Part shown: piece by piece, positions 1 to 32,841 of the stretch
How positions within the stretch are numbered: the stretch's first letter is position 1
Layout: every line of letters begins with the position of its first letter
IMG/VR virus record: IMGVR_UViG_3300029893_000277
Location: 1-32,841 of that record
Strand: one strand, 5' to 3'
DNA: 32,841 nt
Source: a virus
Program-made: the position numbers and the translations under genes
The notes under the pieces: model-generated
Told to the model about the DNA's origin: nothing
Databases searched by the model: none
The model's input: only the letters and a program-made list of their open reading frames with translations

Positions 1-94
1 AAGTAATCAAACATCCATGACTGGAGATGGTGGTTGCTCCTGTGCCTAACTTGATATCTTTCCATCGTGGATCACGCTGGGATAGGGAGGTCAT
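1..94 (-). CDS. C39-like cysteine peptidase, probable endolysin (partial, 5' end only)
   Basis: The gene begins with ATG at 94, overlapping the TGA of the holin-like gene by the ATGA arrangement used throughout this phage, and runs off the left edge after 31 codons. The visible N-terminus contains SQRDPRW, then KLGTG, then SSHGC (Cys at residue 28). This spacing is typical of the N-terminus of peptidase_C39_2-type domains in phage and secreted cell-wall hydrolases, where the Cys in the GC motif is the nucleophile. It sits directly after a transglycosylase-like protein and a holin-like membrane protein, so a role in host lysis is inferred. The His and Asp of the catalytic triad lie outside the window, so the assignment rests on the start only. 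Confidence 0.6.
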   Translation of the reverse strand, partial: MTSLSQRDPRWKDIKLGTGATTISSHGCLIT

Positions 95-321
95 TTGAAT
101 ATCTTATCGTTTATCCAAGTGGTAACGACTGCTGTGATAATACTTACAAAAGCACCAATAGCTAAAACACCCATCGCTATTCTACCCTGTAAGTTGTCTT
201 GAAAACTCTCTAATACATCCGTCCTTTTCTCAATATTAGTCAACCGCTGATCCATCTTGTCCTCCAACCTGTCGATGGATTTGTTTACTTGGATTAGGAG
301 TTCGTATGCTGAGGGTTTCAT
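91..321 (-). CDS. Small membrane protein, holin-like (76 aa)
   Basis: A 76-aa protein with a charged amphipathic N-terminal half (about residues 10-45, heptad-like with many D, E, K and R, a likely coiled coil) and one strongly hydrophobic segment at about residues 48-70, followed by a short charged tail. This layout resembles haemolysin XhlA-type and other single-span phage holins or holin-associated proteins. The start ATG overlaps the TGA of the upstream lysozyme-like gene, and its own TGA overlaps the start of a C39-like peptidase, so it lies in the middle of a lysis cassette. Pore formation is inferred from size, topology and neighbours; there is no diagnostic motif. Confidence 0.6.
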   Translation of the reverse strand: MKPSAYELLIQVNKSIDRLEDKMDQRLTNIEKRTDVLESFQDNLQGRIAMGVLAIGAFVSIITAVVTTWINDKIFK

Positions 322-992
322 TTTTTCTTTAAGTCTTCAGGTGCTGCAAACCAAGCGTTCCAGCCCTGTTCGTCATAAATAATCTTAGCCATTTTAGCGT
401 TTTTAACCGGATCATACATATCTTTGTAAGAGGAAATACCTGCTTTCTTAAGTAATGCTGGTTTTCTCTCTTTAAAATCTGCGAACGTCCTATTATTTAT
501 TCTAAACAGCCCTCTATCTTGTGAGTACCACATGCCATCTTTACCCATTACATCACCCTCTGCTTGCTTAGTCTCTGAAGGTTTCTGATATCCTTCGTTT
601 GATATATCGACCTCTGGACCAGTTAAAAACCTGGTATTTTCTCCCTTAACGTTTCCTTGTTCATCTTCGTGTCTTAAGACTCTCATTGCCTCCATTGCTT
701 TATCACCAAAAACTTCTTGGGTCACATTCCTAGCAATGGTTTCTTTAATGTCTTCCCTTCCTTGCTGTGGTTGTGGTGTTGGAGTAATGGTTGGTTGTTG
801 TGTAGGTGTTGATGGTTGAGATACTATGTTTTGTTGTTGAGGAACGGTAACTCTATCACCCACCAGTTGTTCTGGTCCAACAGGAGAAAGTAATCCTGTC
901 TGAGTCCTTCCTTGGACTAACGATCTACTACCTAGATTGTGACCACCTGCAAGTAGATTTTGGATTTTTTGGACAATATCGGAAATAGCCAT
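318..992 (-). CDS. Lysozyme/lytic transglycosylase-like protein
   Basis: A 224-aa protein in two parts. Residues 1-80 are a low-complexity linker rich in Q, T and P, which suggests a flexible attachment region. Residues 85-217 look like the lysozyme superfamily (SLT-like). The segment RVLRHEDEQGN has Glu109 at the position of the catalytic acid. SQDRGLFRINNRTF (157-170) matches the family motif often written as S-x-G-L-x-Q-I-N, and DPVKNAKMAKIIYDEQGWNAW (194-214) matches the typical C-terminal helix. It would cleave peptidoglycan glycan strands, either as an endolysin or as a virion-borne hydrolase. The neighbouring holin-like and C39-like genes favour lysis. The R in place of Q in the GLFRIN motif is unusual but conservative. 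Confidence 0.7.
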   Translation of the reverse strand: MAISDIVQKIQNLLAGGHNLGSRSLVQGRTQTGLLSPVGPEQLVGDRVTVPQQQNIVSQPSTPTQQPTITPTPQPQQGREDIKETIARNVTQEVFGDKAMEAMRVLRHEDEQGNVKGENTRFLTGPEVDISNEGYQKPSETKQAEGDVMGKDGMWYSQDRGLFRINNRTFADFKERKPALLKKAGISSYKDMYDPVKNAKMAKIIYDEQGWNAWFAAPEDLKKK

Positions 993-1002
993 AATTCATT
1001 TA

Positions 1003-2457
1003 TCATCTACCCAATAGTTTATAAAGAGCCGTGGCTCCGATACCAGCACCAGCTGCCCCAAGAGCAGGGGTAACCAATCTACTGGTCGCCTTTTTAGTTC
1101 TATAATATTTGCTAAATAAGTCAGTAGCTTTAGATATCTCTGGAGCCTTTTTTGCTATTTCTTCTTTAGCTGATCTAGCAAGGACATCATAAAGACCAGC
1201 CTTTGATGACTTGCCAACCTTAGAGGCAGATGTATATGCTTTATTCCATACTTTTAGTTTGTTCATTAGCTGACTAGGGCTTAATTCCTTACTAATACTT
1301 GGAGCTATTTTTTCATAAGTTTTTGCGGCCAACGGATCATCTTTGATGTATTCTTTTGCTGCTTTAGTAATACCAGAAGTCTTGAACTTTACCCCTTGTT
1401 TTTCTGCAGTCTTAACAGCTTCATCTCTGACAGCTCCAATCATCCTTTCTGGGGATTTTATGTTTTTGATCCTATTTGCCAGATTAGGAAGCCCTTTTAC
1501 AATTCCTGGAATTTCGGCAGCGAACGCAATTTCAGCCCCAGTTGTCGCTCCTCTGAGTGCGTAGGGTTGTTCGATTGATTCGCTGTACTCAGGCGTGAAA
1601 CCTTTACCAATTCGTTGGTCAATCTGTCTTGCCAAGTTAAGCAGCTTTTCCTTTTTTTCCTTATCATCGGTTTTCATGGCCATTTGAGTCAATTCTTTTG
1701 AAGCCTCCAATGCTTTTGCCTCACTTTCTCGCGCTCGTTGTGCGTCAGGTGATCTTTCCGCCAATCCAGTACCAATGTCTTTGGCTGTTCTAATCGAACT
1801 ACCAAGCAGAAAGTTCAAGATTTTTGATCCAGCCTTCTTACTCAGGTCTAATCCGCCGCTAATGACCTTCTCACTAGCTGTCCGTTTGTCCTCTGGTTTT
1901 GATTCAGTTGGGAGTGCTTCACTAGTAAATTCTTCGCCATAGCGAGTGACGAGAATGTTTCGTAGGGTGGTAACTTTCTTTCTGGCTTCCTGAGGTGTGT
2001 CACTTGCTTTGGGGAGAGATTCTTTGGCTAGTCTCACATCCTCGTCGGTTAGTCGGTCTAGCTCTAAAATGTTTTTACCAATAACCGGCGCAGCCACGTT
2101 AATATCTTGCTCAAAGCTTCGAAGCGATGGATCTAACCCTAACACGCTCTGTACTTTCTCGAGCTTTGATCCCAGCCGACCGGTAGACAATGAGCTACCT
2201 GGCTCAAAATACTTTCCAATGGCACCTAGTTGATCTGAAATTAGTTTTGCTTTAGACAAATCCTCATCTTGTTTTGTGGACTGCTCGGATGTTTTAGTAA
2301 GAGTCTCGGGAGACTTTATCGCCTGCTCTAACTCTGCTGAACTCTTTAGTTTGTCGAGGATAAACTTATCGTCAAACCCTAACTGTCTAGCTTGATCGAC
2401 CGTAATTGTTTTGACCTCACCTGTTTTCTTGTTTCGAATTGTGATTGTTTGATCCAT
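1003..2457 (-). CDS. Hypothetical virion protein, possible internal/ejection protein
   Basis: A 484-aa protein I do not recognise at family level. It is mostly predicted helical with many K, E, A and S and long charged stretches (about residues 40-300). A hydrophobic Gly/Ala-rich segment lies at about residues 300-322 and another at the extreme C-terminus (about 463-481, with the pattern GAAGAGIG followed by ALYKLLGR). It lies between a LysM-like/coiled-coil protein and the lysozyme-like gene. In P22-type phages this part of the map holds the internal proteins that are ejected with the DNA, and long helical proteins with small hydrophobic segments fit that role. This is inference from position and composition only. 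Confidence 0.5.
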   Translation of the reverse strand: MDQTITIRNKKTGEVKTITVDQARQLGFDDKFILDKLKSSAELEQAIKSPETLTKTSEQSTKQDEDLSKAKLISDQLGAIGKYFEPGSSLSTGRLGSKLEKVQSVLGLDPSLRSFEQDINVAAPVIGKNILELDRLTDEDVRLAKESLPKASDTPQEARKKVTTLRNILVTRYGEEFTSEALPTESKPEDKRTASEKVISGGLDLSKKAGSKILNFLLGSSIRTAKDIGTGLAERSPDAQRARESEAKALEASKELTQMAMKTDDKEKKEKLLNLARQIDQRIGKGFTPEYSESIEQPYALRGATTGAEIAFAAEIPGIVKGLPNLANRIKNIKSPERMIGAVRDEAVKTAEKQGVKFKTSGITKAAKEYIKDDPLAAKTYEKIAPSISKELSPSQLMNKLKVWNKAYTSASKVGKSSKAGLYDVLARSAKEEIAKKAPEISKATDLFSKYYRTKKATSRLVTPALGAAGAGIGATALYKLLGR

Positions 2458-2460
2458 AAA

Positions 2461-3342
2461 CTATTCCCACTGGTCAGGGTTAAATTGTGATTGAAGTTGA
2501 CTAAAACTATTTCCGCCCACTGTTTTGAAAGTGCCACTTGCCGGATCGTAGTAATAACCCTTACCCCCAATGTTGGTGAGCGAGGGAATGTATGGCGTTT
2601 CTTTGGTGGGTGATTCCAACCCTTTTAGGGTCAATTCTTTATTCTGAGCTAAACTCTCGCGGGATAAGGCTTGAGAAGCCTCAAACTGTTGTTGTTGTTG
2701 AGCGTTTTGGAGGATGTTCAAAGCAGCTGCAAGCCCCTCTGGGCCGGCTCCTGCTTGAAGTGAGGCGATGGCGTTGTTGATGGCTGCGTCCTTTTCCGCC
2801 GCCTGTGCTGCTGTTTGTGCGGAGGCCAGATCAATGGCACTTTGTACGTCCAGTCTTTTGCCTTGCTGAAATTCTCCAGCGAATGTTGAGCTGGTGGAGA
2901 TTCCCCTGCGCCCCAATTCTTGCGCTGAGGTGATGTCTGCGTGTTTCACCTCTTGCTCTCCTCTAGCTCTAATCGAGGCTAGTAGCTCATCATAACGACT
3001 TTTGAGGTCTGTTTTACCGGTGGTAAGTGTCTGGATGGCTGGCTGTGCTGATTCGATATTGTATTGACGGATTTTTTCAGCACTTGCAAGAGCTTGTTGG
3101 GTGGCTCTTTCTTCAGGGGAGATACTTTTCAAGGTTGAGGTCAAGAACCTTCCCTCTGAGCTGCCTGGGTCAAAGTTTCTGGCAGTTACCTGTTGTCCTG
3201 CCGTCAACCTTTGAGTTTCTGGGATGCCAAGTAGATTAGCAACCAAATCAGATCGGAAGTTATATATACCAGCGATATCTCTCAACGATTTTCCTGAAAT
3301 TGACTCTGGAATTGCAAAATAACCTTCGGGTGTCGTCGCCAT
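2461..3342 (-). CDS. Virion-associated protein with LysM-like N-terminus and Ala/Gln-rich helical body
   Basis: The longest reading starts at a TTG at 3354, but the first ATG at 3342 gives a 293-aa protein and is preferred. Residues 14-53 (ISGKSLRDIAGIYNF, then LLGIPETQRL, then AGQQVT) follow the LysM pattern, in which a G-x-S/T-L-x-x-I-A helix is followed by an N-L-L-x-I-P segment and the closing G-Q. LysM binds N-acetylglucosamine-containing glycans. The rest is Ala-, Gln- and Glu-rich and probably helical (a polyQ run lies near residues 214-220). The start codon has no Shine-Dalgarno and is one base from the U-tract of a terminator-like hairpin. Its neighbours suggest a minor virion or ejection protein. 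The LysM call is moderate. Confidence 0.5.
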   Translation of the reverse strand: MATTPEGYFAIPESISGKSLRDIAGIYNFRSDLVANLLGIPETQRLTAGQQVTARNFDPGSSEGRFLTSTLKSISPEERATQQALASAEKIRQYNIESAQPAIQTLTTGKTDLKSRYDELLASIRARGEQEVKHADITSAQELGRRGISTSSTFAGEFQQGKRLDVQSAIDLASAQTAAQAAEKDAAINNAIASLQAGAGPEGLAAALNILQNAQQQQQFEASQALSRESLAQNKELTLKGLESPTKETPYIPSLTNIGGKGYYYDPASGTFKTVGGNSFSQLQSQFNPDQWE

Positions 3343-3373
3343 TAAAAAAGACAAGTAATTTATATATAACTTG
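3343..3373 (-). terminator. Intrinsic terminator-like hairpin abutting the 3342 start codon
   Basis: On the minus strand a perfect 7-bp stem (GACAAGT/ACTTGTC) with a 10-nt AT-only loop is followed by six T and then A-ATG. It would end the transcript from the fibre gene at 3452-4354. The descending arm and U-tract lie directly before the next start codon. Confidence 0.65.
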
Positions 3374-3386
3374 TCCTCTTTATCAC
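3359..3386 (-). promoter_or_regulatory. Possible sigma70-type promoter overlapping the terminator
   Basis: On the minus strand TTGTGA (3386-3381) and TATAAA (3364-3359) are separated by 16 nt. The -10 lies in the loop of the terminator hairpin, so a transcript starting near 3352 would have a leader of about 10 nt and would not contain the full hairpin. Recognised by eye only; AT-rich loops produce such matches by chance. Confidence 0.35.
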
Positions 3387-3451
3387 AAGCAGGCCAGCTA
3401 TGTAGTCTGGTGATTTGATATTAGCTTATTTTAACCTGTTGGTCAATTTAT

Positions 3452-4354
3452 TTAGTTACCAAGTTTTAGAGCATACATTTGTGCTTCAACCGCTGACGCG
3501 CTACCAAAAACGATCACAGTTCCGGCTGTTCGGTCATCTACTGCGTATAGTAAAACCAAATTACTAGTTCCAGTTGGCGCAACGTATACAAAAGACATAG
3601 ACTCAGTAACTACATCATGAGTCACCGCTGTTCCGTTAGGATCAACCGTCATTCCCTTATGGTGATGATTGTCATTTCCCCATATTGGCCCTATCTCATT
3701 TCCAGTTCCACCAAGAGAAAAACGAAAGTATGCTCCCTCTCTGGATGGTTGATATGATTGGTAATATGTCATTACCGCACCAATTAAATAAGGTGTTGGG
3801 CGCTGTCTTGTTAACGTTATGGTTCCATTGGGAACTGTTCCCCATTCTCCATTGGCATAATTAGCGGTAGTAGTACCGTTACTTGTAACGTATGCAACTG
3901 ATACAGGAAAGTTTACAGTTCCGACCAATCCTCCAGAATCCACAATAGTTCCCCCAGACGAATTTTGCACTACAATGCTTCCGTTTGTTACACTGATACC
4001 AGAATTGTCTAATCTAACGACTTCACTACCCGCCTGATTCTTAACACTTAACAAACCATTTCCATTGCTAGTGCCTCCAAGGGTAGCAGTACCCCCATTA
4101 ATTTCATTGAAGGAAAGGGTTCCTATATTAGCTGTTCCTATGGCGGCTGTTCCTATTTTTGCATTTGTAATCGCTGCGTTCGCTATTTTTGTTGTAGTAA
4201 CGGCTGAATCAGCGATCTTGGCTTCTGTGACAGCGTTATCAGCAATAGATGGACTTAAAACAATACTTCCTCCAAGATTACCGGCACCGTCAATTACTGT
4301 ACCACCCGCAGTATTCGTGAAGACAATCCCCTGTTTTGTATAAATCCTAGGCAT
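3452..4354 (-). CDS. Tail fibre / receptor-binding-like protein with pseudo-repeats
   Basis: A 300-aa protein. Residues 1-35 form a short attachment-like region. Residues about 37-82 are a run of degenerate repeats of the type A-V-T-x-A-K-I-A-D-S and A-I-G-T-A-N-I-G-T, which are common in the shafts of trimeric phage fibres. A Gly/Asn/Thr-rich beta region follows (83-150), then a distinct C-terminal beta domain (about 150-300) containing NDNHHHKG near residues 226-233, a possible metal-binding loop. The start is supported by an upstream AAGGAAAG about 7 nt before the ATG. A terminator follows the gene. Host recognition is inferred from architecture and position among tail genes. Confidence 0.6.
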   Translation of the reverse strand: MPRIYTKQGIVFTNTAGGTVIDGAGNLGGSIVLSPSIADNAVTEAKIADSAVTTTKIANAAITNAKIGTAAIGTANIGTLSFNEINGGTATLGGTSNGNGLLSVKNQAGSEVVRLDNSGISVTNGSIVVQNSSGGTIVDSGGLVGTVNFPVSVAYVTSNGTTTANYANGEWGTVPNGTITLTRQRPTPYLIGAVMTYYQSYQPSREGAYFRFSLGGTGNEIGPIWGNDNHHHKGMTVDPNGTAVTHDVVTESMSFVYVAPTGTSNLVLLYAVDDRTAGTVIVFGSASAVEAQMYALKLGN

Positions 4355-4356
4355 AA

Positions 4357-4563
4357 TTATCTTTCCTTCTTACCGTGGTATTTCTTAATTATTTTCATCA
4401 TCTCTTTTTTTGTTTTTTGAGGCGCGTTAATTAATTCGTTAAATTTTTCTTCCGGTATGTCTTGCATATCGTATGTCTCATTTGGGGGGTCAGATGGCAC
4501 AATTGACAATGCCCCACCCTCAAAAAATATGTGACCATTTTTATATATATGTATCTTCTTCAT
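4357..4563 (-). CDS. Small hypothetical protein (68 aa)
   Basis: A 68-aa protein with no recognised family. The N-terminal third is beta-like with an aromatic/Gly pattern (HIYKNGHIFFEGG), the middle is acidic and the C-terminus is Lys-rich. Its start overlaps the stop of the 175-aa gene by 4 nt (ATGA), and it ends 2 nt before the fibre gene start, so it is co-translated with fibre-region genes. It could be a fibre chaperone or a minor structural protein; position is the only argument. Confidence 0.55.
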   Translation of the reverse strand: MKKIHIYKNGHIFFEGGALSIVPSDPPNETYDMQDIPEEKFNELINAPQKTKKEMMKIIKKYHGKKER

Positions 4564-5087
4564 TGACTTGAACTGCGAACCACATTTTTAATATACGACC
4601 ATTTAGTAACCACAGTTATCGTTCCATTATTGGTTCCATTGGTGTCAACAAATCTTCCTCTCCAATATCCCTCCTGTGCGTTCCACTGATCATAGTCATA
4701 CCCTCCAGTAACATGATACCTCCCAAGTGTGACACTACCACCAGAAGTTGGCCAAATGAGATAGCTTGTGTTGACCGCTGTGCCCTCATAAAAAGAGAGA
4801 TGATTAAGACCTAAAAAATTTTGAGTATTTTGTGGAGGCAGATAATTTAATCTTGCGGTAATACTCCACGAGTGAAAAGTATCTAACGAGAATTGGCTGC
4901 TTGCTGTCCCACTAATTCCGATAAGTGACGGTACGGAGACTGTAGATGTTTTAATTCCTCTTTGCATTTTGAGGAAGTTATCATCAATATATCTCTTGAT
5001 AGAAACAGGCGTATCTACTACCAAATTCGGCAATGAAGATGTAGACATCATATTCTGATCTAACCCCAGCTCTTTATAGTCGGGCAT
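4560..5087 (-). CDS. Hypothetical beta-rich virion protein (175 aa)
   Basis: A 175-aa protein. A short N-terminal region (residues 1-45) is followed by a beta-rich domain with many aromatic and Asn/Gly/Thr residues (about 48-165), ending near WSYIKNVVRSSSQ. Composition suggests a jelly-roll or other beta-sandwich such as a fibre tip or decoration domain, but no diagnostic motif is visible. The start is firm: GAGGAGGT lies 4-5 nt before the ATG, one of the strongest ribosome binding sites in the window. It follows the propeller protein gene after one base and overlaps the next small gene. Confidence 0.55.
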   Translation of the reverse strand: MPDYKELGLDQNMMSTSSLPNLVVDTPVSIKRYIDDNFLKMQRGIKTSTVSVPSLIGISGTASSQFSLDTFHSWSITARLNYLPPQNTQNFLGLNHLSFYEGTAVNTSYLIWPTSGGSVTLGRYHVTGGYDYDQWNAQEGYWRGRFVDTNGTNNGTITVVTKWSYIKNVVRSSSQ

Positions 5088-5088
5088 A

Positions 5089-6483
5089 TTACCTCCTCTC
5101 TACAAAATCAAAATCGTGACTTGATCCATAGTAATGAAATCTTTGGTCAGTAGATGAGTCAGTTATTTTAACAAACATCAACTTAGATCTTTTACCGTCA
5201 TGTTTAAATTCAACAAATCCATCCACTGGTTGTCCCAACGTAACCCATTCCTTAACTCTTTTGGTAAAAGTGTTGGCGTACGCAATTTGAATTTGTGCAG
5301 TACATCCAGGGTTAAAGAAAAACCAACTATAGTTCCATGTTTTATCAAACTGTGGTCTACCTCCGTGGTATACAAACTCGATTACACTGCTAATTGGACT
5401 CCCGTTATCACTTAGCGCAGTTCCAGAGAACTGATAACACTGCCCAGTATCATCACCGAAAATAAACTGCTCGTTACCACTAGCGTCTTGATATGTCCCT
5501 AGAGCCGTCGGGTTGTTAGCCAGTGAGTATGTCCTGAATTCGTTTTGCTGGTAGTCATAGGCGATAAGACAGTTTGATATAGTCTCATCAGTTAAATCAT
5601 CAGCCACCGTACCCACCGAGACAAAATAATCATATTTGTAAATTTCTCCCTGAGCCAAATCAAAAGTTCCTCCGGATATAGCACTACCAGAGTCATTGTA
5701 GATAAGTCTCTCAATCGGGTTGCTTAATAATTTAGGTCTATCTCCTCCATCACCGAATATCCCCAGCCTGTTAAGGTATAAATTAAAACCTTCCCTCTCT
5801 ATCACAGAGTCAGCTGAACTTGGGCCTAATTTCGTAACTCTGTCTACCAGTCTGAAACCATCCCATGAGTGCATTATTCCTGATGTTTTGCTGGTTTGTA
5901 CAGCGTCAGCAATCTTTCCCACCCAATTAAGCCCACCTGGACCTGGAATCTGGATGGATGAAGAATCAGTTGACCAATCACTTGCTGTTCCAGTTGTAGA
6001 CCAAAACAAGGTGTTATTTGTCCCTGCATATATTCTATTTTGATAATCAGTCCAGTAAGGTGCTTTTGGAGCGCCTGTAGTATCGGTAAACGACGTTCCA
6101 GACGTAGTGTGCCTAGAGTTAGCTGTCCCATCTCCCAAAATCATCGTGTTGTCGAGTACAGCATGTCCTGGCCTCGCACCATTAGTTAGGGTACCGTTTC
6201 CACAAATTGTCCAATTTCCAGTTCCTTGAGTTGAGTAATAAAGGGAGCCACCACTGACAGCATAATTCCAAAACTGAGTGCCGTTATTTAAAGTCCAGTT
6301 CCATAGTTTGGTGATCGTTCCGTTAATATCGTTTAAATAAGTGATGTATCCAGATCTCTTCTTCCACGCACCCTGCATATCTCTCTCGACGTTCACTAAC
6401 CTAATCATTTCTCCTTGATTATGTAAGAATGGAGATAGATTTAGGTTGAGTCCAGCATTGTTATATAAGTCGATACTAGGCAT
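5089..6483 (-). CDS. Beta-propeller tail protein (P22 gp10-like stabilisation/tail-hub role)
   Basis: The longest frame starts at a TTG at 6519 and overlaps the upstream gene by 35 nt. The ATG at 6483 is one base after the upstream stop and opens with MPSIDLYNNAGLN, a typical start for this class, so a 464-aa protein is preferred. Repeated beta segments with W, Y, G and N (for example LYYSTQGTGNW, NRIYAGTNNTLFWS, FRLVDRV) suggest a multi-bladed propeller like the tail stabilisation or tail-tube proteins of short-tailed phages. It follows the adaptor gene, as gp10 follows gp4 in P22. The fold is inferred from the sequence pattern, not from a catalytic signature. Confidence 0.6.
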   Translation of the reverse strand: MPSIDLYNNAGLNLNLSPFLHNQGEMIRLVNVERDMQGAWKKRSGYITYLNDINGTITKLWNWTLNNGTQFWNYAVSGGSLYYSTQGTGNWTICGNGTLTNGARPGHAVLDNTMILGDGTANSRHTTSGTSFTDTTGAPKAPYWTDYQNRIYAGTNNTLFWSTTGTASDWSTDSSSIQIPGPGGLNWVGKIADAVQTSKTSGIMHSWDGFRLVDRVTKLGPSSADSVIEREGFNLYLNRLGIFGDGGDRPKLLSNPIERLIYNDSGSAISGGTFDLAQGEIYKYDYFVSVGTVADDLTDETISNCLIAYDYQQNEFRTYSLANNPTALGTYQDASGNEQFIFGDDTGQCYQFSGTALSDNGSPISSVIEFVYHGGRPQFDKTWNYSWFFFNPGCTAQIQIAYANTFTKRVKEWVTLGQPVDGFVEFKHDGKRSKLMFVKITDSSTDQRFHYYGSSHDFDFVERR

Positions 6484-6484
6484 A

Positions 6485-7615
6485 TCAATAAAACCCATCC
6501 TCCCCATCAATTGGCTCAACTAGATCAATCATGGTGGGCCCTGATTTATCTCTTGGTGATAATGACGAGGTAAAATTGTTAATGTCAAACAAGACTCTAT
6601 TCATCAAGTTGCTCGATTCATTCTCCTTCTGGTCTTTGCTTAAGGCGTTGGCCTTACAATAATCAACAAATATATTGGTGAATGGCCGCATTGGCAGGGG
6701 TAGGGTGTCGGTATCATTCTTCATGCTTGTGCCCCATCGGTAGAAAACTACCTCAGCCGTTCCAGGCCCTTCTGGTTTGACAATAAAGACATTATCTCCC
6801 ATCCAGGCGTGATAAGGATGGGTTGATGAAAATGTTTGAGCGGGTAGATAGTCATTTGGATCCATCTTGGTTGATTGATATTTATTGTTACCGTCATAGG
6901 TAACCCAGAATCTCCTAATCTGACCAAAATCTGCAGTTGTTACAGTTCCTAAGCCATCAGTGCCGAAACCAATATTGACAGTTCCTAGTGCGTAATTTTC
7001 GTTAGTCTGGATAGCTTGGTTGACCATGATATCCTTGCACTCATTTATCCAGTCATCCAAAACCTCATCACGCAACCAATCTGCATTCCAGAGCTTATCC
7101 TTAATCCTATTCCTTAACTTACCTAAAGAATAGAAGTCAAGGCCAGCTGAGGTGATCCAATCACTCTCTGTGGTGGTGACATTAAGAACCGAGTTTCTAA
7201 AATAGGTTCGATAAGCGTAGGAGGCAGAACCGGATGTGTCATCAAATTGGGTAACATTACTATCAGCCTGATAGGTAATCGTTCCTCCCGTCATTGGGGT
7301 AGCTGTTCCGGCTGTACCATCGGTTGATCTTTCAAAAACCACCTGGTCATATTTAATGGCATAAACTGGGGTATCGGCAGGATGAGAAAATCTTGATACT
7401 ACTGTGGTGGTTCCTAGTGTTCCCGCTCCGGGATTACCTGATAGAAGCAAAACCTCTGTTTGTTCGTGTCCAGTTTCTCCAATTTGAATTGCCCACGAAG
7501 ATCCAAAACCATCAGTGTTTTGAAGAGTAAAGGTTCCAATTCCAGCATTAGCATTGATCGCCAATCTGGTTTTAGGGGCTGCTAGATGGAGGTTGTTGAT
7601 TGACTGTATAATCAT
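6485..7615 (-). CDS. Head-tail adaptor-like protein
   Basis: A 376-aa protein in two parts. Residues 1-160 are beta-rich and Gly/Thr-rich, resembling an Ig-like or baseplate decoration domain. Residues about 165-360 resemble podoviral adaptor/connector proteins: an amphipathic helix pair with LRNRIKDKLWNADWL, then DEVLDDWINECKDIM, and later a PLPMRPFTNIFVDYCKANAL helix region that matches the C-terminal helical part of gp4- or gp6-type adaptors. It would bind below the portal after DNA packaging. Its start overlaps the stop of the LamG protein gene by ATGA. The adaptor assignment comes from the helical motif and gene order; the N-terminal half is unusual for the family. Confidence 0.55.
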   Translation of the reverse strand: MIIQSINNLHLAAPKTRLAINANAGIGTFTLQNTDGFGSSWAIQIGETGHEQTEVLLLSGNPGAGTLGTTTVVSRFSHPADTPVYAIKYDQVVFERSTDGTAGTATPMTGGTITYQADSNVTQFDDTSGSASYAYRTYFRNSVLNVTTTESDWITSAGLDFYSLGKLRNRIKDKLWNADWLRDEVLDDWINECKDIMVNQAIQTNENYALGTVNIGFGTDGLGTVTTADFGQIRRFWVTYDGNNKYQSTKMDPNDYLPAQTFSSTHPYHAWMGDNVFIVKPEGPGTAEVVFYRWGTSMKNDTDTLPLPMRPFTNIFVDYCKANALSKDQKENESSNLMNRVLFDINNFTSSLSPRDKSGPTMIDLVEPIDGEDGFY

Positions 7616-9315
7616 CGGCCTACTCCCAAAAGTGATTTATAAGAATTTAACACAACGGTAGTAACAACACTACTCTCCGTCACAAACGTACTAGGGCTGT
7701 TCTGGTTGGCGTATTCGGTGGCTATCCAGTCGTTAGAGTTACCTGTACCAGTAATTACTCTTAGCTCATCAACCCACCCATTGGTATATGTTGCGTCATC
7801 TGTGTCAACACCAATTCTTAGTTCCTTTGTAGATCCAGATATATTTTCAGATGATGTAAGTGTACTACCTATTTGCGATCCATTAACAAAACATTTAAGG
7901 TCTGTCCCAACCCTCGTGAAAGAAATGTGATACCACGTTGCCGTTGAAAGTGTTTGTGTGAAGTCGTAGTTAGTCCCCAGTATCCACAACCTCAAACGAT
8001 CCGGAGATAGTGTTGTGACGTACTGAGCCATCCACCCAGTTGTATAACCATTACCAATAACATCCATATTCGCATCGGCGTTTAATCTTAGCCAGAAAGA
8101 TATGGTGAAATTACCAGTACCAAAATCCCAATTAGCATGATCTGGTATGGATAAATAATCTCCTGTCCCATCAAACAAAGCGGACGATCTACCAACTTTA
8201 GTCTGTGCGGTGTCAACTTGTGCATTACCATTAGCGGTAATGACGTGGGCAGATGAACCACTGTCACTAAATACCGTACTCCCATCGCTACTGTCACTGT
8301 GAACAACCAAAGGATTTCCCCACACCGCTTGACTACCATAAGTGGCGGTGGGAGCATAAGGTGCTTCCGTACTCGCCTCGTACCAAACATAAAAGTCCGT
8401 GTCAGTGTTGTAAGAAACAGTGGGGACTTTGACATGAACCTCAGCCAGTGAGTTGTCGGGATCAAAGAAAACTACCTCGCTGGCCAGTTCGGTTGAGCCT
8501 GCCTCGTCGGATGAGAAGCGGAGGTCTGATGTGCCGTAGTAGAGAGCTTTGACTTCATAGTCGGAGAGGGCACGGTTGAAGATGGCTACGTCATCGATAA
8601 TGCCGTCAAACGCATTGGATGGTGTTCTATCTGCGCCTATTCTTAATTCTCCTGTGTCAGACGCAGAGCTTCCTGTCGTAGCCAAACTCTTTTTGACTCC
8701 ATTAACCCACACAGAAATGACGTTATTCGTTGCATCCCATATACCTACAACGTGATACCACGTTCCCACAGCCAGGGTAATATCAGAAGAAATTGAGTCA
8801 TTTGTTGTTAGGCCCCAATCACCGAACCTAATGGTGTTGCTTGCTGTAAGAAAGAAATCATAACCAGTAGTCGTTCCGTCACTATGAGTTAAAATGGTCT
8901 GCCAAAGTCCTGTGCTTTCTGGCTTGATCCAACACGAAACGGTTTTACTACTGGTAATATTTAAATTTGTGGCAGAAGCAACCTTATAATAAGTTGTATT
9001 ATCACGTTCCAAATCCACTCCGTTACCAAACTTTCCGGTGGCATGAGTGGGGCTATTAACAGCCGTCAAATCATAATTATTAGCCGTCTCATCACTCCCA
9101 TCACTCTCCAATCTCCAGTACCCCTGCAAGTTAGCGTCACTCAACAACCAGTTAGCATTTATCTCTCTCCTTGCAGCAGCTTTGGTAAAAACGTCAGCTA
9201 GGAAGTTGTCGCCTGATAGATAGACAGGGAAGTTGGTTAGATTGGCTGAGCCACTAACCTTGGTGTTGTCGATGGTGAGCTTGTGTTTTGAGTTCCAACC
9301 GGTTGGAAAAGCCAT
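7612..9315 (-). CDS. DUF2341 plus two LamG/concanavalin-like domains, carbohydrate-binding virion protein
   Basis: A 567-aa protein. Residues 8-35 (KHKLTIDNTKVSG, then NFPVYLS) match the first half of a DUF2341 domain. A LamG/concanavalin A-like domain is inserted at about 60-262 (GYWRLESDGSDETANNYDLT, then YDDV-type IDDVAIFNRALS). The second half of DUF2341 follows (DLRFSSDEAGSTEL to DFYVWYEAS, about 265-320). A second LamG domain lies at about 335-545 (ALFDGTGDYLSIPD, then WYHISFTRVG, then VDELRV). These are lectin-like sandwiches that bind glycans. The position among tail genes makes it a likely appendage that binds cell-surface polysaccharide. The nested DUF2341/LamG arrangement is known from bacterial surface proteins. 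Confidence 0.75.
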   Translation of the reverse strand: MAFPTGWNSKHKLTIDNTKVSGSANLTNFPVYLSGDNFLADVFTKAAARREINANWLLSDANLQGYWRLESDGSDETANNYDLTAVNSPTHATGKFGNGVDLERDNTTYYKVASATNLNITSSKTVSCWIKPESTGLWQTILTHSDGTTTGYDFFLTASNTIRFGDWGLTTNDSISSDITLAVGTWYHVVGIWDATNNVISVWVNGVKKSLATTGSSASDTGELRIGADRTPSNAFDGIIDDVAIFNRALSDYEVKALYYGTSDLRFSSDEAGSTELASEVVFFDPDNSLAEVHVKVPTVSYNTDTDFYVWYEASTEAPYAPTATYGSQAVWGNPLVVHSDSSDGSTVFSDSGSSAHVITANGNAQVDTAQTKVGRSSALFDGTGDYLSIPDHANWDFGTGNFTISFWLRLNADANMDVIGNGYTTGWMAQYVTTLSPDRLRLWILGTNYDFTQTLSTATWYHISFTRVGTDLKCFVNGSQIGSTLTSSENISGSTKELRIGVDTDDATYTNGWVDELRVITGTGNSNDWIATEYANQNSPSTFVTESSVVTTVVLNSYKSLLGVGR

Positions 9316-9316
9316 C

Positions 9317-10228
9317 TTACACCCCCTGCCAATATTGAATTGTAATATCTACTGTTCCTGCCCCGCCCAACCAATATGATAAGGTTCCGTTAGTTCCGCT
9401 TCTAATTGCAGGGTTAAAATTCTTAGCAATGCCCCCACCAGGCGCAAAGTTACCTCTAGCCAGTACCCCAGCCCCAACTGATCCACCTACTCCTATATTC
9501 GTCACCGCTACTTCTACCGTACCTGACACAACCACAATATCCACCCCCGAGACATACTGATATGTTCCCGCTCCTGACGCGGCTACTAATGTACCCCAGA
9601 CCGCAGCTCCAGTTGTCCCCACAACGTTGTATGAAGTAGCCAAGCTGACAGGTTTGCTGTTAATTTGAACAGTTCCAGCTTGAATGGTTCCAGCATTGTG
9701 AATTTGGGCAACGTTAGCAAGAGATCCGGTTGTGATAGTACCAGTGGTTAGATTAAGGGTTGGCAACGTCCCTACTGAGACTTGCGGGAGAGTTCCAACA
9801 GAAATTTGAGGGATGGTTCCTACTGAGACTTGGGGGAGGGCAGCGATTGTGCCCGCATTATGGACTTTAGCAATATTAGCAAGTGAACCAGTGGTAATAG
9901 TTCCTGTGGTTAAGTTTAGAGTGGGTAATGTTCCTATTGATACTTGGGGTAGTGCTGCAATTGTTCCAGCGTCGTGCACCTTGGCAATATTAGCCAATGA
10001 TCCAGTAGTAACAGTTCCGGTTGTAACATTGATGGTTGGAAGAGTACCAACAGAAACCTGAGGTAACGCTCCGACTGTGACAGTCCCAGACTCAATCGTT
10101 CCGATATTCCCAGCCCTAGTTAATAGGGCGATCGTTCCACTTTCAGCTTGAACATGCTGCACTTCACCATCGCCAGTGGTGGTGGTTTTGATAGTTGTCT
10201 GTGTTCCTTGCGTTATTACTACTCCCAT
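9317..10228 (-). CDS. Fibre-like structural protein with 38-residue repeats
   Basis: A 303-aa protein. After a 50-residue N-terminal region there are three imperfect copies of a 38-residue unit (residues 54-91, 92-129 and 130-181, the last with about 16 extra residues), each of the form ALPQVSVGTLPT, NLTTGTITTGSLAN, IAKVHNAGTI. Such short-period Gly/Thr/Val repeats form the shaft of trimeric beta-structured fibres. The C-terminal 110 residues are a Gly-rich beta domain ending in TVDITIQYWQGV, probably the distal knob or a head-decoration module. The high Ser/Thr content makes the shaft a candidate for glycosylation. It ends 1 nt before the DUF2341/LamG gene. Confidence 0.6.
   Translation of the reverse strand: MGVVITQGTQTTIKTTTTGDGEVQHVQAESGTIALLTRAGNIGTIESGTVTVGALPQVSVGTLPTINVTTGTVTTGSLANIAKVHDAGTIAALPQVSIGTLPTLNLTTGTITTGSLANIAKVHNAGTIAALPQVSVGTIPQISVGTLPQVSVGTLPTLNLTTGTITTGSLANVAQIHNAGTIQAGTVQINSKPVSLATSYNVVGTTGAAVWGTLVAASGAGTYQYVSGVDIVVVSGTVEVAVTNIGVGGSVGAGVLARGNFAPGGGIAKNFNPAIRSGTNGTLSYWLGGAGTVDITIQYWQGV
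9686..10069. repeat. Tandem coding repeats of about 114 bp
   Basis: Three imperfect direct repeats of about 114 bp within the fibre gene. The same codon blocks for GTLPT, TTGTITTGSLANIA and HNAGTIAALPQVS recur, with silent differences between copies. The third copy carries an extra internal duplication of the QVSVGT(L/I)PQ block. This is a likely site of repeat-number variation. Confidence 0.8.
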
Positions 10229-10234
10229 ATTCTT

Positions 10235-10423
10235 TTAAGGTCTTACACCACTAGATGCGATATCTACCGGATAGGTAATTGCTAACAACAGTCCCATTGG
10301 CGAACCAGCGTAAATAGTTCCAGAAGATTGGTAATAAACTACTGTCTCCCCAAAAACTTGTTTTGGTACTGGTTTTGTATCAACAACACTTGACACCACC
10401 GGCTTGATTTGTTTTACATCCAT
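10235..10423 (-). CDS. Small hypothetical protein (62 aa)
   Basis: A 62-aa protein without a recognised family. The N-terminus is Val/Lys/Pro-rich (residues 1-25) and is followed by a beta-like stretch with GETVVYYQSSGTIYAGSPMGLLLAITYP. It lies between a 98-aa beta-rich gene and the fibre gene with gaps of 1 and 6 nt, so it is in the tail transcript. It could be a minor tail or decoration protein. Confidence 0.5.
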   Translation of the reverse strand: MDVKQIKPVVSSVVDTKPVPKQVFGETVVYYQSSGTIYAGSPMGLLLAITYPVDIASSGVRP

Positions 10424-10424
10424 C

Positions 10425-10721
10425 TTAGTCCCACAAAATGGTGACTACTGGAGTGCCGGTTGCCTGATATACCAAACCATGTTTGAGATTGGCGTTTACC
10501 TCTACAAACTGAGGAATACTGGTAGTAGGTAAACCAAACGAGACGACCTGGGAAGTTGCAGTTGTACCAGTTGTACTGGCTGCATCATGAAGGTTGATCG
10601 TTCCCACATAAGTGCCGGGAATGACCACCCCATAAAGCTTAGCGTGTCTATCTGTGATTACCGCTGTGCCCACACCACCAGAAACAGCCGTCCATTGATA
10701 ACCCTGTTCTCTTGAAGACAT
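10425..10721 (-). CDS. Hypothetical beta-rich virion protein (98 aa)
   Basis: A 98-aa Gly/Thr/Val-rich protein with alternating hydrophobic residues (VIPGTYVGTINLHDA, then VVSFGLPTT) and the ending TPVVTILWD. It looks like a small beta-sandwich, perhaps a decoration or fibre-attachment subunit. It is the first gene after a strong terminator and so probably begins a separate tail transcript. No Shine-Dalgarno is visible before the ATG (the leader is almost pure A/T). Confidence 0.5.
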   Translation of the reverse strand: MSSREQGYQWTAVSGGVGTAVITDRHAKLYGVVIPGTYVGTINLHDAASTTGTTATSQVVSFGLPTTSIPQFVEVNANLKHGLVYQATGTPVVTILWD

Positions 10722-10741
10722 ATTTAAAGTAAATAAATAAT

Positions 10742-10766
10742 AAAAAAAGAACCTGTTAAGGTTCTT
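10742..10766 (-). terminator. Intrinsic terminator after the glycosyltransferase operon
   Basis: On the minus strand AAGAACC, a 6-nt loop (TTAACA) and GGTTCTT form a perfect 7-bp stem running into a tract of seven T. It ends the FkbM-GroES-GroEL-glycosyltransferase transcript and separates it from the tail genes. Confidence 0.85.
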
Positions 10767-10814
10767 CTGTTTCCTCTCGGCTGCCCTGTATGTCAGCTTA
10801 CTTAAATAAGGGTA

Positions 10815-12044
10815 TCACTGATTTGTTTCTTCTGCAAGTTCTTTTTCTAACTCACTCAAAAACGGCATCCACTGACTCTCAACCAAAGTGTCTATATTGT
10901 AATTATCAAGCACATTTTTTCTAGCAGCAGTTGCAATCTTCTTTCTACTCTTCTTGACCGCCTTATATGCCTCCTCCATTTTCTGATACAAACTATCCAC
11001 ATTGGGCGGGTAAACATATCCATTTAAGTTGCGCCAAAAACCTTTATCTGTCTCACAAATAAACCCAGTCTTTCCTTCCTTCACCAGCTCAGGCATTGAG
11101 TGACACCGGTTGCCAATAGGTGGTACTCCACAAGCCTGTGACTCAATCATACCCATTCCAAAACCCTCGGTCATTGATGGATTTAAATAAACATCAAATG
11201 AATTGATTAACTCAGCGATCACATGAGAGTCAGAAGCAAAAGTCGCGGCATAAGAGTTCATAAACATTATTTTGTCGGTCACCTTCAAATATCTAGCATA
11301 ATCAGCAATGGGGAACATGGTTGGTGATTGTTGTTGATTGTGGAAAAATAGATAGGAGTTTGGATGTTCGTCATTAAATTTCTTAAATGCTTCAAGCACC
11401 TGTTGAAACGCTTTTCTAGGTGGATTTTCTTTGTTAGCCGCTACCATACCAAAAACAAAACCGTCTTGTGGGATTCCAAACTTAGACCTCATCTTATTTT
11501 TGTCCATTGGCTTGAAGATACTGGTGTCAATACCTTCATAAATCATATGCGAGGCAAAACCCTCCCTTTCCAGGGCTAGTTGACCAAACTTAGAGAAGGT
11601 TATGATCTTATGTGCGTATCTTAGGTTGTTGAGGATTGATGGCACCACGGGCTCTTGGTCAATTGGAAGATATGGGATAAATTTAATACCCAGTTTAGTT
11701 AAATTTTCCAGGTATTGTGGAGCAAGAGAGAACAGATCAAGCATGGTAAAAGCCACTTGGATACCGTTGTGTCTTGAGTGTTCCACTAAAGCGTCTCCTC
11801 CGTAAGGCTCTGCCATTTTTGGATATACCTTTAACTTAGTTCCCCTAAATCTATCGTCTAGTAAATCCTCACCGTGCATCCATGTGTGGTAACCATCAAC
11901 ACCAAAAAAACCAATACACGAAAAATCGTATCCCCTTTTTAGTAATCTAAATAACAAATCTCTTGTGAACACAGCGTACCCACTGTTTGTGTTTGGTGCG
12001 TTACTTAACCAAGTATATTTTATTTTGTTAGGTTTTTTAGCCAT
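10815..12044 (-). CDS. GT4-type (GT-B fold) glycosyltransferase
   Basis: A 409-aa protein with the two Rossmann-like halves of the GT-B fold. The N-terminal acceptor half has the SGYA segment at 21-24, typical of GT4 enzymes that bind near the sugar nucleotide. The C-terminal half begins near VFGMVAANKENPPRKAF (197-213, with R210-K211 in the diphosphate-binding area) and contains the retaining-GT E-x7-E motif EGFGMGMIE (E293, E301). Length is normal for the family. It overlaps the upstream GT-A gene by 25 nt and is the last gene before a terminator. Donor and acceptor are unknown; a GDP-sugar made by the phage's own operon at 24809-29073 is an inference. No membrane anchor is seen, so it acts in the cytoplasm. 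Confidence 0.85.
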   Translation of the reverse strand: MAKKPNKIKYTWLSNAPNTNSGYAVFTRDLLFRLLKRGYDFSCIGFFGVDGYHTWMHGEDLLDDRFRGTKLKVYPKMAEPYGGDALVEHSRHNGIQVAFTMLDLFSLAPQYLENLTKLGIKFIPYLPIDQEPVVPSILNNLRYAHKIITFSKFGQLALEREGFASHMIYEGIDTSIFKPMDKNKMRSKFGIPQDGFVFGMVAANKENPPRKAFQQVLEAFKKFNDEHPNSYLFFHNQQQSPTMFPIADYARYLKVTDKIMFMNSYAATFASDSHVIAELINSFDVYLNPSMTEGFGMGMIESQACGVPPIGNRCHSMPELVKEGKTGFICETDKGFWRNLNGYVYPPNVDSLYQKMEEAYKAVKKSRKKIATAARKNVLDNYNIDTLVESQWMPFLSELEKELAEETNQ

Positions 12045-12766
12045 GTGGCGACCTTTGGACTAAATCTTATTGAAAAATTCATCTTGTTAGGAACATTACC
12101 ACCAGCCTCATGCCAACAGACTATTTGCTTATCTTCATCCTGAGGCCATTCTCCTTTGGGTAAAATTAATTTGTTTTTAACCAACTTCATTTGCGGCTCG
12201 TAACCCTTGGCAACTAGACCGTGCCATTTGTGGTCTGAGTCTCTATCTAAAAATTTAACCTTCCATGGTCCCCAAAAAATAATGTTGTTAAGTAAGTCCT
12301 GCTCTCTATACTGGAAAGAATCAAAACGGGAACTTAAACACATACTAAGCCAAAACTTTACAAATTTGATGTTTTTCATTACCACAAAGCCGCAGTTTTG
12401 ATACTCAAGAGGACCAATTCCTTGTAGTTGCACCACTAGTTTATTCATCTCTCTGGGATTGCTATTATGTACCGTCGCCACATCAAAATCCCCCTCCCAT
12501 ACATGACTGATATCTCCGGTAATCACCATGTCCGCATCTAGCTTAATCACAGTATCGTATCCCTGCTCCATTAAGTAATTGGCGAAATATGGTGTCGCTC
12601 TATAGAAAATGTTTGGATCATTAGTTTGTTTGATTTGCTCTGGGCCAACTATCGAGAACTCTAAATCTGGATGAAATTTGGCCAGTGAGTTCTTTAGCCC
12701 TTGGGCATATTTTAAATTTTGTGGATCACCTGCAACTGTAAAGGCAATTACTTTATTTTGTTTCAT
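12020..12766 (-). CDS. GT8-like (GT-A fold) glycosyltransferase
   Basis: A 248-aa protein. The N-terminal strand-helix-strand (KVIAFTVAGD, then GLKNSLAKFHP) is followed by the metal/nucleotide-binding DxD motif in KLDADMVITGD (D77, D79), and later by NCGFVVMKN (124-132), REQDLLNN (154-161) and CWHEAGG (217-223), whose His fits the second metal ligand of GT8 glycogenin/galactosyltransferase-like enzymes. The length is compact but complete. It overlaps GroEL by 14 nt and the GT4 gene by 25 nt, so the two transferases are translated together with the chaperonin. Substrates cannot be told from sequence. Confidence 0.75.
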   Translation of the reverse strand: MKQNKVIAFTVAGDPQNLKYAQGLKNSLAKFHPDLEFSIVGPEQIKQTNDPNIFYRATPYFANYLMEQGYDTVIKLDADMVITGDISHVWEGDFDVATVHNSNPREMNKLVVQLQGIGPLEYQNCGFVVMKNIKFVKFWLSMCLSSRFDSFQYREQDLLNNIIFWGPWKVKFLDRDSDHKWHGLVAKGYEPQMKLVKNKLILPKGEWPQDEDKQIVCWHEAGGNVPNKMNFSIRFSPKVATWLKNLTK

Positions 12767-14357
12767 GTTCTTTATATGGCTGGCTAACTAGTGTCTTGGT
12801 GGTGATAGCCATTACAGCCACACTCACTGCGTTCTCAATAGCGCATCTTTCTACTTTAACGGGATCAATGATACCAGACTTGATCATGTCCTTTACCTTG
12901 CCATCATTCACGTCAATAGCCTTAGGGTACTCAATGGGAGAAATCAACCCAAGACTCTCTGCATACTCAAATCCGCTATTTTCTATTAAGACCCTAAACG
13001 GCCTTTTAGTTGCTTGACGCAAGATATCAGCACCAGTTGTTTTGGGCCAAAAATCTTGTTGAGCTAGATACATCAAGGTAGACTGTCCTCCGGCAACTAT
13101 ACCTTCCTCAACGGCTGCTCTACATGCTGCCACTGCGTCCTTAAGTCTTTCTTTTTTATCCGCTGTTTCAGTTTCAGTTGTTGCCCCAACCCAGATAGTT
13201 GCCATTCCACCAACTAATTTAGCTCTCCTCTCTTCTTTAATCTCCTTATCATATTCAGTGTTAGCTATCTTGATCTGCCCCTCAAGCTCCTTTACACGGC
13301 TTTTCACGGCACCCTCACGGCCTTTTCCACCCTGAATGATGGTTTTATCCCTATCAGCAATTACTTTCTCTGCTTTACCTAGTTCTTCCATCCTAACTGA
13401 CTTTAAGTCTCGACCACTATCAGCTCTAATTACAGTACCACCAACTACCACAGCCAAGTCTTCCAACTCATCCAACCTTCTTGCTCCGTAGGCCGGTGCT
13501 TGTACCACCAGAGACCTAAATGGTAAATCTTCCCTCAAGTGATTAATGACAACAGTATGGAGTGCAGACTCGTGAACCTCACCAATGATAACCAAATTGG
13601 CCTCGACCTTCTTTTCCTGGCAGAACTTAGCGAAGTTGTTTAAGAAATCAATGATCTGATACGCATGGTTTGCCTTAATATCGGTGAGTAAAATAAATGG
13701 ATTTTCTACAACAGCCTCGGCCGTGTTGTGATCGGTTACAAAAGCATCAGAGCTGGTAGCCCAACCTCGATCAAACTCTAAACCATCTTTATACTCAACA
13801 TAAGTATCATAAGTTTTTCCTTCCTCGATCCTGATCACCCCATCTTTTCCTACTTTCTCAAAAATGCTGGCAATTAACTCTCCAGTCTCTTCACTGGCTG
13901 ATGATATGGTAGCGACTCTTTTAATGTCCTCATGTCCATTAATTGGTTGACTTAGTTGTTTTAACTGGTCTATCAATATTTTCGACGCCTTCTCTATTTC
14001 ATCTTTTAAGGTCATGGCATTTTTACCAGCAACAATATTCTCAAAAGAGCTGTTAATCAAGCTTTGAGCAATAATTGTGGAGGTAGTTGTGCCGTCACCA
14101 GCTGATATTTCTGTCTGGATAGCTGCTTCTTTTAACAGTTGCGCTCCCATATCCTCGAAGTGGTCGAATAAGTCAATGCTCTTGGCAACATTAGCTCCAT
14201 CATGAATGATTTTAGGCACACCGTCTGGTTGATTGATGGCTACATTCCAAGACTTAGGGCCTAAGGTACTGCTGACAGCGTCAGCCACAATATTCATGCC
14301 CTTGATGAGCTTAGATCTAACTCTCTTTTCTTTGATGACTTCTGATGGAAACCTCAT
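12753..14357 (-). CDS. groEL: GroEL-type chaperonin (Cpn60)
   Basis: A 534-aa chaperonin covering all three domains. The equatorial ATP site is intact: LGPKSWNV (32-39), HDGANVA (52-58) and GDGTTT (87-92), while the C-terminal DAVAACRAAVEEGIVAGG block holds the conserved hydrolytic Asp (the D398 equivalent) and its helix. The apical region contains the LEFDRGWATS segment. Differences from the E. coli protein (548 aa) are the W in LGPKSW, where the family usually has GR, and the absence of the hydrophobic Gly-Gly-Met C-terminal tail, replaced by a charged SQPYKEHETK. The gene overlaps groES (ATGA) and the GT-A gene. Phage chaperonins are known to fold capsid proteins; that role here is inferred. 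Confidence 0.95.
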   Translation of the reverse strand: MRFPSEVIKEKRVRSKLIKGMNIVADAVSSTLGPKSWNVAINQPDGVPKIIHDGANVAKSIDLFDHFEDMGAQLLKEAAIQTEISAGDGTTTSTIIAQSLINSSFENIVAGKNAMTLKDEIEKASKILIDQLKQLSQPINGHEDIKRVATISSASEETGELIASIFEKVGKDGVIRIEEGKTYDTYVEYKDGLEFDRGWATSSDAFVTDHNTAEAVVENPFILLTDIKANHAYQIIDFLNNFAKFCQEKKVEANLVIIGEVHESALHTVVINHLREDLPFRSLVVQAPAYGARRLDELEDLAVVVGGTVIRADSGRDLKSVRMEELGKAEKVIADRDKTIIQGGKGREGAVKSRVKELEGQIKIANTEYDKEIKEERRAKLVGGMATIWVGATTETETADKKERLKDAVAACRAAVEEGIVAGGQSTLMYLAQQDFWPKTTGADILRQATKRPFRVLIENSGFEYAESLGLISPIEYPKAIDVNDGKVKDMIKSGIIDPVKVERCAIENAVSVAVMAITTKTLVSQPYKEHETK

Positions 14358-14650
14358 TCTATTATTGCCAATAAATCATTAAGGTTAACGAGGAGTAGCT
14401 TTTTCCCTTCATGATCTACCTCTTGGTTGACCCATTTCTTGTATACAACCACCTTAGATTTAGACACCTGATCCCAAACAGGCAACTTAATGGTATCTGT
14501 CTTGACAAAATTACCAACCGCCAACACCTTACCCTTGCTTGGCTTGTCCTTCTCCGTCTCTGGAACGTAAAAACCACCAGGAGTCTTAGTCTCGTCCTCA
14601 ATTGGTTCTATCAATACGTATCCTGGTAGTGGAATTATTTTCTTTTCCAT
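14354..14650 (-). CDS. groES: GroES-type co-chaperonin (Cpn10)
   Basis: A 98-aa, full-length co-chaperonin. It has the N-terminal IIPLPGYVLIEPIEDE strand pair, a mobile loop of normal length (about residues 18-32, ETKTPGGFYVPETEK) and the C-terminal VNLNDLLAIIE strand. The canonical loop IVL tripeptide that docks into GroEL reads as GFYV here, so the pair may be co-adapted. The stop overlaps the groEL start by ATGA, and its start lies 16 nt inside the end of an FkbM methyltransferase gene, so it is translationally coupled on both sides. A dedicated GroES separates this phage from those that borrow the host's. Confidence 0.93.
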   Translation of the reverse strand: MEKKIIPLPGYVLIEPIEDETKTPGGFYVPETEKDKPSKGKVLAVGNFVKTDTIKLPVWDQVSKSKVVVYKKWVNQEVDHEGKKLLLVNLNDLLAIIE

Positions 14651-15390
14651 GCTTTAAAAATTGTTGACACGTCAAAAGTATATTGTTTAGTCTTGTTAGT
14701 AGCCAAATTCTGATAAACAAACATCCTCCGATAGTTTGGCGAAGGTATTTTAACAAATTCGGTCGTATACCCCCATTCTTCCAAGATTGAAGGAATGATC
14801 TCGGGAAAACCACCGTTGTTCTGGTAGTGTGACTCACCAACAATACAGTCTATTTTTTTACTAACTTCACCAAAGTCATCATCCGGGAAAAGGATATACT
14901 CTGACTCTTCCACATCTATTTTTAAAACATCAACATGCTTTATCTTCGCCATTTTAAAGAAGGTCGATGGCTTAACGCAATCAATTGCGTCAGAGGCATC
15001 ATCGTTAGACCTAGCCCAAAATGTTTGTGGCAATTGTCCTGCCACACGGGAATAAAACATGTCTTTTCCGTCTCCATTAGCCCAAGCTACGTTATATGTC
15101 TTCACGCCGGGAAGGTTACCAATATTTTTAACCAAAGTCTTGAAGACTTCCTTATTTGGCTCAACTGCATGTATATTCTTTACTCCTAAAATATAGTGGA
15201 AATAGATAGTAGCCAAACCAGTATTAGCTCCAAGGTCAATATACACATCCTTTTTACCATCCGCAAAAGCTCCGTAATGATTTTGTTGGAATATCTCCTT
15301 TACCTGATCTTGCAACTCTCTGTCAGAAATTACATATTTTATCTTAATATCATGGGGAAGCCTGGAATCTTTGAGGGTGTAAGTTTTCAT
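14635..15390 (-). CDS. FkbM-family SAM-dependent methyltransferase (first copy)
   Basis: A 251-aa Rossmann-fold methyltransferase. Motif I is VYIDLGANTGLATIYF (49-64), the acidic end of strand 2 is HAVEPN (E77), and the FkbM signature is DVLKIDVEESEYILF (154-168). FkbM enzymes O-methylate sugar or polyketide hydroxyls, commonly in polysaccharide and glycoprotein clusters. The gene overlaps the second FkbM gene by ATGA and groES by 16 nt. The last 30 residues (after FVYQNLAT) are a lysine-rich extension ending in FKAWKRK. Sugar O-methylation is inferred from the adjacent glycosyltransferases. Confidence 0.85.
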   Translation of the reverse strand: MKTYTLKDSRLPHDIKIKYVISDRELQDQVKEIFQQNHYGAFADGKKDVYIDLGANTGLATIYFHYILGVKNIHAVEPNKEVFKTLVKNIGNLPGVKTYNVAWANGDGKDMFYSRVAGQLPQTFWARSNDDASDAIDCVKPSTFFKMAKIKHVDVLKIDVEESEYILFPDDDFGEVSKKIDCIVGESHYQNNGGFPEIIPSILEEWGYTTEFVKIPSPNYRRMFVYQNLATNKTKQYTFDVSTIFKAWKRK

Positions 15391-16058
15391 CTACTGGCAA
15401 CTATTATTTTTGCAGTGCTTTGGGCTTGGTTAACGGTATATCCTCTCATTTTAAGTACGTCAACCAACTGATTGGCGTTGCGACCACTCCAATCATGGTA
15501 TTCAGTAATGATCGTCTTAATCTTGGGTGCTAACTCCTTGAAATCAACACCGGAGAATAACTCAAACTCAGTCCCTTCAATGTCTACTTTCATCAGATCC
15601 ACCTCTTTTATATTTTGTTCCTCAAATAAAGTGGTCAGGGTTATAGCCTGCACTTTTTCTGGTGGCATTTGCTGGGTATTCACAGCCTGATGAAGGCTAT
15701 ACATAGTTCTATTCTCATTGTGATAAAACTCATAATCACCTTCTTTGATGTAAATTGCCTTGTTTATCGGTGTTACGTTCTTAATTTGATTAAACTTCAG
15801 CATATTAACCATGACCGCAAAATGCTCTTTGGCTGGTTCAAGTGTTATCACCTTCTTTGCGTATCTAGAGAAATAATATGAAGTCAGCCCTATATTTCCA
15901 CCAATATCAACAATTGTGTCTAGGTTCTTACCCTCCACGAATGGGGCGAAGATCCTATCTCTATAAATCTCAGACATTTGATGGCCGACAAAGTTGGCTT
16001 CAATCGGTGGTTGGAAAAATATCCCATGAATAGGAACCGGTTCGTTTCCCTTCTGCAT
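15387..16058 (-). CDS. FkbM-family SAM-dependent methyltransferase (second copy)
   Basis: The longest frame starts at a GTG at 16112, but those first 18 codons are made of a terminator hairpin. The ATG at 16058, reached by an extended -10 promoter, gives a 223-aa protein. Motif I is TIVDIGGNIGLTSYYF (48-63), the strand-2 acid is in TLEPAKEHF (E74), and the signature is VDLMKVDIEGTEFELF (153-168). It shares the fold with the neighbouring FkbM protein, but the two differ along most of their length, so this is not a recent tandem duplication. It heads the FkbM-FkbM-GroES-GroEL-GT-GT operon. No Shine-Dalgarno precedes the ATG; a leaderless mRNA is possible. Confidence 0.8.
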   Translation of the reverse strand: MQKGNEPVPIHGIFFQPPIEANFVGHQMSEIYRDRIFAPFVEGKNLDTIVDIGGNIGLTSYYFSRYAKKVITLEPAKEHFAVMVNMLKFNQIKNVTPINKAIYIKEGDYEFYHNENRTMYSLHQAVNTQQMPPEKVQAITLTTLFEEQNIKEVDLMKVDIEGTEFELFSGVDFKELAPKIKTIITEYHDWSGRNANQLVDVLKMRGYTVNQAQSTAKIIVASR

Positions 16059-16065
16059 TGGCGAT

Positions 16066-16074
16066 ATTGTACCA
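16066..16074 (-). promoter_or_regulatory. Extended -10 promoter for the FkbM/chaperonin/GT operon
   Basis: The minus strand reads TGGTACAAT, an extended -10 (TGn plus TACAAT), nearly identical to the TGGTATAAT at the heptose operon. Initiation about 7 nt downstream falls at 16058-16059, on the ATG itself. No good -35 is present because that position is inside the terminator stem. Confidence 0.5.
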
Positions 16075-16100
16075 CAAAGAAAGCCCCCATTGCTGGGGGC
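16074..16100 (-). terminator. Intrinsic terminator after the beta-helix gene
   Basis: On the minus strand GCCCCCA, a 4-nt loop and TGGGGGC form a GC-rich 7-bp stem followed by TTTCTTTG. It follows the stop at 16118 by 18 nt and ends the scaffold/coat transcript. The promoter of the next operon starts immediately after its U-rich tract. Confidence 0.8.
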
Positions 16101-16117
16101 CTTCGAAGCCACATTCC

Positions 16118-17155
16118 TTAAGCAGCGGGGATCGGGGCAGTACCCACGATTCCAATGCCTGGATTGTGCATTCCAGCTCCAGCAGTACCAGCTTGGATCG
16201 GTGATACTAATAACTCAGTATCGGTTCCAATAGCGGTGACATTGATTGCTCTCTCGTCAACCGAGAAAACAGGATTGTCAACCAAAAGTGCGCCAGTTAT
16301 AGCAGAAGCAGGGGCAGTACCAGCCTCTACATTGATGTATCTATTACCCTCAAGCAAGGTGAACTCAGTTGCACCCGTTCCAAGAACAATGAAACCATCA
16401 GTAGTTGCCTGTGCGTCAATAACAAAAGTGTTACGTTTCAAAGTCATTCTGGTTGGTCCGGCGGTACCAGCCGTTACAAGAACAGCAGATGGTGCCCAGT
16501 TCCAGTTACCAATCCAAGAATCCTCGATAGTAATACCTTTAATACCTCCAGCCACATTACCAGAAATACTCACTAGAGGAGCAGTTCCACCAGCTGCGGC
16601 AGCTTGGGTGTTCTCGACATGAACATCATGAATCCACAAGTCATGAGGAGTACCAGTTGAGGCAGTACCAATACGCATGTATGCAGTAATAGTACCGTTG
16701 GCAGAAGTACCAGAAGTTCCTAAGAACTTAAGGCCTCCAATCTCAACTCCAGCAGAGGTTATATTAACCAGCTCGGTGTCAACCGTAGAAGTGGTAGCAA
16801 AACCTTCAAAAGTCAATCCATCATAACCCATCGGGGTTGGTTTGTTACCAACTCCAAGGATGTGGACTCGTCTCTTATTGACATTCACACCCTCACTTAA
16901 AGGCCTAACAGTACCACTATCAGTAGGAATAACTAAAACGTAGTCGTTGTTGTCATTCTTAGCAGCGTCAATACCAGCCTGGAGTGAGGTTTTCACCACA
17001 CCACGACCGAGAAGGTCAGTGCGGTCTCTGTGTTTAGAGTCAGAAGAGCTAGAAACCCAGTAAACATCACCGTTGGTGATAATACCAGCATTCCTAATTT
17101 CACTTAGAGGATCGATTTTATATTGGTTTAAATTTCGAAAAGGATCTCTACTCAT
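16118..17155 (-). CDS. Right-handed beta-helix virion protein
   Basis: The longest frame starts at a GTG at 17167, but that GTG is part of the Shine-Dalgarno GGGAGGTGA. The ATG at 17155, nine bases further on, is clearly the start, giving 345 aa. After an N-terminal region (VYWVSSSSDSKHRDRTDLLGRG, about residues 32-53) the protein shows the repeating short-strand pattern of a pectate-lyase-like beta-helix (about 90-300), with stacked motifs such as VHILGVGNKP, LKFLGTSGT, IEDSWIGNWNW and LKRNTFVID. Such proteins serve as tailspikes, head fibres or decoration proteins. It lies directly after the coat gene, as decoration proteins often do. No catalytic acids of a depolymerase can be assigned by eye. 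Confidence 0.65.
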   Translation of the reverse strand: MSRDPFRNLNQYKIDPLSEIRNAGIITNGDVYWVSSSSDSKHRDRTDLLGRGVVKTSLQAGIDAAKNDNNDYVLVIPTDSGTVRPLSEGVNVNKRRVHILGVGNKPTPMGYDGLTFEGFATTSTVDTELVNITSAGVEIGGLKFLGTSGTSANGTITAYMRIGTASTGTPHDLWIHDVHVENTQAAAAGGTAPLVSISGNVAGGIKGITIEDSWIGNWNWAPSAVLVTAGTAGPTRMTLKRNTFVIDAQATTDGFIVLGTGATEFTLLEGNRYINVEAGTAPASAITGALLVDNPVFSVDERAINVTAIGTDTELLVSPIQAGTAGAGMHNPGIGIVGTAPIPAA

Positions 17156-17309
17156 TTTGTCCGTCACCTCCCTTCATCACTCTATGTTTTCTAATAGTCC
17201 TGAGCATAATTATTTTTTGTCGTGGCGTGAGACCCAAACCTCTAGCCAATTCACTAAATTTAAGTGGTTGATATCTTCTTCTCTTTGCATTCTTCTTTCT
17301 TCTTGGCAT
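17148..17309 (-). CDS. Small, very basic protein (53 aa)
   Basis: A 53-aa frame missed by length cut-offs. It starts with ATG directly after the TAA of the 128-aa gene (17310) and ends at TAG 17148, overlapping the ATG of the beta-helix gene by 8 nt. It begins MPRRKKNAKRRRYQP, continues with KFSELARGLGLTPRQKIIMLRTIRKHR, a possible helix-turn-helix-like segment, and ends GGDGQNE. It fills what would otherwise be a 154-nt gap, keeps the tight overlaps of its neighbours, and contains the Shine-Dalgarno of the next gene in its last codons. The strongly basic N-terminus suggests binding to DNA or RNA, for example as a minor packaged protein. Function unknown. Confidence 0.65.
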   Translation of the reverse strand: MPRRKKNAKRRRYQPLKFSELARGLGLTPRQKIIMLRTIRKHRVMKGGDGQNE

Positions 17310-17696
17310 TTAATCCATGTAACCATATTGACTTCTAAGCTTGGCCGATTTGGCACTTTTAACTAATTTTTGTTTTAACTGTTCTCCCAAGTCAGAGAAC
17401 CGAAGCTTTTTAATAATCTGCTCTCCTCTCAACCTAGCCAGTTCATGTTCACCCAAATACTTATCTAGTTTTGAGGTGGTTTTTCCAGAAGCGACAGACT
17501 TAAAGTATCTAGCTAGTATCTCACTCCTTTCTTTAATACCATCTTCAGACTCGCGCTCTTTTCTACTAGCGAGTCTTTCGTTTGCCTTAATGACACTGTC
17601 AATTACTTCCTGATTATGTTTTGGGTCAAAATCAGGATCAGGCTCGACTGGAACAAAGCCCCAATCTGATTGGTCAACTTTTAACTTGTTATCCAT
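17310..17696 (-). CDS. Hypothetical helical protein after the coat gene (128 aa)
   Basis: The longest frame begins at 17861 inside the coat gene; its first 55 codons come from that gene and from a structured spacer. The ATG at 17696 (MDNKLKVDQSDWGF) is preferred, giving 128 aa. Residues 1-25 are acidic and Pro-rich (VEPDPDFDP). The rest is charged and helical with many K, E and R (about 30-120), ending RSQYGYMD. No family is recognised. It lies between coat and beta-helix genes, where small head-completion or decoration genes are common. The start codon has no Shine-Dalgarno and sits two bases after a tRNA-like acceptor stem. Confidence 0.6.
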   Translation of the reverse strand: MDNKLKVDQSDWGFVPVEPDPDFDPKHNQEVIDSVIKANERLASRKERESEDGIKERSEILARYFKSVASGKTTSKLDKYLGEHELARLRGEQIIKKLRFSDLGEQLKQKLVKSAKSAKLRSQYGYMD

Positions 17697-17698
17697 AG

Positions 17699-17746
17699 TG
17701 GAGGGGGTGAGATTCGAACTCAAACCTACTACAGATCCATCCCTCC
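17699..17746 (-). other. tRNA T-arm/acceptor-like relic (truncated tRNA or tRNA-like element)
   Basis: On the minus strand GGAGGGATG can pair as a 6-bp acceptor stem with CCCCTCC plus discriminator A. Just inside lies a T-arm: TTGAG, the invariant-type loop TTCGAAT, and CTCAC (four of five pairs). Only 14 nt connect the acceptor 5' strand to the T-stem, so D and anticodon arms are missing and this is not a normal tRNA; acceptor and T-arm most resemble tRNA-Ser/Leu. It could be a deletion relic, an attachment-site core, or a structured leader for the gene starting at 17696. Confidence 0.55.
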
Positions 17747-17751
17747 AGGTT

Positions 17752-17791
17752 GGTTGCTTTGTGGGGTTTCCCCTGTAGCACCAAAGCAACC
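17752..17791 (-). other. Nested hairpin after the coat gene
   Basis: A perfect 10-bp inverted repeat (GGTTGCTTTG/CAAAGCAACC) encloses 20 nt that hold a second GGGG/CCCC stem with a 3-nt loop. It begins 8 nt after the coat stop codon on the minus strand. There is no U-tract, so it is more likely an mRNA 3' stabiliser or part of the adjacent tRNA-like structure than a terminator. Confidence 0.65.
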
Positions 17792-17799
17792 CAAAGTGC

Positions 17800-19062
17800 T
17801 TAGTCGGACTTTTGCGTCTCACGACCGTTAGCAGCAGGAGCGCCGCAAAACATGTTAGCAAACCAGACTAGAACAGCCTGATATTGAATAGTGTTTTGCT
17901 TCCTGAGCAACGCGCCGGTATTAGGTTCTTCCATCCAGTTAGGAGCTTCGACTTGACAAATGACCCAAGACTTGAGGTTGACAATAAGAACCTCTCCATC
18001 GGGTACATCATAGTCTAGGAATACCGCAGCTCTACCAGCACCAGCCTCGAAAGCGAGACCAGACCATCCACCAACAAGTTCCAAACTATCGACGGTTCGG
18101 CGCATAGCGCTTAATACGTCTCCATATTTTTGGAATAAGGTCTTGTTAACGAAGATTGCGTAAAGATCCTCTTCTTCAGAGTATTCTTTAGCAGCTAGGT
18201 AAGAACCAGTAATCCTACTTAAAGTCAATGCTTCTGAGGATGAGCCAAATTGAGGAGTCCATCCAGTTACGTTTCTAGGAACGCCAGCATAAGTGCTCGT
18301 ACCTGTTGACGAGGACAGAGCCGCGCGCATACCCAAAAATTCACTGGTGCCAGCGCCTTCACCAGATCCGTCCATGATATAGACAGCGTCCGATGCGGCA
18401 ATGGCAGGAGCGCCGGTCATAACAACAGAGGTACCAGTTACAGAGGTAACTGTACCAAGGTCGGCACCACCAGTTCCGATACCAAGGATCTGATCAACAG
18501 CAAGATATTTCACAGGGGAAATATCGCCATTAACAGTTCCGTACCAGTCGATTGACCTACCATCGTCCAAATTAGAGTCAGGTGTTTCAAGCGCTGCAGT
18601 ACCTTCACCGACGGACCCACCAGTTGTTCTGACTTGGGATACAACACCTACACCATCAGCATAAAACTGACGGTTGATGTGCCTCATGAAGTCCTTCATT
18701 AAAGTTGTTGACTGAGAAGATAAATCAGCCGCGACAGCACCCTGGGCTGATTTGGACGCATCGATAGCAAGTTTAGTGATATCGAACGCACCAGTTACAG
18801 TTTCCACAGGGACAGTTCCGCGAGTACCTCCTCTACCTCCAGATTGGATGATGTTGTTTCCATCATCAGCTAAGTTGGCAATTCCACCGTGACGAGAAGT
18901 ATATAGCGGGAAAACAAACTCATCGTTGATGTAGTTTTCGCTACCACTTCTCCTCATTTGATCAAGCATGATCGTTTTTTTGGGGAAATTGTCTTGGATG
19001 TAAGGAAGAATAACTTCTTTTAGTGCGTAACTATATGAAGATAATTGATTAGGAGCAGCCAT
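17800..19062 (-). CDS. Major capsid (coat) protein, HK97-fold type
   Basis: A 420-aa protein with the features of a phage major coat protein. The N-arm includes SSYSYALKEVILPYIQDNF (8-26), followed by a region with FPLYTSRHGGIANLADDGNN, a spine-helix-like segment with TLMKDFMRHINRQFYADGVG (about 120-139), a Gly/Ser/Thr-rich insertion (about 180-240), and a C-terminal P-domain segment with AVFLDYDVPDGEVLIVNLKSWV and IQYQAVLVWFANMFCGAPAANG. It follows the scaffold gene, and an AAAGGGGGTGAA Shine-Dalgarno lies a few bases before the ATG, fitting high expression. The N-terminal delta domain of scaffold-embedded coats is absent, so the separate scaffold gene is consistent. Confidence 0.88.
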   Translation of the reverse strand: MAAPNQLSSYSYALKEVILPYIQDNFPKKTIMLDQMRRSGSENYINDEFVFPLYTSRHGGIANLADDGNNIIQSGGRGGTRGTVPVETVTGAFDITKLAIDASKSAQGAVAADLSSQSTTLMKDFMRHINRQFYADGVGVVSQVRTTGGSVGEGTAALETPDSNLDDGRSIDWYGTVNGDISPVKYLAVDQILGIGTGGADLGTVTSVTGTSVVMTGAPAIAASDAVYIMDGSGEGAGTSEFLGMRAALSSSTGTSTYAGVPRNVTGWTPQFGSSSEALTLSRITGSYLAAKEYSEEEDLYAIFVNKTLFQKYGDVLSAMRRTVDSLELVGGWSGLAFEAGAGRAAVFLDYDVPDGEVLIVNLKSWVICQVEAPNWMEEPNTGALLRKQNTIQYQAVLVWFANMFCGAPAANGRETQKSD

Positions 19063-19089
19063 TTAATTTTTCACCCCCTTTCCGTTAGC

Positions 19090-19103
19090 TTAATAATTAT
19101 TAA
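19090..19103. other. 14-bp perfect A/T palindrome between scaffold and coat genes
   Basis: TTAATAATTATTAA spans the scaffold stop codon and the start of the coat leader. It contains TAATAAT on either strand, so it may be part of a coat-gene promoter or a binding site, but A/T-only palindromes arise easily by chance. Confidence 0.4.
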
Positions 19104-19798
19104 TTCCCAGATTGGGCGAAGTGTTCTTTTAATGCATCAGTCAATCCGTCTTTAGTGCGAATGGGCTGTCTCTCTGGCTCTTTTTCACCAGTTTGAGTTT
19201 CGGTAGTCATTCCCTGGTTCTTGATTGACTGTAGTTTGGATAGTTCAAGCTCACGAAGTTCTTTCCTGAACATCTGCTCGTAGGCGTTTTGCGGATCTCT
19301 TGGGTTATTAGGATCAGCCATGTACTCCAGTAACGACTCGAGCTCAACTTCCGGTTTTCCATCTGCTTTAGCCTTGCGAATAACGTTTCTGGTTCTTGAG
19401 ATTAATTTTTCAGCATTGCGCCTCTCTTGATAAACCTGGTCAAACATCTCGTTAGCCTCTTCTCTAGTTAACAGGCCAAACTTCTTAGCTTCAGCGATAA
19501 CTTGCTTTTTAACTTCCTCTTCTGACTCAGCACCCTCTGCAGTAGTCGCTGGCGGTTGTTTGTTAAGCTCTTCGAGTTTTTGATTTAACTCCTCTACTTG
19601 TTTTTTATAGTTGCCAATCTCTTCACCTCGACGACCCCAAGATTTTAGGATGTCATCAACTGGTTGGCCTTGTTTTTCCTCAATCTCCTTGAGCCTCATA
19701 CCAGCACCCACAACTTCTTGTAGTTCTTCTGGCTCGAACTCTACCTCGCCAACTTTAATTTTTTGTGTCTCCTCTGTTTGAGTTTTATCCTCAGACAT
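19100..19798 (-). CDS. Capsid scaffolding protein
   Basis: A 232-aa, highly charged, almost wholly helical protein directly before the coat gene. It has an acidic N-terminus (EFEPEELQEVVGAGMRLKEIEEKQG), a heptad coiled coil at about 60-82 (YKKQVEELNQKLEELNKQ), a middle helical region (about 98-165) and a conserved-looking amphipathic C-terminal helix (LTDALKEHFAQSGN, 219-232), the kind of segment that binds coat subunits in P22- and phi29-like scaffolds. No protease motif is visible. The ATG has an AGAAAGGA ribosome site. Its long leader (19799-19928) holds a promoter-like sequence and a terminator-like hairpin. Confidence 0.75.
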   Translation of the reverse strand: MSEDKTQTEETQKIKVGEVEFEPEELQEVVGAGMRLKEIEEKQGQPVDDILKSWGRRGEEIGNYKKQVEELNQKLEELNKQPPATTAEGAESEEEVKKQVIAEAKKFGLLTREEANEMFDQVYQERRNAEKLISRTRNVIRKAKADGKPEVELESLLEYMADPNNPRDPQNAYEQMFRKELRELELSKLQSIKNQGMTTETQTGEKEPERQPIRTKDGLTDALKEHFAQSGN

Positions 19799-19841
19799 TT
19801 TTTCCTTTCTCCCCCACCCATTAGGAAGGGATAATTGATAT

Positions 19842-19870
19842 AAAAATAGGCCACCCTATCTGGGTGACCT
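19842..19870 (-). terminator. Intrinsic terminator-like hairpin in the scaffold leader
   Basis: On the minus strand AGGTCACCC, a 5-nt loop and GGGTGGCCT form a 9-bp stem with one mismatch, followed by ATTTTTAT. It lies between the small gene after the portal and the scaffold start. Upstream GTGAC and AGGCC could pair with its arms instead, so an attenuator with alternative folds is conceivable. Confidence 0.65.
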
Positions 19871-19912
19871 TCTTATTGTCACTATGGCCTGCCTAGTTAG
19901 CAAGCTACGACT

Positions 19913-19921
19913 AGTATAACA
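19913..19921 (-). promoter_or_regulatory. Possible extended -10 promoter for scaffold/coat genes
   Basis: The minus strand reads TGTTATACT, an extended -10 with TATACT. It lies about 115 nt before the scaffold ATG and upstream of the hairpin at 19842-19870. No clear -35 is seen. It resembles the TGGTAYAAT sites at the two sugar operons. Confidence 0.4.
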
Positions 19922-19928
19922 TAAATTG

Positions 19929-20057
19929 TTATTTGTCCTTCTTGGCTTTCCTAGCCATGGATAAGGCAATAGCAATACTTTGGTCTCGAGACTTCCCTTC
20001 TTTAAGAAGTTTGCGAATTTTGTCGCTAATCATTTTCTTCTTCTCTACGTCGTTCAT
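19929..20057 (-). CDS. Small basic protein (42 aa) after the portal gene
   Basis: A longer frame extends to 20168 inside the portal gene, but the ATG at 20057, one base after the portal stop, is the natural start and gives 42 aa: an N-terminus with NDVEKKKM, then ISDKIRKLLKEGKSRDQSIAIALSMARK and a lysine-rich end. The K-S-R-D-Q-S-I-A-I-A-L helix resembles the motif shared by small phage and bacterial proteins with R/K-x-Q-A-I-A-I-A-L-S segments, whose function is unknown. One-base spacing to the portal implies translational coupling. The protein is predicted to be entirely helical. Confidence 0.6.
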   Translation of the reverse strand: MNDVEKKKMISDKIRKLLKEGKSRDQSIAIALSMARKAKKDK

Positions 20058-20058
20058 G

Positions 20059-22227
20059 TTACTCACTAACTTTTCCCTTATCTCTAATAGCTGTTTTTGC
20101 CAGTTCTGTCGCTTGCTTGATCTGTTCTTCCGCTTCAAGAGAGTTTTGATCAAGTTGTATGCCAGCATTAGCAGCCATCTGAACTTTACCCTCCGGCGGT
20201 AAGTCTTTAAATGAAAGAGACTGGCTAGGTGGTTTTGTTGTTGTACTTTCGTTGTTTTGTCTATCTAACATTCCAGTGTCTTTGAGAGCCTCAGCCACAC
20301 CAACTTTAGTGCTATCAACCAGCGTTTGTTCAAACTCTGGACCAACCACACCCGCGTCTTTTAGCACTTCCAATACAGCAATCTTAACGGCTTGGATTTG
20401 CTGGTCGGATAATCCACCACTCTCACCAGCTTGACTTAGAGCCTCCATAAACTCTGATACAGGACCAAATTGGTATGCTTCTAAGAATGTCTCTATAAAC
20501 ACCTTGAATACTTCTGGGGTGACCACGCCAATTTGTAACAACTGAACCATGTAGTCACCCAACTCTTTTGCAGCAATCTTTTGACCTTCTTTGGTGTATG
20601 CCAAACCACTCTGTACCTCTATTTCTACTTTATATTCCTTAGAGATTGGCACCACGCCATCTGGAAGATCGTTGACATTTATCTCCTTACGTTTATCAAT
20701 AGCCGTTTTTCCAACAATATCAAAGTACGTTGGCTCGCCCTTTTCAAGGAAACTGTATGTTTGAGGAGTAACAAAGAACCGATCAGCTAAATCCATAAAC
20801 CGATAAGCAATCTCTTGCACCGTTTGTCTTAATCTTCTCTGGGCTATAACCAAATTGGAATATTCAGATTCCTTCAGGCTCTCAATTGCCTTGCCAGACT
20901 TTACACCAGATGGTAATTTGCCAAGAGTGGTGGTAGTTACCCCCTGCTCTTCAATAAAGTTAGTTAACACGCTCAAGTAGTTAAATACGTGATTAGGTAA
21001 AGGTGCTTGCTGTTCGAAACTTGGTGGAATGGTCTTGTATTCTACTTGTTGTCCACCAGCTATATTTGATACATTAATCTGCTCACCCTGTCTTTTTAGC
21101 ATGATACCCAATGGAAAAGAGTTGGTGTAACGCTCAATTCTTGATGAGATAATGTCGAGAGATTTATTGGCAGGTATAAACCTTTCAATCAATGGTGTTG
21201 AGTAAATTGGTCCAGGCTCCATGCGATATTCAACAAAAGGATATGTTGGCAGATCCTCATAAACATCCCGTAACCAGATGTTTCCAGCAACCCATACATG
21301 ACGAATAACTGGGTCTCCAGCTTTTCTTGATCCTAAAATGTTACCAGCGTTTTTTTGCTTTCTAATCCTCTCTGAGTTGTATTCATCCAAATACTCCCTA
21401 ATGAAGAATTCCTTGAGAATAATCGTTGCGTTTCGATCACTAGCGCCACTCCTGCCATAGCGAGCATTCATATAAGCCTCTTTGATCTCACTGGAAGCAT
21501 AACGGTTATCTGGGTTGATCAACATTCTCTGCCCCTCATCAAACAACTCATTGGCTTTAATTTCAGCAATCATTCGTTTTACCCCCTTACCAACGAATGG
21601 TTGTTCGTGAAGGTTGTCTAAATCTCCAAGTAGGTAAATGTCAAAAGCGTCATAAACCTGTGTTTTTATTTTCTCTTCATTGGCGTCCGGCCATATTTGC
21701 ATAAAGGAAACATTGTGCTTAGCTGCAAGTAAAATCATCTGCGCTAGCTTTTCGGCGATATCTTGATTCTTAAACTCTTCCATCAACCAGTGACCAGACA
21801 TCTTAGCCACTCTCTTTGACTCCTGTTGAGCCATTTCAAACTCGGGAGATAACTGCTTGATTGGTTGACCACTTGTTGGATCAACAATTGTCTTAACAAA
21901 TGCTTCTCTGTTTACTTTCTCTGGATAAACGATGGGGATAAAATCATTAGCAGTTAATAGGTTAGCCACACCTCTTATCTGTCTACTTGCTTTTGGAATT
22001 GCTCTGATTGGATTCCAAGAGTCTATTTTGCTAGAAACGTCAACAATCTTGTTTTGAGCTCGTGAAAGATAGCGAAAATGGTATCCATCATCAAAAAAGT
22101 TGTTATCATACCACTTTCTCTCAAATTTAGACCTCGTATCTCTGGCCGAAGCCATCATCTCCTCAACCAACTGCCCACTATCTCTCGTGCTGATTCTACT
22201 GGTATTAAAATTTCGTCTTATTGCCAT
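20059..22227 (-). CDS. Portal protein (podoviral, P22 gp1-like)
   Basis: A 722-aa protein, about the length of P22-class portals. An N-terminal helical region (ARDTRSKFERKWYDNNFFDDGYHFRYLS, 27-54) is followed by clip/wing-like segments, IPKASRQIRGVANLLTANDF (78-97), the long crown-stem helices with LGKLPSGVKSGKAIESLKES and YSNLVIAQRRLRQTVQEIAYRFMDLADRFF (about 445-500), and a Gln/Glu/Ala-rich C-terminal helical barrel (560-722). Position between terminase and scaffold supports the call. The ATG at 22227 has no Shine-Dalgarno and directly follows a terminator U-tract; the tandem ATGs at codons 24-25, preceded by GAGGAG, are an alternative. It forms the dodecameric DNA channel at the capsid vertex. 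Confidence 0.85.
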   Translation of the reverse strand: MAIRRNFNTSRISTRDSGQLVEEMMASARDTRSKFERKWYDNNFFDDGYHFRYLSRAQNKIVDVSSKIDSWNPIRAIPKASRQIRGVANLLTANDFIPIVYPEKVNREAFVKTIVDPTSGQPIKQLSPEFEMAQQESKRVAKMSGHWLMEEFKNQDIAEKLAQMILLAAKHNVSFMQIWPDANEEKIKTQVYDAFDIYLLGDLDNLHEQPFVGKGVKRMIAEIKANELFDEGQRMLINPDNRYASSEIKEAYMNARYGRSGASDRNATIILKEFFIREYLDEYNSERIRKQKNAGNILGSRKAGDPVIRHVWVAGNIWLRDVYEDLPTYPFVEYRMEPGPIYSTPLIERFIPANKSLDIISSRIERYTNSFPLGIMLKRQGEQINVSNIAGGQQVEYKTIPPSFEQQAPLPNHVFNYLSVLTNFIEEQGVTTTTLGKLPSGVKSGKAIESLKESEYSNLVIAQRRLRQTVQEIAYRFMDLADRFFVTPQTYSFLEKGEPTYFDIVGKTAIDKRKEINVNDLPDGVVPISKEYKVEIEVQSGLAYTKEGQKIAAKELGDYMVQLLQIGVVTPEVFKVFIETFLEAYQFGPVSEFMEALSQAGESGGLSDQQIQAVKIAVLEVLKDAGVVGPEFEQTLVDSTKVGVAEALKDTGMLDRQNNESTTTKPPSQSLSFKDLPPEGKVQMAANAGIQLDQNSLEAEEQIKQATELAKTAIRDKGKVSE

Positions 22228-22255
22228 AAAAAAGAAGGCTAATCACTGCCTTCTT
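22228..22255 (-). terminator. Intrinsic terminator-like hairpin abutting the portal start codon
   Basis: On the minus strand AAGAAGGC, an 8-nt loop and GCCTTCTT form a perfect 8-bp stem followed by TTTT and then the portal ATG. It would end the terminase transcript. No base separates the U-tract from the start codon. Confidence 0.7.
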
Positions 22256-22297
22256 ATGCAATGGCGACGGATCTTTTTATTCCGCAAGCTTATATTA

Positions 22298-22537
22298 TCA
22301 CAATGCTTTCATGAATTCCTCATCAGTTACACTTTCTAGTGGAACAATATCTTGAGGAACTGGTTTATCAATCTCTATTTTTGTCTTATCTGTAAGCTCA
22401 GCGTTAACAAACTCCTGATTGTTTTTAGACATTAAGGCGTTGAGAAACTTGGCTCTTTCCTTGCGGTTGTTGTAATCCATAAAGCCAATTAGCCCAACAA
22501 GTGAAAAAATGACCAACAAAAGAACTATTTCAATCAT
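22298..22537 (-). CDS. Small N-terminally membrane-anchored protein (79 aa)
   Basis: A 79-aa protein with a single hydrophobic N-terminal segment (IEIVLLLVIFSLVGLIGFM, 2-20), followed by a charged stretch (DYNNRKERAKF) and an acidic tail ending EEFMKAL. This fits a type I or N-in anchored membrane protein. Similar small anchored proteins of unknown role are often found between terminase and portal genes. It overlaps the 164-aa gene by ATGA, and its TGA overlaps a possible extended -10 (TGATAATAT) for the portal gene. Function unknown. Confidence 0.6.
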   Translation of the reverse strand: MIEIVLLLVIFSLVGLIGFMDYNNRKERAKFLNALMSKNNQEFVNAELTDKTKIEIDKPVPQDIVPLESVTDEEFMKAL

Positions 22538-23028
22538 TCTATTTTTCCTTCGTAATTAACATAATCTTGATATGGATTAGGTAGGTAATAATACTCGTAA
22601 CCAAATAACTTACTATCCAAGCTGTGAGAGTCAAGAAATGGATATTTTTTTCTGATTACCTTAATTCTAATTGGAATTTTTATTTGTTGGTTCTTTTCCA
22701 GGCGATGATATACAAGGTATCCGGTTTTAGTCTTCCTATACCCCTTACACGCATACTCCAAAGCAGTTCTGAACTGCGGCGTGTCATTTTTGCCAAAAAT
22801 ACCAATGGTAATTCTATCTCCATACAATGGTTTTCCGTTCCAAACACTATCAGCGGTTTCATCCAGCACTAAGATTGGTAACAAGGCTCTCATCATGAGT
22901 TCCTCTGCCTTTCTTAATGCTTCATCCAACTGATCACTAGTAAACTTCGGAATAATCCTCTTCTCTTTGGTTGGCGAGCCTTTCTCTATATCTTTGGATT
23001 TTTGTTTTAGCTTTTTCTCTCTTGACAT
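22534..23028 (-). CDS. Hypothetical protein with weak nucleotidyltransferase-like pattern
   Basis: A 164-aa protein starting inside the terminase gene (92-nt overlap). The ATG at codon 46 (22893), preceded by AGAGGA at 7 nt, is an alternative start. Residues about 35-75 (LDEALRKAEELMMRALLPILVLDETADSVW, then GDRITIGI) and about 115-160 (IPIRIKVIRKKYPFLD, then LPNPYQDYVNYEG) are laid out like small polymerase-beta-type nucleotidyltransferases. The expected G-D-x-D-I-G-I reads GDRITIGI, so the second catalytic Asp is missing and activity is doubtful. It lies between terminase and portal genes. The family relationship is a weak inference. Confidence 0.4.
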   Translation of the reverse strand: MSREKKLKQKSKDIEKGSPTKEKRIIPKFTSDQLDEALRKAEELMMRALLPILVLDETADSVWNGKPLYGDRITIGIFGKNDTPQFRTALEYACKGYRKTKTGYLVYHRLEKNQQIKIPIRIKVIRKKYPFLDSHSLDSKLFGYEYYYLPNPYQDYVNYEGKIE

Positions 23029-24394
23029 ATAAAGGTGATGGACGACTCATAAAGAAGTAACGATCTCGGTCTGCACAGTGATCCTCTCCATCTGTGTCTA
23101 AGTCCTCCACCTTGCTTGGAGCGGTTGAATACACCAAACTTGGTATGGTTCTGATTGTATCATAGCATGTCTCAAATACCTGATACCACGGCTTTCCATC
23201 AGGAGCGGCAGACAGCATTTCTCGATACCTCGCCCACCCATTAGCCCGATTATTATCACCAGCTATCAAGTTTTTTAGTCCTGCATTTATCATTATCTCG
23301 GCGTAAGACTCACCCTCCACATCCTGGCCAGCTTTTATCTCTCCTTCCCTCAAAATCCTATTCCAAATCGCCGGATCTCCGACCCAATACTGTGGATTTC
23401 TACCCAGCTTTTCAGAGGTTAAATTTATGATTTTAACCAACCTAGAAAGGGTTAACTTATACCCGAACTTCTGCTCAAACCAGTCAGCATTACCATAGAG
23501 CTCGTGAATTAGATAAGTCCTGTCGTCTGGGGTCTGAACGTACCAACCAATAGAAAACGGCTTATTCCATCCAAGGTCTATAGCACCGTAACAGTTCCAC
23601 TCTTCTGGGAGAGAAAATGGTTTAACTACATGAGCATTTCTATCCCACTCAGTAAAGAATTGTCCCGCGAAAATATCCCAAGAACCTTCAAGGAAAGCTT
23701 TTCTTTTAGCCTCAGGAAGAGATTTGAGCTGATCGATATATGAGGAGTCAATAAATTTATTATCAGACGCCCTACTGGGTATATACACAAATTTTTCCTG
23801 TTCCATGTCTGGATTTTCTGGGTCTGGCTCTATCCACAACTTCTTAACCCACCCATGACCCACTGACCCAGGGTTTGTACCAGCAACAAACTTAGGAATT
23901 GGTATGCCTGGATATCTCAACCTGAACCTCAAATCTTCAAATGTTTCCACAGGGTTCTTGGTTAGCTCGTCTACAAAAATAGCGGCGAACTCTACTGAAG
24001 CATACTTAGCTGGATCATCGAGGTTTCTTAACAATATCTTAAAACCACCATACTCTGGCTCAGCTTGAAATATATACCCCTCGTCCCTTGTCTCAACCAA
24101 CTTGCCAAGTTCTGGTGGAAACTCCTTTTTTATTTTGATGATTTGTCTATCTTTTAAGGTCGGGTAATCCTCACAAAACAAGCCAATTGTGAACTCCCTA
24201 ATATCATACTTCCAGAAGAAATAAAGACCTAATCCAAACGCCGCCCACCTCAAAAAATAAGACTTACCCCCACCAGCAGCACCACCATACAAAAGATATT
24301 TGTATTTATCTTCTTGTAGTGTTTTCCAAGCTAGTAGTTGCTTATCTTGAAAACCAGCATACTCAGAAAACTTAATCGAGTTATCGTTTTTCAT
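22937..24394 (-). CDS. terL: Terminase large subunit
   Basis: A 485-aa packaging motor. The ATPase domain has Walker A GGAAGGGKS (37-45), Walker B AAIFVDEL with D142-E143, and the coupling motif GTNPGS (172-177). The RNase H-like nuclease domain has AIDLGWNKPFSIGW (D273), VGDPAIW (D340) and DTDGEDHCADRDRYF (433-447) supplying the third acid. The order is complete and the length is typical. It cuts concatemeric DNA and pumps it through the portal. It overlaps terS by 14 nt and the next gene by 92 nt. The packaging strategy (headful or cos) cannot be read from the protein alone. Confidence 0.95.
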   Translation of the reverse strand: MKNDNSIKFSEYAGFQDKQLLAWKTLQEDKYKYLLYGGAAGGGKSYFLRWAAFGLGLYFFWKYDIREFTIGLFCEDYPTLKDRQIIKIKKEFPPELGKLVETRDEGYIFQAEPEYGGFKILLRNLDDPAKYASVEFAAIFVDELTKNPVETFEDLRFRLRYPGIPIPKFVAGTNPGSVGHGWVKKLWIEPDPENPDMEQEKFVYIPSRASDNKFIDSSYIDQLKSLPEAKRKAFLEGSWDIFAGQFFTEWDRNAHVVKPFSLPEEWNCYGAIDLGWNKPFSIGWYVQTPDDRTYLIHELYGNADWFEQKFGYKLTLSRLVKIINLTSEKLGRNPQYWVGDPAIWNRILREGEIKAGQDVEGESYAEIMINAGLKNLIAGDNNRANGWARYREMLSAAPDGKPWYQVFETCYDTIRTIPSLVYSTAPSKVEDLDTDGEDHCADRDRYFFMSRPSPLYVKREKAKTKIQRYRERLANQREEDYSEVY

Positions 24395-24794
24395 CTACCA
24401 CAAATTTTGGTTTTTCAGTTAACTCCACCTCACTCTTGTCTTGCCACCCAAAGTTATTTTTGGCGTTGAAGATAAGACCCGGTGTAAAAGTGTTTTTGTC
24501 ATTCATTCTTCTTTCGATGTCGTATTCCACTTTTCTTCTAGCTCTCTTAACGATCTTTGAGAACTTATCTTTATGAGCATAATCAACAAGGCTTCTTCTG
24601 GACATACCAAGGAAGTAAGCCAATCCAGACATTGTGTAGGGTTCTGGATCATTCATAGTGACACGGTCGCCTAGTTTAGGAATAAAAATATCTTTCGTGC
24701 GATTATCACAATAATCGAAGTATTCATCGATTTTTTCTTGCATCTCTTCAACACTGGTGAACGTTGGTGGTCGTCCACCTACTCTTTTTGCCAT
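24381..24794 (-). CDS. terS: Terminase small subunit
   Basis: A 137-aa protein of the P22 gp3-like/terminase small subunit type. It opens with GGRPPTFTSVEEMQEKIDEYFDYC, has a helix-turn-helix at about 53-72 (YTMSGLAYFLGMSRRSLVDY) and ends in the family pattern TPGLIFNAKNNFGWQDKSEVE (104-124). It recognises the packaging site and recruits the large subunit. It overlaps terL by 14 nt. It follows the transketolase genes after 14 nt with no terminator between, so the sugar operon appears to run into the packaging genes. Confidence 0.9.
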   Translation of the reverse strand: MAKRVGGRPPTFTSVEEMQEKIDEYFDYCDNRTKDIFIPKLGDRVTMNDPEPYTMSGLAYFLGMSRRSLVDYAHKDKFSKIVKRARRKVEYDIERRMNDKNTFTPGLIFNAKNNFGWQDKSEVELTEKPKFVVDEKR

Positions 24795-24808
24795 ATATCA
24801 ATTCTACC

Positions 24809-25315
24809 CTATCTCTTCAAATTAATATAAGTTGGCCTCGGATTGGTTAAAACCTTCTCCAAAAGCTCAGGTATTTCCTCTTTTGTCTCCGGCCAATGAC
24901 TCTCAACACCACTCAACACTCTCATCACCTCTTGGTCTTCTTCCGCCCAATGAGAGAAGCCATCATGTTGATAGTCTCTATCTCTTCCCCCTCCCACCAA
25001 AACAACAGGGATCTGCTCGCTATGTAGGTAGCTTCTCACGGTCTCAAATGGCCTGTATAACAAAAACGGGGTAATCGAATAGACGATGGGTATTTTACCT
25101 TCGATAGCCATACCAACGGCCATACCAACGGCCACTTGTTCAGCAGCGCCAACATTAACAAATCTTTCTGGATAATCTTGCTGTATTGCGTCAAACATCC
25201 CAAAACCCAAGTCTGCTGTAACTACCCAAATATTTCCATTATCCTCCATCTGTTGATGGAGTTCATAAGCAAACCAACCCCTCATGCTTTCGTGTCTCGT
25301 TAGTCGTTCTTTCAT
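24809..25315 (-). CDS. Transketolase-like subunit, pyrimidine-binding (Pyr) domain only
   Basis: A 168-aa protein equal to the Pyr domain of transketolase. VTADLGFGMFDAI (32-44) and RFVNVGAAEQVAVGMAVGMA (51-70) are present; Glu59 is the residue that activates the thiamine diphosphate aminopyrimidine. The YSITPFLLYRPFETVR segment (79-94) and the DGFSHWAEEDQEVMRVL loop (118-134) also match, the latter aligning with the G-x-T-H-Q-x-x-E-D of transketolases. The third (C-terminal) domain of full transketolases is missing; split C-subunits are usually about 300 aa. The start overlaps the stop of the partner subunit (ATGA). Together they would form an active site at the subunit interface. Confidence 0.85.
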   Translation of the reverse strand: MKERLTRHESMRGWFAYELHQQMEDNGNIWVVTADLGFGMFDAIQQDYPERFVNVGAAEQVAVGMAVGMAIEGKIPIVYSITPFLLYRPFETVRSYLHSEQIPVVLVGGGRDRDYQHDGFSHWAEEDQEVMRVLSGVESHWPETKEEIPELLEKVLTNPRPTYINLKR

Positions 25316-25947
25316 GCTTTCATATAGTGAGATGATAAATCGTCAGGATATGGTTCGTTGCTTGTATGTGCCAGAACGATGTGTGGGCCCTCGGTTGTTG
25401 TGTCAAGTATCCACTTGACAGCCTCAACATCATGACCATCTACCTCCGAGACAGTATCAACAAACCCTCTTAACTGTCTTAAAAGCAACTCAATATCTGT
25501 TTTTCTATACGCTGCCCAACCATTAGCGTTAACTACCACCTTTAAGTTATCCAATCTCTGTTCTTGAGCTACTCTTAACGCCTCCCAGATACTTCCTTCG
25601 GCCATCTCTCCATCACTAACCATACAAAAAACTCTCTTCTCCCGCTGGGCTATGGCCATCCCCACTGCTATTGGCAGTCCCTGCCCCAGTGAACCAGTAG
25701 AGACATCACAGAACTCACTGTTAGCGTGAATATCTTTTCTAATGGCCTGGACCGGATCAACTAATCCTCGCTTCTCCATCACCACATAAAGGGCCAGTGC
25801 CGCATGACCATTGCTTAACACAAATCTCTCGTCCGGTTCTTTAACTTGGAAAATAGCCTCGATTGCGTCTACTGCTGATATCGTTGAGCTTAAATGAGTT
25901 AAACCTTCTTGCCTACTAATCTCAATGATTCGCTCTTTTGAGTTCAT
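25312..25947 (-). CDS. Transketolase-like subunit, thiamine-diphosphate-binding (PP) domain
   Basis: A 211-aa protein equal to the N-terminal domain of transketolase. LSNGHAALALY (44-54) holds the conserved His; STGSLGQGLPIAVGMAIA (83-100) is the family block; and the diphosphate/metal motif runs from SDGEMAEGSIWEAL (111-124) to VVNANG (138-143, Asn140), with S in place of the first G of the usual GDG. Split N-subunits are usually about 270 aa, so this is a compact form. Full reaction: transfer of a two-carbon ketol unit, for example to make sedoheptulose 7-phosphate from ribose 5-phosphate. It lies in an operon whose next steps use that compound, which supports the assignment, though other TPP-dependent ketol transfers remain possible. 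Confidence 0.85.
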   Translation of the reverse strand: MNSKERIIEISRQEGLTHLSSTISAVDAIEAIFQVKEPDERFVLSNGHAALALYVVMEKRGLVDPVQAIRKDIHANSEFCDVSTGSLGQGLPIAVGMAIAQREKRVFCMVSDGEMAEGSIWEALRVAQEQRLDNLKVVVNANGWAAYRKTDIELLLRQLRGFVDTVSEVDGHDVEAVKWILDTTTEGPHIVLAHTSNEPYPDDLSSHYMKA

Positions 25948-26713
25948 GCTCTACCATTTCTCTAATTGATTGTTCCAATGGTTTGATTGGTAGCTCTGGT
26001 ATGGTTGGCTCGACCACCCACTGATCGGTGTCGTAGCTTCTCAGTGACTCTACCAGCCTGACGTTAGCCGGTCTTCCAGTTTCTTGCTCCACCATTCTGC
26101 GAACTTGATCATTAGTATAACTGCGCCCAGAAGAGAGGTTAACTCGCTTAGACCTGTAATCACGTATATTGTCAGCCACAAAAATAAGCCCAGTAAGAAA
26201 GTCATCAACATCAATAAAGTCGTGAGTTGGTTGGGGGACAAACGGAATTTCTTCTCCATACAGACAGCTTTTAATAAGCCTTGGTATCAAACGGTGTGGT
26301 TGTTCACCAATGCCGGTCACTGTTGACGGCCTAACGACCGCTATAGGGAGATTATACTCCCTTGAGTAAAGTTGTGCCATTTCCTCCATTGCCTTTTTTG
26401 ATGCTGAGTAAAACGTCTGATGGGGGATCAGGACTGATGAAGTAGAAACTAAGACAACAGCTCTGCAATCCTCGTCAGCGTCCTGCAATAACCTTAAGTT
26501 CTCCATCACATTAACTCTGTATGTTTCTATTAGATCTTTCTGCTCGTATGAATTACCGTAAGCCGCCATACCGACATAAACATCTGCCGCCGGTGCGTTA
26601 ACCCAGTCCCGAGGAATGTTGATAACTGTGTGGCCATCACCCTCCAGCCTAGTAACTAGACGCTCACCTATAAACCCGTGAGTTCCTCTAATGGCGTAGA
26701 TTTCTTTACTCAT
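25922..26713 (-). CDS. NAD(P)-dependent sugar epimerase/dehydratase (extended SDR)
   Basis: A longer frame extends to 26752, but the ATG at 26713 has AGAGGA at a 7-nt distance and overlaps the previous stop by 8 nt, giving 263 aa. The nucleotide-binding GTHGFIG (10-16) has the G-x-x-G-x-x-G pattern. LVSTSSVL (88-95) and YSASK (102-106) supply the Ser/Thr-Tyr-Lys catalytic set, and VVRPSTVTGIG and HDFIDVDDFLTGLIFVADN match the substrate domain of GDP/UDP-sugar epimerases. In this operon it could epimerise or dehydrate a nucleotide-heptose. The protein is shorter than the usual 310 aa, mainly at the C-terminus. Substrate unknown. Confidence 0.85.
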   Translation of the reverse strand: MSKEIYAIRGTHGFIGERLVTRLEGDGHTVINIPRDWVNAPAADVYVGMAAYGNSYEQKDLIETYRVNVMENLRLLQDADEDCRAVVLVSTSSVLIPHQTFYSASKKAMEEMAQLYSREYNLPIAVVRPSTVTGIGEQPHRLIPRLIKSCLYGEEIPFVPQPTHDFIDVDDFLTGLIFVADNIRDYRSKRVNLSSGRSYTNDQVRRMVEQETGRPANVRLVESLRSYDTDQWVVEPTIPELPIKPLEQSIREMVEHELKRANH

Positions 26714-26924
26714 TGTACGTTCCTCTAGCATAGTTGGGAGTATTGCAGGCACCGCAATAGACTATCAAGTGTTCAGCTTTTATTTTTGTATAACCATTGT
26801 GAAACCTCATTACGACGAAGTCACCATCTGGCGATATTTCTCCCAAAACTGAAAGAGTCCCCAACCCCTGACACCTAGAGCAGATCACCAAGTTATTTTT
26901 TTTAACTCTTTTTAAGGCCTTCAT
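26706..26924 (-). CDS. Zinc-ribbon protein in the heptose operon (72 aa)
   Basis: A 72-aa protein with two Cys pairs, CSRC (15-18) and CGAC (57-60), separated by about 38 residues of beta-like sequence, forming a rubredoxin- or zinc-ribbon-like knuckle pair. The N-terminus is basic (KALKRVKKNN). The gene contains a run of eight A early on and overlaps the nucleotidyltransferase gene by 23 nt and the SDR gene by 8 nt. No enzyme family is recognised. It could be a regulator, a small accessory subunit or a nucleic-acid-binding protein; its conserved place in a metabolic operon would need comparison with other genomes. Confidence 0.6.
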   Translation of the reverse strand: MKALKRVKKNNLVICSRCQGLGTLSVLGEISPDGDFVVMRFHNGYTKIKAEHLIVYCGACNTPNYARGTYNE

Positions 26925-27426
26925 AATACTCTCTAGCTTTTGCTAATCTCTCCGGCGTACCAATATCCTGCCAGTAGTGTTTTTGGACAAATTTTCTTAT
27001 CATTGGTTTAAACGACTGTTTAACGTGAGTTATGCCAGTGTAAATCTTACTGTCCGGAGTATATGACATCAGCCGCCCTCCCCTATTTATCGTTGCCATC
27101 GCTGTTATATCTACATCAGTTAAAGTATCTCCGTTACAAACCACATACTCATCACCCAACCAAGGCAACAGCCGCCTTTCTGTCTCTGACTCTCCTAACA
27201 ACTCTGGTTCGTAGAAGTAAAGTAGTCTTGACCCGAAGTGTTTAACAACTTGTCTATACAAGTAGTGGACGTTAACCACAACGTCATCAATCCCGTGTCT
27301 ATGCAGATGTTCGAGTATGTGTTCAAGCACCGGCTTTCCACCAACTTCAACCAAACACTTTGGCCTAGTGAGGGTGAGTGGTCTAAGCCTAGTTCCATAC
27401 CCAGCGCATAAGACTAATGCTTTCAT
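26902..27426 (-). CDS. hddC: Sugar-phosphate nucleotidyltransferase (HddC-like guanylyltransferase)
   Basis: A 174-aa protein with the nucleotidyltransferase signature LCAGYGTRLRPLTLTRPK (6-23), the metal-binding CNGDTLTDVD (97-106, D100) and the closing HYWQDIGTPERLAKARE (150-166, D154). This is the GDP-mannose/heptose pyrophosphorylase family. Full-length relatives are about 230 aa; here the segment between about 110 and 150 is shortened. In heptose operons this enzyme activates D-glycero-D-manno-heptose 1-phosphate with GTP. It is translationally coupled (ATGA) to the kinase gene. The nucleotide specificity cannot be confirmed by eye, so the symbol is by context. Confidence 0.75.
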   Translation of the reverse strand: MKALVLCAGYGTRLRPLTLTRPKCLVEVGGKPVLEHILEHLHRHGIDDVVVNVHYLYRQVVKHFGSRLLYFYEPELLGESETERRLLPWLGDEYVVCNGDTLTDVDITAMATINRGGRLMSYTPDSKIYTGITHVKQSFKPMIRKFVQKHYWQDIGTPERLAKAREYYEGLKKS

Positions 27427-28325
27427 AGTATCCTGGTACTAACTCCCTGATAATCTATCTCAAAGTCGATCTGTTTTAAACCAATTTTCTTGATGAAATT
27501 GGCTTGCTTCTTGGGTTTAACCACAAACAATACCGTACCCCCACCTCCTGATCCGTTTAGCTTCCATCCAATTGCACCAAGCTCTTTCCCTTTGTTGATA
27601 ATCGTGTCTATTTGTTTATTACTCACTCCTTTATTTGATAGTTTTTTATGTTCCCAAGACTCTCTTAATAACCTAGCCATCCTGTCTACGTCATCTTCAA
27701 GAATAGCTGTTGCCCCATCAATAGCTTTTTGTTTAACCATTAGGAGGTGATTGAGTTGATCTGGTGCAAGTTGCATTAAGCCTTCCTGAATATCGTGGTC
27801 AGTTCTATCAATTCCAGTATGGAAAATTAAAATATTTGAGAAGATATCATGTTCGTGATTGATAGGAGTTCTGCCTACCCCGTCCTTTGAGAAATAGAAA
27901 ATACTCACACCTCCATAAACAGCTGCGTATTGATCCTGCTTGCCGCCAAACATTTTTAGTTTATTCACCTCTATATCCCAAGCTTTCTGCGCGATTTGAT
28001 CTTTACTTAATCCCCAATTATGAATTTTATTAGCAGCACCAACTAAGGCAACCACCGCAGAGGCAGACGAGCCAAGACCTGAACCGACAAAGCGAAAATC
28101 AAACGACTGATCCACATACCAATCAGACAAATTAAGGTTATCAAGAACTTCTTCAACGAAGCTATCCGTAAGTCGTCCTGGTGACTCACTGCTCAACATA
28201 AAATTTTGTCTGATATTTATAGCCATGTTTACGACAACTCCACCTTCTTTCTCAACAAACTCTCCCACATCAGTGCCGCCACCAAATAATCCAATGCGTA
28301 AAGGGGCAGAACTATGGACTATCAT
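27423..28325 (-). CDS. hddA: GHMP kinase, D-glycero-D-manno-heptose 7-phosphate kinase-like (HddA)
   Basis: A 300-aa GHMP-superfamily kinase. Motif 1 region: SSAPLRIGLFGGGTDVGEF (5-23), typical of the HddA/fucokinase branch rather than galactokinases. Motif 2: GSGLGSSAS (81-89), the ATP phosphate loop. GGKQDQYAAVYGG (127-139) is another branch-specific block. Motif 3: KLNGSGGGGTVL (255-266). All core residues are present; the length is slightly below the usual 330-340 aa. Reaction in this pathway: phosphorylation of heptose 7-phosphate at C1. Its neighbours are the isomerase, phosphatase and nucleotidyltransferase of the same route. Confidence 0.85.
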   Translation of the reverse strand: MIVHSSAPLRIGLFGGGTDVGEFVEKEGGVVVNMAINIRQNFMLSSESPGRLTDSFVEEVLDNLNLSDWYVDQSFDFRFVGSGLGSSASAVVALVGAANKIHNWGLSKDQIAQKAWDIEVNKLKMFGGKQDQYAAVYGGVSIFYFSKDGVGRTPINHEHDIFSNILIFHTGIDRTDHDIQEGLMQLAPDQLNHLLMVKQKAIDGATAILEDDVDRMARLLRESWEHKKLSNKGVSNKQIDTIINKGKELGAIGWKLNGSGGGGTVLFVVKPKKQANFIKKIGLKQIDFEIDYQGVSTRIL

Positions 28326-28612
28326 AGGAAATACTTTGATATATCATTCCAATTAGTAAACCTGATTGCCCTATCGTCAATAATTATTCTAGTATGATTT
28401 TTCTTGATATTGGTGACTTCGATGTTTTGTGGAAAACCGTGCAGTCTCAACCAGTCTTTTATGACACCATGGTCTACTTCTTCTCTTGCAGTTAGTATGT
28501 AAACCTCGTGTCCTTTTTCAACGAGCGCCTTTAACACATGCCTGGCTCCTGGTAAGGGTAACCTTGTCTTCTCATTAGCTAAGGTGGCGTCAAAATCAAC
28601 GGCAATGATCAT
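28322..28612 (-). CDS. Small HAD-superfamily phosphatase, candidate heptose bisphosphate phosphatase
   Basis: A 96-aa minimal HAD hydrolase. Motif I is AVDFDATL (D6 nucleophile, D8 acid/base), motif II is ILTAR (T41), motif III is Lys in IKKNHT (70-73), and motif IV is IIDDRAIRF (D79-D80). There is no cap domain. The classical heptose bisphosphate phosphatase GmhB is about 180 aa with zinc-binding Cys residues that are absent here, so this is probably an analogue rather than GmhB itself. Its place between isomerase and kinase genes, with ATGA overlaps on both sides, is the evidence for acting on heptose 1,7-bisphosphate. Confidence 0.7.
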   Translation of the reverse strand: MIIAVDFDATLANEKTRLPLPGARHVLKALVEKGHEVYILTAREEVDHGVIKDWLRLHGFPQNIEVTNIKKNHTRIIIDDRAIRFTNWNDISKYFL

Positions 28613-29073
28613 GCGTAGTACTGATCAATTATTCGACAAATATTGTGGATCATCTCGAGGTGTTTTTCTTGTAACTCAGCTGTACTAGCAAAGTATTCAG
28701 TTTTGGTTGGAAATTCTATGACTGCCATTTTTAGTCTTTTGGCCGTTTTAATTGCCTCTAGACAGTCTTGTGAGTTTCCAGATGTAGATAGTACCACCAG
28801 CACGTCTCCAGAGCGTCCTAGCGCCTCTAGCTGTCGTGAAAACACATATTCAAACCCATCATCATTACCTATTGCCGTTAGCGCAGAAGTATCAGTGGTT
28901 AAGGCGATAATAGGGAGTGCTTTTCTTGGTTTCTCAAAATGACCCACCAGTTCGGCCGCAAAGTGTTGGGCTTGAGCTGCACTGCCACCGTTACCTATTA
29001 CGTATGCAAAATTGCCCCTATCAAAACAAGCAATTAAATCATTAGCTATTTCATTTACGGCCATTTTGTCCAT
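28609..29073 (-). CDS. gmhA: Phosphoheptose isomerase (sedoheptulose 7-phosphate isomerase)
   Basis: A 154-aa SIS-domain protein. The phospho-sugar loop and family signature are clear: VIGNGGSAAQAQHFAAELVGHF (25-46, catalytic-type Glu41), LPIIALTTDTSALTAIGND (53-71), VFSRQLEALGRSGDVL (77-92), STSGNS (96-101) and the C-terminal QEKHLEMIHNIC (135-146), whose His138 fits the catalytic His of GmhA. It is about 40 residues shorter than E. coli GmhA, mainly in the N-terminal helix. It converts sedoheptulose 7-phosphate to D-glycero-D-manno-heptose 7-phosphate. First gene of the minus-strand operon, 8 nt from the predicted transcription start; the in-frame ATG at codon 4 is an alternative start. Confidence 0.9.
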   Translation of the reverse strand: MDKMAVNEIANDLIACFDRGNFAYVIGNGGSAAQAQHFAAELVGHFEKPRKALPIIALTTDTSALTAIGNDDGFEYVFSRQLEALGRSGDVLVVLSTSGNSQDCLEAIKTAKRLKMAVIEFPTKTEYFASTAELQEKHLEMIHNICRIIDQYYA

Positions 29074-29077
29074 ATTC

Positions 29078-29117
29078 TTTTGCTCGGATTATACCATCCT
29101 TTTTTAAGCGAGCAAAA
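29078..29117. promoter_or_regulatory. Perfect inverted repeat around the heptose-operon promoter (operator-like)
   Basis: TTTTGCTCG at 29078-29086 and CGAGCAAAA at 29109-29117 form a perfect 9-bp inverted repeat with a 22-nt spacer. The arms cover the transcription start and the -35, and the -10 lies between them. Centre-to-centre distance is 31 nt, about three helical turns, as expected for a dimeric or looping repressor. Confidence 0.6.
29088..29115 (-). promoter_or_regulatory. Promoter of the heptose/late operon
   Basis: The minus strand has an extended, perfect -10, TGGTATAAT (29096-29088), with TTGCTC (29115-29110) as a weak -35 at 16 nt. Transcription would begin near 29081, leaving a leader of about 8 nt before the gmhA ATG. 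It is the best sigma70 match in the window. Confidence 0.7.
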
Positions 29118-29242
29118 ACTTCAACTCAACCGTCGCACCGCCTCTCGAAAACCGACCTTATCCCGTTGCATAATGAAGTCAATGGCGTTGTTACTAATCC
29201 AGTTTTATAAAATATCAGCCATTGTAGCCACGAAATTCACTA
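29118..29242. other. Divergent control region without genes
   Basis: This is the middle of the 204-nt gap between the leftward late genes and the rightward early genes. No convincing ORF, RNA gene or strong promoter was found for the plus strand. TTTTATAAAATAT at 29203-29215 is AT-rich and may hold a -10, but a -35 at proper distance is missing. Confidence 0.5.
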
Positions 29243-29276
29243 TTGACATGAGGAAGGGGAGCGATTAAACTCCCCT
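29243..29276 (+). promoter_or_regulatory. Perfect -35 hexamer and start-proximal hairpin before the first early gene
   Basis: TTGACA (29243-29248) is followed by a weak -10 at short spacing (ATTAAA, 15 nt). Downstream, AGGGGAG (29255-29261) and CTCCCCT (29270-29276) form a 7-bp stem with an 8-nt loop that ends one base before the ATG at 29278. The purine-rich arm AGGAAGGGGAG is the only Shine-Dalgarno-like sequence and is sealed in the stem, so early translation may be gated. Confidence 0.45.
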
Positions 29277-29277
29277 C

Positions 29278-29541
29278 ATGGACCTCGAACATATCTTATC
29301 ACACCCATTCAGCTTTTATAGTGCCTCAGAAATAATTCAAGCACTAAGAATAACCCGACAATCTCTCCAACACGCAATAAACAAAGGTCAGCTTGATTAC
29401 TCAGGAATAGTTTTGGGTAAGTATGTTTTTACTGGAAAGAATGTAAGAGACTACCTCTTAACTCGCAAGGGCAAGGGGTTTAAGTCATTGGAAGAGATAA
29501 TGAGATATTACAAACTACCTGTTCAAAGAAATGAAAAATGA
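29278..29541 (+). CDS. Small helix-turn-helix DNA-binding protein (87 aa)
   Basis: An 87-aa protein with one clear winged-helix/MerR-excisionase-like motif: FSFYSASEIIQALRITRQSLQHAI (11-34, helix-turn-helix), then NKGQLDYSGIVLGKYVFTGKNVRDYLLTRK (35-64, wing and stabilising helix). This is the layout of HTH_17 regulators and excisionases. As first gene of the rightward operon next to the divergent promoter and its inverted repeat, it is a good candidate for the early/late switch. Its stop overlaps the start of the replisome-organiser gene by about 11 nt. Binding to the 29078-29117 repeat is a guess. Confidence 0.7.
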   Translation: MDLEHILSHPFSFYSASEIIQALRITRQSLQHAINKGQLDYSGIVLGKYVFTGKNVRDYLLTRKGKGFKSLEEIMRYYKLPVQRNEK

Positions 29542-30211
29542 TGGGTGGGTAAAGATACATAGAAAATTGAGGGACAATCCCATCTACACAAAGCCCGTGG
29601 GTTTGATGATTTGGTTAGAGTGTCTACTGGCAACTACCCATGAGACCATAAAGATTGACTACGCCGGAGAGGAAAGAGATCTTAACCCTGGAGAGTTTGT
29701 TTTTGGAAGAATCGCATGGTCAAAAAGACTAAAGGTCTCACAAACAACTGTTTACAAGTGGATTCAAAAACTGATAGAAAGGGGTATGATAAGGGAACAG
29801 GTGGGGGAACAGGGTAAACCAACCATATTTAAGGTCGAAAAATGGGAAGAGTATCAAGTGGGGGAACAGGTAGGGGAACAGGTTAGTAGACAGGTTAGTA
29901 GACAGGTTAGGAACAGGTTGGTAGACACTAACAAGAATGTAAAGAATGTAAAGAAGAGAGATAGTACTAGAACTCCACCACCTTCCAAACCGCTGTTCAA
30001 TGAAGAATATGCCACCAAACTAGCGGAGGAACTACTCGTACCATTACCAGAAATAAGAAGGGTTTGGGAAATGATGGTGGCCTCTCGGATATCTCAGGGT
30101 AAACCCTACAAGGAGTGGAACATGGCTCTCCGCAACTGGGTGCTCCGTCGGATTGATGAGGGCAAGCTCCAACCGTCCACCGGTAAAATTATTTATAAAT
30201 CACAACTATGA
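29531..30211 (+). CDS. Replisome organiser / DnaD-like replication initiation protein
   Basis: A 226-aa protein. Residues 1-105 form a winged-helix DNA-binding domain with the pattern GWVKIHRKLRDNPIY, then LNPGEFVFGRIAWSKRL, then VSQTTVYKWIQKLIERGMI (69-87), as in phage replication initiators of the gpO/DnaD type. Residues 109-131 are tetrapeptide repeats (QVGE, QVGE, QVSR, QVSR, QVRN) encoded by 12-nt DNA repeats. Residues about 155-226 form a helical C-terminal domain with KPYKEWNMALRNWVLRRIDEG, similar to DnaD-type or helicase-loader tails. It precedes a DnaB-like gene with ATGA overlap. It would bind the origin and load the helicase. Confidence 0.75.
   Translation: MKNDGWVKIHRKLRDNPIYTKPVGLMIWLECLLATTHETIKIDYAGEERDLNPGEFVFGRIAWSKRLKVSQTTVYKWIQKLIERGMIREQVGEQGKPTIFKVEKWEEYQVGEQVGEQVSRQVSRQVRNRLVDTNKNVKNVKKRDSTRTPPPSKPLFNEEYATKLAEELLVPLPEIRRVWEMMVASRISQGKPYKEWNMALRNWVLRRIDEGKLQPSTGKIIYKSQL
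29797..29918. repeat. 12-nt iteron array inside the replisome-organiser gene (candidate origin)
   Basis: Seven copies of ACAGGT (one ACAGGG) lie at 29797, 29809, 29866, 29878, 29890, 29902 and 29913. Spacings are exactly 12 nt within the pair and within the main block, and 11 nt at the last step. A purine-rich AT tract with repeated AAAGAATGT follows (29934-29955). Iterons inside an initiator gene next to an easily melted tract is the lambda-O type origin layout. Confidence 0.65.
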
Positions 30212-30987
30212 AAACACTCACTCAAATTATCAACGAGATTGAACATGACTCGGCCAACCTTGAATTTTTACCAACAGGATTGAATGAGCTTGACAACGCC
30301 TTGGATGGTGGTTTTATGAGAAAAGAGCTAGTTGTCTTGGGTGCATTTACTGGTATTGGTAAGTCAATGGTGGCCGGTCAAATCTTTTATAACATAGCCA
30401 TCCAAGGTTTCAAGTCCGCCTACTTCTCTCTTGAAATATCAAATAAAATGATCGTTTCTAGGCTTATAGGAGGATTGAGCAATATTAAACCAGCAAGGAT
30501 AATTAAAAACGCGTTAGATCAGGATGAGATGATCAAGAAACAAGAAGCTGAAAACAAAATCATTGCTTATGAGAAGCTAATTCACGTCTACGACGATTTA
30601 TATCGACTGGATGAGATTACCACAAATATCAAGAAAAACTCATATGACTTCATCGTTATAGATTTTATTCAAAACATTATTGCCGGTGGCACGGAATACG
30701 AAAGGTTATCAGCAGTTTCCCTACATTTTCAAAAGCTCGCTAAGGAAACTAACTCATGTATCATGCTGATTTCCCAGTTAAGTAATGACGCCGCCAAGTC
30801 CGGTGCTGTAGAGTACAAGGGTTCTGGCGGTATCGCCACTGTTGCTGATCTTGGGTTTTTCCTCAAAAGAGGCGATGGTGATACAAATGAGGTACCCATT
30901 CAGTTAAACTTAAGAAAAAACCGGAGGGGATTTAGTGGCTTGTCTTTTGACCTTAGATTTAAGCTACCAGGTGGAAAAATACTATGA
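30208..30987 (+). CDS. DnaB-type replicative helicase (C-terminal RecA domain only)
   Basis: A 259-aa protein equal to the C-terminal ATPase domain of DnaB. It starts with LPTGLNELDNALDGGFMRKELVVLGAFTGIGKS (Walker A 45-53), followed by YFSLEIS (Glu76, catalytic), the Walker B strand FIVIDFIQNI (148-157) and LISQLSND (188-194), which is the Q-containing sensor motif. A basic LNLRKNRRG segment near the end is a likely arginine finger. The N-terminal primase-binding domain (about 180 aa) and linker are missing, so it either relies on a partner or behaves as a DnaB-like RecA domain protein. It is coupled (ATGA) to the initiator gene upstream. Confidence 0.85.
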   Translation: MKTLTQIINEIEHDSANLEFLPTGLNELDNALDGGFMRKELVVLGAFTGIGKSMVAGQIFYNIAIQGFKSAYFSLEISNKMIVSRLIGGLSNIKPARIIKNALDQDEMIKKQEAENKIIAYEKLIHVYDDLYRLDEITTNIKKNSYDFIVIDFIQNIIAGGTEYERLSAVSLHFQKLAKETNSCIMLISQLSNDAAKSGAVEYKGSGGIATVADLGFFLKRGDGDTNEVPIQLNLRKNRRGFSGLSFDLRFKLPGGKIL

Positions 30988-31175
30988 AGACAAAGTTGTT
31001 ATTGGCACTCATGGATAAGATGATCGAGCTGATGGAAGAGAGAGAAAGATTGTTTGGTAATTCTCAAGACACAGACGAGATTGAACACAGGATAAAATCA
31101 GTCGCTAGTGAGATAGCTAAAAGAAGTCAAGAAGATGAGACGATTAAGAACATTCAAGATATTTTCATCACATGA
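30984..31175 (+). CDS. Small helical protein in the replication operon (63 aa)
   Basis: A 63-aa charged helical protein (LALMDKMIELMEERERLFG, then TDEIEHRIKSVASEIAKRSQEDETIKN) with heptad spacing compatible with a coiled coil. No family is recognised. ATGA overlaps with the helicase gene before it and the nuclease gene after it show that it belongs to the operon. It may be an accessory or dimerisation factor for replication proteins. Confidence 0.55.
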   Translation: MKTKLLLALMDKMIELMEERERLFGNSQDTDEIEHRIKSVASEIAKRSQEDETIKNIQDIFIT

Positions 31176-31714
31176 AGAAAACCTGTAAGAAATGCCAAAA
31201 ACTACTCGGCTTTGATCAGTTCCACAAGAAGCTTGGTAAACCAATCGCTATTTGCAAAACTTGTATGGCTCCTATGCAACGAGAATACTATCTTAAAAAC
31301 CGCGATAAAAAACTGAAAAGAGCCAGAGAATATAGAAACAAACACAGAGAGAGAATAAATTTCTTACAAAGGAAAAGGCTCAGAGAGAACCTTCTAGCTA
31401 GAAGAGAAAACATAAGCAAATTATTGATGAGAAACTACGGAATAAATCTTGAATTTAAAGAGAAACTTCTAGAGTTTCAAGGGGGCAGGTGTGATATATG
31501 CGACTGTGTCCTGAAAAACACGTCTAGTGCTTTTGTGGATCACGATCATGACACTGGATTTATAAGAGGGCTTCTCTGTAAACATTGCAATAGCGCAATC
31601 GGTCTGCTTAAAGAAGATTACCAAATCATGAAAAGAGCAATCGAATATATTGACGAAAATCAGTCTGACCGCAATGGACCCCTTGACAATATGACAACTA
31701 TTGTGTATTCTTAA
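31172..31714 (+). CDS. Recombination endonuclease VII-type HNH nuclease
   Basis: A 180-aa protein. An N-terminal zinc finger (CKKC at 5-8, CKTC at 28-31) is followed by a basic helical linker (about 35-95) and the endonuclease VII core: GGRCDICDCVL (104-114), FVDHDHDTGFIRGLLCKHCNSAIGLLKED (121-149). The DHDHDTG motif (123-129) holds the catalytic His-Asp set, and the four Cys (107, 110, 136, 139) bind the structural zinc. T4 gp49 relatives resolve branched DNA before packaging. Similar free-standing genes occur as homing endonucleases, but location in a coupled operon favours a role in DNA processing. Confidence 0.85.
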   Translation: MKKTCKKCQKLLGFDQFHKKLGKPIAICKTCMAPMQREYYLKNRDKKLKRAREYRNKHRERINFLQRKRLRENLLARRENISKLLMRNYGINLEFKEKLLEFQGGRCDICDCVLKNTSSAFVDHDHDTGFIRGLLCKHCNSAIGLLKEDYQIMKRAIEYIDENQSDRNGPLDNMTTIVYS

Positions 31715-31737
31715 CGCAGTTAGTAAAAACAACCACT

Positions 31738-32463
31738 ATGATTATCGACCAACACCTAGACCGAGTTATATCCGAGAGACTAATCCGCCAAAACAAACAG
31801 CGTGAGAAAAACCACACCCCTTCCGGTAAACTATCTGCCTCATCCCTTGGTAAACCCCTACAGTGGCAGATACTAAAGACCCTCGGAGTTCCCACTAAGA
31901 CTATAGACGAGTACACATTGCGTAAGTTTGTTAGAGGAGACCACGTCGAAGAGTGGGTAGTTAACCAAATGCCAGGAGTAGTGGATAAACAAAAGTACGT
32001 TGAGTATCGAGGAGCCATTGGATATGTTGACAGCCTTATCAATACCAGTGAGGGTTATGACTTTAAGAACGGTATCATCTGCAACGAAGTTAAAAGTATC
32101 ACTAATGCTGCTTTCAACTGGCTAATGAAAGATCGCACCCCGAAGTATGGTCACAGCTTGCAAGGGGCATTCTACGCACTTGCAGAGGGTCACAGCCACT
32201 TTGCCATTACCTATGTAGCATCGGATGACTACCGCCTTTGGATGGCAGTACAGGAAACCAAGAAATACAAGAAGGATATAGATACCATAATCGACAACTA
32301 CAACAAAGCCTTGAAAGATAAAGTAGTACCGGTATTCGAGCCGGTAGAGAAGTGGCAAGCTAACCCTAAATACAATGATTACCCAGAATGGTCAGAGCTG
32401 AAACCAATGGAGATACAGATGAAACTTAAAGAATTAAAAATTAAATGGCCTAAACAAAAATGA
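31738..32463 (+). CDS. PD-(D/E)XK nuclease (exonuclease/Cas4-like)
   Basis: A 241-aa protein with the core motifs of the PD-(D/E)XK superfamily: GYVDSL (95-100, D98), the E-x-K in ICNEVKSIT (E117, K119) and YGHSLQGAFYAL (137-148, Q142), the QxxxY-type motif of RecB/Cas4 and lambda-exonuclease-like enzymes. The N-terminal helices (to about residue 75) resemble the clamp region. Four-Cys iron-sulphur ligands of Cas4 are not visible. It would degrade or recombine DNA during replication. It starts 23 nt after the HNH gene without a Shine-Dalgarno, and its stop overlaps the zinc-ribbon gene (ATGA). Confidence 0.8.
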   Translation: MIIDQHLDRVISERLIRQNKQREKNHTPSGKLSASSLGKPLQWQILKTLGVPTKTIDEYTLRKFVRGDHVEEWVVNQMPGVVDKQKYVEYRGAIGYVDSLINTSEGYDFKNGIICNEVKSITNAAFNWLMKDRTPKYGHSLQGAFYALAEGHSHFAITYVASDDYRLWMAVQETKKYKKDIDTIIDNYNKALKDKVVPVFEPVEKWQANPKYNDYPEWSELKPMEIQMKLKELKIKWPKQK

Positions 32464-32762
32464 TTGTAAAGATCAACAAGAAAATCGGTAACACTACTCT
32501 CCAATTCGAGGTAGAAGGCGGAGATAGTGTAGAAGCGTTATATAACACCTCGTCATTCACCACTATACCTGAGTCCTGTGGATTGTGTCATTCTAGCAAC
32601 CTTGTGCTGGATGGAATGAAAGCCAAAACCAAGGAGGGTAAGGTTGTTACTTATGTCAAGATTAAGTGCCTTGATTGTGGTGCGTCATCAACTGCTGGTG
32701 TAAGAATGGATGATCGTGGATTGTTCTGGAAACCTTTTGAGAAGTACGAGCCAAAAGATTAA
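32460..32762 (+). CDS. Zinc-ribbon protein of phage recombination/replication clusters (100 aa)
   Basis: A 100-aa protein with an N-terminal beta region (VKINKKIGNTTLQFEVEGGDS), followed by a four-Cys zinc ribbon with CGLC (40-43) and CLDC (70-73), then GVRMDDRGLFWKPFEKYEPKD. This pattern, in which a two-strand N-terminus precedes a ribbon and ends in a G-x-F/W-x-x-W/F-E-x-Y motif, recurs among small phage and conjugative-element proteins near single-strand annealing, nuclease or SSB genes. Function is unproven. It overlaps the nuclease gene by ATGA. The next gene probably starts at 32837, just at the window edge. Confidence 0.65.
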   Translation: MIVKINKKIGNTTLQFEVEGGDSVEALYNTSSFTTIPESCGLCHSSNLVLDGMKAKTKEGKVVTYVKIKCLDCGASSTAGVRMDDRGLFWKPFEKYEPKD

Positions 32763-32768
32763 CAAATA

Positions 32769-32815
32769 CCGCCAACAGTTAGCGGGGTAACAACCAAGAA
32801 CCCCCAAGTTGGCGG
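32769..32815. other. Nested inverted repeat in the leader of the next early gene
   Basis: CCGCCAAC (32769-32776) and GTTGGCGG (32808-32815) form a perfect 8-bp inverted repeat with 31 nt between, inside which GGGGT and ACCCC can pair. No U-tract follows, so this is not a standard terminator. It lies 21 nt before an ATG at 32837, which may open the next gene beyond the window. Confidence 0.5.
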
Positions 32816-32841
32816 CCAATCAATTATATCAATAACATGAA

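Follow-up and report, generated by a model that had tools for sequence, protein, structure and literature searches.

A glycosyltransferase pair fixed between the capsid and tail genes of a podovirus-like phage lineage, with varying sugar-nucleotide cassettes and, in one subclade, groES-groEL

Examining the 32,841 nucleotides of IMG/VR record IMGVR_UViG_3300029893_000277 (the window, by which we mean this whole stretch of DNA from an uncultured phage), we observe a six-gene block on the minus strand, transcribed in the order FkbM, FkbM, groES, groEL, GT8, GT4, in which neighbouring genes overlap by 4-25 bases at every junction. All six genes have a Pfam assignment, with both FkbM copies scoring above the PF05050 and TIGR01444 cut-offs. 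The block lies inside the late structural genes, between the major capsid gene (17800-19062, which matches the PHROG major head protein) and tail-side genes. These searches and coordinates confirm the preliminary description of this DNA on several points, namely that six overlapping genes of these families form one operon, that the setting is one of structural genes, that glycosyltransferases (GTs) of both folds are present (GT8 being GT-A and GT4 being GT-B), and that two GT and two FkbM genes provide for glycan transfer and sugar methylation. Rfam and tRNA scans of the whole window gave no matches. The operon and its boundaries comprise the following features:

15387-16058, minus strand: FkbM-family (Methyltransf_21) sugar O-methyltransferase 1, first gene of the operon (Pfam PF05050, 1.1e-15; NCBIfam TIGR01444, 94 bits, cut-off 37.7)
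14635-15390, minus strand: FkbM-family methyltransferase 2 (PF05050, 1.9e-11; TIGR01444, 56.8 bits)
14354-14650, minus strand: groES co-chaperonin, 98 aa (PF00166, 9.8e-18, 64.4 bits, cut-off 21.1; alignment)
12753-14357, minus strand: groEL group I chaperonin, 534 aa (PF00118, 4.8e-47, 161 bits; NCBIfam PRK00013, 493 bits against 397)
12020-12766, minus strand: GT8-type glycosyltransferase, GT-A fold (PF01501, 7.4e-07, 29.4 bits, cut-off 24.3; fold; residues)
10815-12044, minus strand: GT4-type glycosyltransferase, GT-B fold (PF00534, 1.4e-17, 64.2 bits, cut-off 26.4; PHROG 2170)
16066-16074, minus strand: extended -10 box TGGTACAAT, ending 7 nt before the first ATG of the operon (motif scan; comparative enrichment in sister phages)
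16079-16104, minus strand: terminator-like hairpin closing the gene upstream of the operon (-23.7 kcal/mol with flanks, z -4.3)
10745-10768, minus strand: terminator hairpin and T-run after the GT4 gene (z -2.9)

The operon had also been described as having its own promoter and two terminators. Both terminators proved to be real hairpin structures (16104-16079 and 10768-10745). The promoter drew no support from a two-hexamer scan of the window, which performed at chance (16 seen against 17.3 expected), but is supported by the extended -10 box TGGTACAAT and by a comparative test in sister phages, used in place of that scan. This test found TATAAT or extended -10 boxes at 13 of 26 sister operon boundaries, against 10% of random windows (p=3e-7), together with an enrichment for stable hairpins, with kinship among the sisters making the p values optimistic in both cases. 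The motif TGGTAYAAT has only two copies in the window, one at the operon start and one before the gmhA-type operon at 29073. Since the box lies 7 nt from the ATG at 16058, and no Shine-Dalgarno sequence was found before this ATG, the first gene of the operon likely starts leaderless. A longer GTG frame from 16112 is disfavoured because it would traverse the terminator hairpin, which leaves 16058 as the credible start.

Sister phages were collected by their portal protein, and their complete gene maps were compared. The GT8-GT4 pair belongs invariably to the capsid-to-tail gene block of this podovirus-like lineage: it occurs in each of the 28 distinct records spanning the site, on the same strand and in the same interval between the major capsid and tail genes (the GT8 of sister G034 being detected by tblastn), and lies within 10 kb of the portal gene in 7 of 7 sister loci spanning the site, on contigs partly identical to the 28. 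In GT8, the DxD motif (D77, D79) and the C-terminal H219 are invariant in 28 sequences, and the AlphaFold model (pLDDT 92) matches the folds of LgtC, GlyE, glycogenin and the PBCV-1 capsid GT. The sequence scores of GT8 are weak, and it is this fold, together with the unchanging DxD and His residues, that secures its family assignment. In GT4, the E293-x7-E301 motif is conserved across 29 sequences (E293 in 93%, E301 in 100%), as are R210/K211. Identity in GT4 tracks portal identity in the manner of a virion gene (Mantel test, rho 0.38, p 0.001; capsid, 0.44), and that in GT8 does so weakly (rho 0.20, p 0.023). Neither GT8 nor the portal found a match among annotated phages, and searching 84,980 prokaryote genomes twice, using alignments of the portal and capsid proteins, turned up no prophage or binned relative.

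Our comparison of the sister gene maps further identified a “tailoring slot” directly upstream of the GT pair, which accepts optional inserts. These include FkbM methyltransferases (0-3 copies per record, with some sisters having none), epimerases, an acetyltransferase-like gene, groES-groEL in one subclade and, in one complete sister, an entire CDP-sugar cassette. The six genes are thus no fixed functional set, as the earlier treatment had them: the core found across the lineage is GT8-GT4, and FkbM and groES/groEL are optional additions to it.

Of these inserts, groEL is present in 10 records, with groES alongside in 9 of them; the contig of the tenth (G010) stops just past groEL. GroES carries a mobile-loop-like segment in alignment (TKTPGGFYVPE), and GroEL is full length, retaining its ATPase motifs, including GDGTTT and DG, with no GGM tail. 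The pair is a genuine GroEL/GroES and probably a functional group I chaperonin, produced along with the late proteins. GroEL misses the cut-off of the NCBIfam equivalog TIGR02348 (486 against 582 bits), which marks it as divergent and not as a recently copied bacterial orthologue. All sister-phage GroELs, including that of the window, form a single clade (support 100/100), with ~2 changes on the portal tree, and groES-groEL was acquired about once in the lineage. Among 80 groEL loci in other viral contigs, GT8 or FkbM lies beside groEL in sister phages only; several contigs have weak GT4 matches ~4 kb off. Searching viral contigs with GroEL as a single protein found no relatives, whereas the portal query did find the sisters.

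Elsewhere in the window lies a second set of genes, preceded by the other copy of the promoter motif:

24809-29073, minus strand: sugar-nucleotide cassette of GmhA-like, HAD, HddA-like kinase, short nucleotidyltransferase, epimerase and split transketolase genes (profile matches; sister co-occurrence)
29088-29096, minus strand: extended -10 box TGGTATAAT, ahead of the cassette (motif scan)

The preliminary description had proposed that this cassette, as a nucleotide-heptose operon, completes a glycosylation system, to be checked by the co-occurrence of the operon with sugar-donor genes in relatives. We ran this check and found co-occurrence in 25 records, with the cassette mostly adjoining terminase. 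A complete nucleotide-heptose system is, however, too firm a claim, since the best matches fall under curated cut-offs (GmhA-like, 149.9 against 276 bits; HddA-like, 142.7 against 600; HddC-like, 70.8 against 300), the nucleotidyltransferase is a short form nearer to MurU, which scores higher (93.4), and the cassette varies in type among sisters, being heptose-type, transketolase/epimerase or RfbH/acetolactate-synthase-like. The sole donor-cassette protein that we noted above its curated cut-off is RfbH of sister G037 (592 against 423 bits). For most donor genes, identity does not track that of the portal (Mantel; GmhA 0.01, nucleotidyltransferase 0.02, TKN 0.05). Judged from these sequence comparisons, the cassette has been exchanged between phages of the lineage. 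Six sisters retain epimerase-TKN-TKpyr without the GmhA, kinase and nucleotidyltransferase genes; because the split transketolase and epimerase persist in this way, the transketolase may not be a heptose-precursor enzyme, and its role as a source of sedoheptulose 7-phosphate for GmhA is disfavoured.

We consider it fairly probable that the operon supplies the glycan-transfer step of a machine for virion glycosylation, using phage-made, changeable sugars that are methyl-capped. The cassette would make a nucleotide-activated sugar, which in the window is probably heptose or heptose-derived; in the cytosol, one GT would link an initial sugar to a surface protein of the virion, the other would extend it, and the FkbM enzymes would O-methylate the glycan as a cap. 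The resulting sugar coat could shield the particle or alter binding, cassette swapping would change the virion “glycotype”, and the probable clients of GroES-GroEL would be capsid or tail proteins, or else the enzymes of glycosylation. The acceptor would be among the beta-helix protein (16118-17167), the major capsid protein and two further candidates:

10425-10721, minus strand: small beta-sandwich (jelly-roll-like) protein, first gene past GT4, candidate acceptor (alignment; model pLDDT 85; Foldseek)
9317-10228, minus strand: Thr-rich repeat fibre-like protein, candidate acceptor (family of 36 members, Thr 16% against 7% background)

The jelly-roll-like protein is widespread in sisters and Thr-rich (S+T 22%), with Foldseek matches to uncultured Caudovirales proteins. 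Many beta-rich virion proteins are rich in Thr, however, so that this feature says little about an acceptor role. Since the GT pair occupies the same spot in all 28 related phages, virion sugar-coating is probably a basic part of this phage family's construction. A fuller version, which we hold tentatively and lean slightly against, is that virion glycosylation is a near-essential, lineage-wide core, in which a fixed GT8-GT4 pair is served by horizontally exchanged cassettes (phage glycotypes), and to which one clade has added a GroES-GroEL dedicated to folding the machine or its targets. Few phage virion-glycosylation systems are known. If true, the transfer enzymes would be as constant as a capsid gene and the sugar supply swapped like a serotype, which would reveal what selection acts on (shielding, or receptor binding and escape); two GTs with donor genes also make a simple, testable module.

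We favour, by inference, the virion over the host surface as the glycan target. It is unlikely, in our view, that the GTs and methyltransferases instead remodel a host surface glycan late in infection (e.g., the LPS core, at the inner leaflet), blocking superinfection or freeing progeny from receptor debris, although GT8 and GT4 are typical LPS-core-building families, LgtC, which acts on lipo-oligosaccharide, is among the structures nearest to GT8 alongside enzymes that modify proteins, heptose-type donor genes suit inner-core chemistry, and LPS-core GTs require no flippase of their own. Also counting against a virion target are the operon's promoter, which could time expression apart from the structural genes, the absence of FkbM from some sisters and the weak Mantel correlation of GT8. 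The host-surface alternative is opposed by the constant place of the GT pair among virion genes in 28 of 28 records, by the lack of a gtr-like polytopic membrane protein (a simple hydropathy scan of the window and five end-matching genomes found no protein with at least four predicted membrane helices), and by homologous GT4 genes in other phages. These, at 26-28% identity over 97%, follow the major capsid gene immediately or with one gene between in the unrelated phages Mae-JY09 (of Microcystis) and phiPsal1, whose host, Pontimonas, is an actinobacterium and as such is not known to have LPS. At the GT4 site phiPsal1 also carries a methyltransferase and a second GT (GT2), but both are different phage types, and their annotation shows neither GT8 nor an FkbM operon nor groEL there.

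DNA hypermodification with diverse glycans by phage GTs has precedent (Pyle et al. 2024, as cited in PMC12619734), and the GTs described here might likewise glycosylate modified bases of phage DNA, protecting it against restriction. We regard this as very improbable, as the GTs are placed with late virion genes, away from replication genes, and a thymidylate-synthase/hydroxymethylase-type gene (PF00303) is absent from 13 records, five of them with matching ends, in a search that detected its control. The lack of such a gene and of a flippase-like membrane protein counts against modification of DNA or of the O-antigen. A loose collection of accessory genes with no common function, in which the GTs have some target and groES-groEL travels along unconnected to them, aiding general folding during infection, is consistent with the gain and loss of groES-groEL and FkbM independently of the GT pair, with the shuffling of donor genes among sisters and with the absence of GT8/FkbM beside groEL in most other viral contigs. 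We nevertheless find it quite unlikely: the GT pair is universal and no occasional passenger, the slot repeatedly acquires sugar-tailoring genes, and groEL adjoins GT genes in the unrelated phage MW202497 too.

In mycobacteriophages, glycans decorate the capsid and tail-tube subunits of the particle (Freeman et al. 2023, Cell Host Microbe, as cited in PMC12619734). The operon would share with these systems the theme of a glycosylated phage particle, here predicted from genes, and differs in its podovirus-like lineage, a GT8-GT4 pair that every record has at one site, sugar donors that are made by the phage and can change, FkbM methylation and a chaperonin. One of the top fold hits of modelled GT8 is a GT-A enzyme encoded by chlorovirus PBCV-1, an algal giant virus, and involved in glycosylating its major capsid protein (2p6w/2p72/2p73); with 9-11% identity to GT8, the likeness is one of fold class only. 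The donor cassettes of the window and sister G037 resemble in gene content the bacterial GDP-heptose pathway (GmhA-HddA-HddC) and CDP-dideoxyhexose/yersiniose-type pathways (RfbF-RfbG-RfbH with a TPP enzyme), but most phage cassette proteins score under curated cut-offs. Phages phiEL and OBP encode GroEL-type chaperonins that work without a co-chaperonin (PMC5934643), whereas here groES directly precedes groEL, in lineage genomes of ~43 kb, and its presence argues against independence of this type; the sister GroELs form their own clade, with phiEL and OBP outside the tree's sample. The GroEL-GroES pair of the operon is a further phage example, in this case from a small phage and adjoining virion genes.

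The late block of the window (32,841 bases) lies on the minus strand and runs from terminase through portal, scaffold-like and major capsid genes to tail-side genes. Family profile matches within this block bore out the six genes of the preliminary description:

15387-16058, minus strand, FkbM methyltransferase
14635-15390, minus strand, FkbM methyltransferase
14354-14650, minus strand, groES
12753-14357, minus strand, groEL
12020-12766, minus strand, GT8 glycosyltransferase
10815-12044, minus strand, GT4 glycosyltransferase

These genes overlap and have no Shine-Dalgarno sequence, which suggests that they are translationally coupled. The first start of the operon is ATG 16058, and an extended -10 box, TGGTACAAT, directly follows a strong hairpin (z -4.3) and ends 7 nt upstream of this ATG. 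One other copy of this 9-mer class is present in the window, before the sugar-nucleotide operon, and since at least two matches occur in 13% of shuffles, the argument for a promoter is one of position, not number. The operon is real and well-bounded. Elsewhere in the window, TTGACA-17-TAAACT immediately 5′ of ATG 29278 (29230-29278, plus strand) is a probable leaderless early promoter for rightward genes, and a tRNA-3′-half-like sequence with a TTCGAAT loop and CCCTCCA end, called by neither ARAGORN nor Rfam, lies between the capsid gene and the next gene (17690-17745, minus strand).

Our search of IMG/VR for sister phages by portal returned 8 loci with the single protein and 80 with a portal alignment; long records were chosen, and their ORFs were called and labeled with profiles made from the window proteins. 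Excluding G032 (a duplicate of G043) and G019 (which ends inside groEL), 28 records remain, window included. Five records, 36.6-43.2 kb long, have matching ends; judged by their size, the window probably covers roughly three quarters of a genome. In all 28, both GT genes lie on the capsid strand in the interval separating capsid from tail genes, with the G034 GT8 missed by the ORF caller and recovered by tblastn, and with the order swapped (GT4, then GT8) in G037, a complete sister. The GT pair is a component of the virion gene module throughout the lineage. Residues D77, D79, N101, N124, E155, Q156 and H219 are invariant in GT8, and GT4 keeps its E-x7-E motif and R210/K211. The predicted GT8 model (pLDDT 92) matches LgtC, GlyE, glycogenin and the PBCV-1 capsid glycosyltransferase, matches that show fold and class, not acceptor. 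HNH-like ORFs, recognized from sequence alone, are common between GT8 and GT4 (sister loci L110, L115, L118, L139 and L143), and this repeated insertion resembles that of homing endonucleases, which enter conserved genes.

The genes groES-groEL are present in 10 records, with groEL immediately before GT8 except in G010, where a small ORF intervenes. On the portal tree groEL requires ~2 changes, against a mean of 8.5 when shuffled, and a single clade (support 100/100) unites the sister GroELs. The gene was therefore acquired about once, later than the GT pair, and has largely been passed on by descent. The window GroEL keeps its ATPase motifs, has no GGM tail, and reaches at most ~40% identity to any GroEL, including those of bacterial type, in the annotated phage collection. 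It is accompanied by a GroES with a mobile-loop-like segment, whereas the phiEL and OBP chaperonins need no co-chaperonin (PMC5934643). In an unrelated phage, MW202497, groEL lies between GT genes inside the head module. At L003:3472-7791, groEL is flanked on one side by a protein whose end is the N-terminal half of a GT4 and on the other by a separate GT4 C-terminal half, and groES-groEL contigs L186, L190, L193, L220, L222, L232, L235 and L241 have a weak GT4 profile match ~4 kb downstream.

FkbM copy number ranges from 0 to 3 among sisters. The tailoring slot, taken from the gene after capsid (beta-helix or 225-aa protein) to GT4, varies in content by phage: for example, FkbM enzymes, epimerases (G009 and G030), or, in G044, an ORF assigned from its sequence alone as hexapeptide acetyltransferase-like. 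In G037 it holds methyltransferase, radical SAM, split TPP enzyme, cytidylyltransferase, dehydratase, RfbH (592 bits; cut-off 423), NeuB-like and epimerase genes. The cassette that separates capsid from GT4 at L133:4493-14455, in a complete 42.7-kb phage, includes true RfbH, CDP-sugar genes, a NeuB-like gene and a pair of radical-SAM-like genes.

Our survey of the sisters also confirmed the proposed co-occurrence with sugar-donor genes, which are present in 25 records, mostly beside terminase. GmhA-, kinase- and nucleotidyltransferase-like genes occur together in 14 records, and six (G017, G047, G050, G051, G053 and G055) have an epimerase and split transketolase without them. In place of transketolase, an acetolactate-synthase-like TPP enzyme, a DegT/RfbH-like protein and an epimerase are found in G002 and G039 (by profile) and in G036 and G034 (by sequence likeness). 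The split transketolase (window 24809-25947, and sisters) always accompanies an NAD epimerase, whether or not GmhA/kinase genes are present, an arrangement that, together with this replacement, hints at possible branched-sugar synthesis. Of the nucleotide-heptose operon proposed earlier, heptose stands as the best guess for the sugar made by the window cassette, but its proteins score below curated cut-offs. In Mantel comparisons with the portal identity matrix, virion genes and GT4 follow portal (p 0.001) and GT8 does so weakly (p 0.023), whereas most donor genes do not, a pattern that fits a constant transfer apparatus supplied with interchangeable sugars.

The operon is best explained by glycosylation of the virion with exchangeable sugars that the phage itself makes, and we regard this as reasonably probable. 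The virion is the favored target because of the position of the GTs, their co-inheritance with virion genes, and the separate placement of a homologous GT4 downstream of the capsid gene in two unrelated phages, of which one infects an actinobacterium. The GTs could alternatively modify DNA, a function we disfavor because our profile search of 13 records found no thymidylate-synthase-type genes, or carry out gtr-type O-antigen conversion, likewise disfavored, as a simple hydropathy scan of the window and the five genomes with matching ends found no polytopic membrane proteins. Less probably than on the virion, they may act in an LPS-core-like manner. For glycosylation of the virion, two candidate acceptors serve as leads: the fibre family rich in Thr (16% vs 7%), and a small protein of jelly-roll type encoded just downstream of GT4 (15% Thr), whose fold matches are uncultured Caudovirales proteins. 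In the actinobacterial Tetrasphaera phage TJE1 (L160:1920-7263), nucleotidyltransferase, kinase, epimerase, methyltransferase and GT4 genes lie upstream of terminase.
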